Assembly (NCBI RefSeq): GCF_012274265.1
Contig: NZ_JAANYY010000002.1
Span: 124,001 to 188,000, forward strand
DNA from: Sphingopyxis microcysteis
GTDB lineage: Bacteria > Pseudomonadota > Alphaproteobacteria > Sphingomonadales > Sphingomonadaceae
Length of the DNA: 64,000 nucleotides
Reading direction: 5' to 3'
The notes beneath the pieces were generated by a model. It saw only the letters and a list, made by a program, of their open reading frames with translations, had not been told where the DNA came from and made no database searches. A program made the position numbers and the translations under genes. Positions 1-64,000 of the stretch are shown here, one piece after another (the stretch's first letter is position 1; each line of letters begins with the position of its first letter).

Positions 1-1
1 C

Positions 2-1033
2 TATTCGCCGACCGTCGCCAACCCCGATTTCGCGCCGACCGGCGATCTGGTCAGCGTGCCGTCCTTTGCGATTCCGGGGCGCAGCGAATATCGCATTCCG
101 GTGACCTTTTCGTCGCGCGTCCGGCAAGACATCGCCGAATTTGCACCCAATATCCTCCATATCTCCAGCCCCGACCGCGTTTCGCGGCAGGCCGCGGCGT
201 GGGCGCGCCGCCGCAAGCTGCCCGTCGCCTGTTCGGTTCACACGCGCTTTGAAACCTATTTCCGATACTATAATCTGTCGTTCCTCGAACCCGTGATCGT
301 CGCCTGGCTGCGCAAGCTCTACCGCAAATGCGATGCGCTGATCGCACCGTCGGAAAGCTTTGCGCAGGTGCTGCGCGACCAGCGGATGAATTACGACATC
401 GGTATCTGGACCCGCGGGGTCGAACAGGATGTGTTCAATCCCATGCGCCGCGACATGGAATGGCGCCGCGGGCTTGGCATCGACGATGATGTCCCGGTGA
501 TCGCTTTCCTTGGCCGACTGGTGATGGAAAAAGGGCTCGACGTGTTTGCCGACAGCATCGACGTGCTGGCGCGGCGCGGGGTGCCGCACAAGGTCGTCGT
601 AATCGGCGAGGGACCGGCGGGCGAATGGTTCGAATCGCGACTGCCGAACGCCAGCTTCGTCGGCTTTCAGGGCGGCGAGAATCTCGCGCAGGCGCTGGCT
701 TCGTGCGACATTTTCTTCAATCCGTCGGTCACCGAAACCTTTGGTAATGTGACGCTCGAGGCAATGGCGTGCGGGCTTCCCGTCGTCGCCGCGCGCGCCA
801 CGGGCAGCGCCAGCATCGTCAAGCATGGCCAGACGGGCTACCTCGTCGCGCCGGGGTCGATCACCGGCTTTGCCGATCATCTCCAGCGCTATTGCGCCGA
901 TCCCCGGCTGCGCGCCGACCATGGCGCGGCGGCGGTGAGCGAAAGCGGTGCCTATCAATGGGACGCAATCAACCGCGCGGTGGCCGACACCTATCTGCGG
1001 CTGATCCGCCAGAAACAGCGGCGCGGAGGCTGA
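2..1033 (+). CDS. GT4-family glycosyltransferase (5' truncated)
   Basis: The frame is open from base 2, so the true start lies outside the window and only the C-terminal ~343 residues are present. The visible part reads as a GT-B fold, family 4 enzyme, of the kind that moves a sugar from a nucleotide-sugar to a lipid or polysaccharide acceptor at the inner membrane. Supporting motifs are the inter-domain segment AFLGRLVMEKGLD, the nucleotide-binding stretch VVVIGEGPAGEW, and the E-x7-E motif in ETFGNVTLEAMACGLPVVAA. Sphingomonad homologues are often called GDP-mannose-dependent mannosyltransferases, but donor and acceptor cannot be read from the sequence. It ends 7 bp before rarA on the same strand, so the two may be co-transcribed. 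Confidence 0.85.
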   Translation, partial: YSPTVANPDFAPTGDLVSVPSFAIPGRSEYRIPVTFSSRVRQDIAEFAPNILHISSPDRVSRQAAAWARRRKLPVACSVHTRFETYFRYYNLSFLEPVIVAWLRKLYRKCDALIAPSESFAQVLRDQRMNYDIGIWTRGVEQDVFNPMRRDMEWRRGLGIDDDVPVIAFLGRLVMEKGLDVFADSIDVLARRGVPHKVVVIGEGPAGEWFESRLPNASFVGFQGGENLAQALASCDIFFNPSVTETFGNVTLEAMACGLPVVAARATGSASIVKHGQTGYLVAPGSITGFADHLQRYCADPRLRADHGAAAVSESGAYQWDAINRAVADTYLRLIRQKQRRGG

Positions 1034-1040
1034 GCGTCCG

Positions 1041-2366
1041 ATGGCCGGAGATTTGTTCGGCGGCGAGACACCGGCCCGGCGCGACGAGAGCGCGGTCGGG
1101 CCGGTGCCGCTCGCCGAGCGGTTGCGCCCGCGCACGCTGGGCGACGTTGTCGGGCAGGAACATCTGACCGGACCCGAGGGCACGATCGGCCGCATGGTCG
1201 CGGCCGGACAATTGTCGTCGATCATCCTGTGGGGGCCGCCGGGCACCGGCAAGACGACGATCGCGCGATTGCTGGCCGAGGCGGTGGGGATGCGCTTTGC
1301 GGCGCTGTCGGCGGTTTTTTCGGGGGTCGCCGACCTTCGGACCGCCTTTGCCGATGCCGAAAAAATGGCCGCCGCGGGCAAGCGGACCCTGCTCTTCGTC
1401 GACGAAATTCACCGGTTCAATCGCGCGCAGCAGGACGGGTTCCTGCCCTATGTCGAACGCGGTACGGTGGTGCTCGTCGGCGCGACGACCGAGAACCCCA
1501 GCTTTGCCTTGAACGCCGCGCTGCTGTCGCGCGCGCAGGTGCTGGTGCTGAACCGGCTGGGCGAAGATGCGCTTGGCTTGCTGGTCGCGCGCGCGGAGGC
1601 CGACGTCGGGCGCGCACTGCCGGTTGCCGACGAGGCGAAGGCTGCGCTGGTCGCGAGCGCCGACGGCGACGGACGCTTCCTGCTCAACCAGGTCGAGACT
1701 TTGTTCGCCGCCGCGATCCCCGAGCCGCTGGGGCCAAGCGAGCTGGCGCAGTTTCTGCATCGCCGCATGCCGGTTTACGACAAAGACCGCGACGGCCACT
1801 ACAATCTGATCTCGGCGCTGCACAAGGCGCTGCGCGGTTCCGACCCGCAGGCGTCGCTATACTATCTGGCGCGGATGCTGGTGGCGGGCGAGGAGCCGCT
1901 CTATGTGCTGCGGCGGCTGGTGCGCTTCGCGAGCGAGGACGTCGGCCTCGCCGATCCGCAGGCGCTGGTGCAATGCCTTGCCGCAAAGGACGCCTTTCAG
2001 TTTCTCGGCTCGCCCGAGGGCGAACTCGCGATCGTGCAAGCCTGCCTCTATCTCGCTACCGCGCCCAAATCGAACGCCGCCTATGCGGCGCAAAAGGCGG
2101 CCTTTGCGTCGGCGCGCGATACCGGATCGCTCGCGCCGCCCGCAAATATCCTCAACGCCCCGACCAAGCTGATGAAGGATCTCGGCTATGGCGCGGGCTA
2201 TGCCTATGACCATGACGCTCCCGACGGCTTTTCAGGCGCCGATTACTGGCCCGAGGGCATGGGCGCGCAAACCTATTACCAGCCGACCGATCGCGGGTTT
2301 GAAAAGCGGATCGCGGAGCGCATCGCCTGGTGGGACGAACAGCGCCGAACACGAAGCGAGGGGTGA
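1041..2366 (+). CDS. rarA: Replication-associated recombination ATPase RarA (MgsA)
   Basis: This 441-aa clamp-loader-like AAA+ ATPase acts at stalled replication forks together with SSB and RecA. The N-terminus LAERLRPRTLGDVVGQEHLTG is typical of the family. Walker A GPPGTGKT is at residues 65-72, Walker B LLFVDEIHRF at about 117-126, and sensor 1 is in VLVGATTENPSF. The C-terminal half carries the MgsA tetramerisation region (DGFSGADYWPEGM, then a Tyr/Arg-rich tail). Length matches the family. The start ATG 1041 follows the glycosyltransferase stop by 7 bp. Confidence 0.95.
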   Translation: MAGDLFGGETPARRDESAVGPVPLAERLRPRTLGDVVGQEHLTGPEGTIGRMVAAGQLSSIILWGPPGTGKTTIARLLAEAVGMRFAALSAVFSGVADLRTAFADAEKMAAAGKRTLLFVDEIHRFNRAQQDGFLPYVERGTVVLVGATTENPSFALNAALLSRAQVLVLNRLGEDALGLLVARAEADVGRALPVADEAKAALVASADGDGRFLLNQVETLFAAAIPEPLGPSELAQFLHRRMPVYDKDRDGHYNLISALHKALRGSDPQASLYYLARMLVAGEEPLYVLRRLVRFASEDVGLADPQALVQCLAAKDAFQFLGSPEGELAIVQACLYLATAPKSNAAYAAQKAAFASARDTGSLAPPANILNAPTKLMKDLGYGAGYAYDHDAPDGFSGADYWPEGMGAQTYYQPTDRGFEKRIAERIAWWDEQRRTRSEG

Positions 2367-2432
2367 TGCGGTCGGGCGCGCAAGTCCGCCATAGCTGCGC
2401 CGATGATGCGTGCTGAGGATGCGCGCTGACCT

Positions 2433-2849
2433 TTATTCGAACGGCGGATAACGCTCGAAAGCGGGCAGGCTGTCCAGCTTTTCCATCCAGCCGATGCGTT
2501 CGGCGGTCTGGATCTGCACCTGCGCCGGGATCAGGCCGGGATCGTCGAGCGTCGCCGTCTGGACGTCGATCTGGCCCGGGAAAATCGCCTCGCTGGTGTA
2601 GAACAGCCCGGTGCCGCATTCGCCGCAGAAATGGCGGCGCCCATGTTCGGACGACGCATAGATTTTGGGCGTCCCGCTGATCTCGATCTCGTCCTGCCCG
2701 ACCAGCGCCCATCCGACCATCGGCGCCCCCGCGTGACGGCGGCAATCGCTGCAATGGCACAGCGCGTGATGCTGGACGGTGGTGGTCATCGAATAACGGA
2801 TCGCACCGCAATGGCATTGGCCGGTGGCGCGGGGGCTCGAATCGCTCAT
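2433..2849 (-). CDS. GFA/CENP-V family zinc protein
   Basis: A 138-aa protein of the glutathione-dependent formaldehyde-activating (GFA)/CENP-V fold. Zinc-binding cysteines are visible in CHCGAIRYSM near the N-terminus, CHCSDCRRHAG around residues 32-42, and CGECGTGLFY around residue 75. Members bind two structural or catalytic zincs, and some conjugate formaldehyde to glutathione. The substrate of this one is unknown, and the name GFA should not be read as a proven activity. It is convergent with rarA and separated from ptsP by 68 bp, where both minus-strand genes could share a transcript. Confidence 0.85.
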   Translation of the reverse strand: MSDSSPRATGQCHCGAIRYSMTTTVQHHALCHCSDCRRHAGAPMVGWALVGQDEIEISGTPKIYASSEHGRRHFCGECGTGLFYTSEAIFPGQIDVQTATLDDPGLIPAQVQIQTAERIGWMEKLDSLPAFERYPPFE

Positions 2850-2917
2850 TATCGTCTCCCTGACTTAGTTGGGAGAACATAACATAAACATCGCCAGTGG
2901 CGCAATTACCTCGCGCG

Positions 2918-5215
2918 TCAATCCCCCAGATCGACCTGATGCGCTTCGGCCCATGCCTGATACTGGCCGCGCGGGTTGGATGAGGGTTGAGCCAGGATCG
3001 CCGGCATGTCGGCGCGGAGCGCGGCGAGGTCGAGCGAGCGGATCATCGCCTTGACCGGGCCGACCCCGGCGGGGGTGATCGACAGGCGTTCGATACCGAC
3101 GCCGAGCAGCGCCATGGCTTCGAGCGGGCGTCCGCCCATCTCGCCGCACACGCCAAGCGCGACCTTCGATCCCGATACCGTGCGGACGACGCGCGCCAGA
3201 TAGCGCATGACGATCGGCGACAACCAGTCGTAACGCTCGGCGAGGCGCGGGTGCGCGCGGTCGGCGGCGAACAGGAACTGGGTGAGGTCGTTCGTCCCGA
3301 CCGACAGGAAATCGAGGTGCGGCAGCATCAGGTCGAGCGTTTCGAGCAGTCCCGGCACCTCGAGCATCGCGCCATAGCGGATCGCGACCGGAAGTTTCTT
3401 GTTGTGCTGCGCCAGCCACGCCCGCTGCCCGACGAACAGGTTGCGCGCGGCTTCATATTCCCACGGTTCGGACACCATGGGGAACATGACGTTCAGCGTG
3501 CGTCCGGCGGCCGCCTCCATGAGCGCCCGCGCCTGAACCTTGAGCAGCCCTTCGCGTTCGAGTGCGAGGCGCAGCGCGCGCCAGCCCATCGCCGGATTTT
3601 CCTCGAGCGCGCCGTCGCCCACATTCATGTAAGGCAGCGCCTTGTCGCCGCCGATATCGACGGTGCGAAAGATCACCGGACGGTCGCCCGCGGCGTCCAG
3701 CACGTCGCGATAGAGGCGCTGCTGGCGGTCGCGCGAGGGCAGGGTCGCCGACACCAGGAACTGGAATTCGGTGCGAAACAGCCCGATACCGCGCGCGCCG
3801 GTCAGGTCGAGCGCGGCGACATCTTCGCGCAGGCCCGCATTGATCATCAATTCGATTGCGACCCCGTCCTTGGTGACGGCCGGCAGGTCGCGCAGCGAGG
3901 CAAGGTTGGCGCGGCGCTTCTGCGAAATTACCAGCTTGGCGTCGAAGGCATCCTGGACCGCCTGTGTCGGACGGACGTGCAGCGCGCCCGCCGCGGCATC
4001 GAGCAGCAACAAATCGCCCTCACGGATCGAGGCGCGCACGTCGCTGACGCGGCCGATGACGGGAACGCCCATCGCGCGCGCCACGATGATGACGTGGGCG
4101 GTCAACGAGCCTTCTTCGAGTACCACGCCTTTCAGGCGGCGGCGGTCATATTCGAGCAATTCGGCGGGACCAAGGTTGCGCGCGATCAGGATCGAATCCT
4201 GGCGCAGGCCCATTTGCGCGGCGGTACCCATCTGCCCCGACACGATGCGGATCAGCCGGTTCGACAGATCCTCCAGGTCGTGCATCCGGTCGCGCAGCAG
4301 CGGATCGTCGATCTGGCGCATCCGCATCCGGGTGCGTTGCTGGACGCGCTCGATCGCGGCTTCGGCGGTCAGGCCGCTGTCGATCGCTTCGTTGATGCGC
4401 CGTGACCAGCCTTCGTCATAAGCGAACATCTTGTAGGTCTCGATGACCTCTTCATGCTCGCCGCCGACCCCGAAATCGGCCTGGCTCGCCATGCGGTCGA
4501 TCTGTTCGCGCATCTTGTCGAACGCGGCATAGACGCGGTGGCGCTCGGCCTCGGTATCTTCGGCGACGGTATGTTCGATCGTGATCCGCGGCTGATGGAA
4601 CACCGCGACCCCGGCGCCCATGCCGTCGACCAATTTTTGGCCGTTGAGCCGCTGCGCCGACTGGTCAGCGGCAGCGGCGTCGATGCGCGCGGCGGTGTCA
4701 ACAAGGTCGGCGTTGGTGATCAGTTCGGACAGCACCATCGCCACCGTCTGCAACGTCTCGATCTCGATATCGGCATAGCGGCGCGGGTCGGCGTGCTGGA
4801 CGCAGAGGACGCCGACCGCGCGTTCGCGGCGGATGATCGGCACCCCGGCAAAGCTGTGGAACAATTCTTCGCCGGTTTCGGGACGGTACGAAAAGTCGGG
4901 ATGCGCCGCGGCCTCGTCCAGGTTCAGCGTTTCGATCTGCTCGGCGATCGTACCGACGAGCCCTTCGCCGAGCCCCAGCCGGGTGACGTGCACCGCTTCC
5001 TGTTTCAGGCCGCGGGTGGCGTAAAGTTCGAGCGCGCCGTCGCGCAGCAGATAGATCGAGCAAACCTCGCTATCGAGGCATTCGCCGATGATCCCGACGA
5101 CCTGGTTGAGCTTGCCCTGCGCGTTGGCGCGCGATGCCATGACCTCGTGCAGCCGCGTCAGGATGGTGCGGGCCGACTGGGCAGCGGACGAAGGCGGAGG
5201 CGGGGCGTTGGTCAT
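2918..5215 (-). CDS. ptsP: Phosphoenolpyruvate-protein phosphotransferase PtsP (EI-Ntr)
   Basis: This 765-aa enzyme I of the nitrogen-related phosphotransferase system takes phosphate from PEP and passes it to NPr, linking nitrogen and carbon status. An N-terminal GAF domain spans about residues 25-175. The EI N-terminal and swivelling phosphohistidine domains follow, with the active-site His374 in GSLTAHVIIVARAMG. The C-terminal PEP-binding TIM barrel carries GIGLFRTEFQF, LSVGTNDLTQF and the catalytic Cys in GVCGEMGG. Length is normal for PtsP. In glutamine-regulated alphaproteobacteria the GAF domain senses glutamine; the nearby glutamate synthase cluster fits such a nitrogen link but does not prove it. 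Confidence 0.94.
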   Translation of the reverse strand: MTNAPPPPSSAAQSARTILTRLHEVMASRANAQGKLNQVVGIIGECLDSEVCSIYLLRDGALELYATRGLKQEAVHVTRLGLGEGLVGTIAEQIETLNLDEAAAHPDFSYRPETGEELFHSFAGVPIIRRERAVGVLCVQHADPRRYADIEIETLQTVAMVLSELITNADLVDTAARIDAAAADQSAQRLNGQKLVDGMGAGVAVFHQPRITIEHTVAEDTEAERHRVYAAFDKMREQIDRMASQADFGVGGEHEEVIETYKMFAYDEGWSRRINEAIDSGLTAEAAIERVQQRTRMRMRQIDDPLLRDRMHDLEDLSNRLIRIVSGQMGTAAQMGLRQDSILIARNLGPAELLEYDRRRLKGVVLEEGSLTAHVIIVARAMGVPVIGRVSDVRASIREGDLLLLDAAAGALHVRPTQAVQDAFDAKLVISQKRRANLASLRDLPAVTKDGVAIELMINAGLREDVAALDLTGARGIGLFRTEFQFLVSATLPSRDRQQRLYRDVLDAAGDRPVIFRTVDIGGDKALPYMNVGDGALEENPAMGWRALRLALEREGLLKVQARALMEAAAGRTLNVMFPMVSEPWEYEAARNLFVGQRAWLAQHNKKLPVAIRYGAMLEVPGLLETLDLMLPHLDFLSVGTNDLTQFLFAADRAHPRLAERYDWLSPIVMRYLARVVRTVSGSKVALGVCGEMGGRPLEAMALLGVGIERLSITPAGVGPVKAMIRSLDLAALRADMPAILAQPSSNPRGQYQAWAEAHQVDLGD

Positions 5216-5305
5216 TCGCCCCCTGCTAACAGATGGATGCGCCGAGCGCCATGACCCCCGCGCGCCGACGCGGCAAAACTATTCTTGGCGTCTGCCAAGC
5301 CTGCG

Positions 5306-6058
5306 TCAGTTGGTGCCGGTCGATGCAGGCCGCGGCGTAGCGGTCCCGACCGGCGTCATCGTCGTCGTCGAGCCGACGGGCGTCAGCGGTGCCGGGGCGC
5401 TCATGATCGGCGGCGGCGGCGCATATTTGGCGTCCCACGCCGCGACGTCCGACTGGTAACGCGCATAGGCCTCGTAAAAGTCATGGAATGGCTGATCGAG
5501 CCGCACCAGATGCGCCGGCGACTGTTCGATCACCTGCGCGGTCGGGGTCGACGAAACCAGCTGTGCGATTTCATTGGCGCGGGCGCAGAATGCGCGCTGT
5601 GCGGGGGGCTGGGCAAAATAGTTGAACAGCTGCGTCGACAGCCGATCGCGCGCGGCGGTGCCGTTGGTTTTGGTTTCTTTGCCGAGCTGGGTGATCACAT
5701 TTTTTTCGCTCGAGCGGATGATCTTGCCATGCGTCTTGATGATGTTGTTATAGGCCGACACCAGCGTCGTTTCCTCGAGGCCGCGGCAACCGATGGCGGC
5801 GACGTTCAGCCCGATCTTAAGCTGCCAGAAGGCGCGGTCGCCGGTGACATTGCTGTTTGCCGTGACAAACCTGCCGTCGATGCCGCGACCGGGGAGAATC
5901 TGGGTCACCGACGCATTGCCCGGCGGCAGCGGCCGCGGCGGAACCACCACGACCACTGGCGGCGGGGGCGGCGGCGGGGGCGGCGGAGGCGGCGCTTTCG
6001 TACAAGCAGCAACGCTCGCGAGCAAAGCTGCGACGATAATCTTCCGCGACATATTCAT
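5306..6058 (-). CDS. Polyproline-linker lipoprotein, hypothetical
   Basis: A 250-aa protein with no recognised enzymatic family. The start at 6058 gives MNMSRKIIVAALLASVAAC, a short lipoprotein signal ending in a lipobox (VAAC). The mature protein then has an uninterrupted run of twelve prolines, a valine run and a Pro/Arg stretch, a rigid spacer holding the globular part off the membrane. The remainder is mixed helical with a low-complexity Ala/Pro/Thr C-terminus. The same frame stays open far upstream, but that part is only the shadow of the nitronate monooxygenase gene. It lies 32 bp after that gene's stop. Confidence 0.75.
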   Translation of the reverse strand: MNMSRKIIVAALLASVAACTKAPPPPPPPPPPPPVVVVVPPRPLPPGNASVTQILPGRGIDGRFVTANSNVTGDRAFWQLKIGLNVAAIGCRGLEETTLVSAYNNIIKTHGKIIRSSEKNVITQLGKETKTNGTAARDRLSTQLFNYFAQPPAQRAFCARANEIAQLVSSTPTAQVIEQSPAHLVRLDQPFHDFYEAYARYQSDVAAWDAKYAPPPPIMSAPAPLTPVGSTTTMTPVGTATPRPASTGTN

Positions 6059-6090
6059 GTTCCACTCCCCAACCGCGATACCATGCGGCG

Positions 6091-7095
6091 TCAACCCCGG
6101 GCGTGCAACGCGGCTTCGGCCTGTTGCACCAGAGATGCGACGATTTCCGCCACACTCTCTTCTTGGGATACCATACCGACAGATTGCCCTGCCATTAACG
6201 AACCATTTTCGACATCGCCGTCGATCACCGCGCGGCGCAGCGCGCCCGCCCAATAATGCTCGATTTCCAGTTGCGCCTGCATCATGTCGACTTCGCCCGC
6301 GTCCAGCTTGTTGGCGACCTCGCGCTGCTTGGCGGTGAAGGCTTCCGTGCCGGCGTTTTTCAGCGCGCGGACCGGGATGACGGGCAGGCGCGGATCGATC
6401 TGGACGCTCGCGACCGCTTCGCGCGCCGATGCGCGGATAAACGCCTTCTTGAAATTGGGATGGGCAATGCTCTCGGTCGCGCACACGAAGCGGGTGCCGA
6501 GCTGGACGCCCGAGGCGCCCATTTCCAGATAGGCGGCGATCGCTTCGCCGCGGCCGATGCCCCCGGCGACAAAGATCGGCACCTCGTCCGCCAGCGTCGG
6601 CAGGATTTCCTGTGCCAGCACGCTGGTCGACACCGGGCCGATATGGCCGCCGGCCTCCATGCCCTCGATCACCAGCGCGTCGACGCCCGATCGGACCAGC
6701 TTCTTGGCGAGCGCCAATGTCGGCGCAAAGCAGATGACCTTGGCGCCCGACGCCTTGATCGCCTCCAGGCTGCCCTTGGGCGGCAGGCCGCCCGCCAGCA
6801 CGACATGGCCGACGCCATGCTTGGCGCAAACGTCGATCAGGTCGAACAATTGCGGGTGCATGGTGATCAGGTTGACGCCGAAGTTCCGCGTTGCCAGCGC
6901 CTTGGTTGCGGCGATTTCGGTGTCGAGCAGTTCGGGCGTCATCGCGCCGCACGCAATCACCCCAAAGCCGCCCGCGTTGCTGATGGCGCTGACCAGATGG
7001 CGTTCGGAAACCCAGCTCATCGCGCCGCAGAGGATGGCATAATCGCTGCCGAGCAGGTCGATCCCGCGCGCCATCAGTTCGTTCATTTTGCTCAT
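6091..7095 (-). CDS. Nitronate monooxygenase family flavoprotein
   Basis: A 334-aa FMN-dependent TIM-barrel protein of the 2-nitropropane dioxygenase family, whose members oxidise alkyl nitronates to carbonyl compounds and nitrite. The N-terminus (GSDYAILCGAMSWVSERHLVSAISNAGGFGVI) and the FMN phosphate-binding segment GGIGRGEAIAAYLEMGASGVQ, followed by LGTRF, are diagnostic. ATG 7095 (MSKMNEL) was chosen because homologues begin at this point; only a weak Shine-Dalgarno is visible. The longer open frame upstream does not match the family. Its substrate is unknown; some relatives act as enoyl reductases in polyunsaturated fatty-acid metabolism. Confidence 0.87.
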   Translation of the reverse strand: MSKMNELMARGIDLLGSDYAILCGAMSWVSERHLVSAISNAGGFGVIACGAMTPELLDTEIAATKALATRNFGVNLITMHPQLFDLIDVCAKHGVGHVVLAGGLPPKGSLEAIKASGAKVICFAPTLALAKKLVRSGVDALVIEGMEAGGHIGPVSTSVLAQEILPTLADEVPIFVAGGIGRGEAIAAYLEMGASGVQLGTRFVCATESIAHPNFKKAFIRASAREAVASVQIDPRLPVIPVRALKNAGTEAFTAKQREVANKLDAGEVDMMQAQLEIEHYWAGALRRAVIDGDVENGSLMAGQSVGMVSQEESVAEIVASLVQQAEAALHARG

Positions 7096-7224
7096 TGAGG
7101 TTGCCTTTGCCAGCACTGGGACTCGCGCGCAATCCCTAGCGGCCACGGGGCAATCGGCCCGTCGTGTGCTGGAATCCGTTTGGCGCAGCAACCGAACCTT
7201 TCGGCGCAGAAAGCAAATCAATCA

Positions 7225-7252
7225 TTGTCAACTAAAACACTTGGCATATGCT
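7225..7252 (+). promoter_or_regulatory. Candidate sigma-70 promoter for the YezD-like gene
   Basis: TTGTCA at 7225-7230 and TATGCT at 7247-7252 are separated by 16 bp, about 34 bp before the ATG at 7286. This is a match by eye only; no mapped start supports it. Confidence 0.35.
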
Positions 7253-7285
7253 TGGGCGGCGAATCCATCAGGGAAAGGATTATTC

Positions 7286-7456
7286 ATGCGTTCATCCACG
7301 GAGACCGACAAAGACGGATCCGAACAGACGCCTCGCGCGGTGCAGACCGTGCTCGATGCGCTTCAGAAACTGAAATTTGGTGCCATCCAGCTGACCGTTC
7401 ACGAAGGTCGTCTGGTGCAGGTCGATGTGACCGAACGGCACCGCTACCCCAACTGA
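7286..7456 (+). CDS. YezD-like small protein (DUF2292)
   Basis: A 56-aa protein containing VQTVLDALQKLKFGAIQLTVHEGRLVQVDVTER, the DUF2292/YezD signature. Function is unknown. In several bacteria such genes sit with sulfur-assimilation or sulfonate-uptake genes. A good ribosome site (GGAAAGG, 7272-7278) precedes ATG 7286. The next gene, on the same strand 90 bp on, is a TonB-dependent receptor, so the two may form a nutrient-limitation operon. That link is inferred from position. Confidence 0.8.
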   Translation: MRSSTETDKDGSEQTPRAVQTVLDALQKLKFGAIQLTVHEGRLVQVDVTERHRYPN

Positions 7457-7546
7457 ACTTTCAAAATCTCCCAAGGGGGCTCTCCCCTCATCCTGCCGCA
7501 GACCGGACCACCGGATGTGGCAATTTCTTTGCAACAGGAAATTGTC

Positions 7547-10075
7547 ATGACCGCAAAATACCCGTCCGCCCGCCGCCGCGCGCAGGCCTCGTCGCTCACC
7601 ATATCGCTTCTTCTGGCCATCGGCGCCACGCCCGCCGCGGCTGAGGAGGTGTCCGCAGCCAATGGCGCGGAAGAGGGCGCGCCGGCCACCGCGCAGATCG
7701 ACGATGACGTCAGCCGCGGCGACATCATCATCGTCACAGCGCGCCGCCGTCAGGAAACCGCGCAGGAAGTGCCGGTCGCGATTTCGGTCATTCGCGGCGA
7801 TTCGATCGAGGCGACGGGCAACTTCAACGTCGTGAAGCTGCAACAGCTCGCCCCGACGCTTCAGGTTTATACCACCAACCCGCGCAACACGTCGGTCAAT
7901 ATTCGCGGCATCGGCGTGCCGTACGGCCTCACCAGCGACGGGTTCGAACAGGGCGTCGGCATCTATGTCGACGACGTCTATAATTCGCGCGTTGCCGCCG
8001 CGACTTTCGACTTTCTCGATGTTGATCAGGTCGAGGTGCTGCGCGGGCCGCAGGGGACGCTCTATGGCAAGAATACCACCGCGGGCGCGATCAACATCAC
8101 GACCAACCAGCCGACCTTCGATTTTGAGGGGCGCGCGGAGGTCAGCGTCGGCAATCTCAACTACCGGCAGGCAAAAGCCGCCGTGTCGGGGCCGCTGACC
8201 GACACGATCGCCGCGCGCATCGCGATCGCCGCGACCAGCCGCCGCGGCACTTTGTTCAACACGCGCACCGATCGCTGGATCAACGAACAGGACAATCTGG
8301 GCCTGCGCGGCCAGCTGCTGTTCCAGCCGAACGACGATTTGTCGATCACGCTGGCTGCCGATTACAGCAAGCAGGATCCCGAATGCTGCGGCACCGCCTT
8401 CGTCCGCGTCGGGCCGACGCAGCGGGCGCTGAACCGGCAGTATGACGCGATCATCGCGCGGCTCCAGGCCCCCAACCCCGGCTATAATTACACGGTTCCC
8501 AGCCGCAATGTGTACGACCGGCTGACCGACATCGATGCCAGCCTGAATGCCGGCAACAAGATTGGCGGCGCGTCGCTGCGCGTCAAATGGGACGTCGGGC
8601 CGGGGACGTTGACGTCGATCACGGCGTGGCGCTTCTGGGACTGGTTACCGGAGAATGACCGCGATTTCACCGGCGCTTCGGTCGTGGCGCGGTCGCAAAA
8701 TCCGTCGCAGCAAGACCAGTACAGCCAGGAATTCCGCTACAATTACGAGGGCGACCGGGTCGATTTCGTCGTCGGTCTGTTCGGGTTCAAGCAGCGTATC
8801 GATACGCAGGGCACCGAGCAGCAGGGTATCGACGCGACACGTTACAGCCTCGCGCCGTCGACCGACCCCAACAATATCTATAACCGGCCCGAGGTGCTGA
8901 ACGGCCTGACCGCCAGCAACACCCAGTTTTTGAAAGCCGACAGCGCGGCCCTCTATGGGCAGGTGAGTTACAAACTGACCCCCGAACTGACGATCCAGCC
9001 GGGCATCCGCATCAATTATGACAAGAAGCAGGGCTTTTATCAGCGCGTGGTGACCACGGGTGCGGGGCAGGTGATTGCCAGTTGCGCGCCTGCGGCGACG
9101 GCGGGCAATGCGGTGCTCACCGCACAGTGCGGGGTTTACCAGCCGCAGCTGACCGAGCCGTCGGTCAGCGACTGGAATTTCAGCTATGACCTCAACATAA
9201 ACTACAAGCTCGCGCCCGACGTGCTGGCCTACGCCACTTACGCCAAAAGCTTCAAGACCGTCGGGATCAACCAGAATGGCTTGCCGCTCGATACAAACAA
9301 CCAGCCGGTGCTGAGTGCCAGCACTGTGAAGCCGGAATCGGTCAATCATTTCGAAATCGGGCTCAAGACGCAGTTCCTGAACCGTCTCGCGACCTTCAAC
9401 CTCACCGCCTTCCGCACCGAGATCAAGAATTTCCAGGCGACCGTGAACGGCGGTCAGTTCGGGACGGTGCGCGGCTATCTGGCGAACGCCGAAAAAGTGG
9501 TGTCGCAGGGTATCGAGGCAGACTTCAAGATCCGTACCAGCGACCGGTTCACGGCCTATGCGAATGGCGCCTATACCGATGCGAAATACAAATCGTTCAC
9601 CAACGCGCCGTGCCCGCCCGAACTGTCCGGCGGGACGTTCCAGCCTGCCAATGCGGCGCCCGATTATTCGCAGCCAGGGATCCCCGGCGCGCTCAGCCCG
9701 CGCCAGTGCGACATTTCGGGCGCCGACCTGCCCGGCGTATCCAAATGGGCGTTTTCCTATGGCGCGGAAACCAACATCCCCGCCACGCTGCTCGCGAAGG
9801 ACGGTCAGCTCTATCTCGGCGTCGACGGCAATTATCGCTCGCGCTGGAATTCGAACGCGTCGCCGTCGATCTACACGGACGTAAAGGGCTATGCGCTGAC
9901 CAATTTCCGCGTCGGGTTTCGCGCTGACGGGTTCGATATTTTCGGTTGGGTCCGCAACGCCTTTGACGTCGATTATATCGAAACGCTGCAGGTGGCGCCG
10001 GGCAATGTCGGACTGATTGCGGGCCAGCCGGGCGATCCGCGGACCTGGGGCGGAACGGTCAAGTTCAATTTCTGA
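7547..10075 (+). CDS. TonB-dependent receptor
   Basis: An 842-aa outer-membrane active transporter. ATG 7547 follows an AGGAAA site and gives a cleavable signal peptide ending near residue 32 (TPAAAEE). A TonB-box-like DIIIVTARRR follows, then the plug domain (VPVAISVIRGDSIEATG, VNIRGIGVPYG, VEVLRGPQGTLYGKNTTAGAINI) and a 22-strand barrel ending in Phe (GGTVKFNF). The large sphingomonad family is mostly uncharacterised. The substrate cannot be deduced, though proximity to a YezD-like gene makes a sulfur-containing ligand a reasonable guess. Confidence 0.93.
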   Translation: MTAKYPSARRRAQASSLTISLLLAIGATPAAAEEVSAANGAEEGAPATAQIDDDVSRGDIIIVTARRRQETAQEVPVAISVIRGDSIEATGNFNVVKLQQLAPTLQVYTTNPRNTSVNIRGIGVPYGLTSDGFEQGVGIYVDDVYNSRVAAATFDFLDVDQVEVLRGPQGTLYGKNTTAGAINITTNQPTFDFEGRAEVSVGNLNYRQAKAAVSGPLTDTIAARIAIAATSRRGTLFNTRTDRWINEQDNLGLRGQLLFQPNDDLSITLAADYSKQDPECCGTAFVRVGPTQRALNRQYDAIIARLQAPNPGYNYTVPSRNVYDRLTDIDASLNAGNKIGGASLRVKWDVGPGTLTSITAWRFWDWLPENDRDFTGASVVARSQNPSQQDQYSQEFRYNYEGDRVDFVVGLFGFKQRIDTQGTEQQGIDATRYSLAPSTDPNNIYNRPEVLNGLTASNTQFLKADSAALYGQVSYKLTPELTIQPGIRINYDKKQGFYQRVVTTGAGQVIASCAPAATAGNAVLTAQCGVYQPQLTEPSVSDWNFSYDLNINYKLAPDVLAYATYAKSFKTVGINQNGLPLDTNNQPVLSASTVKPESVNHFEIGLKTQFLNRLATFNLTAFRTEIKNFQATVNGGQFGTVRGYLANAEKVVSQGIEADFKIRTSDRFTAYANGAYTDAKYKSFTNAPCPPELSGGTFQPANAAPDYSQPGIPGALSPRQCDISGADLPGVSKWAFSYGAETNIPATLLAKDGQLYLGVDGNYRSRWNSNASPSIYTDVKGYALTNFRVGFRADGFDIFGWVRNAFDVDYIETLQVAPGNVGLIAGQPGDPRTWGGTVKFNF

Positions 10076-10102
10076 CCCGGCCCATTCGCCGGACACAGAG
10101 AA

Positions 10103-10132
10103 GGGGGCGTTCCGCGAGGAGCGCCCCCTTTT
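10103..10132 (+). terminator. Rho-independent terminator after the TonB receptor
   Basis: An 11-bp stem (GGGGGCGTTCC at 10103-10113 pairing with GGAGCGCCCCC at 10118-10128) closes a GCGA tetraloop and is followed by TTTT. It lies 27 bp after the receptor stop. Confidence 0.85.
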
Positions 10133-10148
10133 CGTGCGGGCTGATCGA

Positions 10149-10292
10149 TCAGCGCTGCTGCTGGTTGCCGCGGTCCTGATCGGAACGCTGGCCGCCTTGC
10201 TGGCGATCCTGGCCGCCATCCTGCTGTTGCTGCTGCTTGCGGCGTTGTTCTTCGTCGCGTTGCTGCTGCTCGTTGGGGTTTTGGTTGGCCAC
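10149..10292 (-). CDS. Small Gln/Arg-rich hydrophilic protein
   Basis: A 47-aa reading frame starting at GTG 10292 with a GGAGAG ribosome site just upstream. The product begins VANQNPNEQQQRDEEQRRK and is almost entirely Gln, Asn, Asp, Arg and Gly, with no hydrophobic segment, so it is probably disordered. Comparable short Q-rich proteins are seen in sphingomonads but have no known role. The minus-strand orientation toward the TonB receptor terminator, and the divergent katG, are consistent with an independent gene. It could still be a chance frame in a repetitive CTG tract. Confidence 0.5.
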   Translation of the reverse strand: MANQNPNEQQQRDEEQRRKQQQQQDGGQDRQQGGQRSDQDRGNQQQR

Positions 10293-12851
<2,559 letters not shown>

Positions 12852-12882
12852 TCGGCACCAGCCGCACAGACGACGGGTCGCG

Positions 12883-12927
12883 GACCCGCCCCCGGGGACA
12901 TGGGCCTGGGGGCGGGTCTTTTCTTTG
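12883..12927 (+). terminator. Rho-independent terminator after katG
   Basis: A perfect 11-bp stem, GACCCGCCCCC (12883-12893) with GGGGGCGGGTC (12908-12918), is followed by TTTTCTTT. It starts 31 bp after the katG stop. Confidence 0.9.
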
Positions 12928-12988
12928 GTGTGGCAACAGGGCTTGCGTGCTGGCGTCGGCGGGCGTCAGAGCCCCGGCAGCGCGTTCC

Positions 12989-13405
12989 TTACCGATAGAT
13001 CAGATAGGCCGCGACAATCGCCGCGAGCAAAAAGCCGCGCAGGATCAAGCCATTGCGGAGCGAATGGCCTTCAAGATGGGATTGCAGGTCCGCCGGTATC
13101 GGCATCGGCCGGGTGGCGGATACGTCGGCGCCGCCGGTGTTGCCGACGGGCACCCAACCCGCGAGGTGAAAGGGGCCCGCGCCGATCAACCGGACAAGCT
13201 GACCGCGCGCCTCTTTCGCGTCCGACCGTTTCAGGGCAAGCCGCAACATATGATAATGCGTTCGGATATGGGTCACATACCAGCGCTGGCCCAGGATATG
13301 GGCGCGTTCCAGATGCCGGGCAGCGAGGGCAAAGTCGCCTGCCGCTTCGGCTGATCGGGCGGACGCCATTTCGCTGGCAAAGGCTGCTTTGACCGCCGAT
13401 TTCAT
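12989..13405 (-). CDS. DUF3703 family membrane-anchored protein
   Basis: A 138-aa protein of unknown function. The start ATG 13405 (MKSAVKAAF) has GGAGGT 7 bp upstream and was preferred to an upstream TTG. The central region AARHLERAHILGQRWYVTHIRTHYHML is characteristic of DUF3703: a helical, His/Tyr-rich segment. A C-terminal hydrophobic helix (LILRGFLLAAIVAAYLIY) predicts membrane anchoring. It is convergent with katG and divergent from the IspZ-like gene. Confidence 0.75.
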   Translation of the reverse strand: MKSAVKAAFASEMASARSAEAAGDFALAARHLERAHILGQRWYVTHIRTHYHMLRLALKRSDAKEARGQLVRLIGAGPFHLAGWVPVGNTGGADVSATRPMPIPADLQSHLEGHSLRNGLILRGFLLAAIVAAYLIYR

Positions 13406-13588
13406 AACGAACACCTCCAAAGTGGGTGCTTGGGGCTACCACAGAAATTGGGTTTCGATCGAGAACCTAATCATACCGGTACATGGCGTGCCGCCCATGT
13501 TAACAGCGTAAATTTATACTTGACCGCATCGGTCTCGTCGATCAATGTTTACGGCGAAAACATTTGATTCGCGACAAGAGGATGCGGC

Positions 13589-14167
13589 ATGCGAACTTTG
13601 CTCTACGCGATCGGCCCGATGCTCTTCGATTCGCTGGGTGTCATCCTTTTTGCGGTGCTGCTGGCGACCGGGGCGGGGATCCTGGTTGCGACGGTGGCCG
13701 GCACGGCGGTTGCGCTGGCGGTCGTCGGCTATGAACTGGTGCGCGGGCGCAAGGTTGCGGCGCTGCAATGGATCAGCCTGGCATCGGTACTCTTCGCTGC
13801 GGCCGCGACGCTCTTTACCGGCGACCCGCGCTTTGTGATGGCGAAGCCGACGATCGTCTATCTGATCGTCGGCAGCGTGATGCTGCGCAAAGGCTGGCTC
13901 AATCGCTACATCCCGCCCGAGCAACTGGCGTTGGTCGGCGATGTGATGGAGCGGTTCGGCATGATCTGGTCGGCGATGATGTTTGCGAGCGCAGGGTTAA
14001 ACCTGATCATCGCGATTTTCTTCACCGCCTGGTGGCCGCTGTTCATCGGCGTTTTTCCGCTGGCATCGAAATTCGGGCTGTTCGCGATCCATGTCGCGGT
14101 GGTGCATTTTGTAATGAAGGCCCGGCTGCGGCGAGTGGACGGCGAGTCTGCGCCCGCTGGGATATGA
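13589..14167 (+). CDS. Septation protein IspZ/YciB-like inner-membrane protein
   Basis: A 192-aa polytopic inner-membrane protein with about five to six hydrophobic segments. GDPRFVMAKPTIVYLIVGS resembles the conserved FIKxKPTIIY motif of the IspZ/YciB family, whose members influence cell envelope synthesis and division. It is more divergent than a typical alphaproteobacterial IspZ, so it may be a paralogue rather than the main copy. It is monocistronic, and a REP-like palindrome starts 17 bp after its stop. Confidence 0.72.
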   Translation: MRTLLYAIGPMLFDSLGVILFAVLLATGAGILVATVAGTAVALAVVGYELVRGRKVAALQWISLASVLFAAAATLFTGDPRFVMAKPTIVYLIVGSVMLRKGWLNRYIPPEQLALVGDVMERFGMIWSAMMFASAGLNLIIAIFFTAWWPLFIGVFPLASKFGLFAIHVAVVHFVMKARLRRVDGESAPAGI

Positions 14168-14183
14168 TCTTCCTCGACCTCAT

Positions 14184-14261
14184 CGTCATCCCGGCGAAGG
14201 CCGGGATCTCGCCAGTGCGGCAATCCGATAGGGTGAGATCCCGGCCTTCGCCGGGATGACG
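14184..14261. repeat. REP-like palindrome, copy 1
   Basis: Two 27-bp arms (14184-14210 and 14235-14261) are perfect reverse complements around a 24-bp centre. Each arm also contains its own small hairpin (CCCGGCGAAGGCCGGG). The same arm recurs at 17050 and 17978. It lies between convergent ispZ-like and lysC genes and could also end transcription. Confidence 0.9.
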
Positions 14262-14306
14262 GAAAAGGGTTTTCGACGCTGAGAACTGGCTCGCCGCGAG
14301 AAGGGG

Positions 14307-15554
14307 TCAGTCAGCATCCAGCCCATAGGCCGTGTGCAGCACGCGCACCGCAAGCTCCGTTTCATCCTCGTCGATCAGCACGCTGACCTTGATCTCGCTG
14401 GTCGAGATCGCCTGGATGTTGATCCCTCTATCCGCAAGCGCGCGGAACATCGTGCTCGCGACCCCCGCGTGGCTCTTCATGCCGACGCCGACGACGCTGA
14501 TCTTGGCGACCTTGTCGTCGCTGATGATGCGGTTGAAACCGATCTTTTCCTTCGCGCCCTCGAGCAAGTCGATCGAGCGCAGCAAGTCAGTGGCGGGAAC
14601 GGTGAAGGTCACGTCGGTCTCGCCCTTGTCGCGGCCGACGTTCTGGATGATCATATCGACGTTGATCCCGGCCGCGGCGAGCGGACCAAAGATGTTGGCC
14701 ACCGCGCCCGGCTTGTCGGGGACGCGCGTGACAATGATCTTCGCTTCATTCTTGTCGTGGGCGATGCCGGTGATCAGCTGCCGTTCCATCTGATGTTCCT
14801 CTATTTCCTCGTCGCTGACGATCATCGTGCCTTTTTTGGGAGCCTCGTCGCCTTCGACGAAACTCGAGAGCACCTGCACGCGCACGCCCTCTTTCATCGC
14901 CAGCCCGACCGAGCGGGTTTGCAGCACCTTGGCACCGACGCTCGCGAGTTCGAGCATTTCTTCATAGGTCACATAATCGAGCTTGCGCGCGCGCGCGACG
15001 ATGCGCGGGTCGGTGGTATAGACGCCGTCGACATCGGTGTAGATGTCGCAGCGGTCGGCCTTCAGCGCCGCCGCAACCGCCACGGCACTCGTGTCCGATC
15101 CGCCGCGGCCGAGCGTCGAAACGCGGCCGTCGTCCATCAGCCCCTGAAAGCCCGGAATCACTGCGACCTCACCGCGCGCCATCGCGGCGCCGAGCGCGCC
15201 GGTGTCGATGTCGGCGATGCGCGCGCGCGCGTGCGCTTCCTCGGTGCGGATCGGGAGCTGCCAGCCGAGCCAGCTGCGCGCGGGGGTGCCCATCGCCTGC
15301 AAGGTCAGCGCGAGCAGGCCCGAGGTGATCTGCTCGCCCGCCGCGACGACGACGTCATATTCGGCGGGGTCGTAGCGCGGATTGGCCTCGCGGCAGAAAT
15401 TGACGAGCCGGTCGGTTTCGCCTGCCATGGCCGAGACGACGACCGCGACCTGGTTACCGTTCGCTACTTCGCGCGCGACGAGTTTCGCCACGGTGCGAAT
15501 CCGCTCGGTGCCCGCCATCGACGTGCCCCCGAATTTCATCACGATCCGCGCCAT
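14307..15554 (-). CDS. lysC: Aspartate kinase
   Basis: A 415-aa enzyme that phosphorylates aspartate, the first step to lysine, threonine, methionine and diaminopimelate. The N-terminal kinase motif KFGGTSMAG is at residues 7-15, followed by VVVSAMAGETDRLV and LGRGGSDTSAVAVA. The C-terminal half contains two ACT domains (TRVPDKPGAVANIFGPLAAAGINVDMI and GVGMKSHAGVASTMFRALADRGINIQAISTSE) for lysine/threonine feedback. The ATG at 15554 fits family length; the open frame extends upstream without similarity. It is divergent from ubiG across 160 bp, an arrangement common in alphaproteobacteria. Confidence 0.95.
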   Translation of the reverse strand: MARIVMKFGGTSMAGTERIRTVAKLVAREVANGNQVAVVVSAMAGETDRLVNFCREANPRYDPAEYDVVVAAGEQITSGLLALTLQAMGTPARSWLGWQLPIRTEEAHARARIADIDTGALGAAMARGEVAVIPGFQGLMDDGRVSTLGRGGSDTSAVAVAAALKADRCDIYTDVDGVYTTDPRIVARARKLDYVTYEEMLELASVGAKVLQTRSVGLAMKEGVRVQVLSSFVEGDEAPKKGTMIVSDEEIEEHQMERQLITGIAHDKNEAKIIVTRVPDKPGAVANIFGPLAAAGINVDMIIQNVGRDKGETDVTFTVPATDLLRSIDLLEGAKEKIGFNRIISDDKVAKISVVGVGMKSHAGVASTMFRALADRGINIQAISTSEIKVSVLIDEDETELAVRVLHTAYGLDAD

Positions 15555-15714
15555 CTCGCCCCGCTTTCCTGAACCGGTTTCAACCGCGACTTTTCCAAGC
15601 ATTTCCGCGGCGCTCGCGTCGTTACGGAAGGGGAGGTGCAATGGCAAGCATGAGAACCTATGCGCGCGATAGAATTTCTTGCGCCGCGGAAGGCGGAGTG
15701 CCACATCGCGAGGC

Positions 15715-16440
15715 ATGAGCGCCGCGACGATCAATCCGAATGAAGCCGCCCATTTCGGCGCGCTTGCCGCCGACTGGTGGGACCCGCACGGTTCGTCGGC
15801 GATGCTGCACAAGCTCAATCCGGTCCGCCTCGCCTATATCCGCGACCAGATCGATGCGCATTGGCACGTCGATGCGCGTGAACGTCACCCGCTTGCGGGG
15901 CGCAGCGCGCTCGACGTCGGTTGCGGCGCGGGACTCCTCGCCGAACCGCTCGCGCGGATGGGCGCGCAGGTGACGGGCGTCGATGCGGCGCCCGAGAATA
16001 TCGCCGCGGCGCGGGGTCATGCGGCGGGGCAGGGGCTGGCGATCAGCTATTTTGCCGGCGAACTCGCCGCGCTGCCGCCCGCGACTTTCGACCTCGTCAC
16101 CTCGATGGAGGTCGTCGAGCATGTCACCGATCCCGCCGCCTTCATCGGCGAACTTGCGGGTCGGCTCGGACCCGGCGGGCTGATGATCCTGTCGACCCCG
16201 AATCGCACGATGCTGTCGAAACTGCTGCTCGTCGAGGCGGCCGAGCGCGTCGGTGCGGTGCCGCGCGGGACGCACGACTGGGACCAGTTTCTGAAGCCCG
16301 AGGAACTGACCAACCTGCTCGAAAGCGCGGGGCTTGAGGTGATCGACCGCACCGGCCTGTCGCCGTCAGCAGCCAAGGGCTTCAAGCTCGGCGGCAGCGA
16401 GGCGCTCAACTATCTGGTCGCGGCAAGGTGGCCGGCGTAA
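15715..16440 (+). CDS. ubiG: Ubiquinone biosynthesis O-methyltransferase UbiG
   Basis: A 241-aa SAM-dependent methyltransferase performing both O-methylations in ubiquinone synthesis. The N-terminal signature NPNEAAHFGALAADWWDPHGSSAMLHKLNPVRL is diagnostic. The SAM-binding motif LDVGCGAGLLAEPLARMG is near residues 64-81, and the membrane-associated region and C-terminal DRTGLSPSAAKGFKLG are present. Start ATG 15715 follows a GCGAGG site. Its stop overlaps the following gene by 13 bp, suggesting translational coupling. Confidence 0.95.
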   Translation: MSAATINPNEAAHFGALAADWWDPHGSSAMLHKLNPVRLAYIRDQIDAHWHVDARERHPLAGRSALDVGCGAGLLAEPLARMGAQVTGVDAAPENIAAARGHAAGQGLAISYFAGELAALPPATFDLVTSMEVVEHVTDPAAFIGELAGRLGPGGLMILSTPNRTMLSKLLLVEAAERVGAVPRGTHDWDQFLKPEELTNLLESAGLEVIDRTGLSPSAAKGFKLGGSEALNYLVAARWPA

Positions 16441-17030
16441 GCCGCGACCCCCGCGTCGACGCCTATATCGCGAAGGCGCAACCCTTTGCGCAGCCGATCC
16501 TGACCCATTTGCGCGAACTGTTACATAGCCATGCGCCGGGCGTGGAAGAGACGCTCAAATGGGGCGTCCCGCATTTTGTGCTGAACGGACAGAATCTGGC
16601 CGGCATGGCGGCGTTCAAGGAACATGCGACCTTTGGTTTCTGGCGCGACGAGGATGTCACCGGCTCGCCGCGTGACACCGGGGCGATAGGCAGCATGGGG
16701 CGGCTCGCGTCGCTGGCCGACCTGCCGGGCGACGAGGCGATGGCCGACTATATCCGGAAGGCCGCGGCGCTGTGCGCCGAGGGCAAGCCCAAACGCGCGG
16801 CGCCGAAACGAAAGGCGGCGCTCGACCTGCCCGACGATCTAGGCGCTGCGCTCAAGGTCAATCCCACGGCACAAGGGCATTGGGACGCCTTCTCGCCCGG
16901 CAAGCGCCGCGACTATATCGAATGGGTGCTCGAGGCGAAGCGCGAGGAAACGCGGGTCAAACGCATCGAAACGATCGTCGCACAGGTCGCCGAGGGCAAG
17001 GATCGGAACTGGAAATACAAAAGCTGCTGA
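16428..17030 (+). CDS. YdeI/DUF1801 family protein
   Basis: A 200-aa protein starting at GTG 16428 inside the end of ubiG. The N-terminal DUF1801 domain (LRELLHSHAPGVEETLKWGVPHFVLNGQNLAGMAAFKEHATFGFW) is followed by a basic linker and the C-terminal bacteriocin-protection/OmdA-type segment (NPTAQGHWDAFSPGKRRDYIEWVLEAKREETRVKRI). The fold is known, the molecular role is not; YdeI proteins in enterobacteria affect peptide resistance. The coupling to ubiG is positional only. Confidence 0.82.
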   Translation: MAGVSRDPRVDAYIAKAQPFAQPILTHLRELLHSHAPGVEETLKWGVPHFVLNGQNLAGMAAFKEHATFGFWRDEDVTGSPRDTGAIGSMGRLASLADLPGDEAMADYIRKAAALCAEGKPKRAAPKRKAALDLPDDLGAALKVNPTAQGHWDAFSPGKRRDYIEWVLEAKREETRVKRIETIVAQVAEGKDRNWKYKSC

Positions 17031-17049
17031 GCCCCAGCCGAAGCAACAT

Positions 17050-17127
17050 CGTCATCCCGGCGAAGGCCGGGATCTCACCCTCTCGTCCTGCCGCACCGGC
17101 GAGATCCCGGCCTTCGCCGGGATGACG
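17050..17127. repeat. REP-like palindrome, copy 2
   Basis: Arms 17050-17076 and 17101-17127 match copy 1 exactly over 27 bp, with a different 24-bp centre. It follows the YdeI-like gene stop by 19 bp. Confidence 0.9.
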
Positions 17128-17149
17128 GACAGAGCGGGAGATGCCGAAG

Positions 17150-17240
17150 CGTCGCCCCCGCGAAGGCGGGGGCCGTTGGCAACCTAAAGCAGCGACGTAG
17201 TGACAAGCCGACTGCGGCCCCCGCCTTCGCGGGGGCGACG
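17150..17240. repeat. REP-like palindrome, second class
   Basis: A related but distinct element: arms 17150-17175 and 17215-17240 share the 5' CGTC and the central GCGAAGGC core of the other class, but have poly-C/poly-G flanks (GCCCCCGCGAAGGCGGGGGC). The arms are perfect reverse complements over 26 bp. It lies 22 bp after copy 2, immediately before the GST 3' end. Confidence 0.9.
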
Positions 17241-17241
17241 T

Positions 17242-17913
17242 TTAAAAGTCGACATCCTCATAATATTTCGGCGGCGTCACGATCTCCATCCGCTCGGCCA
17301 GCAGCGGGCGGAAGCTCGGGCGCGATTTCAGCCCTGAATACCAGCCCTTGGTTTGCTCGTGTCCGGTCCAGTCGATCCCGCCGAGATAGTCGGCGACCGA
17401 GATATGCGCCGCCGCGGTCAGGTCGGCGAGGCTCATCGTTGCGCCCGCCAGCCAAGTGCGGTGATCGATCAGATAGTCGACATAGTCGAGATGGTTGTTC
17501 GCCGCCTTCATCGCCTCGCGCAGCGCGCCGCCATCGGGAGGCTGGCGGTGGACGATGCGCTTTTGCATCCGTTCGAACAGCAAGGGGCCGGTGACTTCAT
17601 AATAGAAGTCATGGTCGAACCATGCGGTCAGCCGGCGGATCTCGGCGCGGTTCGCCGCGGTGCCGTTGATCATCGCCTTGCCTTCGACAGTTTCCTCGAA
17701 ATATTCGGCGATCGCCATGCTGTCGATCAGTACCTGGCCGCGCGCCTGATCCACCATAACCGGGGTGCGCCCCGCCGGATTGAGGTCGATGAATTCGTCG
17801 CGGCGTTCCCACGGCGATTCGCGCACCAATTCATAACCGACGCCCTTTTCGCCCAGTAGCAGGCGAACCTTGCGCGAAAAGGGACAGAGCGGGAATTGAT
17901 AGAGTTGCCACAT
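17242..17913 (-). CDS. Glutathione S-transferase family protein
   Basis: A 223-aa cytosolic GST-fold protein. The N-terminal thioredoxin-like domain has MWQLYQFPLCPFSRKVRLLLGEKG, with Cys in the usual active-site position, and the cis-Pro loop NPAGRTPVMVD. The C-terminal helical domain (residues ~85-200) contains TWLAGATMSLADLTAAAHISVADYLGGIDW with the N-capping Ser/Asp. ATG 17913 matches the family start, but no clear Shine-Dalgarno is visible. The substrate is unknown. Confidence 0.88.
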   Translation of the reverse strand: MWQLYQFPLCPFSRKVRLLLGEKGVGYELVRESPWERRDEFIDLNPAGRTPVMVDQARGQVLIDSMAIAEYFEETVEGKAMINGTAANRAEIRRLTAWFDHDFYYEVTGPLLFERMQKRIVHRQPPDGGALREAMKAANNHLDYVDYLIDHRTWLAGATMSLADLTAAAHISVADYLGGIDWTGHEQTKGWYSGLKSRPSFRPLLAERMEIVTPPKYYEDVDF

Positions 17914-17977
17914 GGTTTCGGCATAGCGGCAGCGGGGCGCCGCGCGCAACGCCCGATGCGGGACTTATCCGTAGTTT

Positions 17978-18055
17978 CGTCATCCCGGCGAAGGCCGGGG
18001 TCTCTCGCTCTCGTCGGAACGCACCGGCGAGATCCCGGCCTTCGCCGGGATGACG
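17978..18055. repeat. REP-like palindrome, copy 3
   Basis: Arms 17978-18004 and 18029-18055 match copies 1 and 2, except for one A-to-G change in the left arm. It lies between the 5' side of the GST gene and the 3' end of the next minus-strand gene. Confidence 0.9.
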
Positions 18056-18067
18056 AAAAAGGAGACG

Positions 18068-18505
18068 TTAACGGCGCGCCGCTTCGCGTTCGCGTTCCCA
18101 CTGCGCGGCCATATCGCGCGCCATATCCTTGAGCACGGGGGCGTAAACCGCCAGCGCCGCGGCGGCCTGTCCCGCCATCCGGGTCGTGGCGCGCACATCG
18201 GCGCCCATCCGGTCGGCATAATCGGGGTCGCGGCCCGCGACCTCGCCCAGCGTCGCGTCGCGCGGGATATAGGCGGCGTCGGAATCGGGATCGACGCGCG
18301 CGACCGCCTCAGCGAGTGGGCCGACGGGTATCTGCATCAGCGCGCCGACGATCGCGGTGATCGTGTCGGCCATCCGGTCCTGCGTAGCGGGGTCGTTCAG
18401 CGTCGCAACGGCATCGCGCATTTGGCCATCGGCAGCGGCAGCGGCAGCGGGCAGCGGCGCGGCGAGCGCGAGGAGGGGAAGGGCGATCAGGGCGAGGCGG
18501 GGCAT
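18068..18505 (-). CDS. Exported Ala-rich hypothetical protein
   Basis: A 145-aa protein. ATG 18505 gives a clear Sec signal peptide (MPRLALIALPLLALAAPLPAAAAA) with predicted cleavage near residue 25. The mature part is helical with VATLNDPATQDRMADTITAIVGALMQIPVGPLAEAV, a motif recurring in small sphingomonad periplasmic proteins of unknown function. No enzymatic motif is seen. Confidence 0.7.
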   Translation of the reverse strand: MPRLALIALPLLALAAPLPAAAAAADGQMRDAVATLNDPATQDRMADTITAIVGALMQIPVGPLAEAVARVDPDSDAAYIPRDATLGEVAGRDPDYADRMGADVRATTRMAGQAAAALAVYAPVLKDMARDMAAQWEREREAARR

Positions 18506-18626
18506 GATTCCATCCTTTCGAAGGACGTATGGTTCATCGAAGCGGCGTCCGTAGCGGATCGACGCTTTCGCCCCGGTGAACGCGAGTGAGGCTTGCGATG
18601 AACCGCGGCAACGACGCGGTAAACGA

Positions 18627-18760
18627 TCCTCCCTGTGGCGCAGCCATGGGGAGGTGGCAGCGCGAAGCGCTGACGGAGGGGCCATGGCGCTGCCGGTGCG
18701 GCCCCTCCACCACCCGCTTCGCGGGCGGTCCCCCTCCCCATCGCTACGCGACAGGGAGGA
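18627..18760. repeat. Long imperfect palindrome downstream of gltB
   Basis: Outer arms TCCTCCCTGT (18627-18636) and ACAGGGAGGA (18751-18760) match exactly, and inside them GGGGAGG...CCTCCCC and GGAGGGGCC...GGCCCCTCC also pair. The whole 134 bp can fold as one branched hairpin and ends 2 bp before the gltB stop, so it could act as a terminator or be an insertion-derived (MITE/REP-type) element. Confidence 0.75.
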
Positions 18761-18761
18761 A

Positions 18762-23291
<4,530 letters not shown>

Positions 23292-23308
23292 GATGTTCGT
23301 CCTGTGGC

Positions 23309-24445
23309 CTATTCGGCGGAAGGGGGCAGGCGCTTGCGCGCATTGGCGACGGCGGTTTCTTCGGCCTCGACCGCTTTGTACGACGCAACCTCGATCGCGG
23401 CTTCGGCGTCCTCGACGCGCTTTCGGTCGGCGTCCGACCAGTTGCTGCGGTCAAATGCGGGGTCGACGGCGGCCTCCGCTGCGGCTTCTGCTGCATCTGC
23501 CGCCGCGTCGGCTGCATCCGCTGCGGCTTCGACAGCATAGTCGTCGGTCATCGCCACGTCCTCGACCGCCTCTGTCTTCCACAGGTCGCGCTGGTCTTTC
23601 AGCACCTGCACATCGACCTTCATCAGCTTGGCCAGCGACGCGAGTTCCTTGTCGCTGAAGTCCGCCAGCTGCTTTTCCTTGGGCAGCTCCTTCATGTCCT
23701 TCTCGATCTGCGGGCCGCGATCCATGAATTTGGTGATCAGCGGCGGCAGCGCTTTCATTACCGCGACCATCACTTCGGGATCGGCCTGCAACGCCATCCA
23801 TTCGCTGGCATAGATATTGCCCGTGGGGGTCGCGAGAAAGGTATTGAGGTCGGCCAGCTGCGGCGCGCTGAACTTGCGGGCGTAGGCTTTGGCCATGCCG
23901 TCGCGCATCGGCCGTTCCATGTCGGCCAGCGCTTCGCTGATCAGCGGGCGCAGCACCCGCATGATCTGGTCCTCGCGTTCTTTGCGATGCGGATCGAAGA
24001 GGTCGGCAATCTTCGCCCTGGTCGGCTCGTCGAGCTTCGCGATCTGTTCGCTTTCGACCCCGGTCTTGATCGACAGCATCAGGTCGGACTGGCTGCCGAG
24101 CTCACCCAGGACCGTCTTGAGCATCTTGCCATACATGTTGTCGATCATCTTTTCGAGGCTGCCGACCGGGATCAGCGCCCCCATCGTCTGCTGCGCCAGC
24201 GTCAGCCGGGCCGGATCGATCGGCGGCAGGCTGCTGGTGTCGAACATCTTTTCGACCAGCGCGATCGCCTGATCCATTTCCTTCTGCATCTTTGTCTTGG
24301 CGTCGGCGGCATAGGCTTCGCTGCTGGCGTCGCCTTGCTCATCGGCGGCAACAACCTCGGCGACCGGCGCTTCCTGCGCGGCAGTGGTCAGCGGCGCCAG
24401 CGCGAACGTCCCGGCGAGCAGCATGGCTTTGAACTTCGACATCAT
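23309..24445 (-). CDS. Exported DUF2059-like protein between gltD and gltB
   Basis: A 378-aa protein with a signal peptide (MMSKFKAMLLAGTFALAPLTTAAQ). Start 24445 was chosen because AAGGAA lies 6 bp upstream; an alternative ATG at 24469 overlaps the gltD stop as ATGA. The body resembles DUF2059: MIDNMYGKMLKTVLGELG, then KFSAPQLADLNTFLATPTGNIYASEWMAL, the family's typical Phe-x-Ser/Thr-x2-(Glu/Gln)-Leu...Phe-x-Pro-Thr-Gly signature. An Ala/Asp-rich tail follows (DAADAAADAAEAAAEAAVD). Predicted periplasmic; function unknown. It sits between the two GOGAT genes, 17 bp from gltB, so it should be co-transcribed. Confidence 0.8.
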   Translation of the reverse strand: MMSKFKAMLLAGTFALAPLTTAAQEAPVAEVVAADEQGDASSEAYAADAKTKMQKEMDQAIALVEKMFDTSSLPPIDPARLTLAQQTMGALIPVGSLEKMIDNMYGKMLKTVLGELGSQSDLMLSIKTGVESEQIAKLDEPTRAKIADLFDPHRKEREDQIMRVLRPLISEALADMERPMRDGMAKAYARKFSAPQLADLNTFLATPTGNIYASEWMALQADPEVMVAVMKALPPLITKFMDRGPQIEKDMKELPKEKQLADFSDKELASLAKLMKVDVQVLKDQRDLWKTEAVEDVAMTDDYAVEAAADAADAAADAAEAAAEAAVDPAFDRSNWSDADRKRVEDAEAAIEVASYKAVEAEETAVANARKRLPPSAE

Positions 24446-24465
24446 GAATTTCCTTCCCCTGTTGG

Positions 24466-25908
24466 TCATGCTGCCTTCTTTTCGCTTTTCGCCTTCGCCT
24501 TCAACCACTTTGCCATCTGGTCGCTGACATCGCGCCCGTCGCGGATGCCCCACACCACCAGGCTGGCGCCGCGAACGATGTCGCCCGCGGCGAACACGCC
24601 CGGCAGGCTGGTCATCATCGTCTGGTGATCGACGCGCAGCGTGCCCCAGCGCGTGACGCTCAGGTCGGGCGCGCCGAACAGGTTGGGCAGTTCCTCGGGG
24701 TCAAAGCCGAGCGCCTTGATCACCATGTCGGCGGGTACGTCGAAGGTGCGCCCCGGGTCGGCCTCGGGGCTGCGGCGGCCGCTGGCGTCGGGCGCGCCAA
24801 GGCGCATTCCCGCGACGGCGACTTCCTTCACGCGGCTGTCGGCAGTAAAGCTGGCAGGGGCCGACAGCCAGACGAATTCGACGCCTTCTTCCTCGGCATT
24901 CGATACCTCGCGCAGCGAGCCCGGCATATTTTCGCGGTCGCGGCGATAGAGGCATTTGACCGACTTCGCGCCCTGGCGCACCGCGGTGCGAACGCAGTCC
25001 ATCGCGGTGTCGCCGCCGCCGATGACGACAACATGCTTGCCCGCGGCGTTGAGGCGACCGTCGTCGAAGGCGGGCACCGCATCGCCAAAGCCCTTGCGGT
25101 TCGACGCGACCAGATAGTCGAGTGCGGCAATGACGCCTTCTGCTTCATTGCCCGGGACATTGATCTCGCGCGCCTTGTAAACGCCGGTCGCGATCAGCAG
25201 CGCGTCATGCTTCTGGCGCAGTTGGTCGAGTGTGGCGTCAGCGCCAACCTCAAAACCCAGATGGAGCTGGATGCCGCCAGCGGCCAGCCGATCGATGCGC
25301 CGCATCACGACATCCTTTTCCAGCTTGAAGCCGGGGATGCCATAGGTCAGCAGGCCGCCGGCGCGGTCGTGGCGGTCATAGACATGCACCTCGTGCCCCT
25401 GGGCGCGCAGATATTCCGCCGCCGTCAGCCCTGCGGGACCGGCGCCGATGATGCCGACCGACTGGCCGGTTGCGGCGCCGGGTTGCAGCGGTTCGACCCA
25501 GCCCTCGGCCCAGGCGGTGTCGGTGATATATTTCTCGACGCTGCCGATCGTCACCGCGCCATGGCCCGAAAATTCGATGACGCAATTGCCTTCGCAGAGG
25601 CGATCCTGCGGGCAGATGCGACCGCAGATCTCGGGCATCGTCGAGGTTGCGTTGCTGAGCTCATAAGCTTCGCGCAGCCGGCCTTCCGCCGTCAGCCGCA
25701 GCCAGTCGGGGATATGGTTGTGGAGCGGGCAATGCACCGAGCAATAGGGAACGCCGCACTGCGAACAGCGCGCCGCCTGCGCGTCGGCGTCGGGTGCCGC
25801 ATAGCGCTCGGCGATTTCGCGGAAATCCTGCGCACGATCCTCGGCGGACCTTTTGTCGGGATAGGATTGTTCACGCTCCACAAACCGGAGCATGCGATCG
25901 GCAGCCAT
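24466..25908 (-). CDS. gltD: Glutamate synthase small (beta) subunit
   Basis: A 480-aa FAD-containing subunit that passes electrons from NADPH to GltB. N-terminal 4Fe-4S-binding cysteines are in CSQCGVPYCSVHCPLHNHIPDW and CGRICPQDRLCEGNC. FAD binding is by GIIGAGPAGLTAAEYLRAQG, and NADPH binding by VVVIGGGDTAMDCVRTAVRQG. A C-terminal FAD-contact motif is in GVFAAGDIVRGASLVVWGIRDGR. ATG 25908 is preceded by AAGGGGA. It is the first gene of a gltD, DUF2059-like, gltB transcript on the minus strand. Confidence 0.96.
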   Translation of the reverse strand: MAADRMLRFVEREQSYPDKRSAEDRAQDFREIAERYAAPDADAQAARCSQCGVPYCSVHCPLHNHIPDWLRLTAEGRLREAYELSNATSTMPEICGRICPQDRLCEGNCVIEFSGHGAVTIGSVEKYITDTAWAEGWVEPLQPGAATGQSVGIIGAGPAGLTAAEYLRAQGHEVHVYDRHDRAGGLLTYGIPGFKLEKDVVMRRIDRLAAGGIQLHLGFEVGADATLDQLRQKHDALLIATGVYKAREINVPGNEAEGVIAALDYLVASNRKGFGDAVPAFDDGRLNAAGKHVVVIGGGDTAMDCVRTAVRQGAKSVKCLYRRDRENMPGSLREVSNAEEEGVEFVWLSAPASFTADSRVKEVAVAGMRLGAPDASGRRSPEADPGRTFDVPADMVIKALGFDPEELPNLFGAPDLSVTRWGTLRVDHQTMMTSLPGVFAAGDIVRGASLVVWGIRDGRDVSDQMAKWLKAKAKSEKKAA

Positions 25909-26066
25909 GCAAATTCCCCTTCTGAGCGGGGCAGATGCATGGCGGGATCGGCGCTGTCACGAAGGAAATCGCAGTTAGGGAAGCAAAGCTGACCTAAAAT
26001 CACACCTCTGTTGGCTTCGCAATCCGGCGGGCGCAATTATGTTTCGCAAATAGTGCCGTATCGGAC

Positions 26067-26867
26067 CTATCTGAGTGCCAACCAGATCAATGCGACGCTG
26101 CCCAGCGCGATTCGATACCAGGCAAAGGGCGCGAAACCGAAGCGGCCGACGATCGCCACCAGCGCCTTGACCACCGCCAGCGCGACGACAAAGGCGACGC
26201 CCAGTCCGATCGCGATCGCGGTCAGATCGTCGACAACCAGCACATCGCGGTCCTTCCACAGCGAATAGACGGTTGCGCCCAGCATCGTCGGAACCGCGAG
26301 GAAGAAACTGAACTCGGCGGCGGTCTTGCGTTCGACCCCCATCAACAACGCCCCCATGATCGTCGCGCCCGACCGGCTGACCCCGGGGATCATGGCGATA
26401 CACTGGATCGCGCCGATCGCGATCGCGGTACCCAGCGGCATTGCCTCGACGCTTTCGACCTTCATCACCTTGACCATGCGCTCAATCGCCAGGATCACGA
26501 CGCCGCCGACGATCAGCGCGACGGCGACGGTCGTTGGCGACTGGAGCAGCGCGCGGATCGCCTCATAGGCGACCGCGCCGATCAGCATTGCGGGCAGAAA
26601 GCCGATCAGGATGTTGCGCGTGAACCGGATGGAATCGCGGTCCTGTCGCAGCAAACCCATGCCGACATTCCAGAAGCGCTGGCGATAGGCGACGAGTACC
26701 GCCAGGATCGCGCCGAGCTGGATCGAAATCTTGAACGCCGCCGATCCCTCGCCGGTAAAGCCGAGCAGTTCGGCGGCCAGGATCAGGTGGCCGGTCGACG
26801 ACACCGGCAAAAACTCGGTCAGCCCTTCGATGATGCCGAGCAGGATGATGGTCGCAAGGTCGTGCAT
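26067..26867 (-). CDS. uppP: Undecaprenyl-diphosphatase UppP (BacA)
   Basis: A 266-aa integral membrane phosphatase that recycles undecaprenyl pyrophosphate for peptidoglycan and polysaccharide synthesis and gives low-level bacitracin resistance. It has the two family motifs EGLTEFLPVSSTGHLIL near the N-terminus and PGVSRSGATIMGALLMG in the middle, plus about seven to eight hydrophobic segments. Length is typical. It lies 75 bp downstream of the epimerase-like gene in the same direction. Confidence 0.95.
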   Translation of the reverse strand: MHDLATIILLGIIEGLTEFLPVSSTGHLILAAELLGFTGEGSAAFKISIQLGAILAVLVAYRQRFWNVGMGLLRQDRDSIRFTRNILIGFLPAMLIGAVAYEAIRALLQSPTTVAVALIVGGVVILAIERMVKVMKVESVEAMPLGTAIAIGAIQCIAMIPGVSRSGATIMGALLMGVERKTAAEFSFFLAVPTMLGATVYSLWKDRDVLVVDDLTAIAIGLGVAFVVALAVVKALVAIVGRFGFAPFAWYRIALGSVALIWLALR

Positions 26868-26942
26868 GAAATGTCCTGGGGTTGTTCACCCCAGCGACCA
26901 AGGCGATCGGGCGGGGGCAGGCCGTGGCCTGAGGCGTGGATA

Positions 26943-27881
26943 TTATGCGGGCTTCTCGACCGCAAAGCGGCCGTTGCGGCGATATTGCACCAGCCAGTCG
27001 TCGGCAACCGCGGCCAGCGAGGTCGACTGGACGCCAAGCTCCGCCAGCCCCGCCGCGCCCGGCGCAACGACATTGTCTGTCTGCAGCATCAGCCACTGAT
27101 CCTTGGTGATCGGCGCGCCGGGTGCCCAGCCGAATCCCGACGCGAGCGCTCCCGCGACGGCATCGGGCACATCGACGAACAGCGGCGCGCGGCCGGTCGC
27201 ATCGGCGATCCAGCGTTGCAATTCGCCCATCGTCAGTACCTGCGGCCCGCCCAGCTCAAAGGTCTGGCCTGCCGCGGCGCTATCGAGCGCGGCGACGACC
27301 GCATCGGCGACATCGCCGACATAGACCGGCTGGAATTTGGCGTTTGGCGCCACGACGGGGATCACCGGCGACATACGGATCATCGCCGCAAAGCGATTGA
27401 TGAACTGGTCCTCGCGGCCAAAGACGATCGAGGGGCGCAGGATCGCCGCGGCCGGGAAGGCGGCGCGCACCGCGGCTTCGCCGTGGCCCTTGCTGCGGCC
27501 ATAGGCCGACGGGCTGTCGCGGTCGGCGCCGATCGCCGACACATGGACCAGCGCGCGGACGTCGGCCGCTTTCGCGGCGGCGGCGACATGCCGCGCCCCG
27601 TCGGCCTGCACCGCCTGCATGTCGGCAAAGGCGCCGACCAGATTGATCACCGCGTCGCTACCCTGCACCGCGCGCGCGATGCTGGCGGGATCGCGGACGT
27701 CGGCGGCGACGAACTGGGTCTGGCCGAGCCCGCCCAGTGGCTTCAGGTACGTCGCGGCGCGCGGGGTGCGCTGCGCGACGCGGACGCGCGCGCCGCGCGC
27801 GAGCAGCCGCTGTACGACATAGCGCCCGACAAAGCCGCCGCCGCCCAGCACCGTGATCAATTGCCCGTCGAATTTCTGCAT
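26943..27881 (-). CDS. NDUFA9-like NAD(P)-binding epimerase/SDR protein
   Basis: A 312-aa atypical short-chain dehydrogenase. The Rossmann motif ITVLGGGGFVGRYVVQRLLARGARVRVAQR is at the N-terminus, followed by AVQGSDAVINLVGAF and the YGRSKGHGE active-site-like segment. This matches the NDUFA9/complex I accessory subfamily found in alphaproteobacteria, which binds NADPH without clear catalysis. It is upstream of uppP. It is the last backbone gene before the tRNA-Leu and the mobile element. Confidence 0.87.
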   Translation of the reverse strand: MQKFDGQLITVLGGGGFVGRYVVQRLLARGARVRVAQRTPRAATYLKPLGGLGQTQFVAADVRDPASIARAVQGSDAVINLVGAFADMQAVQADGARHVAAAAKAADVRALVHVSAIGADRDSPSAYGRSKGHGEAAVRAAFPAAAILRPSIVFGREDQFINRFAAMIRMSPVIPVVAPNAKFQPVYVGDVADAVVAALDSAAAGQTFELGGPQVLTMGELQRWIADATGRAPLFVDVPDAVAGALASGFGWAPGAPITKDQWLMLQTDNVVAPGAAGLAELGVQSTSLAAVADDWLVQYRRNGRFAVEKPA

Positions 27882-28084
27882 GGGATCCGCCTGTGATCGA
27901 TTCTTTATGAGGGGCGCCGCGCGCGCCCGACGGCATCCCCATGCCGCGAAGCGGGGGAGGGGGCAAGGGGCGACGACAGCCAGATCGCGCGAAACCGGCA
28001 GCTTTGCGATAAAATATGCCGCGACGCGCGCAGCGCAGTTGACAAGCCGCCAGCCCCGCCGCTAAGCGCCCGCTCCTACCCCGT

Positions 28085-28171
28085 GCCCAGATGGCGGAAT
28101 TGGTAGACGCACCAGCTTCAGGTGCTGGCGATCGCAAGGTCGTGGAGGTTCGAGTCCTCTTCTGGGCACCA
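28085..28171 (+). tRNA. tRNA-Leu (anticodon CAG)
   Basis: An 87-nt class II tRNA with encoded CCA. The acceptor stem GCCCAGA (28085-28091) pairs with TCTGGGC (28161-28167). The anticodon stem CCAGC/GCTGG holds a TTCAGGT loop with CAG at 28119-28121. There is a variable arm, and the T-loop is GGTTCGAGTCC. The integrase gene directly downstream makes its 3' half the probable attachment site. Confidence 0.95.
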
Positions 28172-28337
28172 TTTGTTCTTCTCGGAACATCCCAAAAAGT
28201 GTATTAAACCCGCAGAAATCCAAGGGAATTGGCCCTTGGATCGTGCCGGATCGTCCCGCCTTTTCTCGGGGGTTCCGCACATTTTTGCGGGCCTTTTGCG
28301 GGCCTTTGCGAAAACCACATCGGGAAAAGGCCCGCAC
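28172..28337 (+). promoter_or_regulatory. att-proximal leader with inverted and tandem repeats
   Basis: Between tRNA-Leu and the integrase are a perfect 9-bp inverted repeat (ATCCAAGGG at 28218-28226, CCCTTGGAT at 28233-28241) and two perfect tandem copies of TTGCGGGCCTT (28285-28306) followed by a partial third. These are plausible integrase arm-type or excisionase sites. No second att copy was seen in the window. Confidence 0.5.
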
Positions 28338-29564
28338 ATGCCGCTGACCGAGACTCGGCTTCGAGCACTCAAACCAAAGGACAAGCCTTACAAGGTTGCT
28401 GACGACCGCGGATTGTACATTGAGGTCTCCCCAGCCGGCGGCAAACTCTGGCGATTCCGCTACCGGATCGGCCCGGTCGAAAAGAAGCTCTCGATCGGTG
28501 CCTACCCCGAGATCAGCCTCAAGCAGGCAAGGCAGACAGCCTATGAGGCGCGGCACAAGATCGCGTCCGGCGGCGACCCGGCGATGGAGAAGCGCAAGCA
28601 GAAGATTCGCGCCGAATTCCTCTCAGCCCAGACCTTCGAGGCAGTGGCGCGGGAGTACATCGATCAGATGATGGTGCAGAGTGGCAGGGCAGATGCCACC
28701 ATCGTGAAGGCCAACTTCTTCCTCGAGCAGCTGGCGGACGCGATTGGCAGCCGACCGATCGACGAGATCGAGCCGTTTGAAGTGCTCGCTCCTCTCAAGC
28801 GGCTCGAGGCCAAGGGTAAGCACGAGACCGCGAAGAAGACCCGGTCGTTTGCGAGCCGCGTATTCCGGTATGGCGTTGCCACCACGCGCTGCAAAGGCGA
28901 CCCCACGTCAATGCTTCGCGGGGCACTGATCACGCCAAAGGCAAAGCACTACGCCGCGATTCTCGAACCCAAGGAGCTTGGCGGGCTGCTACGAGCGATC
29001 CAGGACTACACAGGCAACTTCATCACTAGGTACGCTCTTCTCATCGCCCCTCACGTCTTTGTGCGGCCTGGCGAACTACGGCATGCCGAATGGAAGGAAA
29101 TCGACCTCGAAGAAGGTGTCTGGCGCATCCCTGAAGGCAAGATGAAGTCACGGCGCCCTCATGCCGTTCCGCTCTCGAAGCAGGTGATTGGCTACCTGAA
29201 AGAGCTCGCCGAGATGGTCGGAACCGAAGGTTATGTGTTCCCCTCGGCCCGTGCCTCTGTTCGCCCAATGAGCGAGAACACCTTGAATGCCGCCTTCCGC
29301 CGGATGGGATTCACCAAGGACGAGGTGACCGCTCATGGCCTGCGGGCAACCGCTTCCACTATGCTGAACGAAAGCGGCCTTTGGAACCCGGACGCGATCG
29401 AACGAGGATTGGCCCATGGCGACAGCAATGCCGTTCGCGGCGTCTATCACCGCGGTAAGCACTGGGAGGAACGGGTTCGCATGGCCCAGTGGTGGAGCGA
29501 TTATCTCGATACAATCCGAGAGGGTGGAAAAGTCATCAAGGGCGCGTTTGCGGGAAGAGGCTGA
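28338..29564 (+). CDS. P4-type tyrosine integrase
   Basis: A 408-aa site-specific recombinase that integrates and excises the element. The N-terminal arm-binding DUF4102 domain reads MPLTETRLRALKPKDKPYKVADDRGLYIEV. A SAM-like core-binding domain follows, then the catalytic domain with Arg243 (VRPGELRHAEW), His333-x-x-Arg336 (HGLRATAS) and the nucleophile Tyr370 (VYHRGKHWEERVRMAQWW). ATG 28338 is the family start; the frame open upstream is only the tRNA. It points away from the tRNA, as usual for this class. Confidence 0.95.
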   Translation: MPLTETRLRALKPKDKPYKVADDRGLYIEVSPAGGKLWRFRYRIGPVEKKLSIGAYPEISLKQARQTAYEARHKIASGGDPAMEKRKQKIRAEFLSAQTFEAVAREYIDQMMVQSGRADATIVKANFFLEQLADAIGSRPIDEIEPFEVLAPLKRLEAKGKHETAKKTRSFASRVFRYGVATTRCKGDPTSMLRGALITPKAKHYAAILEPKELGGLLRAIQDYTGNFITRYALLIAPHVFVRPGELRHAEWKEIDLEEGVWRIPEGKMKSRRPHAVPLSKQVIGYLKELAEMVGTEGYVFPSARASVRPMSENTLNAAFRRMGFTKDEVTAHGLRATASTMLNESGLWNPDAIERGLAHGDSNAVRGVYHRGKHWEERVRMAQWWSDYLDTIREGGKVIKGAFAGRG

Positions 29565-29661
29565 CGAGACTTTTGAACGTCTAGGGGTTGCCGCTGGGCC
29601 GACCCTAGCGTGCAGGACAATCGGACACGATCTACATGGCTAGGTTCGGAGGAGGCATTGA

Positions 29662-31143
29662 ATGGCAAGATCACGTATTCACGGGAGTAGCAAGAAACCC
29701 CCAGTGCCTGCACCCGAACTGCTCGAGACAATTCTCGATGATGTGATGGCGACCGCGACCATGCCGTACGATGACTGGCACAGGCTCTGGCCCGATCCGT
29801 TCACCGCAATGGCCATCCCGGTCGGAGGCGGTCGTCAGTATCAGTGCACGCGGACCGCGATCGACGCAGCGCACACGCTGACCCAGCAGAGTTGGGATGC
29901 GCACGCCGATCTCCGCCAGACAATCGCTCGAAAGGTCTTCGACAAACTGTCGTTTACTGCGATCGGCGATGCGATCGCCGCCTGTCCAAGACACCTGCCG
30001 CAAGGCCAGACGACCGGCGCCGTTGACGATAGCTTCTACCAGATGATGGCAGCCGACTATGAAGCCAATCTGCAGGCGGGATCGGCCAGGGCCCGGCCTG
30101 ATCTGGATCGCCACATCCCATGTCACCTGTTCGACACCAGCCAGAATGTGCTGGCCTTCAACGTTGGACCGGTTGCCTTCCGGCCGCGTGCCGACTGGAT
30201 CGCAGTCTATGTCACCGATCCAGCGGTCCTGCATCATGTCCAGCAGGTCGAAAACGGCATGGTCACCTTCGACGACTTCACCCGGCAGGCGCTCGCCCAA
30301 GGCAGCGCCGCGGACGAACTTCAGGCGTGGGAAGTGCTCAGTTCGCTTCGCGGCTATGGCTGGGTGGCGACGGTCCGCATGCAGGGCCATGAACCGGCAC
30401 GGTCGCACGAGAAGGCATCTGTAATCGTCGGGCTCGCCATCGATGTCATCGGACTGCGATTTCATCTCGAGGACGCACGACTGCTTACCAAGTCGGGACG
30501 CCAGCATCTATTCAGCGAGGCGTGGCTGGCGACGACGATGACAGGTCAGTTTCTCAAGGGCTCGTCCTCGTCGCGCGCTGGCCTAGGCGGCCCTCCGGGA
30601 GCGCTGGCCGCGAAGATGCTGGCCGAGCAGCCCTTTCTCAACGATGCCGGGCGGGTGCTTGACGCGTATGTCAGCGCCAGAAACACCAGCAAGGCGCCTC
30701 ACCTGGTCGAGCGCTGGGCGAACGCGCTCTACTGGTTCGGGGAGGCACGCCGCGAGGCGTCGGATTTCATGGCGGTGGTGGACTATGGCTGCGCAGCAGA
30801 CGGGCTGTCAGGGGCAGGCGGTGATGCCAAGGCGATGACCGAATTTGCCGAAGCAGCGCTTAATCCGAAAGCCGCACCCACGGGCGCGGGCTCAATCAGT
30901 GTCAGCGACGCTGTCTCGAAGATTTATCGCGAAGGTCGCAACAAGCTAGCGCATGGCGAGGAGTCCGGGCTGTTCGAGGACCAAAGCGACACACGCGCGA
31001 TCGGCGACAATCTGCTCAGCCTGCTGATGAACGAATTGACGCCAGAGATCGCCGAAATCATCGCAAACCGGCCGCAGATCCTGACCGTTCCCGAAGACCA
31101 TGCCTATAGGGCGTTAATCACGCGCTTGAAGAGCCGTTCCTGA
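29662..31143 (+). CDS. HEPN-domain protein (ApeA-like C-terminus)
   Basis: A 493-aa protein with an excellent GGAGGAGG ribosome site. The N-terminal ~300 residues are not recognised. The C-terminal part holds KIYREGRNKLAHGEE, a HEPN R-x4-H motif (Arg426, His431) of the Apea-like HEPN type found in RNases of defence and toxin systems. A hydrophilic ATPase or kinase motif was not seen, so this could be a stand-alone sensor-nuclease. It sits directly after the integrase, a frequent cargo site. A defence role is inferred. Confidence 0.7.
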   Translation: MARSRIHGSSKKPPVPAPELLETILDDVMATATMPYDDWHRLWPDPFTAMAIPVGGGRQYQCTRTAIDAAHTLTQQSWDAHADLRQTIARKVFDKLSFTAIGDAIAACPRHLPQGQTTGAVDDSFYQMMAADYEANLQAGSARARPDLDRHIPCHLFDTSQNVLAFNVGPVAFRPRADWIAVYVTDPAVLHHVQQVENGMVTFDDFTRQALAQGSAADELQAWEVLSSLRGYGWVATVRMQGHEPARSHEKASVIVGLAIDVIGLRFHLEDARLLTKSGRQHLFSEAWLATTMTGQFLKGSSSSRAGLGGPPGALAAKMLAEQPFLNDAGRVLDAYVSARNTSKAPHLVERWANALYWFGEARREASDFMAVVDYGCAADGLSGAGGDAKAMTEFAEAALNPKAAPTGAGSISVSDAVSKIYREGRNKLAHGEESGLFEDQSDTRAIGDNLLSLLMNELTPEIAEIIANRPQILTVPEDHAYRALITRLKSRS

Positions 31144-31250
31144 CGCAGATAGACCCGACGTTTCCCGGTGCTGAAGTGAACGGCGAATTGTGGTCGGATC
31201 CTGCCGATCGATACCGCAACAACCGTTGACGGTCAGTGATATTGCCACTG

Positions 31251-31832
31251 TCAGCACCACGGCTGCCGGCGCCCGGTCCAAGTGCGGGCGAGACCTTCGC
31301 TCACGAGCTGGTCCCCAAGCGATTGACCACCCCGAACGACGACCCGAAGTTTGCGTCCAAACCGGTCTTCATCACGATTTCCGATTGGTCGAACCTCGAA
31401 CGCGCCTTCGTTCAATAGGTCACGAAGCCGATGAGTGGCTTTCATGCCGAGCTGATACTCGGCATCACACTTGGGGTCGCTGATCTCAGGCGTGTCGATG
31501 TCAGCGATCCTGATCTTCTCACCCTCGAGCCAGAAGGTGTCGCCATCCACGACGCAGGTGCGACGTGTCATTCCGCATAGCTCAAATCGTGGCGAAGAAG
31601 TCTCCGCCATCAGCGAAAACCTCGGTGTGAGCTCTGAAGAGGTGAATAAGGCCTGGTTCAACGTGGGCCAGTTCAATGCCAGCATTCCACCCGCGAATAC
31701 GATCGAAAAAGCCCCCAGTCCCAAGACCCACTCCTTGCGCCGCCGATTGCCGCGCTGCTTCTTCAATTCGTCCCGGAAATCGAAGCGAATGACATTGCCA
31801 TCCTCGGTGCCTCGATCTCGTTTCGGAGCCAT
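31251..31832 (-). CDS. Membrane-anchored thermonuclease-like (SNase) protein
   Basis: A 193-aa protein. ATG 31832 (MAPKRDRG) has GGGGAAGG upstream and was preferred to a GTG further out. A charged N-terminus is followed by one membrane helix (WVLGLGAFSIVFAGGMLAL). The periplasmic C-terminal domain has the staphylococcal-nuclease OB-fold signature VVDGDTFWLEGEKIRIADIDTPE, with later Glu/Arg positions in DRFGRKLRVVV. Such proteins are common on sphingomonad conjugative elements. It is paired with the lytic transglycosylase gene 59 bp upstream on the same strand. Confidence 0.83.
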   Translation of the reverse strand: MAPKRDRGTEDGNVIRFDFRDELKKQRGNRRRKEWVLGLGAFSIVFAGGMLALNWPTLNQALFTSSELTPRFSLMAETSSPRFELCGMTRRTCVVDGDTFWLEGEKIRIADIDTPEISDPKCDAEYQLGMKATHRLRDLLNEGAFEVRPIGNRDEDRFGRKLRVVVRGGQSLGDQLVSEGLARTWTGRRQPWC

Positions 31833-31891
31833 CAAACTCAGCCTTCCCCGCTCAAGCAATCCGTTCTTCGCCACTGCTATACAAACACGCT

Positions 31892-32476
31892 TCAGATGCG
31901 CGAGCTAATTGCTTGCCATCTGTCCAGAACGCTGCGGACATAGCTTGGCGTTTCGTTGTTTCGGGGAATGCCGCCGGCACGGATAACCGCTCCAGGCCCT
32001 GCGTTGTAGGCCGCAAGCGCGAGGTGAATTTGCCCGAACTTGTCGAGCATCTCTCTGAGGTAACGTGCCCCGCCATCGATGCTCGCGACGGGATCATGCC
32101 GATTCGCAACGCCGAGATAACGAGCAGTGCCCGGCATCAGCTGTGCTAACCCCGCCGCGCCAGCGGGGCTGATCGCCATCGGGTTGAACCGCGATTCCGT
32201 CCAGATCAGTGCCTGCAATAAGCCTGTAGGAAGACCGTATCGGAGCTCTGCCTCTCGGACATTCGCCACGTAGATTGCCTCGCGGAACGAGGGCGCTGCC
32301 TTGCTTGCCCCCCAATCTATTTCACTCTGTGCCGCGAAGGAGGATTGGGCAGGCTCGGCGGCTGTCGCTGAGGGGCGATGTTCGAAAATCGCAAAGGATG
32401 GCGCTTCGACCTGGGCCAAGGCCTGCACCGCTGGAACGGCCGCCAAGAGCATCCCGATCATTCCATATTTGATCAT
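31892..32476 (-). CDS. Lytic transglycosylase (VirB1/TrbN-like)
   Basis: A 194-aa exported SLT-family enzyme that cleaves peptidoglycan, probably opening the wall for the conjugation apparatus. ATG 32476 gives a signal peptide (MIKYGMIGMLLAAVPAVQALAQ). The catalytic Glu is in LLQALIWTESRFNPMAISPAGAAGLAQLMPGTA, followed by the GGARYLREMLDKFG and LALAAYNAGPGAV motifs. The longer open frame upstream has no signal peptide and no support. Confidence 0.88.
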   Translation of the reverse strand: MIKYGMIGMLLAAVPAVQALAQVEAPSFAIFEHRPSATAAEPAQSSFAAQSEIDWGASKAAPSFREAIYVANVREAELRYGLPTGLLQALIWTESRFNPMAISPAGAAGLAQLMPGTARYLGVANRHDPVASIDGGARYLREMLDKFGQIHLALAAYNAGPGAVIRAGGIPRNNETPSYVRSVLDRWQAISSRI

Positions 32477-32613
32477 CTTACATCTCGTCGCATTGCTTCG
32501 AATCAGCAAAGAACGTATGGTGAACAAAAGGGTGTAGGAAAGTGTTTTGCGCACGCGACTGGGAGGAGAGGTCGCTCGCAAAGGGGCGGTATTTTGAGCC
32601 TGAGGAGCCCCAC

Positions 32614-33522
32614 ATGTCCCCCGTGTTATCCAGCGCTACCAACTCGTCCCTTGCTTCAGTGGCAAAGCAGCTTTGCGAGGAGCTCGGTGGACATTGGTCC
32701 GGCGCCAAAGGCATGGCGCGATGCCCGGCCCATGATGATCGAACGCCCTCGCTTGGCGTAACTTTGGGCCGACGCGCCATCCTCTTCCACTGTTTCGCGG
32801 GCTGCAGCCAGGATCAGGTCCTGACGGCGCTCGCCGGACGAGGTGTTTCGCCGGCGAGCATGTTCTCAGGGAACGCCGAAGGCGATGCATGCGCCAATGC
32901 CGACAAGCCCGCCCATCGCGCGTTTGCAGAGCGGATCTGGCGCGAAGCGACGCCAATCGGTGACACCCCCGCAAAGTCGTATCTTGAGGCCCGCGGCATT
33001 CGCGCTGCCTCTCGTGCCCTCAGATTTCACCCTCGCACTCCGCTCGGCCCGAAGGGGAACACGCAGTACTTGCCTGCTTTGATCGCCGCAGTGACCATGG
33101 ATCATCGACAGGTGGCGATTCACCGCACGTTTCTCAATCCGACAAGGCCGGCGGTGCCCCCTTTCGACTATCCAAAGCGTGCGCTCGGGAGTCTGGCATC
33201 GGGCGCTGTTCGTCTCTTCGATCCCGTCGAAGGACGGCTCGGCCTTGCGGAGGGTATCGAGAGCGCGCTTGCTGCCAAGGCCCTGACCCAGATCCCTTGC
33301 TGGGCCTCGCTCGGCAATGAACGTTTTGGTCTCGTATCGATCCCAGAGAGCGTGCGCGAATTGCACCTGTTCGTCGACCATGATGCAGGCGGCGAACTCG
33401 CCGAAGAACGCGCGCTCAGTGCCTATACCTGTGAAAGCCGGACGATCATCACGCGTCGCCCGCGCGCTGAAGGCGCAGACTGGAATGACGCCTTGCAGGC
33501 GTGGCTGCAATCCAAGTCCTAA
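32614..33522 (+). CDS. Toprim-domain primase-like protein
   Basis: A 302-aa protein with an N-terminal zinc-finger region (MARCPAHDDRTPSLGV...LFHCFAGCS, a CHC2-like set), then DUF7146-like ARGIRAASRALRFHP, and a C-terminal Toprim domain (GRLGLAEGIESALAAKAL; LHLFVDHDAGGELAEE) with the catalytic Glu and DxD-like acidic residues. It resembles primase parts carried by plasmids and ICEs of alphaproteobacteria. ATG 32614 has GAGGAG upstream. The helicase/methyltransferase gene follows, suggesting an element replication or repair unit. Confidence 0.85.
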   Translation: MSPVLSSATNSSLASVAKQLCEELGGHWSGAKGMARCPAHDDRTPSLGVTLGRRAILFHCFAGCSQDQVLTALAGRGVSPASMFSGNAEGDACANADKPAHRAFAERIWREATPIGDTPAKSYLEARGIRAASRALRFHPRTPLGPKGNTQYLPALIAAVTMDHRQVAIHRTFLNPTRPAVPPFDYPKRALGSLASGAVRLFDPVEGRLGLAEGIESALAAKALTQIPCWASLGNERFGLVSIPESVRELHLFVDHDAGGELAEERALSAYTCESRTIITRRPRAEGADWNDALQAWLQSKS

Positions 33523-33529
33523 CGAAGAA

Positions 33530-33555
33530 AGAGGGGAGAAGGCCTTTGGCCTGAT
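33530..33555 (+). promoter_or_regulatory. Hairpin leader upstream of the helicase gene
   Basis: AGAGGGGAG (33530-33538) followed by the hairpin GGCC-TTT-GGCC and TGAT. The same layout recurs at 48962 before parB, with related versions at 51121 and 53884. A TCAGGAGG ribosome site (33583-33590) follows. Confidence 0.5.
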
Positions 33556-33596
33556 GAGGCCCAGCAAATGAACTGGGCTACGTCAGGAGGCTCCAA

Positions 33597-36500
33597 ATGC
33601 TCAGCTCTGCTCCCGTTCTCTTGCTCCCCCCACCATCTGAACCTCCGGTCTTGCTGGTCGCTCGCACCATCGCCGCAAGCATGGCATCCGGTGAACCGAT
33701 CACGCGTCGGCAGGTGCATAGGCTTCTGACCAATCATTTCGGAGGCACCGACGCTGAAGGCCGCTGGTCGGTGCGCGATGCGCATCTCGCGCTGGAATTG
33801 GCTCAGGCCGAGTACCTGCATGCCAGCGCCCGGATCGATCTTGCCGCTTCGGCCGCCGACGCCGGCCGCGTATTTGAAACGCTGGAAGCCCAGCTTCCGA
33901 CTCAAGCCAACCGCAGTGACGAACAGATCGAGTGGCAGCAGTTCGCGACGCCGCCGCGCCTTGCCTGGCTTGCCGCCCGTGCTTGCGCCTTAGTAGCAGA
34001 CGAGCTCGTCCTGGAACCCTCTGCCGGAACAGGGATGCTCGCGGTGTGGGCAGCCAAGGCTGGCTTGCGCCTTGCCCTCAACGAAATCTCGCCGCTGCGC
34101 CGCGACTGCCTGACTGCCTTGTTCCCGGCTGCCCGAGTGACCGGCCATGACGCCGAACTGATCGACGAATTGCTCGATGCCGCCATCAGCCCGAGCGTCG
34201 TGCTGATGAATCCACCCTATTCGCACGGCATCGAGCGAGGGCACGATAATCGCACCGGCTCGCGCCACTTGCGGTCGGCCTGGAATCGTCTGGCGTCGGG
34301 CGGTCGGCTTGTCGCGATCATGCCCGAATGGTTCGATTGCGCTAGGTTTATGGTGGGGCTGAAGGGGCCAGTCTCGCTGCGACTCAATGCCGCGGTCGAA
34401 CGTGCTTTCGTGAAGCACGGCACTGGGATCACCACACGACTACTGGTCTTGGACAAGGTGGAAGACGCCAACGAGCCCGTCGCTATTCGCACGAACGCGT
34501 TCCGCCAGCTGGCCGATCTCGTCGATGCCTTGCCGGCTCGCGCCAGCCTGGGGGTTGCTCCCCAAAAGTCGAGCCTTCCAGCTCGTGCTCCGTTCCTTCT
34601 GGTTACCGCGCCGCGCAGGCCGCTGCCGACACCAGAAAGGATCACGCCTGTAGCCTCCGCCATTAAGCCGCTCACCTACGTGTCGCTCGAAACCCCTGCG
34701 CCGCTTGCCCCTCAGGTCGGCCACTATCTTCCCTATCGTCCGAGCAGGATCGTCATTGATGGCGCGTCAGGGCATCCGACGCCCCTCGTCGAGTCCGTCG
34801 CCATGGGGTCGATTTCGGCACCCAAGCCCGAAGCTGTGCCGCAGCTACCCGAAGGGTTGCTCGCCAAGGGCCTGTTGTCTGCTGCCCAGGCAGAGACGCT
34901 CATCTACGCGTCAAGCGCCCATGCGCGCGATCTTCCCGGCCGGTTCGAACCAGAGGACAAGGGTTGTTCGCTCAAGGCATCCGCGGAAGGTCACGTCTAC
35001 CGGCAGGGCTATTTCCTCGGGGACGGCACCGGCGCTGGTAAAGGCCGCCAAGTCGCGAGTGTCATTCTCGATCGCTGGGTGCGCGGGGAACGCCGCCACA
35101 TCTGGATATCGAAGAACGAGGCGCTGCTGGAAGATGCTCGCCGCGACTGGACCGCCCTTGGCGGTCTCCCGATCGACATCCAGCCGCTGGCGTCCTGGAA
35201 GCTGGGCTCCCCCATCGCGATGCGCGACGGCATTCTCTTCGTCACCTATCCGACCCTGCGTTCGGGCCGGAGCGACGCAACGCGGCTGGATCAGATCATC
35301 GCCTGGGCCGGTGAAGATTTCGACGGCGTGATCGTGTTCGACGAAGCGCACGCCATGGCCAACGCCGCTGGCGGCGAAGGATCGCGGGGCAAGGTCAAAG
35401 GATCGGAGCAGGGCATTGCCGGGGTGCGCCTGCAGAACCTCCTGCCCCGGGCAAGGGTGCTCTACGCCTCGGCCACCGGCGCATCCGACGTCAACAATCT
35501 GGCCTATGCCACGCGCCTCGGGCTCTGGGGTCCGGAGACCGCCTTTGCCAATCGCGAGGCCTTCGTTGCCGAAATTCGCAACGGCGGCATCGCAGCTATG
35601 GAACTGGTCGCACGGGATCTCAAATCGCTCGGCCTCTACACAGCCCGGGCGCTTTCGTTCGCCGGTGTCGAGTATGAGATCCTCGAGCATTGCCTGACCG
35701 AGGATCAGATCGCGGTCTACGATGCCTATGCCGAAGCTTGGGCAATCATCCACGCTAACCTGCGCGAAGCGCTGGAAGCCACGCGGATCGTCGACAGCGA
35801 GACCGGCGGGACGCTCAACTCCGGGGCCAAGTCCGCAGCGCTGTCGATCTTTGAGGGGACCAAGCAGCGCTTCTTCGCGCACCTGCTTTTGTCGATGAAG
35901 CTCCCAAGCCTGCTGCCCACGATCGACAGGGTGATTGCCGATGGTCATGCTGTTGTCGTGCAACTCGTTTCGACGGCCGAGGCCATGCTAGACCGTCGGC
36001 TTGCCGACCTGCCTGACGAAGAGCGGGAAGCTCTCGAGATCGACTTGTCTCCGCGGGAATACGTGATCGACTATCTCGCCAAGAGCTTCCCCGTCCGCCT
36101 GATGGCCGTGTTCACCGACGAAAACGGCAATCCTCGCTCCGAGCCGATGAGTGACGAGCATGGCGCTCCTGTGCTGTGCCGCTCTGCGCTTGCATCGCGC
36201 GACCGGATGATCGAACAGCTCTGCGCCTTGCCGCCGATTGCCACCGCGCTTGATGCCATCATCGAACGCTTCGGCGTCGATAAGGTGGCGGAAGTCACCG
36301 GTCGTACACGCCGGCTCATCGTCGGCCGCGACGGTCGTCAGAAGCTCCAATCGCGGTCGCCGCGCGCCAACGTGTCTGAGACCCAGGCGTTCATGGACGG
36401 CGCCAAGCGTATCCTGGTCTTCTCTGACGCCGGGGGAACGGGCCGCAGCTACCACGCTGATCTTACCGCGAGGAACCAGGCCCGCCGTGTCCACTTCCTG

Positions 36501-37838
36501 CTCGAGCCGGGCTGGCGGGCGGACGCAGCAATCCAAGGGCTTGGCCGGACCAATCGCACCAACCAGGCATCGGCTCCGCTGTTCAGGCCCGTGACCACCG
36601 ATGTGCGCGGCGAGCGCCGCTTCATCTCGACGATCGCGCGGCGTCTGGACAGCCTGGGTGCTCTGACGCGCGGGCAGCGACAGACCGGCGGTCAGAACCT
36701 TTTTGATCCAGCCGACAATCTCGAAAGCATCTACGCGAAGGAGGCACTCCATCGCTGGTTCGGCCTGTTGTTCACCGGCAAACTCGAAGCGGTCAGCCTC
36801 GGGCGCTTTCAGGAGTTGACGGGCCTCAGGATCGAAGGGCCTGACGGGTCGATGGTCGATGACCTGCCATCGATCCAGCGCTGGCTCAATCGTATCCTGG
36901 CGCTACCCATTGCCCTGCAGAACGCGATCTTCGATGAGTTCATGGGTCTGGTCGAAGCGCGCATTGATGCCGCCCGTCAGGCCGGTACACTGGACCTCGG
37001 TCTCGAGACCATCGCAGTCGAGGACTTCACGGTCCTGTCGGACACGCTGCTACGCACCGATCCCGCCTCGGGCGCGACGACCCATCTGCTGGAACTGGAA
37101 ATCGCCAGAGCCCTGAAGCCGCTGACGCTGAAGCGGCTCGAGGAGCTTCACGGCCTCGCTGGGCAGCGGCAACGGCCGGTTCGAAATGCCCGCTCAGGCC
37201 GGGTTGCCTTGCTCGTGCCTGCCCGCAGCATTCTTGCTGATGACGGCACCCGCGTTTCCCGCTTCGAACTGCTGCGCCCGTTGAAGCGCAGTCATATCAC
37301 CGAGGATCAGCTCGCTCAGAGCAGCTGGGAGGTAATTTCCGTCGACGCTTTCCACGAGGCCTGGGCAGCCGAGGTTGAGGAAGCGCGGACCAGCCACAAG
37401 CGCGAGCGCCTCTATCTTGCGACGGGCCTCCTGCTTCCGGTCTGGGACAAGCTCCCTTCGGATTTCGTGAGGGTGAGCCGCATCTCGGCGGCGGATGGCC
37501 GTTCGCTCCTCGGTCGGGAGGTTCCGGTCCATTGTGTTACGGACCTGTGCCGAGCCCTGGGTCTCGAGCGCGAACAGACGCTTTCCGCTGATGATATTGT
37601 CCAGTCCGTCCTGGCGACGGGCAGAACCATGGAATTCGCGGGCCGCGAGAAGCTCATGGTCAAGCGCAGCTTGGTCAATGGCTCACATCGAATTGAGCTT
37701 ACCGGTTGGAGCGTAGCCCGCCTCGACTGGTACAAGGCCCAAGGCTGCTTTACCGAGATCATCCGTTACCAGGCCCGGCTCTTTGTGCCGATCGTAGGTG
37801 CAGCGAGCGTGATGGCTAGACTGGCATCATCGGCATAG
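33597..37838 (+). CDS. Methyltransferase-strawberry notch helicase fusion
   Basis: A 1413-aa multidomain protein. After an N-terminal ~125-aa region comes a SAM-dependent methyltransferase (LEPSAGTGMLAVWA near residue 139; NPPYS at 205, the N6-adenine-type NPPY motif). It continues into a strawberry notch-like SF2 helicase with Walker A in GDGTGAGKGRQ (about residues 475-485), DEAH in VFDEAHAMA (about 581) and a helicase C region near FSDAGGTGRSYHAD. Such giant fusions occur on alphaproteobacterial plasmids and ICEs, where roles in replication or evading host defences are suspected. Whether it methylates DNA is unproven. ATG 33597 has TCAGGAGG upstream. Confidence 0.88.
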   Translation: MLSSAPVLLLPPPSEPPVLLVARTIAASMASGEPITRRQVHRLLTNHFGGTDAEGRWSVRDAHLALELAQAEYLHASARIDLAASAADAGRVFETLEAQLPTQANRSDEQIEWQQFATPPRLAWLAARACALVADELVLEPSAGTGMLAVWAAKAGLRLALNEISPLRRDCLTALFPAARVTGHDAELIDELLDAAISPSVVLMNPPYSHGIERGHDNRTGSRHLRSAWNRLASGGRLVAIMPEWFDCARFMVGLKGPVSLRLNAAVERAFVKHGTGITTRLLVLDKVEDANEPVAIRTNAFRQLADLVDALPARASLGVAPQKSSLPARAPFLLVTAPRRPLPTPERITPVASAIKPLTYVSLETPAPLAPQVGHYLPYRPSRIVIDGASGHPTPLVESVAMGSISAPKPEAVPQLPEGLLAKGLLSAAQAETLIYASSAHARDLPGRFEPEDKGCSLKASAEGHVYRQGYFLGDGTGAGKGRQVASVILDRWVRGERRHIWISKNEALLEDARRDWTALGGLPIDIQPLASWKLGSPIAMRDGILFVTYPTLRSGRSDATRLDQIIAWAGEDFDGVIVFDEAHAMANAAGGEGSRGKVKGSEQGIAGVRLQNLLPRARVLYASATGASDVNNLAYATRLGLWGPETAFANREAFVAEIRNGGIAAMELVARDLKSLGLYTARALSFAGVEYEILEHCLTEDQIAVYDAYAEAWAIIHANLREALEATRIVDSETGGTLNSGAKSAALSIFEGTKQRFFAHLLLSMKLPSLLPTIDRVIADGHAVVVQLVSTAEAMLDRRLADLPDEEREALEIDLSPREYVIDYLAKSFPVRLMAVFTDENGNPRSEPMSDEHGAPVLCRSALASRDRMIEQLCALPPIATALDAIIERFGVDKVAEVTGRTRRLIVGRDGRQKLQSRSPRANVSETQAFMDGAKRILVFSDAGGTGRSYHADLTARNQARRVHFLLEPGWRADAAIQGLGRTNRTNQASAPLFRPVTTDVRGERRFISTIARRLDSLGALTRGQRQTGGQNLFDPADNLESIYAKEALHRWFGLLFTGKLEAVSLGRFQELTGLRIEGPDGSMVDDLPSIQRWLNRILALPIALQNAIFDEFMGLVEARIDAARQAGTLDLGLETIAVEDFTVLSDTLLRTDPASGATTHLLELEIARALKPLTLKRLEELHGLAGQRQRPVRNARSGRVALLVPARSILADDGTRVSRFELLRPLKRSHITEDQLAQSSWEVISVDAFHEAWAAEVEEARTSHKRERLYLATGLLLPVWDKLPSDFVRVSRISAADGRSLLGREVPVHCVTDLCRALGLEREQTLSADDIVQSVLATGRTMEFAGREKLMVKRSLVNGSHRIELTGWSVARLDWYKAQGCFTEIIRYQARLFVPIVGAASVMARLASSA

Positions 37839-37843
37839 CCTCT

Positions 37844-37893
37844 TGCCAAATGGCATTAATCAAGTTATATGATGCCATATGGAGAAATGCCAT
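37844..37893 (+). promoter_or_regulatory. Repeated operator of the toxin-antitoxin pair
   Basis: TGCCA-AA-TGGCA at 37844-37855, CCATATGG at 37875-37882 and ATGCCAT at 37872 and 37887 form a cluster of related inverted half-sites. It overlaps the ribosome site GGAG (37881-37884) and the antitoxin start. This is the expected position for autorepression by an Xre antitoxin. Confidence 0.6.
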
Positions 37894-38305
37894 GCTGGCT
37901 CTGCAACCCGTTGATACTGCCGTTACCGCCTTCCGTCCCGATCCGATTACTCAGGACGAGGCGGCGGCCATGTTCCGAGCAGTCCTCAATCTTTTCGGCA
38001 AATGGGAACTGACCGACGAGCAGGCGGCAACCCTGCTCGACATGCCGGTTCGATCTTATCGGCGCTGGAAGGCGGAAGGGCCGGGACGCGTCTCGCGCGA
38101 TGGGCGTGCTCGTCTCTCCAACCTCATGGGTATTCACAAGGCGCTCCGGATCATCTTCTCGGAGGCGACCCGTGGTTATGCCTGGATGAGGGCGGCCAAC
38201 GATGCGTTCGGTGGAGTGAGTGGCCTTGACGTGATGCTCGGAGGTGAGCTCACCGACATCATGCGGGTGCGTCGCTACCTCGACGCCGAGCGTGGTGGCT
38301 GGTGA
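37892..38305 (+). CDS. Xre/MbcA/ParS-family antitoxin
   Basis: A 137-aa antitoxin. ATG 37892 (MLALQPVDTAVTAFRP) has GGAG 7 bp upstream and was preferred to the in-frame ATG 37850 inside the operator. The N-terminal DNA-binding helices (EQAATLLDMPVRSYRRWKAEG) and C-terminal toxin-binding domain (FSEATRGYAWMRAANDAFGGVSGLDVMLGGELTDIMRVRRYLDAERGGW) match antitoxins paired with RES toxins. The gene overlaps the RES toxin by 4 bp (GTGA), which couples translation. Confidence 0.92.
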   Translation: MLALQPVDTAVTAFRPDPITQDEAAAMFRAVLNLFGKWELTDEQAATLLDMPVRSYRRWKAEGPGRVSRDGRARLSNLMGIHKALRIIFSEATRGYAWMRAANDAFGGVSGLDVMLGGELTDIMRVRRYLDAERGGW

Positions 38306-39036
38306 GCGGAGCGGCGGATATCCGCGTTTCTAGAGTCCAGTGGAAGGACGCTGCTCGGATCATCCGCAGCGCCTTTCCGCCGATCGATCTGTTCGAAGAC
38401 ATCGCTGATCCCGCCGACTGGCCACTGCTGATCTCGGCAGAGCAGAAGACCAATCCTCGCATCATGGCGACTATTGGTAACCTCGACCTCGTTCCGGTTG
38501 ACCGGCGCGTCGGCGGCAACGGGGCCTCTTACCTCATGGCGCCATTCACCCACGTCAGCACTGACCGGCCGAGCCGCTTCACCGATGGCAGCTACGGCGT
38601 GCTCTACGTTGGCGACCGGTTCGAAACTGCACTGTTCGAGACGATCCACCACCATGCCCGCTTCATGGCGCGAACCAAGGAATCGCCTGGCTGGACCTCG
38701 CAGTTCCGGGAAATCGTCATGTCAGTCGATGCAGACTTGCATGATCTCCGAACTCTGGCGGGGGAGCCGGTCCCGGAGCTCGATCCTGACAGCTACGCCG
38801 CATCTCAAACGGTCGCGCGGCAGCTCAGGGGCGCGGGATCGAACGGGATTGCCTACCCGAGCATCCGGCATCCTGGTGGGGAATGCGTCGCGCTCTTCTA
38901 CCCAGACTGCGCGTCGAACCCCCTACAGGGGCGGCACCTCGACTATCACTGGGATGGCGCGCGGGTTGACCTCGTGCGTGATGGCGGATCGGGAGCGGTT
39001 TTCCGTATCGTCGATTTGCCGCCCGATCCCGTCTGA
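38302..39036 (+). CDS. RES-domain toxin
   Basis: A 244-aa RES-family toxin, a fold related to ADP-ribosyltransferases; family members such as MbcT destroy cellular NAD+. Conserved features are a GSYGVLYVGDRFETALFETIHH segment holding the RES Tyr/Glu region and YPSIRHPGGECVALFYPD near the C-terminus with the conserved Ser. It starts at GTG 38302, overlapping the antitoxin stop. Role: addiction of the element or abortive defence. Confidence 0.92.
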   Translation: MSGAADIRVSRVQWKDAARIIRSAFPPIDLFEDIADPADWPLLISAEQKTNPRIMATIGNLDLVPVDRRVGGNGASYLMAPFTHVSTDRPSRFTDGSYGVLYVGDRFETALFETIHHHARFMARTKESPGWTSQFREIVMSVDADLHDLRTLAGEPVPELDPDSYAASQTVARQLRGAGSNGIAYPSIRHPGGECVALFYPDCASNPLQGRHLDYHWDGARVDLVRDGGSGAVFRIVDLPPDPV

Positions 39037-39101
39037 CAGCATGAGTCGGGCTTCCGGCCGAGTGCTGTAGGTTCTCCGAGCACAGTGTCCGGCCAGCAAA
39101 C

Positions 39102-39614
39102 TCAAGTCTGCGAACCAGCCTTCACGAGTTCATGAAGGGCTTTGTCCGGCGAAACCGGGCCCTTGTACAGCGGGCTACACGGTTTCTCCGCTAGCTTGGC
39201 GGAAATCGCCAGGAGGTCATCATTATCGCCCTTTTTATAGGCATAGGCGGCCAGCCAGAACTCGGCCTGGCGAACAAACTCATTGAGGATGCCCACGACG
39301 CTCCGGTTCGCAGTCTTTGCGTACTGGACCTTGTCCATCTGCCAGACTTCCTGAGCGATGAATTCGGATGGCACTCGGTGCTCTTTGAGAACGAGGGCCA
39401 ATTGTTTGGGAAATCGTCGAGAGAGCGTCGCAGCAGGCGACATCTGCATGAGCACTGGAAGCAGCGTGCGCTCGGAAATCAGCAATGCCACCTGCGGTTT
39501 CCAGAACATTACGGTGGCCCACCAGTTTCCATGGGCCGTATCGCTTTGCCCGGGCGCAGCGATATCCGGTTTGATTCGATCAAGCAGCTTCTTGGTGCAA
39601 TGGAGGTGGAACAT
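39102..39614 (-). CDS. DUF6933-like protein
   Basis: A 170-aa cytosolic protein beginning MFHLHCTKKLLDRI. The pattern HCT-K-LL...WWATVMFW...LLISERTLLPVL...KTANRSVVGILNEFV matches the DUF6933 family, whose function is unknown. Members often lie beside regulators or toxin-like genes. It is on the opposite strand, between the RES toxin and the WYL regulator. Confidence 0.7.
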   Translation of the reverse strand: MFHLHCTKKLLDRIKPDIAAPGQSDTAHGNWWATVMFWKPQVALLISERTLLPVLMQMSPAATLSRRFPKQLALVLKEHRVPSEFIAQEVWQMDKVQYAKTANRSVVGILNEFVRQAEFWLAAYAYKKGDNDDLLAISAKLAEKPCSPLYKGPVSPDKALHELVKAGSQT

Positions 39615-39797
39615 GCTGGCGAATGATAGTGTTCGCTGCTGAGCGAGTCCATTGACGCTACAGGACTCGCAGCTGGAATAGCAATCGCCGCCGACTTAGG
39701 AGTCGCAGAAAGGCCCTCTCTGTGCCTCTAATCGCTGCTCTCTGTTCAGAGCGACGCTGTGGCTATCGACTACAGTTATCGGATTCTCTGAAGGGAA

Positions 39798-40691
39798 TTA
39801 TCGCGATGTCCGCTCGAGAACGCGTCGCCTAGCTTCGGCCTTAGCACTGTTGATCGCTTCCTGGACTTCGGCAAGATTATGCAGGCTAATCTGGGCGCGA
39901 GCCGGCGGAAGATCGGTAAGGTCGAGGTTCATCCGTTTTATGAAGTAGAAGGCCATTGAGAGCCGAACTTCGATTTCCCGTCGCCCGCCGTCGAGTGCAT
40001 AATCTCGTTGGATAGCGAGGCTCTGCTCTTCCGTCAGCCCGGGATGGGGGCGCAGATCAAGTTTTATGGTGTTGCTCCATTCCACGTCCTCGGCCGGATC
40101 GAAGTCAGCCGGGGGGCCGGGACGGATTTGATCGATGCGGGTGAGCACGAAGTCGCGGAAGTCCCCCCGATCGCAGGCCCATGCTCGCACGTGCCAACGA
40201 TACCCGTCGAAAGCCAGAGCGTGCGGGGCGATTTGTCGTACACGGGAATTCGTCAGGGACTGGTAACGCACTTCCACGCAGTGCCGCTTCCGGATCGCCT
40301 CCAAGACCATCCTCAGGCAGTCCGCATCGACATGGCGGACGATGTCGGGCGTGATCCCTATAGCGGGTATGTCGCGAAACCACACCTCGCGGCGCGGCAG
40401 GGCACCGGAAAGGAATGCACGCAATTGGAGCAGCAGACGGTCGGCAGAAGCCTTCAGGAAGGAGAGCTTGATGTCGGGCGTGGGTCTGAACGACCTGTTG
40501 GTTGCATCGTACTCAATATTGCCTCCCGCCAGTTCACGGTAGCGCCGGAGGTCGACCGATGCCTGGGGAGTGGAAATCTCAAACGTGTCCTCCAAGTCAC
40601 TGCGATTGAGCGCCCCCTCCCAAAAAAGCTTCCATTCGATGAACTCGAAACGGCGGTTCTGCGTCCACGGTCGCTTTTCGTCCACAGGCAT
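39798..40691 (-). CDS. capW: WYL-domain transcription regulator (CapW/BrxR-like)
   Basis: A 297-aa regulator. ATG 40691 (MPVDEKRPWTQNRRFEFIEWKLFWEG) was chosen because AGGAAC lies upstream and the first longer ATG would place the operator inside the gene. N-terminal winged HTH (NRSDLEDTFEISTPQASVDLRRYRELAGGNIEYD), then the WYL domain (CVEVRYQSLTNSRVRQIAPHALAFDGYRWHVRAWA) and a WCX extension. This layout is that of BrxR/CapW repressors controlling BREX and CBASS systems. It is divergent from the CD-NTase operon, whose promoter contains a palindrome likely bound by this protein. Confidence 0.9.
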   Translation of the reverse strand: MPVDEKRPWTQNRRFEFIEWKLFWEGALNRSDLEDTFEISTPQASVDLRRYRELAGGNIEYDATNRSFRPTPDIKLSFLKASADRLLLQLRAFLSGALPRREVWFRDIPAIGITPDIVRHVDADCLRMVLEAIRKRHCVEVRYQSLTNSRVRQIAPHALAFDGYRWHVRAWACDRGDFRDFVLTRIDQIRPGPPADFDPAEDVEWSNTIKLDLRPHPGLTEEQSLAIQRDYALDGGRREIEVRLSMAFYFIKRMNLDLTDLPPARAQISLHNLAEVQEAINSAKAEARRRVLERTSR

Positions 40692-40704
40692 GGGGTATAG
40701 TTCC

Positions 40705-40733
40705 TTGACGGGTATTGTTACGATACCCATATT
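40705..40733 (+). promoter_or_regulatory. CBASS operon promoter with embedded operator
   Basis: TTGACG (40705-40710) and CATATT (40728-40733) with exact 17-bp spacing. The palindrome GGGTAT-N7-ATACCC (40710-40728) fills the spacer, so a bound repressor would block RNA polymerase. It lies between the WYL regulator start (40691) and CD-NTase start (40811). Found by eye; the transcription start is not mapped. Confidence 0.65.
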
Positions 40734-40810
40734 GTTTTTAGCGGGTCGACTGACGAGTCGCGCATTTGACTGTCCCCGTCAAGGACGGAGGGCTTCCAGG
40801 AGACGAATCG

Positions 40811-41776
40811 ATGAGCCGTGACCACGTCGGACATCGCGATATTGTGCGCTTTGCCGAGGAACGCGTGAACCTCCCGCAAGACAAGGCGAACGATTATCGC
40901 GCGCAGGCGCGTCGCTTGCGCGACAAACTTGCCAACTACGTGGACGAACATCCCGACTTCACGCTCCGCAAGATGATGTTGTCGGGTAGCCTGGCGAAGG
41001 GCACCGCGCTCCGTTCGCTTAACGATATTGACGTCGCCTGCTACATCAGCGGAACCGACGCGCCTACCTCGGTGGCCGCCCTGCTGACCTATCTCGCCGA
41101 GCGGCTACGCAAGGCCTTCCCGAATTTCGAGCCGGATCAGGTGAAGCCGCAGACTTACTCGGTGACCGTCTCGTTCCGTGGATCAGGACTCGACGTCGAT
41201 GTAGTGCCGATCCTCTATGACGGCGATGCGAACTGGTATGGCAACCTGGTGAGTCAGGAGGACGGGTCGTTCCTCAAGACCAGCATCCCGCTACACCTCG
41301 ACTTCGCGGGTAAGCGCAAGAATGCTCAGGAGAAGCATTTTGCGCAGGTCGTCCGCCTCGTGAAGTTCTGGGCCAAGAAGCAGAAGCAGGAACGGCACGA
41401 CTTCCGCTTCAAGTCGTTCATGATCGAGTTGATCATGGCTAAGCTATGCGACGACGGGCTGGACCTGTCCGACTACCCGGAGGCCCTGCAGCACTTCTTC
41501 TCTTACGTGGCGCGCAGCGGACTGCGGGACCGGATCGCCTTCTCGGACTACTACCCCCTTTCGAGTATCGGCCAATTCAACGATCCCGTGCGGATCATCG
41601 ATCCAGTGAATGCCGATAACAACGTGTCCAGGCTCTACACGAACGCAAACATCGACGACATCGTCGATGCCGCGCTTGATGCCGGCGACGCCATCGACGC
41701 CGCCCTGGCAGCACCTAACAAGCAACTGACCGTCGGCTACTGGCAAAAGGTCTTCGGCTCCACGTTCCAGGCTTGA
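40811..41776 (+). CDS. CD-NTase (cGAS/DncV-like nucleotidyltransferase) of a CBASS locus
   Basis: A 321-aa nucleotidyltransferase expected to make a cyclic or linear oligonucleotide alarm signal on infection. The catalytic site is intact: GS at 59-60 in MMLSGSLAKGTALRSLNDIDVACYI, DxD as Asp72/Asp74, and a third acidic residue at Asp128 or Asp130 (GLDVDVVPIL). The C-terminal helical lobe has FWAKKQKQERHDFRFKSFMIELIMAKL. Start ATG 40811 follows AGGAGA, beyond an upstream in-frame ATG. The HORMA/TRIP13-like neighbours suggest clade C/D, type III CBASS; the signal nucleotide is unknown. Confidence 0.93.
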   Translation: MSRDHVGHRDIVRFAEERVNLPQDKANDYRAQARRLRDKLANYVDEHPDFTLRKMMLSGSLAKGTALRSLNDIDVACYISGTDAPTSVAALLTYLAERLRKAFPNFEPDQVKPQTYSVTVSFRGSGLDVDVVPILYDGDANWYGNLVSQEDGSFLKTSIPLHLDFAGKRKNAQEKHFAQVVRLVKFWAKKQKQERHDFRFKSFMIELIMAKLCDDGLDLSDYPEALQHFFSYVARSGLRDRIAFSDYYPLSSIGQFNDPVRIIDPVNADNNVSRLYTNANIDDIVDAALDAGDAIDAALAAPNKQLTVGYWQKVFGSTFQA

Positions 41777-41784
41777 GGTCCGCG

Positions 41785-42297
41785 ATGTCCAGCTACACTT
41801 ACACCGAGAGCACGACGTTCACGATAACCCACGCCCGCCACATAGCGGCAAAGATCGCGACTGACCTCAAGCGTATCCAGCGTCTCTACGGGCGGCCGTC
41901 GGATCGTGAAATCGCCGACTATGAAGCCGAAGCCATCGCAATGATGAAGGCCGGATACCTGTCATCGGTTACCTATGGCTTCAAGCGTGACGGCTCGTGG
42001 ATCGAGCCGACGTTGAAGTACGCTGCCCGCGATCTCGCTGGCGGTGCAGCGAACGATGACGACCCTGGCAGGATCCGTCCCGGCAAGGACGTGTCCGGTG
42101 CATCGTTTACCAGCTTCATGACCTACACCGACGCCTTCTGGAATCTGTCGCCTGCCGAACGGGATAGCTTCAAGGGCAACCTCCCCTTCCAGAGAAGCAG
42201 TGGTACCGAACCCCCGATCAATGGCTATTTGCAATCGGACCGCACCTATTCTTCGGGCGGTCGTGCGCTCGATCGCTCGAGCGTGAGGAATTACTGA
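41785..42297 (+). CDS. cap7: HORMA-like CBASS activator (Cap7-type)
   Basis: A 170-aa protein starting at ATG 41785, with GAGGT 5 bp upstream, just after the CD-NTase stop. MSSYTYTESTTFTITHARHI and the central YGFKRDGSWIEPTLKYA strand pattern resemble bacterial HORMA family 1 proteins, which in type III CBASS bind peptides of an invader and activate the CD-NTase. The C-terminus RTYSSGGRALDRSSVRNY resembles the tail that acts as a closure motif in E. coli MS115-1 HORMA. The assignment is by position and pattern, without alignment. Confidence 0.8.
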   Translation: MSSYTYTESTTFTITHARHIAAKIATDLKRIQRLYGRPSDREIADYEAEAIAMMKAGYLSSVTYGFKRDGSWIEPTLKYAARDLAGGAANDDDPGRIRPGKDVSGASFTSFMTYTDAFWNLSPAERDSFKGNLPFQRSSGTEPPINGYLQSDRTYSSGGRALDRSSVRNY

Positions 42298-43244
42298 TGC
42301 AGAACATGCCCGGCCTAGACGACCTTTTCGAACGTCGTCAGACCTACCCGGACTTTGAGCCGCAGGAACGTCTCGCGCGTCTCGTTGGTCTCGATGACCA
42401 GAAGTCCCGGCTCGCCAAGATCCTCGGTCTCCTCGTGAACCCGCAAGGGTTGGAGCGGTGGGCGACGAGCTTTCATGCAGCGGAAGCTCGGCCGCTGCTG
42501 GACGTTGTGCTACGGCGCCCGCCCCTAGTCGTGCTGGCCGGTGACGTTGGTTCCGGAAAGACGGAGTTGGCCGAGACGATCGGCGATGCGGTGGCTCGGC
42601 AGGAGGACATCGAAATCACGCTCTACCCGCTCAGCCTCGCGACGCGAGGCCATGGAAGGGTCGGCGAGATGACCCAGCTCCTGGCGGCCGCATTCGAGCA
42701 CACAGTGCAAGCTGCTAGCCGGCTGAAGTCGGGGGATAGATCGAAGGGCGGCATCATCCTGCTGGTCGACGAGGCCGACGCGCTGGCGCAGTCGCGCGAG
42801 GCAGCACAGATGCACCACGAGGACCGTGCTGGCGTTAACGCCTTCATCAGGGGCATCGACCGGCTGGCCAACCTGCGGCTCCCCGCCGCGGTGATCATGT
42901 GCACCAACCGCCTCAACGCGCTTGATCCTGCCGTGCGACGCCGTGCGGCGGACATCATGTCCTTTATGCGCCCGAACGAAGTCCAACGCCGCCACATTCT
43001 GTCGCTACGCCTCAGTCCGCTCGGTGTGAGCCCCACTGAGATTGAGGCGCTCGTGGCGGCGACCGGCGCGCGCGACGACGCACCAGGTTTCACCTTTTCG
43101 GATCTTGCTCAGCGACTGCTACCCGCGATCGCACTGGATGCCTACCCGGATAGGCCGATCCGGGGCGAACGGGCGCTGGAGATTGCCGAAGCCATGACGG
43201 CGACGCCGAAGTTCCGCGACGAGGTCGGAGGGACTGTGCGATGA
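42297..43244 (+). CDS. cap6: TRIP13/Pch2-like AAA+ ATPase (Cap6-type)
   Basis: A 315-aa AAA+ remodeller expected to unfold HORMA and switch the CD-NTase off. Walker A is GDVGSGKT at 82-89, Walker B IILLVDEAD at 153-161, sensor 1 MCTN at 201-204, and arginines RRR at 214-216 follow. The pore-loop-like segment ATRGHGRVGEMTQLL and ADIMSFMRPNEVQRRHIL fit the TRIP13 style. The ATG overlaps the HORMA stop by one base (TGATG) and its end overlaps the next gene by 4 bp, so translation of the three is coupled. Confidence 0.88.
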   Translation: MQNMPGLDDLFERRQTYPDFEPQERLARLVGLDDQKSRLAKILGLLVNPQGLERWATSFHAAEARPLLDVVLRRPPLVVLAGDVGSGKTELAETIGDAVARQEDIEITLYPLSLATRGHGRVGEMTQLLAAAFEHTVQAASRLKSGDRSKGGIILLVDEADALAQSREAAQMHHEDRAGVNAFIRGIDRLANLRLPAAVIMCTNRLNALDPAVRRRAADIMSFMRPNEVQRRHILSLRLSPLGVSPTEIEALVAATGARDDAPGFTFSDLAQRLLPAIALDAYPDRPIRGERALEIAEAMTATPKFRDEVGGTVR

Positions 43245-43969
43245 ACTGGTCGATCCAGATCCTTCTCTCGGAGTTGCACGACGAGATCCAAGAAAAGCTC
43301 GGCCGTGCCCGCAGGTCCTTCGGGCATCCTGGAACAAAGGGCGATGCGAGCGAGCAGGTCTGGCTGGAATTGCTGAATACCTATTTGCCTCAGCGGTACC
43401 AGGCGACATCGGCTCACGTGGTCGACAGCGTGGGCTCGTTCAGCGATCAGATCGATGTGGTCGTGTTCGATCGCCAATATTCCCCCTTCATCTTCAAATT
43501 CCAAGGCCAGACTGTCATCCCGGCTGAAAGCGTCTACGCGGTCTTCGAGGCGAAGCAGTCGATCAACGCAGAGCAGGTTGCTTACGCGAGGCAGAAGGTA
43601 GCAAGCGTTCGAGCGCTGCACAGGACGAGCCTTCCCATTCCCCATGCAGGCGGAACCTATCCGGCCAAGCCTCTCCAGCACATAATTGGGGGGATGCTCA
43701 CGCTCGAGAGCGATTGGAAGCCCGGCTTGGGTGATCCGCTTATCAAGGCCTTAGCGGAAGAGAACGTTGGCGGTCGGTTAGACCTGGGGTGTGTCGCTGC
43801 GCACGGCATCTTCTCTTGCGATGATGATGGATGCGGGATGTTCACGCTGATGAGTAAGCCGGCGACAGCTTTCCTCCTCGAGCTGATCGCGAGGCTCCAG
43901 GAGAAGGCCACCGTGCCGATGATCGACGTGAGGGCCTATGCCCGCTGGCTCGATGTCGACGTGGCCTAG
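43241..43969 (+). CDS. DUF6602 protein with PD-(D/E)XK-like residues, putative effector
   Basis: A 242-aa protein. SDQIDVVVFDRQYSPFIF and VYAVFEAKQSI place Asp72, Glu103 and Lys105 as in the catalytic core (D...E-x-K) of restriction-endonuclease-like folds, preceded by a helix with Glu38. This matches DUF6602, a family of unknown role. ATG overlaps the ATPase stop as ATGA. In type III CBASS the gene after TRIP13 is usually the effector (for example NucC), so this is the first effector candidate. Nuclease activity is inferred, and metal ligands should be verified. Confidence 0.75.
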   Translation: MNWSIQILLSELHDEIQEKLGRARRSFGHPGTKGDASEQVWLELLNTYLPQRYQATSAHVVDSVGSFSDQIDVVVFDRQYSPFIFKFQGQTVIPAESVYAVFEAKQSINAEQVAYARQKVASVRALHRTSLPIPHAGGTYPAKPLQHIIGGMLTLESDWKPGLGDPLIKALAEENVGGRLDLGCVAAHGIFSCDDDGCGMFTLMSKPATAFLLELIARLQEKATVPMIDVRAYARWLDVDVA

Positions 43970-43996
43970 TGGTGGCACTTGGAGCAGGGGGCGTTA

Positions 43997-45451
43997 ATGC
44001 CGAAGACCATATTGATATTCTCGGACGGCACTGGTCAGATCGGCGGTCTTCGCCCCGATCAGCGATTGTCCAACGTCTATAAGATGTATCGGTCGATGCG
44101 ACCGGGCCCGGACTCGCCGATAAGCCCCAAGGAACAGGTCGCGTTCTATGATCCCGGTCTGGGGGCAGGAGAGATCGGAGGCCTAACATTCAGACGAGTC
44201 CGCAACGTCCTCGCCGCCGCTGTTGGGACCGGCATCGATGAGAATGTGATCGACTGCTACGCGGCCGTGATCGCGAGATATGAGCTGGGCGATCGCATCT
44301 GCATCTTCGGCTTCAGCCGAGGGGCTTACACGGCGCGCTCGCTCGCCAACGTCCTGAACCTGTGCGGCGTGCCGACGCAAGACGCTGCCGGCGGCCCCGT
44401 CCCGCGCCACGGACCTGAGCTGCGGGCCATCGCCTCGGAGGGTGTGCGCAAGGTATACAATCACGGGGCCGGCGCAAAGCGCGAACGTTACGAGGCGGAG
44501 CGGGAGACGCTCGCCGCCCGCTTCCGTGCCAAATACGGTTCGGAGGCAACGGGTCAGGATGGCGAAGGTCAGGGGAACGTGCAGCCGGAATTCGTCGGGG
44601 TGTTTGACACGGTGGCCGCGCTCGGTAGCCGGGCCGCTACGACACTCGCCGCCATAGGCATGGCAGCGCTGATCGGCCTGACCTGGCTGGTCGCCGGCGT
44701 CGTGCCCTGGTGGGTGACGGCGCTCTTGGGCCTGCTGCCCGCCTCGGCTGCGTACTGGTTCGCCACGTCGCTCTGGTCACAGGTCAAGTTCTTCGCCAAC
44801 GAAACGACCTTCAGGCGCAGCAAGTGGGATCCTAGAGGTTGGCTGTCATTGATTAGGCACATGCATGTCGCGTGGTGGAGTGGCCGACACTACGATCGCT
44901 ATGTCGACAGGGAGATCCCCTATCTTAGGCATGCTCTCGCGATCGACGAGGACCGCGCGAAGTTTCCGCGGGTGGCTTGGGGGCGTCCCGCTGACGTTAC
45001 GTGGAATGAGCAGAGGGGACGTCCCGATTGGCTGGTGCAGGCGTGGTTTGCGGGTAACCATTCCGACATCGGCGGCAGCTATCCGGAAGAGGAGTCCCGC
45101 CTGTCCGATATCGCGTTGCGGTGGATGGTTGAGGAGTTGAAGCATGCGATGGGCGACGCCATCACGGTGCTGGATGATCGCCTCGTGACTTCGCCGGATC
45201 CGCTCGGCCTCCAGCACAGCGAGCGGACGGCGATGCTGAACTCGCAACCGGCGCTGCTCCGGAAGCTAACCTTTAACCGGCTGGTCTGGAGCTTGGCGAA
45301 GCGTGAGATCCATCCTGAAGCCATGCTCCACCCCACAGTGCTTGAGCGACTGGAGGCTGTCCAGGTCCCCCAAATGGGTAAGGTGGCGCCTTATCGGCCG
45401 GAAAGCCTGCGCAAGCACACGCTCGCCAGCCACCTGTACGATGAAGGGTGA
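43997..45451 (+). CDS. DUF2235/Tle1-like alpha/beta-hydrolase with membrane hairpin
   Basis: A 484-aa hydrolase. Start ATG 43997 follows GGAG; upstream TTG 43979 is less likely. FSDGTGQIGG is near the N-terminus. The nucleophile elbow is G-F-S107-R-G, the acid is probably Asp204 (GVFDTVAAL), and the base His355 (WFAGNHSDIGGSYPEE). Between Asp204 and His355 lie two membrane helices at about 213-235 and 237-258. The family includes T6SS phospholipases Tle1. Here it is placed in a CBASS operon, suggesting a membrane-damaging phospholipase effector. No T6SS genes are nearby. Confidence 0.86.
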   Translation: MPKTILIFSDGTGQIGGLRPDQRLSNVYKMYRSMRPGPDSPISPKEQVAFYDPGLGAGEIGGLTFRRVRNVLAAAVGTGIDENVIDCYAAVIARYELGDRICIFGFSRGAYTARSLANVLNLCGVPTQDAAGGPVPRHGPELRAIASEGVRKVYNHGAGAKRERYEAERETLAARFRAKYGSEATGQDGEGQGNVQPEFVGVFDTVAALGSRAATTLAAIGMAALIGLTWLVAGVVPWWVTALLGLLPASAAYWFATSLWSQVKFFANETTFRRSKWDPRGWLSLIRHMHVAWWSGRHYDRYVDREIPYLRHALAIDEDRAKFPRVAWGRPADVTWNEQRGRPDWLVQAWFAGNHSDIGGSYPEEESRLSDIALRWMVEELKHAMGDAITVLDDRLVTSPDPLGLQHSERTAMLNSQPALLRKLTFNRLVWSLAKREIHPEAMLHPTVLERLEAVQVPQMGKVAPYRPESLRKHTLASHLYDEG

Positions 45452-45456
45452 TTGCG

Positions 45457-46305
45457 ATGAGGACGATCTGGATGATCGCGACAATGGCGGCTGCTGTCCC
45501 TGCGGCGGCGAGCGCTAGGGACGCCGAGCTGCATACATTCCATTGTCTCCACGGTTGTCCGGTGGGAGCTCCCGGTACGAACGACGTCGTCGTACGCGAA
45601 ATCTACACGCTCTCGTCGAACGATCTGACCAAAATGGCGGACTGGGTCGCCTATCGCGTTACCAAAGAATCGATCGGACAATCCGGTGACCGCGACTGGC
45701 GCGCTGACCCATGGCTGGACGATGATGAGACTTTGGCGCCTGCCGCGTATGACATGGCCAGCGGAAAGCTGCACATCGATCGCGGTCATCAGGCGCCTCT
45801 TGCTTCCTTCTCAGGAACGCCGTCGGCGGCCGACACCAATATCCTGTCGAACATTACGCCACAGAGTTCGGCCCTGAACCAGGGGCCTTGGGTGCGTCTT
45901 GAGGACCGGGAACGCGAGATGGCCAAACGCCTCGGGGTGCCCGTCTACGTCCTGACGGGCCCGCTGTATGAGCGGATGATGCGACCACTCCCGAACGGCG
46001 GCGATTACCAGCGGGTGCCATCCGGATACTGGAAGGTGGTAGCGCTCGGCGATGGACGTGCGACGGCGTTCGTCTTTGACCAAGCCGCCTCGCGTGGAGA
46101 CGACGTCTGTGCGGCGAGAGTGTCCATCCGTCACGTCGAGTTGCGCAGCCGGCTCAGGCTTTTCCCGAACGCGACGAATGCACTGATGCCTCTCGATCTC
46201 GAACTCGGATGCAGCGAACAGGCGGTCATTGATCCAGCACCGTCGGTGATACCCGCCGAGAAGCGCTCCCTCCGGCGGCGCAGGGTCGAGGGGCCAGTTG
46301 ACTAG
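45457..46305 (+). CDS. Exported DNA/RNA non-specific endonuclease (NUC1 family)
   Basis: A 282-aa nuclease. ATG 45457 (or GTG 45448, overlapping the previous stop) gives a signal peptide, MRTIWMIATMAAAVPAAASA, with cleavage near residue 20. The beta-beta-alpha-metal signature DRGH is at 108-111 (catalytic His111), then NITPQSSALNQGPW with the metal-binding Asn. It reads as a periplasmic or secreted enzyme that degrades any DNA or RNA. Its place as the last gene of the CBASS operon is unusual. Confidence 0.9.
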   Translation: MRTIWMIATMAAAVPAAASARDAELHTFHCLHGCPVGAPGTNDVVVREIYTLSSNDLTKMADWVAYRVTKESIGQSGDRDWRADPWLDDDETLAPAAYDMASGKLHIDRGHQAPLASFSGTPSAADTNILSNITPQSSALNQGPWVRLEDREREMAKRLGVPVYVLTGPLYERMMRPLPNGGDYQRVPSGYWKVVALGDGRATAFVFDQAASRGDDVCAARVSIRHVELRSRLRLFPNATNALMPLDLELGCSEQAVIDPAPSVIPAEKRSLRRRRVEGPVD

Positions 46306-46357
46306 GTTGGGATCAGCGGGGTCGCGACAATCGCTCGATTATGCGAGCGCAGCATAA

Positions 46358-48658
46358 TCACGAGGGGCCGGCGACTGCGGCAACAAGCGTGGGATGGAGT
46401 GCCAGGCGGGTTTCTTGATCACCGTTAATGATCGCCGCGAGATACTGCCGCTTATAACCCGTGTCGAAAATGTACTTGGGCGCTGTTCCATCCAGTACCC
46501 CGACGCTCCCGTTCCACAGCATCACATCGATCAACTTGGCCAGATCGTCTGGATCATGGATCCGCTTCGCCGCGAGATAGCGCAACTTGGCAACGGTCAG
46601 ATCTTCGCGCGCCTGCAATATCTCGAATAGCAGGGAGGCGCCATCCTTGACCAAATCGGAAATCTCGCGGTCGAGGTCTTCGAGCACCTGCCAGCCTAGT
46701 TCACGCAGCGCCACCCGATAGTCGCCTTCTTCGATCTGAAGGCGATTGAACGTGACGGCCCGGCGTCGAGCAGTTTCGAACAACCGGATCAGGTAACGCG
46801 GACGCATCATGCTACCGTCGATCAGGTAATCCATGACTGGAACCCCATCAACCATATCCACCGACGCACGCGCCCAAGTCTTGGTCCAGGCTTCCTCGAG
46901 ATGCGGAACGCTGGCCTGCAGTCGCTGTTCGAACAAGACCTTGAGCAGTGCGCGATCGCCCCACTCGAGGCTTTGCACCGCAAGCTTGCCGTAATCGGCC
47001 ATGCCGCGGATGAGAAACTCGTAAACATCCGAACGAACAAAGATGGCCCAGCGAAATTCGAGATTTTTCCTCCGGAACTTGCGGGCGATCTCCTGCATTG
47101 ATTCGGCCAACCCTACGACGATCAACGCGTCATCGTCAGTAAACCCGCCCGGCGTCCAAAACCGATCGAGATTGTCGAACAGGAAGAACACGAAACCCTT
47201 CAGGCGCAAATAATCCATGACTCCGTCGCGCAGCTGGCGCAGGTCATGCCCGTAAATCGCCTCCAGCACCTTGGATGACGCCAGCTGACCGATCTCGCCT
47301 TCACCTAGCGTACTAGCCTTAAAGCGGTCGACGATATTCTCGGACAAGCGCCTGAGGCGCTCGGAAAAATCGCCCGTGCCAGTATCGACTCGCGCATCGA
47401 ACAGCGCCTGCAGCGTCCGGTAACCAGGCAGTAGACGATCGTCGCGCAGCGAACGCTGTTCATCCTTTTCTAGCAGCTTGTAAGCAATTTCCAGCCACAG
47501 AACATATTCCCAAAAGGCGGCAACCACCTCCTTGCGGGTTCCGAAACTCAACTTATCGAGGATGAACTCCTTCATCTTAATCAGTTGGTGCCCGTCTGGT
47601 GTCAGATCGATGACGATGTTTTCCTTGTTGGCGCGGGTACGATCTCTAGCCTGGAGAAAGACTGCGGTCTTTCCGCTCCCCTTGCGCCCAACCAGCAAAT
47701 TTGCGGTGCCTTCGAGAGTCCGTCGATACCCATCGGTTTGTAGGAAATGATCACCCAATGTGGCGGCTTCGTTCTCCGCGACCGGATCCCCACACGTCAA
47801 CAACTCCAGTAGGCGCTCGTGGTGCGGTTTCACCACCACAAAGTCGTTCTGGGCGTCCGCAGCGCGATTCCGGAACTCCCCAATCATCTTGTCGAGGTCA
47901 GAAAGGTTGAAGAACCGGTCTGCTTGATCCTGGAGATCAAGCGGGAGCGCCATCGATTCGTGCGCGATCAGCAGCGCGGGAATGTTGCGTCCTCGGGCGA
48001 CGCCGTAGATGAACGCCGCTCGTTGATTATTCCGCACCGATTGTTCGTCGGTGCCGTCCATCCAGAACGTTACCACTCCAAATGAGCACGCCGCATGTTC
48101 GTAAGCCTCACTCGCGTTGAGACGGCTGATCTCGCTCGGATTGAAATTGCGGAAGCGCACGCGCGCGATCTTCTTGATCGCGCTAACCACACGGCCATTG
48201 ACATCGCCGGAACCAGGCCGTTGCAAGACAAATAGAGGTTGGTCTTTGTTACGCGGAACTTGTGTCCAGCTTGTTGTCTCGTTCTTGCGCGCAAGGATCT
48301 TAGCAAGGGCCGGCTGTTGGTCGTAGGCATCGTAGCCGAGCGTATCGAGCAACCCGACATTCTTCACGTCCTGAAAAGAACTATGCGAAGAGCGGATCAG
48401 CCTTACCGGCTTCCCGAGGCCAATCGCATACCCCAACTCGTAAGTCACATTGGCATTCACTTGAGAGATGTCGGCCACGAACGCGTCCGCGTTCTCGATC
48501 CAACTTTCGACCGATTGCGCAATCGGTGAACCGGACGTGTCCTGCTGGGACCATGCGGTGACAGTACGCGCAGCTGTAGAAGCTGCTTTGGCTGCCCCCT
48601 CAATGATCTGACTGTGGTAAGAGTTGCCCGAAGCGTAGGCGATGAAGACCGATGTCAC
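46358..48658 (-). CDS. TIR/nucleosyltransferase-like and P-loop ATPase protein
   Basis: A 766-aa protein from GTG 48658 (AAGGAG about 10 bp upstream; the longer frame has no ribosome site). Residues 1-100 (VTSVFIAYASGN...ADAFVADISQVNANVTYELGYAIGLGKPVRLI) read like a TIR or nucleoside 2-deoxyribosyltransferase-type NAD/nucleotide-handling domain. A second related segment is at about 190-235 (VVTFWMDGTDEQSVRNNQRAAFIYGVARGRNIPALLI). P-loop GRKGSGKT is at about 324-331, followed by a long ATPase resembling the Sll1717/FunZ family. Likely an infection-sensing NTPase-effector; this is inferred. It converges on the CBASS operon. Confidence 0.75.
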   Translation of the reverse strand: MTSVFIAYASGNSYHSQIIEGAAKAASTAARTVTAWSQQDTSGSPIAQSVESWIENADAFVADISQVNANVTYELGYAIGLGKPVRLIRSSHSSFQDVKNVGLLDTLGYDAYDQQPALAKILARKNETTSWTQVPRNKDQPLFVLQRPGSGDVNGRVVSAIKKIARVRFRNFNPSEISRLNASEAYEHAACSFGVVTFWMDGTDEQSVRNNQRAAFIYGVARGRNIPALLIAHESMALPLDLQDQADRFFNLSDLDKMIGEFRNRAADAQNDFVVVKPHHERLLELLTCGDPVAENEAATLGDHFLQTDGYRRTLEGTANLLVGRKGSGKTAVFLQARDRTRANKENIVIDLTPDGHQLIKMKEFILDKLSFGTRKEVVAAFWEYVLWLEIAYKLLEKDEQRSLRDDRLLPGYRTLQALFDARVDTGTGDFSERLRRLSENIVDRFKASTLGEGEIGQLASSKVLEAIYGHDLRQLRDGVMDYLRLKGFVFFLFDNLDRFWTPGGFTDDDALIVVGLAESMQEIARKFRRKNLEFRWAIFVRSDVYEFLIRGMADYGKLAVQSLEWGDRALLKVLFEQRLQASVPHLEEAWTKTWARASVDMVDGVPVMDYLIDGSMMRPRYLIRLFETARRRAVTFNRLQIEEGDYRVALRELGWQVLEDLDREISDLVKDGASLLFEILQAREDLTVAKLRYLAAKRIHDPDDLAKLIDVMLWNGSVGVLDGTAPKYIFDTGYKRQYLAAIINGDQETRLALHPTLVAAVAGPS

Positions 48659-49043
48659 CCTGCTCTCCTTCAGCGTCAGCCTAGTGAGAGCTTCACCCCT
48701 GAGCAACCGCCCGCAAATCATTTCTCCACATTGACTTAGCGGAGAACCTAATTGGCACAATGCGCTTCAGGAGCAGTCGATGCCATGAACGAGAAAGGTG
48801 ACTTAGCCTTGCTAAAAAATCTTATTCCCGCGCGGGTTTTTCGAATAACGAACCAACCGCGGCTCGGGTCTGATGCGGGCCTAGGAGACTAATCGGTCAT
48901 TCCACAACCATGGGCATTCGACACTGCCCTTCGCTATCGGGAGATGTGCTGCGAACGCACTAGAGGGGAGTGGGCTTTGCCCTGATTAAGCCATATGGGC
49001 GTCGATGGTCGACGCGCCGGGCTCACAATCAGGAGTGTGTCCC
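48659..49043. other. Intergenic region upstream of parB
   Basis: 385 bp divergent between the TIR-ATPase and parB. It contains AT-richer sequence around 48810-48850 and the hairpin leader at 48962-48986. No gene was found. Confidence 0.5.
48962..48986 (+). promoter_or_regulatory. Hairpin leader upstream of parB
   Basis: AGAGGGGAGTGGGC-TTT-GCCC then TGAT, with the same layout as the leader before the helicase gene at 33530. A TCAGGAG ribosome site at 49029-49035 follows. Confidence 0.5.
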
Positions 49044-51032
49044 ATGATCAAGTCGATCCCGCTGAACAAGCTCGTCCAGTCTCCCCGCAATGTCCGCCGT
49101 CACAGTGACCCCGCTGCCGATGCCGAGCTCAAGGCCAGCATCGCAGCCCATGGGCTGCTGCAGAACCTTATCGTCTGGCCGGCCGCGAAGGGTAAGTTCG
49201 AGGTCGAAGCCGGCGAACGCCGCCGCCGCGCGATGCTGGCGCTCGCTTACGACAAGATCCTCGCCCGCGATCACGAAGTCACGTGCCTCGTGCTCGAGGA
49301 CAGCGCCGAAGTCGCGGTCGAGACCAGCCTCGCAGAAAACTTTCATCGCCTCGCCATGAACCCAGCCGATGAGGCCCAGGCCTTTGCCGCGCTCGTGGCA
49401 GGCGGTGCGACTGTTGAGGATGTTGCGCGCCGCTTCGGTCTGACCATTCGCTTCGTTGATGGCCGGCTGCGTCTCGCGAACCTTGCGCCTGTGGTGTTTG
49501 AGGCACTGGCATCCGGGGAAATCACCCTCGATATCGCCAAGGCCTTCGGCGCGACCTCGGACCAGGACATCCAGGCCCGGGTGTTCGAGCAGGTTTCCTC
49601 GGCCTACTACGCACCCAATCCTGACAGCATCCGGCGCATGGTCCTCTCGGGCACTGTCCGGGGCAGCGATCCGCGCGCCCGTCTCGTTGGCCGCGATGCC
49701 TACATTGCCGCGGGCGGCCGGATCGAGCGTGAGCTGTTCGACAACGACGACAGCGAATCCTGGGTCGATTTTGCGCTGCTCGAAAGCCTTGCCGCCGCGA
49801 AGATGGAAGAGCAGGCCAAAGCTCTCGCCGCCGAGCAGGGTTTTGCCTGGGTCAAGCCGACGCTCGATCCCTATGCCAGCCACGATCTGGTCGAAGGGCT
49901 GGTCCGGCTTCCTGCCGAACCGGCGCCATTGACCGACGCAGAATTGGCGAGGCTCGACGAACTCGATGCCTCCTATGACGAGCATGCGGCGATCCTCGAG
50001 GATGAGGACAGTGCCGAGGAGGCGGTGGCAGCCGCCGAAGCGGCGATCGAGGCGATAGAACGCGAATGCCAGGAAATCCGAGCTCGCCCGCCCGTCATCG
50101 CAGCTGACCTCAAGGCCGAAGCAGGTATGATCCTGGTGCTATCGCGCGATGGCACGCCGGTTCTCCAGCCGGTGTTCTATGGCGAGCGTCAGGCTGAACC
50201 CGCAGAACCCGATGACGGGATCGAAGTCGTTGCAGGCGAAGAAGGTTCGGACAGGCGTCGGACCACCTTGTCGAAACGTCTGGTTGACGAACTTGCGATG
50301 CAGCGCCGCGATGTTCTGGCACTTCACGTTGCATCCGATCCCGGGCTGGCGCTCGACATCATGATCTTCACCCTCGCCGATGCCGATACCCACGATTGGT
50401 GGGCGCGCCCTTCGACCACGCTACGCGCGCCAGTTCCGGCAGGCCCGATCATCGGCTTCGAAGCCAAGGATGCGCCGGCGAGCAGCGCGCTTGCTGAGTT
50501 CAGATCCGGCCTCGACGAAAGCTGGCGTGCCGGTTCCGAAGCGACGTCCCGCTTCGATCTCTTCCGTGCGCTGCCCGATGACAGCCGCGCGGCCTGGCTG
50601 GGCTATGTCGTCGCCCGTTCGCTCGAGGCAAGCCTCAACATGGCGGGAGAGCGTCAGCTGCCGTTCCAGGACCATCTCGGCAGCCTGATCGGTATCGACA
50701 TGGCGCAGTGGTGGCGACCGACAGCAGTCAACTACTTCGACCGGGTATCGAAGCAGGTGATCCTCGACGCGCTGACCGATGTCGGCGGCATCGAGCTCTC
50801 CTCGCGCTTTGCCTCGGTCAAAAAAGGTGATCTCGCGATGAGCGCCGAGCGCGTATTCGCCGGCACCTACATCACCGAGGTCGAGGTTCGCGAGAAGGCC
50901 CTGGCCTGGGTGCCTGAGGTCATGCGCTTCGCTCGCCCTACGCCGGAGGCGGGCGAAGCCGAGATCGACGCAAGCGACGCTGAGCCTGGTGTCGACGGCG
51001 AAATTCATACCCCCCGCGAGCTGGCCGCCTGA
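49044..51032 (+). CDS. ParB/Spo0J-family protein
   Basis: A 662-aa protein with an N-terminal ParB domain (IPLNKLVQSPRNVRRHSDPAADAELKASIAAHGLLQNLIV; FEVEAGERRRRAMLAL; VEVALAENF-like segment) and a central HTH (VARRFGLTIRFVDGRLRLANL). The long acidic C-terminal half (DEHAAILEDEDSAEEAVAAAEAAIEAIERE) is typical of large ParB-like proteins on plasmids and ICEs. It may bind sites on the element for segregation or transcription control. No ParA is adjacent. Start ATG 49044 with TCAGGAG upstream. Confidence 0.9.
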   Translation: MIKSIPLNKLVQSPRNVRRHSDPAADAELKASIAAHGLLQNLIVWPAAKGKFEVEAGERRRRAMLALAYDKILARDHEVTCLVLEDSAEVAVETSLAENFHRLAMNPADEAQAFAALVAGGATVEDVARRFGLTIRFVDGRLRLANLAPVVFEALASGEITLDIAKAFGATSDQDIQARVFEQVSSAYYAPNPDSIRRMVLSGTVRGSDPRARLVGRDAYIAAGGRIERELFDNDDSESWVDFALLESLAAAKMEEQAKALAAEQGFAWVKPTLDPYASHDLVEGLVRLPAEPAPLTDAELARLDELDASYDEHAAILEDEDSAEEAVAAAEAAIEAIERECQEIRARPPVIAADLKAEAGMILVLSRDGTPVLQPVFYGERQAEPAEPDDGIEVVAGEEGSDRRRTTLSKRLVDELAMQRRDVLALHVASDPGLALDIMIFTLADADTHDWWARPSTTLRAPVPAGPIIGFEAKDAPASSALAEFRSGLDESWRAGSEATSRFDLFRALPDDSRAAWLGYVVARSLEASLNMAGERQLPFQDHLGSLIGIDMAQWWRPTAVNYFDRVSKQVILDALTDVGGIELSSRFASVKKGDLAMSAERVFAGTYITEVEVREKALAWVPEVMRFARPTPEAGEAEIDASDAEPGVDGEIHTPRELAA

Positions 51033-51068
51033 CCTCCTCCTGACAGGCTCGGCCACTCGTACCTCGAG

Positions 51069-51107
51069 AAGCGGTCCTTCGGCTTACGCCGGAGGGCCGC
51101 TTCCTTT
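51069..51107 (+). terminator. Rho-independent terminator after parB
   Basis: A 15-bp stem (51069-51083 with 51088-51102, two G-U pairs) with a TTAC loop, followed by a CCTTTTT tract. It starts 37 bp after the parB stop. Confidence 0.9.
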
Positions 51108-51199
51108 TTGGAAGCAGAGCAGAGGGGGCCCGTGAACCTGTGGCACTGACCGGCGAACCCGTCGCCGACTGTCCGGATGCCTCAATCAGGAGACCCATC

Positions 51200-52141
51200 A
51201 TGGCCTATCGCAAGGGGCAGAGCAGCGGCTTGTCGCCCGCCGCCCGTATCACCCAGGAAATCATCGCCCGTCTGGAAGCAGGCACGAAGCCATGGATCAA
51301 GCCGTGGCGCGGTGTCCCGGTCTCCCGGCCCTTGCGGGCCTGTGGGATTCCGTACCGGGGCATGAACGTGTTCTGGCTTTGGATGGTCGCCGACATGTGC
51401 GGCTACGCCTCGCCATTCTGGATGACCTACAATCAGGCAAAGTCGCTCGGGGCCCAGGTCCGCAAGGGCGAGAAGTCGACCATCGCGATCTTCTACAAGA
51501 GCTACACCAAAGAGGTCGAAGCGCCCGATACCGGCGAAAAGACCGATGAAGCCCGCCGGGTGCTGAAAGCCTATCCGGTCTTCAATGCCGATCAGGTCGA
51601 AGGGCTGCCTGAGCGCTTCCATCCTGCCGCGACGTTGGAACTGGTCGAGCCTGAAGGGCGCGCGTCCGAGCTCGACGCCTTCTTTGCGGCCATCCCCGTC
51701 AATCTGCGTCACCAGGGCTGCGAAGCCTATTACGAGCCAAGTGCGGATCGCGTCACGATGCCGCCGGTCAGCCTGTTCAATGGCTTCGATCACTATTACG
51801 CCACGCTCGCGCACGAGCTGTCGCACTGGACCGGCCATGTCAGCCGCCTGGGACGCGATCTCAAGAACCGCTTCGGCACGGCGGCCTATGCCGCTGAGGA
51901 ACTGGTCGCGGAACTCTCCAGCGCGATGCTGGGCGCCGAGCTGGGCTTGCCGGTCACGCACCTCGACAGCCACGCAAGCTATATCGAGCATTGGCTCAAG
52001 CTTCTGAAAGACGATGACCGCGCCATCCTGACCGCTGCAGCAAAGGCCGAAGAGTCATCGAGCCTGCTCCTGAAGCTCGGCGGGAGGGCGATGCCTGAAC
52101 AGTTTGACGACGCGTCAGACGACGCGGCGCTTGCGGCCTGA
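51200..52141 (+). CDS. ArdC-like antirestriction protein
   Basis: A 313-aa protein with an N-terminal ssDNA-binding ArdC domain (ITQEIIARLEAGTKPWIKPW; PYRGMNVFWLWM; SLGAQVRKGEKSTIAIFYK) and a C-terminal zincin-like metallopeptidase domain with HELSH at 205-209 (LAHELSHWTGH). ArdC proteins protect incoming single-stranded conjugative DNA from restriction. ATG 51200 has TCAGGAG at 51186-51192. It lies in the same orientation as parB, after its terminator, so it should have its own promoter. Confidence 0.92.
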   Translation: MAYRKGQSSGLSPAARITQEIIARLEAGTKPWIKPWRGVPVSRPLRACGIPYRGMNVFWLWMVADMCGYASPFWMTYNQAKSLGAQVRKGEKSTIAIFYKSYTKEVEAPDTGEKTDEARRVLKAYPVFNADQVEGLPERFHPAATLELVEPEGRASELDAFFAAIPVNLRHQGCEAYYEPSADRVTMPPVSLFNGFDHYYATLAHELSHWTGHVSRLGRDLKNRFGTAAYAAEELVAELSSAMLGAELGLPVTHLDSHASYIEHWLKLLKDDDRAILTAAAKAEESSSLLLKLGGRAMPEQFDDASDDAALAA

Positions 52142-52152
52142 GGGAGGATGCT

Positions 52153-52575
52153 ATGGGCCGATCAGTCAGCTATCCCAGCGGCGCAATCGTCGCATTCACG
52201 GTTCTCGAGGTCGAAGCCGAGGACGACTGGGAATTCGAGTATGAATGGCTGCGTGACGATCTGTGCGAGCGGGCCGCCAAAGCCTTCCCGTCGCTCATCC
52301 CACATGACGGATGGCGCGGCCGGGAAGACCGGATCCTCATGCGCAATGCCTATGCCGATTTCGGCGTATCGGTCTACGGCTCACTTGTGGCTGTCTGGAT
52401 CGTCGAACGCGATGACGGTGCCTATTGGGACGCCGATTGGCGCACGGCTCGCTCACCGCGGGCACGGCGCTGGCTATCCCAGATTGCATCCCGCTTCGAT
52501 GCCATGTTTGGCGACTATGAATGCCTCGGGCACATGTCGAACGGCGAGGGGGTCTACACCAAGCGCGCAGCTTGA
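52153..52575 (+). CDS. Conserved acidic hypothetical protein
   Basis: A 140-aa protein rich in Trp, Asp and Glu (DDWEFEYEWLRDDLCERAAKAFPSLIPHDGWRGREDRILMRN). It starts 11 bp after the ArdC stop with a GGAGGATGCT site, so it is probably co-transcribed. No domain recognised. Acidic small partners of this kind often mimic DNA or act on restriction systems, but here that is speculation. Confidence 0.7.
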   Translation: MGRSVSYPSGAIVAFTVLEVEAEDDWEFEYEWLRDDLCERAAKAFPSLIPHDGWRGREDRILMRNAYADFGVSVYGSLVAVWIVERDDGAYWDADWRTARSPRARRWLSQIASRFDAMFGDYECLGHMSNGEGVYTKRAA

Positions 52576-52878
52576 GGTCTGCAGCTTGGTAAGACGCAGC
52601 GGTTTGGATTGCCGTCCCTGACTGAGCTTTGCCGGCCGGTCTTGGTCTGTCGCCATGCGAGAGAGGCCCTGGGCCAGCCGCCAGCCTTGCGCAACCCGGC
52701 TTGGGCGGGCCCGTGTTGGCCTTCGCCCTTCAGGCTTAAGGCCTGCCCGCGCCAGCCCGCCAAGCCGGGTTTCCCCTGACGGGTGCGCAATCCTGCCTGA
52801 ATGCTGGCCCTGACGGGCTCTCGCTGGCGCAGCCATGAATGGGTGCGTCGGCCTTACGCCAGTCAGGAGGATATCCCA
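52576..52878. other. GC-rich spacer with long inverted repeat
   Basis: 303 bp with no recognisable gene. An inverted repeat of about 17 bp (52693-52710 and 52755-52771, one bulged G) encloses a 44-nt loop. The stretch GCCCTGACGGG near 52808 echoes CCTGACGGG at 52775. TCAGGAGG (52863-52870) is the ribosome site of the next gene. Confidence 0.6.
52693..52771. repeat. Inverted repeat in the leader of the DUF2493 gene
   Basis: The left arm AACCCGGCTTGGGCGGGC pairs with right arm GCCCGCCAAGCCGGGTT, one base unpaired. Could be a terminator-like or attenuator structure; no U-tract follows. Confidence 0.7.
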
Positions 52879-53832
52879 ATGCACACGTCATTTGCCGACC
52901 AACTCGCCGGGCTCGATCTTGCCGGTTTCTCGATCGGAACCGCTCCCGTATCGACAAGCGATTTCCCGGTCCGGGAGGCGGTTGTCCAAACCCTCGAAGC
53001 GGTCTGGTCCGATCTTTTCGCCATGGTGTCCGGGACCGCTCTTGAAGCCGACGCCGAAGATCTTGGCTGGGCCTTCGTCAACATCTTCCACCGCTCTGCC
53101 GAACGCAAATCAACGGCTCTCGACCGCGCGACCGACGAAGTCCGCGCGCTAATTGCTACGGCCGATGGATCCGAGGTTCACACATATGAACTCGAGACCC
53201 AGGTCGAGCGGGCACAGTGTGCCGAGGGCGCGATGCTGGCGCTTGAAGAGATGCGCGAGGTCGCCGCAGCCCTGTACCTCAACGAGTTCGGTTCCTCCTG
53301 GAAGCCGGTCTCCAGTTCTCGCTTCAATCACAGCGTCATGCTGACTTCCGCACTCGTCGAAGGGCGCGACTTCCTGCGCGCCCGTGCCGAGGCCAAGCGC
53401 CGTGCGGCAGTGCCCGAAGGAACCCCTGTCGTGTTCGCTGGCGGGCGCACCCGTCATGGATGCGAAGACGATGCGCTGACCTTCGGCAACAATGTCTGGG
53501 CCACCCTCGACAAGGTTCGTGACCGCGTGCCCGACATGGTGCTCATCCATGGCGGCGACACCAAGGGCGTCGACCGCCTGGCATCGAGCTGGGCCGAACG
53601 GCGCGGCATCCCGCAGGTCACGTTCTCGCTCGACATGCGGCTCGGCGCTCGTGCCGGCTTCAAGCGCAACGAGAGGATGCTCTCGCTTGATCCGCGCTAC
53701 GTCATCGCCTTTCCGGGCAATGGCGTGCTCGAACGTCTGGTCATCGAAGCCAAGGCCCGGCGGATCACCGTTGTCGATCGCCGCGGGCCTCTCGGTACCA
53801 ATCCGAAGAACACTTCGGCCAGGACCGACTAA
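52879..53832 (+). CDS. DUF2493 (SLOG-related) protein
   Basis: A 317-aa protein starting at ATG 52879 after TCAGGAGG. The N-terminal ~170 residues are helical and unassigned. The C-terminal domain has VVFAGGRTRHGCEDDALTF and VLIHGGDTKGVDRLASSWAERRGI, matching DUF2493, a Rossmann-like fold related to YpsA/SLOG nucleotide-binding proteins. These may bind NAD, nucleotides or ADP-ribose. Widespread on sphingomonad plasmids and ICEs, with unknown function. Confidence 0.85.
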   Translation: MHTSFADQLAGLDLAGFSIGTAPVSTSDFPVREAVVQTLEAVWSDLFAMVSGTALEADAEDLGWAFVNIFHRSAERKSTALDRATDEVRALIATADGSEVHTYELETQVERAQCAEGAMLALEEMREVAAALYLNEFGSSWKPVSSSRFNHSVMLTSALVEGRDFLRARAEAKRRAAVPEGTPVVFAGGRTRHGCEDDALTFGNNVWATLDKVRDRVPDMVLIHGGDTKGVDRLASSWAERRGIPQVTFSLDMRLGARAGFKRNERMLSLDPRYVIAFPGNGVLERLVIEAKARRITVVDRRGPLGTNPKNTSARTD

Positions 53833-53883
53833 GGCCCTGTCGGTCTTCGCGCCAGAGCCGGGTTGGCGCTGGCGTCGTCCGTC

Positions 53884-53903
53884 AGAGGAAAGGCGCGCGC
53901 CTG
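53884..53903 (+). promoter_or_regulatory. Hairpin leader upstream of the DUF6878 gene
   Basis: AGAGGAAAGGCGCGCGCCTG is a variant of the leaders at 33530 and 48962, with a GGCGCGCGCC palindrome. The ribosome site CCAGGAGG follows at 53941-53948. Confidence 0.4.
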
Positions 53904-53954
53904 TCGTTTGGAGCCAGCGAATTGCCGTTGGCTTCAGTTACCAGGAGGCATTCC

Positions 53955-54416
53955 ATGATCGATATCGAGGCTGTGATGGCCGACTTTGCTGTTCGCCAGG
54001 CCGAGCGGCAAGTGCAAGTGGCCGAAGAAATCCAGCAGCTCAAGGCAGCCATTCTTCCGCGCTTGCAGGACGCTGGGATTGCCCGCGTCGAGATCCGTTT
54101 CGACGGATGCGGCGACAGCGGTGCCGTTGAAGAATGTGCATGCCTCGATGCAGCCGGCGCGGCGATCCCGTGCCCAGAAGTCTCCCTCATGGAAAGCGAA
54201 GCAGACAACGTTGGTCGTGCTGGTCCCGAAGAGCTGCAATCAATCGGCCAGGCACTCGAACAGCTGACCTATCTGGCGCTCGAACGCCACCATCCGGGCT
54301 GGGAGATCAATGACGGTGCATGCGGCCAACTCGTGATCGATGTGGCTGAAGCGACTTTCGTGCTCGACTGCAGTCTGCGCTTCATCGCGACCAATGATCA
54401 CTCGACCGAACTCTAG
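53955..54416 (+). CDS. DUF6878 family protein
   Basis: A 153-aa protein, MIDIEAVMADFAVRQAERQ. It has a helical N-terminus, then RVEIRFDGCGDSGAVEECACLD and LTYLALERHHPGWEINDGACGQLVIDV, matching DUF6878. The family is typical of alphaproteobacterial plasmids/ICEs and has no known role. It is followed by the DUF6915 gene 10 bp on. Confidence 0.82.
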   Translation: MIDIEAVMADFAVRQAERQVQVAEEIQQLKAAILPRLQDAGIARVEIRFDGCGDSGAVEECACLDAAGAAIPCPEVSLMESEADNVGRAGPEELQSIGQALEQLTYLALERHHPGWEINDGACGQLVIDVAEATFVLDCSLRFIATNDHSTEL

Positions 54417-54426
54417 GACACCTGGC

Positions 54427-54855
54427 ATGGCCCACTGCTACTACCACGCTCTCTCGTCGGTCCGGAAATGGGGCGGCACGGTCGATGACTATCTCCCGCT
54501 GCACCAGTGGTTCGACCAGTCAAAGGCAATCCTGGCAGACCCACGGCACCGCGCGCTCCGGCACCATGCCGAGGGGATATTCATGCTCGAAACCTTGTTC
54601 GGCGAGACCCTCGTCAATGCCGATGGCCGGGTCGTTCCGGTACGTCTGGTCGGCGAACAGCACGTACGTGAAGACCTGGGCTCGATCCCCTCCTTTGCTG
54701 ATTGGGCGCGCTTGATCACGCCGCAGGCCTGGATGCTTCGAGGCAACCCTCTGGACGGCGCTGAAGGGGTGACGATCGACATGCCTCTTCCCGGCGAAGC
54801 AGTTTCGTCCAGGAATGAGCCACCGGTTGGAGGAGCGGTCAGTACGATGATCTAG
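54427..54855 (+). CDS. DUF6915 family protein
   Basis: A 142-aa protein beginning MAHCYYHALSSVRKWGG, the DUF6915 signature, with YLPLHQWFDQSKAILADPRHRALRHHAEGIFMLETLFG. Function unknown. It is coupled to the DUF6878 gene; the two are a frequent pair on mobile elements. Confidence 0.85.
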   Translation: MAHCYYHALSSVRKWGGTVDDYLPLHQWFDQSKAILADPRHRALRHHAEGIFMLETLFGETLVNADGRVVPVRLVGEQHVREDLGSIPSFADWARLITPQAWMLRGNPLDGAEGVTIDMPLPGEAVSSRNEPPVGGAVSTMI

Positions 54856-55157
54856 GAAGGGATTCTCCGGTGGAAGGTCGGGCAGGGATGATCCAGCCAA
54901 GACCGGAGGGAAACGAGGCGGGGCAAACCTGTTCAAGGCATCCAGCTCCGCCCGGCTTCGATGCAAACCTGTCCCTGAATCACCCCCCGTCGAGACGCGC
55001 AACCCGGATCAGGTCCGGCCGAGTTGCCGGGCTGTGCCCGGCTGCCCGCACCACCCGAACCAGTTCCGGGTTCCCCTTCGGTGCGCTTCGCCATGGGGCG
55101 CTTCTGCTCGGGTTTGCAGCCGGGATGGCCCCGGAATGCTCGATCAGGAGAAAGCCC
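54856..55157. other. GC-rich leader upstream of ssb
   Basis: 302 bp without a supported gene. CCCGGCTTC (54951) plus TGCAAACC (54962) faces GGTTTGCAGCCGGG (55111-55124), an imperfect long-range inverted repeat. TCAGGAG (55144-55150) is the ribosome site of ssb. Confidence 0.5.
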
Positions 55158-55547
55158 ATGACCAATCTCGTTATTCTCGTTGGCCGCATCGCTCGCGACC
55201 CCGAAACCCGCACCACCCAAGGTGGAACCAGCATCACCTCAATCTCGGTCGTGACCGACCGTCCCGCCCGCAAGGATGGTAAGACCTACAAGGACGAAAA
55301 CGGCTACACTGCCAAGGACAGCGAATTCCACCGGATCACCTGCTTCAACGGCCTGGGCCAGAACGTCGCCAAGTACTGCACCAAGGGCCAGCTCGTGACG
55401 GTCGAAGGGCGCATCCACTACACCCAGTGGGAAGATCAGAGCGGCGCCAAGCGCTACGGCTGCGAGATCATCGCCGACAAGGTCGACTTCCTCACCAAGG
55501 GCCGTTCGAGCAGCAACGAGGGAGCCCCCGACATCGACGAGGACTGA
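55158..55547 (+). CDS. ssb: Single-stranded DNA-binding protein
   Basis: A 129-aa SSB with an OB-fold: MTNLVILVGRIARDPETRTTQGGTSITSISVVTDRP, FHRITCFNGLGQNVAKYCTKGQLVTVEGRIHYTQWEDQSGAKRYGCEIIADKVDFL. The tail is acidic (GAPDIDED) but lacks the canonical DDDIPF tip. It would protect transfer-strand DNA during conjugation and replication of the element. A strong terminator follows. Confidence 0.94.
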   Translation: MTNLVILVGRIARDPETRTTQGGTSITSISVVTDRPARKDGKTYKDENGYTAKDSEFHRITCFNGLGQNVAKYCTKGQLVTVEGRIHYTQWEDQSGAKRYGCEIIADKVDFLTKGRSSSNEGAPDIDED

Positions 55548-55565
55548 ATGTCCTCACCTCACGAC

Positions 55566-55604
55566 AAGGCCCCGGTGGCAGACGCCATCGGGGCCTTTTC
55601 TTTT
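55566..55604 (+). terminator. Rho-independent terminator after ssb
   Basis: A 14-bp stem, AAGGCCCCGGTGGC (55566-55579) with GCCATCGGGGCCTT (55584-55597), has loop AGAC and is followed by TTTTCTTTT. One G-U pair. Confidence 0.93.
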
Positions 55605-55662
55605 GCTCTGGTCCCATGCGGCGGCGCGGGGCATCGAACCCCTTGCCGCCGCCGGGTTGGGC

Positions 55663-55890
55663 TTAAGCGGGAGCTATCCGCTTCAGCGTTTCCTCGATCC
55701 CGAGTGCCATTGCTCCTCGCACGATCTGACGCAGTTGCGCTGGTTCGATCGTCTCGGCGCCGCACTCGATCAGAATGTGGCCAAGGACGAGGGCAGCCTC
55801 GTCGCGGAGCTTTGCTTCCCTGGCCGCCAGTTCGTCGCGCTGTTCCCGGAGCCTCTTCAAGGCATCGACCGGATTGTTCTTGCGGGGCAT
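55663..55890 (-). CDS. Small DUF6437-like protein
   Basis: A 75-aa protein from ATG 55890 (MPRKNNPVDALKRLREQRDELAAREAKLRDEAALVLGHI), with AAAGGA upstream. The N-terminal half is a predicted coiled coil, the C-terminal half a helix ending GIEETLKRIAPA. It resembles short DUF6437/TraC-type proteins carried on conjugative elements. Minus strand, convergent with ssb. The longer frame upstream has no support. Confidence 0.75.
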   Translation of the reverse strand: MPRKNNPVDALKRLREQRDELAAREAKLRDEAALVLGHILIECGAETIEPAQLRQIVRGAMALGIEETLKRIAPA

Positions 55891-56237
55891 GTCAGTCCTT
55901 TCCGCCCCCTTGGTTTGTGATCCCTCGAGAGCGCTTCTGCCACCGCGCGCCGGGTGTAGGAAAACGAGAAAAGCGGAGCCCGCCCACAACCGTCGGTGCA
56001 AACCGCGAGGGTAGAGGGGCTGGCTCACGGAATGCCCAGCATGATGTCCGTCCACATGCCGCCTCAAGGACGGCAGGGCCCCACCATTTTGTCGGAGAAG
56101 GGATGAATCCCTCCCCCGACAAAATCGTTTCCCCCACCGCCGCTGACGCGGCCGCGCGAGAGCGCGGTCCCTGACCCGACATGCGCACGAACATCGCACT
56201 TCCTCTTGTCGTTCGAGACAACCTCAGGAGGATCATC
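55891..56237. other. Intergenic region, divergent small genes
   Basis: 347 bp between the DUF6437-like gene and a small protein gene. It holds no supported ORF. TCAGGAGG (56224-56231) precedes the next start. A repeated CCCGACA/ACCCGAC motif occurs (56116, 56173), without clear meaning. Confidence 0.45.
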
Positions 56238-56459
56238 ATGGCTTATTCTGCACCTTGCACCGCTTCATCCCGCAGCTACTTCGAGGCCCTGGAACTCGCC
56301 GAACGCCGGGCACTGCACAGCTACTTCGATCAGCACATCGTGGAAGACGAAGAGCTCGGATATATCGCCCTCGATGAAGGCGACTACTGCGCTCTGCCAG
56401 CACACCTGGCAGCACGTGTCGTCCACACCATTCACGGATCGATGCTGGATGAATTCTGA
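56238..56459 (+). CDS. Small acidic hypothetical protein
   Basis: A 73-aa protein, MAYSAPCTASSRSYFEALELAERRALHSYFDQHIVEDEELGYIALDEGDYCALPAHLAARVVH. The strong TCAGGAGG site and following terminator support it as a real gene. No domain recognised; acidic, cytosolic. Confidence 0.7.
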   Translation: MAYSAPCTASSRSYFEALELAERRALHSYFDQHIVEDEELGYIALDEGDYCALPAHLAARVVHTIHGSMLDEF

Positions 56460-56464
56460 CGCCG

Positions 56465-56506
56465 AAAAGGGTGGGAGCCGGGAACGGTTCCTGCCCTTTT
56501 ATTTTG
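56465..56506 (+). terminator. Terminator after the small acidic gene
   Basis: An imperfect hairpin begins AAAAGGG (56465) and ends CCCTTTT (56494-56500), followed by ATTTT. It starts 6 bp after the gene stop. Confidence 0.6.
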
Positions 56507-56640
56507 CTCGCCGTCGGTTCGTTTCGATTCATAAGCGGGCCCGATGAGCGGGGTGCGGGCATCGGCGCCCGCACGCGCTTTGGCTCCGCGCTATCGAGGC
56601 TCTTCATCCCCTCCTACATGTCCGGCGAAGTGACCGGATC

Positions 56641-56921
56641 ACCCTCTCGCAGCTTGTAGACTGAGCACACCGTACGCAGTGACACTGCTGGATTTAAGGA
56701 AGGTATTTCAGCGTGATAGGCGAAATTTTAGGGCTGGTGTCAAACCAATTCAATCGTGAAGCATGCTTCAGATTGGCAATTTGCGGGCAAATTGAAGCCA
56801 GTCAAACCATTGATAGTATTCGCACATTTCGCGGTTGACGGGTTTATGTTCCTGATTTATTCTCATCCCTGTCTTCCGCAAGATCAAGCTAGGTTCGCAA
56901 GGGTCAATAGGACCCCCGAAC
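56641..56921. other. Candidate origin of transfer (oriT)
   Basis: An AT-rich region without a gene between the small acidic gene and the RHH-coupling protein-relaxase cluster. It contains a perfect 14-bp palindrome TGAAGCATGCTTCA (56757-56770), a perfect 8-bp inverted repeat CAATTTGC-GG-GCAAATTG (56777-56794) and GTCAAACC...GGTTGAC around 56801-56840. MobF systems such as R388 place oriT in this position. The nick site was not identified. Confidence 0.6.
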
Positions 56922-57251
56922 ATGGATCGGCATCTCAGTCTTCAGACCTACGTTCCCCGCCCACTTGCTGACTGGATAAAGGGCAAGGCCCGGGACCAGC
57001 AGGTCTCCGTCAGCATCGTCATTCGCGACCAGTTGATCGACGCATGGCAGCGTGAAAACGAAGCGCGAAAGCGGCCTGCGGCGCTCGACCCGGTGCGGCA
57101 GAACCTCTTCATCACGGTTGCCCTGGATGCGCTTCTGGCCAGCCATACCGATGGTTCGTTGAGGCAGCGCACGCACGAAGCCTACAATCGTCGTCTCGTC
57201 CGTCTCGGGCTCAGCGCCTCCACACCCGAAGGAGGCAGCGATGAAGCGTAA
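56922..57251 (+). CDS. Ribbon-helix-helix-like relaxosome accessory protein (TrwA-like position)
   Basis: A 109-aa protein, MDRHLSLQTYVPRPLADWIKGKARDQQVSVSIVIRDQLIDAWQREN. The N-terminus reads like a ribbon-helix-helix DNA-binding domain (strand, helix A, turn, helix B), and a C-terminal helical part follows. In R388, TrwA holds this position and helps bind oriT. ATG 56922 follows the oriT candidate. Its end overlaps the coupling-protein gene by 11 bp. Confidence 0.75.
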   Translation: MDRHLSLQTYVPRPLADWIKGKARDQQVSVSIVIRDQLIDAWQRENEARKRPAALDPVRQNLFITVALDALLASHTDGSLRQRTHEAYNRRLVRLGLSASTPEGGSDEA

Positions 57252-59571
57252 TCTCCTCAATTTCACCCGCGGCAGCCAGCTCCTCGGACACTTCGGTTTC
57301 ATGTTCGCAGCGGGGCTCAAAGGCCCCCTGCTGGTGACCTTCCTGGTCAGCGCCTGGCTTTGCTATCTTGAGGTGACGTCCACGCTCACCGATCACCAGG
57401 TCTATCTCGCCTGGATGCATGTCTATGCCTCCGGCTACGCGTTCATGGAGTTCGATCCCGGCAAGCTGGTGGAACTCAAATTGGCCGGTGGCGGAACTGT
57501 CCGCATCCCTTTCAATGTCGTGCGCGATTTTCCGCCCATGCGCGAAGCCTGGAGTGCACTCGGCGCCGCCATCCGGCGCGGTATCGGGCTTTCCGCGCTT
57601 GTCCTGATCCCGGCCTTTGCTGCCTTCTGGTGGTTCGCTGAGCGGTTCGGAGGCAAGTCCAAGGAGCGTAAGCACGAGCGCGGGGCGATACTCGTCACGC
57701 TGGACGAACTCGAAGCGGAGATCGACCGGCACAATCGCGCCGAACGTGCCCGCGAACTGCACGCAGCGCTAGGGTGGAAATGGCGTTTGGCAGGCGCAGC
57801 AGCGACCAAGGAAGCAGGCTTCTACAGTCCGGCACATCTCGCGGGCGTCTCCTGGCCGTGGCGTCTCGAGCAAAGCCATACCATGCTGATCGGCACGACT
57901 GGCACCGGCAAGACGGTTGCCCTCAGCCAACTCCTTGCCGAGTCCCGGGCACGCGGACAGCGCGCCGTTGTTTTCGATCTTACCGGAGCTTTCATCGAGA
58001 CCTTCTACGATCCGACCCGCGACATCATTCTGAACCCGCTCGATGCCCGTTGCCCGAACTGGAGCGTATTCAACGATTGCACCAGCGAAGGCGAATTCCA
58101 TGCCGCAGCCGAGGCGCTGGTTCCGCACGATGGCGGTGGTTCCGAGCAGTTCTGGGTGCTCGCAGCCCGCATGCTTTTCGTGGAAATGTGCCTGCATCTC
58201 CAGCGCACCGGTCAGGCCAGCAACCAGGCGCTTGCCACTCGCCTCATGACCGCCGACCTCGCGCAGGTGCACAAGCTTATGCGCGGCACCATGGCCGATC
58301 CGCTGACAGCGCCAGAAGCCGCGCGCATGGCAGAATCAATCCGCGCCGTGTTTAACGCCAACGCCAAGGCACTGAAGCTGCTACCCGCTAAAGGCCCCCG
58401 CTTTTCGGTACGGGACTGGATCCGCGGCAGCTCCCAATCGGGATCAATCCTGTTCCTCTCTGCGCGCTACGTCGACATGTCGATCTGTTCGCAGCTGCTC
58501 ACCTTGTGGCTCGACACGGCCATGAACACGCTGATGACCATGGAGCGCACGCCCGATCTCAGGGTCTGGTTTCTGATCGACGAACTGGGCGCGTTGCACC
58601 GGCTGCCCGCACTGGAGAAAGGCCTGCAGACCGCACGCAATTTTGGCGGTGCGATCGTCACTGGCGTCCATGCCTTTGCCAAGCTCAAGGAGGTCTACGG
58701 CGAGAACATGGCGATGACCTTGTCATCGCTCGCGCGCAGCAAGCTGATCCTCGCCACTGCGGACCGGGAAACGGCCACCTGGTGTTCCGACTTCATCGGT
58801 CATCGCCAGGTCCGCGACATGGAGGAAGGGTACAGCTACGGTTATAACAATGCCCGCGACGCCGTCAGCCTGACGCCCCGTCGCCAGATTGAGCCGTTGC
58901 TGCTGCCCGATCAGTTCATGAACCTGCCGAGGCTTTCCGGTTACCTCAAGTTCCCCGACGGATTTCCTGCCGCTCCGGTCACGCTTGTCCCGCGCCGCTG
59001 GCCGCGGATGGCCGAGGGATTCATCGCGCGGGCACTCGGGCCTGCTCCCGGGGCACACGCGGCGGATGAGACCAATGTCGATCCCTCGGAATGGGCCTCC
59101 TTGCCTGCCGAAGCTGCCGACGGCGCCCCGGCCGCGAATGACGACGGCGCCGGCAAGCCGGTCGTTCCCGAGCAGTTGAAGTTGGACCTTCAGCGTGTTG
59201 TCAGGACGCCGGATGAGACAGGGAATGTGACTAAGCAGCGGTTCTCCAAAGCCCCTGCACAGGTCTTGCGGGTAGCGCCCGAACAAGGCCAGGTCGAAAC
59301 ATCGGCCGAAGCGCTCACGAGTTCTGGGCCGACTACAACCTTGCCTCCCGGGCCGCTTCTTTCCGGCAGAAGTGAAGCGACCGATGAGACGCAGCCATCC
59401 CCCGATGAAAAGGCGTCGGCGCGAGGAGACAAGCCAGCTTCAGGCGATCCGAAGCTAATCCCGGTCGCACGATCGCAGGACAGTCAGAGCCCCCGAGAAC
59501 GGGCCGAACGAGACCTGCTCGAGGGCGGCGTCGAGAGCGGGGCGCAAGACTTCTACGAACCCGACCTTTGA
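57241..59571 (+). CDS. Type IV coupling protein (TraD/TrwB family)
   Basis: A 776-aa inner-membrane ATPase that brings the relaxosome to the secretion channel. It has N-terminal membrane helices (about residues 25-50 and a second near 120-140), Walker A in LIGTTGTGKTVALSQ (about 216-226), Walker B in VWFLIDELGAL (about 443-453) and ATADRETATWCSDFIGH. The last ~180 residues are a low-complexity acidic tail. ATG 57241 has GGAGGCAGCG upstream, inside the RHH gene end. The following gene is the relaxase, 44 bp on. Confidence 0.94.
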   Translation: MKRNLLNFTRGSQLLGHFGFMFAAGLKGPLLVTFLVSAWLCYLEVTSTLTDHQVYLAWMHVYASGYAFMEFDPGKLVELKLAGGGTVRIPFNVVRDFPPMREAWSALGAAIRRGIGLSALVLIPAFAAFWWFAERFGGKSKERKHERGAILVTLDELEAEIDRHNRAERARELHAALGWKWRLAGAAATKEAGFYSPAHLAGVSWPWRLEQSHTMLIGTTGTGKTVALSQLLAESRARGQRAVVFDLTGAFIETFYDPTRDIILNPLDARCPNWSVFNDCTSEGEFHAAAEALVPHDGGGSEQFWVLAARMLFVEMCLHLQRTGQASNQALATRLMTADLAQVHKLMRGTMADPLTAPEAARMAESIRAVFNANAKALKLLPAKGPRFSVRDWIRGSSQSGSILFLSARYVDMSICSQLLTLWLDTAMNTLMTMERTPDLRVWFLIDELGALHRLPALEKGLQTARNFGGAIVTGVHAFAKLKEVYGENMAMTLSSLARSKLILATADRETATWCSDFIGHRQVRDMEEGYSYGYNNARDAVSLTPRRQIEPLLLPDQFMNLPRLSGYLKFPDGFPAAPVTLVPRRWPRMAEGFIARALGPAPGAHAADETNVDPSEWASLPAEAADGAPAANDDGAGKPVVPEQLKLDLQRVVRTPDETGNVTKQRFSKAPAQVLRVAPEQGQVETSAEALTSSGPTTTLPPGPLLSGRSEATDETQPSPDEKASARGDKPASGDPKLIPVARSQDSQSPRERAERDLLEGGVESGAQDFYEPDL

Positions 59572-59615
59572 GGGCACCACAGCAAGGGGGCACCTTGCTT
59601 GAAGGGCCATAAGCC

Positions 59616-62525
59616 ATGCTCTCGGTTGCCAATGTCCGGTCCGCGTCCGGCGCAGCCAGCTACTTTGCTGCTGACAATTACTACGCAAGCGCAGACGCGG
59701 ATCGCTCAGGCCAATGGGTTGGGTCAGGAGCCGATGCCCTTGGCCTTTCCGGAGCGGTCGATGCCACAGTCTTCGACAAGCTCCTCAAGGGCGAGCTTCC
59801 GGATGGCACCAGGGTCGGTCACGAAAACCAGCACCGAGCCGGCACCGACCTGACCTTTTCCCTGCCCAAGAGCTGGTCGGTCCTCGCCCTCGTCGGCGAC
59901 GACAAGCGGATCATTGAGGCCTACCGCGAGGCCGTGGTGGAAACGCTCCAGTGGGCCGAGAAGAATGCGGCAGAAACGCGTCTCGTCGAAAACGGGAAGG
60001 TGCGGACCGTGCAGACCGGCAATCTCACCGTGGCGCTGTTCCAGCACGATACCAATCGCAACCAGGAGCCCAACCTCCATTTCCATGCCGTCATCGCCAA
60101 CGTCACGAAAGGTGCTGATGGCAAATGGCGGACGCTGAAGAACGACCGGCTCTGGTCACTCAATACCCTTCTCAACAGCATGACGATGGCGCGCTTCCGT
60201 CTCTCGGTCGAGAAGCTCGGTTATGAAGTCGGTCCTGTCGGCAAGCACGGGAACTTCGAGGCGGCGGGCTTTTCTCGCGACCAGGTCATGGCTTTCTCCA
60301 CAAGGCGACAGGAGGTTCTGGACGCACGCCGCGGCCCAGGCCTTGAAGCGGGCAAGATCGCTGCCCTCGATACCCGCAGCGCCAAACAAACCGTCGCCGA
60401 TAGGGGCGCCCTGACGGCGGATTGGCAGGACCACGCCCGGGCAGCAGGGCTCAACTTGCAGGCCATGATTGAACGAGCACAGAGCCACTCGTATTCCTCG
60501 CAGCACGCACCCGCGGCTGGCACCAGCCTGATCGAGCGCGGCAGGGCCTGGCTCAGGGACTTTGCCGAGCGCATCAGGGGCAATCCTGCCGATCCACTGA
60601 TCCCGGCTCACGTCCTTAAGCAAGACCGCGAGACCATCGCCGCAGCCCAGGCTACAGCGTCAGCGGTACGCCACCTCTCGCAGCGCGAAGCGGCCTTTCC
60701 GCGCGAGGCCCTGTTCAAATCGGCGCTGGATTTTGGTCTGCCGACAACCATGGGCGCCATTGAGCAGCGGGTCAGCTCGCTGGTCCGTTCGGGCGAACTC
60801 GTTCCAGGGTCAGGTGAACACAAGGGCTGGCTGACCTCGCGTGATGGGCTCGCGAGCGAGCATCGCATTCTCGCCGCGGTCGAAGCCGGGAGGGATGCCG
60901 TTGCTCCTCTTCTCGGGAGCAATGAGGCAGGCCCACGAGTCAAGGCCGTCGCTGCCATCAATCACGGCATCGACCTCAATGGTGGCCAAGAAGCGGCCGC
61001 CCGCGTGATCCTCAGCTCGTCCCACCGGACAATCGCCATCCAAGGTGTCGCCGGTGCGGGCAAGAGCAGTGTTATGAAGCCCGTGGCACAGATCCTCGGC
61101 GAGGAAGGCAAGGAGATCATCGGGCTCGCCGTTCAGAACACTCTGGTGCAGATGCTGGAGCGCGACACCGGTATTCGCTCGATGACTTTGGCTCGCCTGC
61201 TCAAGAGCTGGGCACCGCTGCTGGAGGATCCTGGCAATCCCGGTTTGATGGCCGAGGCGAAAGCCGCATTGGGCGACCGGGTCCTCGTCCTTGATGAGGC
61301 CTCGATGGTCTCGAACAGCGACAAGGAGCGTCTGGTCACGCTGGCCAATCTGGTTGGCGCGCGCAGGCTTGTGCTTGTTGGCGATGCCCGCCAACTCGGC
61401 GCGGTCGATGCCGGCAAACCGTTTGATCTCGTCCAGAAGGCTGGCATCGCGCGCGCCGAAATGACGACCAACCTGCGCGGCCGGGATCCGCAACTGCGTC
61501 TGGCCCAGGCTGCTGCGCAAACGGGTAACGTGGAAACCGCACTTGGTCATCTCAAGAACTCGACGATCGAGACATCGGGCGACAGCGCTTTTACGGCTGC
61601 CGAGCAATGGCTCCAGCTTGCGCCGCTCGAGCGCGAGCGGACCGCGATTTACGCCTCGGGGCGGGCCTTGCGAACCGCAGTCAACGAGGCTGTCCAGCGA
61701 GGGCTCAAAGCCAACGGTGAGCTCGGCAAAACCTCGCTCGACCTGACCGTACTGTCACGGGTCAATGCAACGCGTGAGGAGCTCCGCTATGTCTCGGCAT
61801 ACCGCCCGGGCATGGTCCTCGATGTTCGGAGCCCCGATAAACATCAGCGGCTCCCACGCGGCGAATACAAGGTCGACAGGATCGACGAGAAGACGCGCGA
61901 GGTGTTCCTCGTCGATGGCAAAGGTAAGGCACGAACCCTTCAGCCGAGCCGGATCCGTCCCGGTGCGAAGGACGATCGCCTTGCGCTCTTCGAGGAGAAG
62001 CGGCTGTCGATCCATGCCGGTGACCGGATCCGGTGGACCGAGAATGATCATCGCCGAGGACTATTCAATGCTGACCAGGCAAGGATCGAGGCCGTTGAAG
62101 GTTCTCGAGTGACTGTGGTCACCTCTACGGGCCTACGGCACGAGTTGGAGCGCTCTGACCCGATGCTCAGGCGGCTTGACCTCGCGTACGCGCTCAATGC
62201 CCATATGGCGCAAGGTTTGACTTCGGATCGAGGTATTGCTGTCATGGATAGCCGGGAGCGCAATCTGGCCAATCAGCAAACCTTTCTCGTGACCGTGACT
62301 CGGCTGCGGGACCACCTGACGCTCGTCGTCGACAGTGCGGACAAGCTTGGAAGGGCAGTATCGCAGAACACCGGTGAGAAGACCTCGGCGCTGGAAGTGA
62401 CCGAGCGTCTGCGAGAGGCTGCAGCGAGAGGCCAGGCTGCCGGGTCACCAAGCAAGGAGGATCTTTCCAAAAAGCCGCCAGAACTGGTCAAGGAGCGTAC
62501 CAAGCCATTCGAAATCGGTATTTAA
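59616..62525 (+). CDS. MobF-family conjugative relaxase/helicase (TrwC/TraI-like)
   Basis: A 969-aa bifunctional protein that nicks oriT and unwinds the plasmid-like DNA. The N-terminal relaxase domain has tyrosines Tyr16, Tyr22, Tyr23 (SYFAADNYYAS) and the metal-binding His triad His144, His155, His157 (HDTNRNQEPNLHFHAVI). The spacing of 11 and 2 residues equals that of TrwC. The C-terminal SF1 helicase has Walker A GVAGAGKSSV at about 477-486, DEASMVSN, VLVGDARQLGAVDAG and the C-terminal RITRL-type region. Length is normal for MobF. Confidence 0.95.
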   Translation: MLSVANVRSASGAASYFAADNYYASADADRSGQWVGSGADALGLSGAVDATVFDKLLKGELPDGTRVGHENQHRAGTDLTFSLPKSWSVLALVGDDKRIIEAYREAVVETLQWAEKNAAETRLVENGKVRTVQTGNLTVALFQHDTNRNQEPNLHFHAVIANVTKGADGKWRTLKNDRLWSLNTLLNSMTMARFRLSVEKLGYEVGPVGKHGNFEAAGFSRDQVMAFSTRRQEVLDARRGPGLEAGKIAALDTRSAKQTVADRGALTADWQDHARAAGLNLQAMIERAQSHSYSSQHAPAAGTSLIERGRAWLRDFAERIRGNPADPLIPAHVLKQDRETIAAAQATASAVRHLSQREAAFPREALFKSALDFGLPTTMGAIEQRVSSLVRSGELVPGSGEHKGWLTSRDGLASEHRILAAVEAGRDAVAPLLGSNEAGPRVKAVAAINHGIDLNGGQEAAARVILSSSHRTIAIQGVAGAGKSSVMKPVAQILGEEGKEIIGLAVQNTLVQMLERDTGIRSMTLARLLKSWAPLLEDPGNPGLMAEAKAALGDRVLVLDEASMVSNSDKERLVTLANLVGARRLVLVGDARQLGAVDAGKPFDLVQKAGIARAEMTTNLRGRDPQLRLAQAAAQTGNVETALGHLKNSTIETSGDSAFTAAEQWLQLAPLERERTAIYASGRALRTAVNEAVQRGLKANGELGKTSLDLTVLSRVNATREELRYVSAYRPGMVLDVRSPDKHQRLPRGEYKVDRIDEKTREVFLVDGKGKARTLQPSRIRPGAKDDRLALFEEKRLSIHAGDRIRWTENDHRRGLFNADQARIEAVEGSRVTVVTSTGLRHELERSDPMLRRLDLAYALNAHMAQGLTSDRGIAVMDSRERNLANQQTFLVTVTRLRDHLTLVVDSADKLGRAVSQNTGEKTSALEVTERLREAAARGQAAGSPSKEDLSKKPPELVKERTKPFEIGI

Positions 62526-62603
62526 TCTCTGCGAGGTTGAGCCTGGACGGCCGGACATTCTCCAGGCAACCTGGCGCACATTGATTTTGGCTAGGGCGGA
62601 ACT

Positions 62604-63512
62604 GTGAAGGGCGTTTTCGAGGTCAGCGGCAATTCGCGGTACGATGACGCGATCACCGAGCGGTATCACTTTCCGAGCAATTACCTTTCGGTTGCGCGAG
62701 AGCTTGAGAGCGACTGGATCGTCTACCGCGAGACGCGAGTTTCTGGCGGTCGCATGGCCTATTTCGCTGCGGCCTTCGTCGAGCGCATCGATGCCGACCC
62801 GAGCGATCCTAGCCACTTCTATGCGCGCGTGCGCGACTACCTCGAGTTCGATCAGCCCGTTCCCTACCGCGACGGCAGCGGTCGGTTTGCCGAGCGGTTC
62901 CTGCGCGAGATGGCACGGCCTGGCGATGCTGGACGAAGCCTCCGCGGCAAGTCGGTCCGCAGGCTGGAAAACGAGGATTTCGTGGCCATCGTCAATGCGG
63001 GTCTTGCCGAAACTCTCGATCCCGAAAACCGCATCAGACTGGAGCTCGATGCCCCCCGCATCGATCCGGAGACCAATCTGCTTCTGCACGATCAGTTCGC
63101 GGAGCGGCGGGTCGAGCAGATGCTCGTCAACCGCAAGATTCGTGACGCGAACTTCCGCAACCATGTCCTCGATGCGTACGAGAACACCTGCGCCGTGACC
63201 GGGCTTAGGATCGTCAATGGCGGCGGCAAGGCAGAAGCGCAGGCCGCGCACATCTGGTCGGTCGCCGATGGCGGTCCTGACATCATCCAGAACGGGGTCG
63301 CCTTGTCAGCAACAGCCCATTGGCTGTTTGATCGACATCTGATCACCTTCGACGACAACCTCTGTCTGCTCGTGTCACACAACAAGGTGCCGTCCGAGCT
63401 TCTTCAGCTGTTTCCGCCCGCGGGGCAGCAAATCCGGCTGCCGCGTGATCGCGCGCTGCATCCAAGGGCAGACTTCGTGGCCCGCCACCGGGAGCGATTT
63501 GCAGGGATCTGA
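62604..63512 (+). CDS. HNH endonuclease (HNH_2 type)
   Basis: A 302-aa protein from GTG 62604. The N-terminal ~200 residues look like the WYL/restriction-associated region seen in HNH_2 proteins. The C-terminal nuclease has CAVTGLRIVNGGGKAEAQAAHIWSVADGGPDIIQNGVALSATAHWLFDRHLITFDDN, with the AHI, NG and HWLFDR positions of the HNH_2 motif. Such proteins can be putative restriction endonucleases, including modification-dependent ones. It ends 10 bp from the S24 gene, convergent. Confidence 0.88.
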   Translation: MKGVFEVSGNSRYDDAITERYHFPSNYLSVARELESDWIVYRETRVSGGRMAYFAAAFVERIDADPSDPSHFYARVRDYLEFDQPVPYRDGSGRFAERFLREMARPGDAGRSLRGKSVRRLENEDFVAIVNAGLAETLDPENRIRLELDAPRIDPETNLLLHDQFAERRVEQMLVNRKIRDANFRNHVLDAYENTCAVTGLRIVNGGGKAEAQAAHIWSVADGGPDIIQNGVALSATAHWLFDRHLITFDDNLCLLVSHNKVPSELLQLFPPAGQQIRLPRDRALHPRADFVARHRERFAGI

Positions 63513-63522
63513 AAGCGGCAGA

Positions 63523-64000
63523 TCAGACAGAACGACCAAACCAGATGACCCGACCGACCACGTGGATCGACGCGCGCTCAACGTCAGTCCAGGTCGGGTA
63601 GGCGGCATTGTCGCTCGAGATGGTGATCTGCCGTCCGCCTGGCTGGATAGTCACACGTTTCACCACCAGCGCATCATCGACACGCAGCACGTAGATTCCG
63701 TCGCGCAGGCGCGAGCCCTGATCCGATGCGTCGACCAGGACCTCATCGCCGTCCCGCAGCGTCGGTTCCATCGACTCCCCATGGACGTGGATGATTGACA
63801 GGCTGGGGCCTTTCGCCCGGGTCAGCTTGCCCAGCCACCGCTCATCGAAACCGAACCGGGTGTGGGCCGTCTCGCTTTCCGCGATCGCACCAAAGCCAGC
63901 AGAAGCATCGACGTTCAGAATTGGTACTTCGACCAGGCCATCGCGCATAGGAAGCGCGGGCCCACCGAGCACCTGCTCATCCACCCCGAAGAACTGGGCA
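63523..64000 (-). CDS. S24/LexA-like repressor C-terminal domain (5' truncated)
   Basis: The frame remains open to base 64000 (…AQFFGVDEQVLGG), so the DNA-binding N-terminus lies outside the window. The S24 peptidase domain has the catalytic Ser in VHGESMEPTLRDGDEVLVD and Lys in LVVKRVTIQ. Such proteins repress mobile elements until RecA-triggered self-cleavage. It may control the element's transfer genes or the adjacent HNH gene. Confidence 0.85.
   Translation of the reverse strand, partial: AQFFGVDEQVLGGPALPMRDGLVEVPILNVDASAGFGAIAESETAHTRFGFDERWLGKLTRAKGPSLSIIHVHGESMEPTLRDGDEVLVDASDQGSRLRDGIYVLRVDDALVVKRVTIQPGGRQITISSDNAAYPTWTDVERASIHVVGRVIWFGRSV

Follow-up and report, generated by a model that had tools for sequence, protein, structure and literature searches.

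DUF2235 and predicted exported nuclease genes at the end of a type III CBASS operon in Sphingopyxis microcysteis

The CBASS operon and its two last genes

The window analyzed here is a 64,000-nucleotide stretch of contig NZ_JAANYY010000002.1 from Sphingopyxis microcysteis. On its forward strand, the genes for CdnC, a HORMA protein, TRIP13, NucC, a DUF2235 protein and a nuclease follow one another in this order and form a compact operon with successive gaps of 8, -1, -4, 27, and 5 bp (Table 1). The nuclease gene is the last of the operon and starts 5 bp past the DUF2235 stop; a 20-bp gap in a second gene call corresponds to an internal start chosen by that gene caller.

Table 1. Features of the operon and its upstream region (positions in the window)
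Feature	Position	Strand	Evidence
WYL-domain regulator, CapW-like	39798..40730	-	PF13280 E 3.5e-14; divergent from cdnC
19-bp imperfect palindrome GGGTATTGTTACGATACCC, candidate CapW operator	40710..40728	+	sequence and pattern scan
CD-NTase CdnC	40811..41776	+	E. coli MS115-1 CdnC 6p80 E 1.3e-150, full-length; NF041116 over cut-off
HORMA protein (Cap7 type)	41785..42297	+	PF18138 E 3.1e-64; MS115-1 HORMA 6p8v E 3.5e-65
TRIP13-like AAA ATPase (Cap6 type)	42297..43244	+	PADLOC TRIP13 E 9.3e-133
NucC, second-messenger-activated endonuclease, CBASS effector	43241..43969	+	MS115-1 NucC 6p7o E 6.9e-100; PADLOC NucC effector E 7.6e-106
DUF2235/Tle1-like alpha-beta hydrolase with two-helix hydrophobic insert	43997..45451	+	PF09994 E 3.2e-61
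Serratia-type (Endonuclease_NS) nuclease, predicted exported	45457..46305	+	PF01223 E 7.8e-35; 1g8t E 1.1e-56
Signal-peptide-like leader MRTIWMIATMAAAVPAAASA	45457..45516	+	rule-based scoring; leader in all 24 homologues

The first four genes comprise a CdnC-type CD-NTase, the HORMA and TRIP13 regulators and, judged by its match, the effector NucC; for CdnC, HORMA, and NucC, the match to the solved E. coli MS115-1 protein spans the entire length. The window thus shares with the type III CBASS of that strain the order CdnC, HORMA, TRIP13, NucC, full-length matches of the four core proteins and the effector, whereas it differs by the addition of the DUF2235 and exported nuclease genes. By these matches, the type III CBASS is complete before the last two genes, which are not normal members of such systems. 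In nine CBASS loci on plasmids, whose HORMA genes are related, a NucC or SAVED effector comes last, and neither a DUF2235 nor a nuclease gene lies directly downstream of CBASS in any of the nine, nor in locus L077 (tblastn). An earlier sequence-only reading had called the nuclease the last CBASS gene, which holds for its position in the CBASS operon but not for its rank as a standard component, given that CBASS is complete with NucC.

The WYL-domain regulator occupies the position divergent from cdnC that has been described for CapW (PMC9122588). The palindrome adjoins a sigma-70-like promoter match at 40705-40733, upstream of cdnC (pattern scan), and its likeness to CapW-bound sites makes it a candidate CapW operator (PMC9122588). 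This promoter-like match is the sole one detected in 39700-46600, which is weak evidence from a pattern scan. Scan counts of internal promoters and terminators did not exceed those of shuffled sequences, and the scan says little on this point; no Rfam RNA was found in 39000-49000. Transcription of the nuclease gene apart from the operon, named in the sequence-only reading as a finding that would speak against it, is therefore indicated neither by the short gaps nor by the (weak) promoter scan.

Predicted properties of the nuclease and the hydrolase

The 282-aa nuclease product belongs to the Serratia-type Endonuclease_NS family, with the Serratia nuclease as its closest solved structure. It shares fold family, catalytic residues, disulphide cysteines and secretion leader with the extracellular nuclease of Serratia marcescens, but differs in being encoded last in a defence operon, after the gene for a membrane-linked hydrolase. 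The residues R79, D108, H111, N141, and E149 are invariant in 29 of 29 homologues, which thus share the DRGH motif together with the catalytic His, Asn, Glu, and Arg. His111 is the catalytic histidine of this motif, so that both the NUC1-type assignment and the catalytic residue proposed in the sequence-only reading are confirmed. The mature part is under purifying selection (dN/dS 0.078, window versus L010), and the leader evolves much faster (0.33 in the same comparison), although both values are rough as synonymous sites are near saturation. Two other origins were considered and rejected: direct orthology to EndoG, since the match to Serratia nuclease (E 1e-56) far exceeds that to EndoG (E about 1e-11), and a phage-borne gene, since a phage collection returned weak, partial matches only, along with two distant IMG/VR contigs.

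The leader of the nuclease scores 3.14 as a signal peptide with a rule-based scorer made for this analysis, and no signal-peptide candidate was found among the six operon mates scored. As about 17% of all called genes score 3 or higher, this value alone offers modest support. Stronger evidence for export comes from the homologues: all 24 sphingomonad sequences with a readable N-terminus possess a hydrophobic leader and an A-x-A-like site, with varying sequence and constant character, and the cysteines Cys30, Cys34, Cys218, and Cys252 are kept in 23–24 of 24 sphingomonad members. These four cysteines match by position the two disulphides of Serratia nuclease. Disulphides of Serratia-type nucleases need an oxidising compartment. 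Two disulphide bonds are hence predicted for the window protein, which is probably exported, and the signal peptide noted in the sequence-only reading is supported by the homologues and, more modestly, by the score. As the genome encodes a type II secretion system (T2SS) pseudopilin, the final location of the nuclease may be either the periplasm or the medium. Activation by a cyclic nucleotide is unlikely because of this location outside the cytoplasm; the protein contains no known nucleotide-binding domain.

In the DUF2235 protein, S107, D204, and H355 are invariant in 10 aligned sequences, and the surrounding blocks align with those of Tle1 (4o5p). At least two hydrophobic segments follow the GVFDTVA block in 31 of 31 DUF2235 homologues, and in a weak structure model (mean pLDDT 52.6) this insert forms two helices, 212-233 and 238-270; a comparison of the same model to PDB folds yielded no match below E 0.001. 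The protein is best described as a putative membrane-anchored, Tle1-like phospholipase, and lipids would be its predicted substrate. With Tle1-type phospholipase effectors of the type VI secretion system (T6SS; PF09994), it shares the catalytic domain and the Ser-Asp-His blocks, but it differs from them by the two-helix hydrophobic insert and the defence-operon setting. A role as T6SS cargo is unlikely and was rejected because the genome lacks TssB (no TssB/VipA match in a genome search). Functionally, the protein resembles CapV, a patatin-type CBASS phospholipase, in that a lipid hydrolase would serve as defence effector; the fold families are unrelated, however, and DUF2235 is added to NucC here and even to CapV in L014 and L058.

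The gene pair across sphingomonads

Nuclease homologues were gathered from family, genus and species genomes. In 11 loci (the window, L010, L011, L012, L014, L015, L016, L018, L019, L025, and L032), the nuclease gene lies directly behind a DUF2235 gene on the same strand, in some cases with a 4-bp overlap. A defence head is located directly upstream of the pair in 7 of these 11 loci, namely type III CBASS with NucC (window) or with Cap17 and an exonuclease (L012), type II CBASS with CapV (L014) or Cap5 (L016), an OLD-like ATPase (L010), and a helicase and DUF1883-TIR locus (the near-identical relatives L018 and L019). The latter head encodes an RNase_H_2/helicase protein (1111 aa), a 107-aa protein and a DUF1883-TIR protein (L018:2779-7424 and L019). 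L025 has a caspase head as well, but two genes on the opposite strand separate it from the pair, and it was left out of the operonic count. The nuclease is thus better grouped with the Tle1-like hydrolase encoded just before it, as an apparently portable pair located behind five or more other defence loci.

Variants of the arrangement exist as well. L028 shows the reverse gene order with a broken DUF2235 gene, in L013 the nuclease follows an OLD-like gene and an inverted DUF2235 gene is close by, and L058 and L076 contain CBASS genes and DUF2235 with the nuclease absent. In L076 (7729-10144), Cap5 and DUF2235 occur without a recognisable cyclase, which is probably a decayed type II CBASS. Six loci (L012:9705-10969, L014, L015, L018, L019, and L013) continue past the nuclease with a gene for a lipoprotein of about 296 aa, which has a lipobox at its start, and then one for a 123-aa protein; a seventh, L025, has the lipoprotein without the 123-aa protein. 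Neither protein has a Pfam or PADLOC match, and the structure model of the lipoprotein is weak (mean pLDDT 42.4). L011 is a contig labelled as an Actinomycetota MAG that carries sphingomonad-like DUF2235 and nuclease genes and has probably been mis-binned.

In the nuclease tree, the window and L010 fall into one starred group and eight of the remaining paired loci into another. The DUF2235 tree agrees with this topology, with L058 inside the starred group of the window. The trees thus place the pair in two or more lineages and show a turnover of head systems within each, so that the pair persists while its heads are exchanged. This recurrence bears on the main rival explanation, a general secreted nuclease for scavenging nucleic acids or phosphate or removing extracellular DNA, which would sit in the defence operon by chance and be read through. 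The T2SS pseudopilin makes secretion to the medium possible, and lone nuclease relatives without DUF2235 adjoin ordinary genes in about a dozen sphingomonad loci, including patatin-like proteins (L017, L095) and a PhoD-like phosphatase (L017). The family must therefore have some other role too. Against this explanation stands the recurrent direct pairing with DUF2235 behind unrelated heads in two or more lineages, often with overlapping genes. Chance adjacency has an expectation below 0.001 (a rough estimate from five family genomes holding both genes), as compared to at least three cases observed. We consider a general secreted nuclease rather unlikely, though a serious contender.

Much less probable is an independent defence or toxin module, in which DUF2235 and nuclease would merely cluster with CBASS in islands without functional coupling. 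Such clustering would agree with the many DUF2235 genes that stand alone (most DUF2235 relatives have no NUC1 neighbor) and with three of the nine plasmid CBASS loci (L112, L114, and L118), where another DUF2235 gene lies within about 6 kb upstream, outside the operon. In the window and in L012, however, the pair is part of one tight gene run with CBASS. PADLOC has no model for DUF2235 or the nuclease, and although all parts are known families, no description of the DUF2235-nuclease pair, or of CBASS with DUF2235/Tle1, was found in the part of the literature that was searched.

Possible modes of action and flanking genes

We tentatively favor a reading, at odds somewhat short of even, in which the last two genes represent a portable killing module that supplements an already complete CBASS. 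It draws on gene order, tight spacing, catalytic residues, leader, cysteines, purifying selection and recurrence of the pair, all as read from the DNA. The nuclease would be exported by its signal peptide and fold with disulphides in the periplasm, where the chromosome is out of reach. Once the defence head is activated or the resulting damage sensed, the membrane-anchored phospholipase would hydrolyze lipids and breach the inner membrane, so that the non-specific nuclease could meet the cytoplasm and degrade phage and host DNA and RNA. Abortive infection might thereby be completed even where a phage blocks NucC. The trigger is more likely a shared downstream cue than the binding of one specific cyclic nucleotide because the heads found with the pair signal through different second messengers or through none that is known. 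Redundancy speaks against the killing module, as NucC already destroys DNA, and so do the lone nuclease relatives and the majority of DUF2235 relatives that lack NUC1; yet since NucC cuts cytoplasmic DNA, a second nuclease outside would be useful mainly after loss of the barrier. A membrane-linked lipid hydrolase as direct partner suggests just such a sequence of breach and DNA destruction. The sequence-only reading had offered two mechanisms, destruction of entering phage DNA in the periplasm or of the host nucleoid after a breach of the inner membrane, of which the latter fits the pairing best.

The former gains no support from a lipid-hydrolase partner and appears quite improbable. The compartment would fit, and cleavage during injection is established for another envelope-linked defence nuclease, SNIPE (PMC13190303). 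Yet SNIPE is built differently: it resides in the inner membrane and exposes its GIY-YIG nuclease to the cytoplasm (PMC13190303). Many phages, moreover, inject through a channel, and attack on incoming DNA leaves both the partner hydrolase and the place in a late, abortive defence operon unexplained. Clean-up or kin protection, in which the nuclease would degrade nucleic acids set free outside the cell by lysis, including unpackaged phage genomes, is improbable too, if slightly less so. An exported, presumably disulphide-stabilised nuclease paired with a likely lytic enzyme would suit this role, and the Endonuclease_NS family is known for extracellular action, but packaged virions are not nuclease-sensitive and the benefit is doubtful.

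A broader extension of the killing module, by analogy, is that Alphaproteobacteria carry a portable, head-independent execution unit that works on an apoptosis-like principle, with an EndoG/NUC1-family nuclease held on the far side of the inner membrane until a phospholipase activated by defence admits it. We regard it as conceivable but on the unlikely side. In mitochondria, EndoG is confined by a membrane that becomes permeable during cell death and lets it out. The window protein and mitochondrial EndoG or yeast NUC1 share the Pfam family and, as an analogy, the idea of a membrane-held nuclease freed on permeabilisation, whereas the window protein is far nearer to Serratia nuclease and direct descent is not claimed. 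If correct, the mechanism would describe a defence effector with the cell compartment rather than a ligand as its safety catch, common to different alarm systems and serving as a back-up for phage-blocked CBASS, and a bacterial parallel to apoptotic nuclease release. Even if it is wrong, DUF2235, nuclease and lipoprotein would constitute a defined recurrent gene set without PADLOC models.

Further genes surround the operon. A convergent gene on the minus strand (46358-48721) ends 52 bp past the nuclease stop and encodes a Sll1717-family P-loop ATPase domain (NF047389, over cut-off) with an N-terminal stretch resembling nucleoside deoxyribosyltransferases; it is possibly another defence gene. 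Upstream, two genes on the plus strand (37850-39036) cluster with an Xre-like antitoxin and a RES-type toxin, a pair that adjoins a DUF2235 gene in L075 and in the Qipengyuania plasmid L111. The four genes at 49044-53832 reappear as a group in L071, which has a DUF2235 gene beside the same ParB-like gene, and this set resembles the backbone of a mobile element with a hot spot for cargo.

Follow-up and report, generated by a model that had tools for sequence, protein, structure and literature searches.

The window, a stretch of 64,000 nucleotides from Sphingopyxis microcysteis, sits on a 95.8-kb integrative conjugative element (ICE) inserted in a tRNA-Leu gene and equipped with F-type (MPF_F) secretion genes. 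The left end of the ICE is formed by a 23-bp att repeat, whose second copy, identified by DNA match, lies outside the window (contig C1:247912-247934). An integrase, att repeats at a tRNA gene, a relaxase, a coupling protein and secretion genes could all be assigned from the sequence. F-type Tra models were matched by all of the ten ICE proteins scanned, and five of these (TraF-like, TrbC, TraU, TraW and TraC) exceeded the curated cut-off. The features of the window are compiled in Table 1.

Table 1 Features of the transfer region and of the surrounding ICE (positions in the window)
Feature	Position	Strand	Remarks
tRNA-Leu(CAG)	28085-28171	+	ARAGORN; attL of the ICE at the 3' end (28152-28174)
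ICE tyrosine integrase	28338-29564	+	Pfam Phage_integrase and Arm-DNA-bind_3 on the longer ORF; start codon chosen from sequence
ParB-like gene, leading region	49005-51032	+	Pfam ParB_N
ArdC-like anti-restriction gene, leading region	51140-52141	+	Pfam ArdcN, MPTase-PolyVal
Single-stranded DNA-binding protein, leading region	55158-55547	+	Pfam SSB on part; start codon chosen from sequence
nic core, 11 nt	56665-56675	-	T-strand 5'-GTACGGTGT/GC-3', plus strand GCACACCGTAC; unoccupied island target site
Predicted relaxase-recognition hairpin	56676-56688	-	T-strand GCAGTG-T-CACTGC; covariation
Palindrome 1, GAAGCATGCTTC	56758-56769		not conserved; possibly a site of the RHH protein
Palindrome 2, CAATTTGC-GG-GCAAATTG	56777-56794		not conserved
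RHH-like protein, 109 aa	56922-57251	+	likely relaxosome accessory factor, counterpart of TrwA/TraY
TraD/TrwB-type coupling protein, 776 aa	57241-59571	+	TrwB_AAD_bind 533 bits
MobF relaxase-helicase (TraI/TrwC type), 969 aa	59616-62525	+	TrwC relaxase 275 bits

The initial annotation had described a MobF relaxase/coupling-protein/RHH operon on a chromosomal element with a likely oriT just upstream, and this description holds. The first two genes overlap by 11 bp, the second and third are 44 bp apart. The small first protein remained without a match in a Pfam search. Its structure model, a weak one (pTM 0.40), has helices at residues 13-26 and 30-49, and RHH proteins are numerous among the top Foldseek rows, all of which have E>0.1 and individually non-significant; model and Foldseek rows support an RHH fold as likely. 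Among the 106 loci with an RHH gene, 102 have a TraD match as well. The relaxase has a helicase domain, as in F-like MOBF/MPF_F systems, and scores 325 bits against full-length F TraI, 206 bits against the domain entry 1p4d and 187 bits against TrwC.

The oriT is likely located at 56665-56688, where the T-strand has a hairpin followed by an 11-nt core. The nick is predicted between the minus-strand positions 56667 and 56666, with the hairpin ending 9 nt on its 5' side. Of the 106 RHH-bearing sequences, a set that includes the window and duplicates, 105 have a nic core ahead of the RHH gene; the exception, L063, is cut 124 bp upstream. The hairpin is supported by covariation: 89.8% of the cells are paired compared to 71.4% in shuffles, changes on both sides number 64 compared to 16.4, and the covariation score is 0.560 compared to 0.205, values which none of 500 shuffles reached. 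The number of pairs with both-side changes, 4 against 3.2 expected, is not above chance. Imperfect hairpins (L122, L123, L115, L117, L053) were kept in the count, one of the 56 segments was omitted (L118, alike to L114/L119), and CCCG-type rows (L025 and kin), which pair one column off in the alignment, count against the structure.

In F the T-strand reads ...TTTTTGC-GTGGGGTGT-GG with the same 9-nt spacing as in the window. An F nic footprint of 11 nt, from -2 to +9, is given in passages of PMC12117103. An F-like nic with its hairpin 9 nt 5' of the nick is what the window sequence suggests. A better oriT elsewhere was not found: the exact pattern gave no second nic core in 140 kb of the contig holding the ICE, and the nic model has a single match in the whole genome. 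A literature search listed no study with a nic mapped in this group of ICEs; one of the papers found (PMC3516476) reportedly deals with another Sphingobium plasmid.

The nic of the window is free of an inserted island. In related ICEs the same nic is an insertion site of islands, 5 to 24 kb in size where both ends could be read, which carry two tandem tyrosine recombinase genes. The island ends are direct repeats of the nic core, and the island brings its own oriT-like hairpin. The left nic copy stands with this hairpin and the right copy keeps that of the host; with one hairpin each, both copies look like relaxase substrates. The borders are well seen in a block of 22.29 kb, mostly 100% identical in G148, G060 and G298, that has nic cores at both ends; beyond the block, G148 and G130 share mostly 98-100% identity. 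The right island ends have a conserved tail in common. One island end, in G305, has a decayed core, and in G178 the recombinase and the traD-side nic are on different contigs.

In 298 genomes the first recombinase adjoins a nic core, 3-352 bp upstream, in 23 of 26 cases. A second nic in direct orientation is present in 14 of the 23, with the RHH gene following in 10 of the 14. The other nine show no further nic within 60 kb on their contig; some of them are at contig ends, G162 is not. Three of the 26 have no nic nearby in the nic list used. The 26 recombinases are those with at least 45% identity among 44 rows, the rest being mostly second genes. The nic list comprises 135 rows of the nic model with a cut at E about 0.0025, so the weaker hits in G134 could not score, and some of the sites counted had also served to train the model (R1).

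Plasmids provide further cases, with 15 of the 29 plasmid records with P0001 homologues examined. Among recombinase homologues of sphingomonad plasmids, which were not used for the model, six of eight have the core within 204 bp upstream. Five Shewanella/Vibrio plasmids have an island between two direct nic copies at F-type nic sites, and in seven records of Shewanella plasmids with an empty site the left match and the right match share 13 bp at nic. On the megaplasmid of S. oneidensis MR-1, a laboratory strain, the nic core region is used as a landing site too. A homologue on a Leisingera plasmid has no core upstream, and no pair was found in Vibrio europaeus. Among the plasmids that carry such recombinases, several have a type other than MOBF or none; YBL2 and MR-1, for example, are MOBP, and P6W has no type.

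No window-like relaxase was detected by tblastn in nine islands, two of which carry a further ssb copy near nic, and no relaxase domain among ten island proteins from three islands. In the five Shewanella/Vibrio plasmids, whose annotation is incomplete, the interval from one nic to the other has no annotated relaxase.

It is highly probable that the locus is a module for DNA processing in an F-like MOBF ICE whose oriT lies at 56665-56688, and that this nic is the attB of tandem-recombinase islands in relatives. The RHH protein and the relaxase would assemble at this site, the relaxase reading the hairpin and nicking GTACGGTGT/GC on the minus strand. The T-strand would then leave toward ssb, ardC and parB, that is the leading region, with traI, traD and the RHH gene entering last. 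In related ICEs and plasmids the tandem recombinase pair would integrate an island at the nic core, producing the direct repeat at both island ends, and the relaxase of the host element would move the island. A wider reading, to which we give slightly less than even chances, regards the islands as a family of satellites with two recombinases and no relaxase, which occupies F-like nic sites across Alpha- and Gammaproteobacteria and uses a single short sequence both for attachment and as origin of transfer. If so, a host relaxase starting at the host-side nic and stopping at the island nic could send the island alone as a circle without excision; with the other nic as the start, the conjugative element would go and the island stay behind. 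This raises the question of whether two nics could enable a relaxase to transfer part of an element that has not been excised. Within F-like transfer origins, the 11-13 bp under the strongest constraint also serve other mobile DNA as a landing site, and the nic is predicted to the base for a group of ICEs that is widespread and for plasmids related to it.

The exchange of flanks at nic had earlier been explained by relaxase-made oriT recombination or by tandem-ICE transfer, an explanation that was replaced because tandem recombinases stand beside the second nic. In its remaining form it states that the relaxase itself exchanges the flanks by site-specific recombination between two oriTs and that the tyrosine recombinases are passengers. 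The best breakpoint falls between -2 and +17, the presumed relaxase footprint, in 92 of 108 discordant pairs, which are not independent, and some leading-flank changes occur in genomes without a P0001-type recombinase (L099, L115, L117, L124, L118, L086). According to passages of PMC3264647, TrwC carries out such recombination, but F TraI is reported unable to do so. In 23 of 26 cases the first recombinase is found just within one of the nic copies, where an integrase normally stands relative to its att site; together with the conserved tail of the right ends this makes recombination by the relaxase unlikely. Homologous exchange is common among ICEs, and 16 of the 108 discordant pairs break elsewhere; with nic at both ends of a block, widely ranging sizes and the same kind of border on Shewanella plasmids with 13-bp junctions, ordinary homologous recombination that breaks at nic by chance or through conservation is very improbable. 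Integration by the tandem recombinases is preferred here.

An R388-like oriT at the two palindromes ahead of the first gene, as initially proposed, is equally hard to uphold, even though both palindromes are present, the gene order equals trwA-trwB-trwC and the relaxase is close in length to TrwC (962 aa): by eye, palindrome 1 is intact in 2 and palindrome 2 in 3 of 11 aligned rows (window included), the conserved and covarying block lies about 70-90 bp further upstream, and the ICE has F-type secretion genes. Of the nine bases before the nick, the window agrees with F at seven and with R388 (nic region TATTGTCTATAGCC) at six, and the nic looks F-like more than R388-like. The stretch ATTTAAGGA, common to R388 and the window, was dropped as a signal because it varies within the window's own clade. 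Of the remaining parallels drawn to R388, the gene order stands and the similar overlaps do not, the R388 genes being 1 and 11 bp apart. The H-x10-H-x-H triad is present, but does not single out TrwC, because pKM101 TraI has identical spacing (H149, H160, H162; given in passages of PMC9868005).

Compared with known systems, the ICE shares nic sequence and spacing, relaxase similarity and F-type secretion genes with the F plasmid (oriT/TraI/TraD, MPF_F). It differs in its compact RHH-traD-traI operon beside oriT, its integration at a tRNA gene and a relaxase of about half the length of F TraI (1756 aa). With R388 it has gene order, relaxase length and a small first gene in common, whereas R388 is typed MPF_T and has a different nic region and gene spacing; neither an R388-like nic sequence nor an MPF_T secretion system is seen in the ICE. 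The host group is not new for the module, as sphingomonad MOBF/MPF_F plasmids (pBSY17_2, p2, pSA2) already have the traD-mobF order and a related nic. Their nic core (one mismatch) and hairpin lie 250-251 bp before a small gene ahead of traD in pBSY17_2 and p2, and 542 bp before traD in pSA2. These relatives are plasmids and not ICEs, and the relaxase is 45% identical in the best among the matches listed.

For the islands, no counterpart in Proteobacteria was found in a literature search covering titles, abstracts and some passages. The oriT-mimicking islands of SXT ICEs, as described in passages of PMC5704250, likewise are without conjugation genes and have a helper-like oriT; they integrate at chromosomal genes such as yicC, whereas the present islands have an oriT mimic that doubles as attachment site and lies inside the helper. 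The nearest precedent is the streptococcal IME_oriT of MobT ICEs. Passages of PMC7563843 and PMC5704250 describe these as integrative elements of Firmicutes with a tyrosine integrase, the nic region of the ICE oriT as target, varied cargo and an own Rep_trans (MobT-like) relaxase. The present islands are alike in being integrative, in their tyrosine recombinases, in varied cargo and in their place in the nic of a conjugative element with direct repeats at the ends. They differ by two tandem recombinase genes, by the lack of a relaxase in the islands and proteins examined, and by their hosts, MOBF ICEs and plasmids of Alpha- and Gammaproteobacteria.

The element in tRNA-Leu(CAG) reaches past the window, which covers C1:124001-188000, to a length of about 95.8 kb, since a 23-bp copy of the tRNA-Leu end recurs as a DNA match at C1:247912 (C1, contig NZ_JAANYY010000002.1). 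As all ten proteins scanned in its distal part match F-type models (TraG, TraH, TraF, TrbC, TraU, TraW, TraC, TraB, TraK and TraE; 5/10 exceed a curated cut-off, TraK is a weak match), it is most likely an ICE with an F-type mating system. The relaxase gave 325 bits with the F-type TraI entry 5n8o, 206 with the domain entry 1p4d, 187 with TrwC and 159 with three other TraI entries. The coupling protein matched TrwB_AAD_bind (533 bits) and also the F-type TraD model, there under its cut-off. The initial annotation had taken the RHH, coupling protein and relaxase genes for an R388-type trio. Their order is indeed that of R388, but the spacing differs: the R388 genes are 1 and 11 bp apart, whereas in this element there is an 11-bp overlap between the first two genes and a 44-bp gap before the third.

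Features of the ICE (window positions unless marked C1)
Feature	Position	Remark
tRNA-Leu(CAG)	28085-28171	next gene is a tyrosine integrase
Xre/RES toxin-antitoxin pair	37850-39036	
CBASS-like cluster	40766-46305	SMODS nucleotidyltransferase (barely over cut-off), bacterial HORMA, AAA ATPase, DUF6602, Tle1-like phospholipase domain, NS-type endonuclease
nic core	56665-56675	GCACACCGTAC
Inverted repeat	56676-56688	follows the core
RHH-like gene	56922-57251	
Coupling protein gene	57241-59571	
MobF relaxase gene	59616-62525	
HNH protein	62604-63512	immediately after relaxase; akin to phosphorothioate-dependent restriction enzymes, under that model's curated cut-off
Very large ORFs in a row (up to 2133 aa)	C1:188500-220625	outside window, between relaxase and secretion genes; possibly defence cargo
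F-type secretion proteins	C1:220955-238739	

The predicted nick site (nic) upstream of the RHH gene is strongly conserved. Relatives were the best 80 of 158 from one scan of genome contigs; surveying 298 genomes added 72 RHH matches, spread over 56 genomes, of which 30 were retrieved. The RHH gene is present in 106 of 111 compared sequences, the window counted (absent from loci L015, L068, L077, L079 and L080), together with a TraD match in 102 of the 106. A core G[CGT]ACACC[CG][TG]AC lies upstream of it in 105/106, as a single copy within 400 bp; the only sequence lacking it is cut at 124 bp upstream, and these rows include duplicates (96 distinct). For 66/72 RHH matches in the 298 genomes, the nic model has a same-strand match at a distance of 194-248 bp upstream. 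Read on the minus strand, the site of the window runs from a hairpin into GTACGGTGT/GC, the same layout as in the F plasmid, where a hairpin leads to GTGGGGTGT/GG, the stroke marking the nick position, predicted in the case of the window. The footprint of the F TraI relaxase domain, reported as 11 nt from -2 to +9 (PMC12117103), equals the 11 conserved core bases in size.

The hairpin itself is maintained. Among 55 nic segments 89.8% of cells are paired (71.4% in shuffles), 64 cells are changed on both sides (16.4) and the covariation score is 0.560 (0.205), with 0/500 shuffles as high in each case; sliding the partner by 1-3 columns lowers pairing to 18.8-59.9%. The number of pairs having both-side changes, 4 vs 3.2 in shuffles, is not above chance in these segments. 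The two palindromes proposed earlier as oriT have to be given up, since among the 11 closest sequences one is intact in just 2 and the other in 3 (counted by eye).

At nic, flanks are exchanged between related elements, most likely through islands inserted there. Pairwise comparison of 94 loci (4371 pairs; L066 and L098 excluded) gave 108 pairs that are similar on one side of nic and dissimilar on the other: in 15 the leading (ssb/ardC/parB) side is alike, in 93 the trailing (RHH/traD/traI) side. The best breakpoint falls at -2 to +17 from the core start in 92/108 of these non-independent pairs; the other 16 involve L058 (6), L086 (7), L049 (2) and one other. The TraD tree covers 23 of the 24 leading-flank families, which need 30 changes on it against a minimum of 22. 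Compared in 500-bp windows, the ICEs of genomes G148 and G130 share mostly 98-100% identity to the left and right of a 22-kb block, apart from some stretches at 83-97%. The block is mostly 100% identical to blocks of G060 and G298 (Croceicoccus), whose trailing sides are unlike that of G148 (G298 about 69-82% identical). These three have a second, equally oriented nic core at -22291, -22291 and -22289, and G130 has one at -14148; two tyrosine recombinase genes start just inside this copy. The flank to its left is that of unoccupied relatives: ggtagactga, as in the window's clade, in L157, ggaacagtgg in L156 and L160, gggaacaaagga or gggaacaaggga in L162 and L159, and ggggacagaggt in L161. One 8.1-kb segment changes sides, being leading in G148 but trailing in G130 (8.1-16.3 kb), and may thus be a transposable unit of its own.

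Nic-to-nic length is 22,289-22,291 bp in G148, G060, G298 and G006, three of which have different genus codes. Because of this shared length and about 100% identity in the three islands compared, the sequences indicate a very recent spread. Among the islands read, that of G301 is the smallest at 5.3 kb; one in G308 would be about 41 kb, judged from coordinates. The first recombinase was found in 12/13 searched genomes having the two exchanged leading families, the one without it being G039, a contig of 4.7 kb; it stands directly after a core in 11/12 (decayed in G305) and on one contig with the traD-side nic in 11/12 (not G178). Among 13 other searched genomes an intact relative occurs in G304 and fragments in G307, each next to a core; none above 45% identity was found in the rest.

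Across the 298 genomes, nic lies 3-352 bp upstream of 23/26 first recombinases on the same strand. A second direct nic follows 6.1-22.3 kb further on in 14/23, and then the RHH gene in 10/14. Of the 135 nic-model matches used, RHH genes account for 66 and recombinases for 23, while 46 are at neither; part of these sites had served to train the model. Outside the training set, a core with at most 1 mismatch lies 30-204 bp upstream of 6/8 homologues on sphingomonad plasmids (≥47% identity); L229 and L231 have none at that tolerance, and MOBF typing is not shared by all these plasmids. In Aurantiacibacter atlanticus another nic core and an integrase come after the first island. Opposite-orientation pairs of nic-model matches, 3-9 kb apart, occur in G208, G041, G099, G187, G032 and G015.

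More distant homologues (33.5-38.3% identity) are also flanked by two direct F-type nic copies, CACACCCCACGC or in Vibrio CACACCACG, spaced 6.8, 8.2, 9.3, 11.0 and 24.0 kb; they are on three plasmids of S. baltica, the MOBP-typed megaplasmid of S. oneidensis MR-1 and p1 of V. crassostreae. Border-spanning queries gave left and right matches overlapping by 13 bp at nic in seven further plasmid records from Shewanella (NC_009999, NC_009661, NC_009998, NZ_CP146611, NC_011665, NC_017572 and NC_011668), which are read as empty sites. No such core was found upstream of a Leisingera plasmid homologue, and no nic pair in V. europaeus. The island of V. crassostreae p1 (L237, L240; record 14527-38488) holds darobactin genes and a type I restriction system, the 11.0-kb one of MR-1 (L238) bacteriocin-like peptides and an ABC exporter.

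F-like transfer has a known polarity. The relaxase would recognise hairpin and core and cut the minus strand, so that, judged by strand and this polarity, ssb, ardC and parB would enter first and traI last. An island circle would resemble an oriT because it carries the core and its own hairpin, and its integration by the recombinase pair would leave one nic at either end. A window-like relaxase was not found in nine islands by tblastn, nor a relaxase domain in ten island proteins. TrwC can recombine oriTs, whereas F TraI is reported unable to (PMC3264647). A literature search, mostly judged by titles and abstract openings, found no such islands in Proteobacteria. The IME_oriT of streptococci integrate into the oriT of MobT ICEs and bring their own relaxase (PMC7563843, PMC5704250), whereas the islands described here are a variant at F-like nic sites that has two recombinases and apparently no relaxase.
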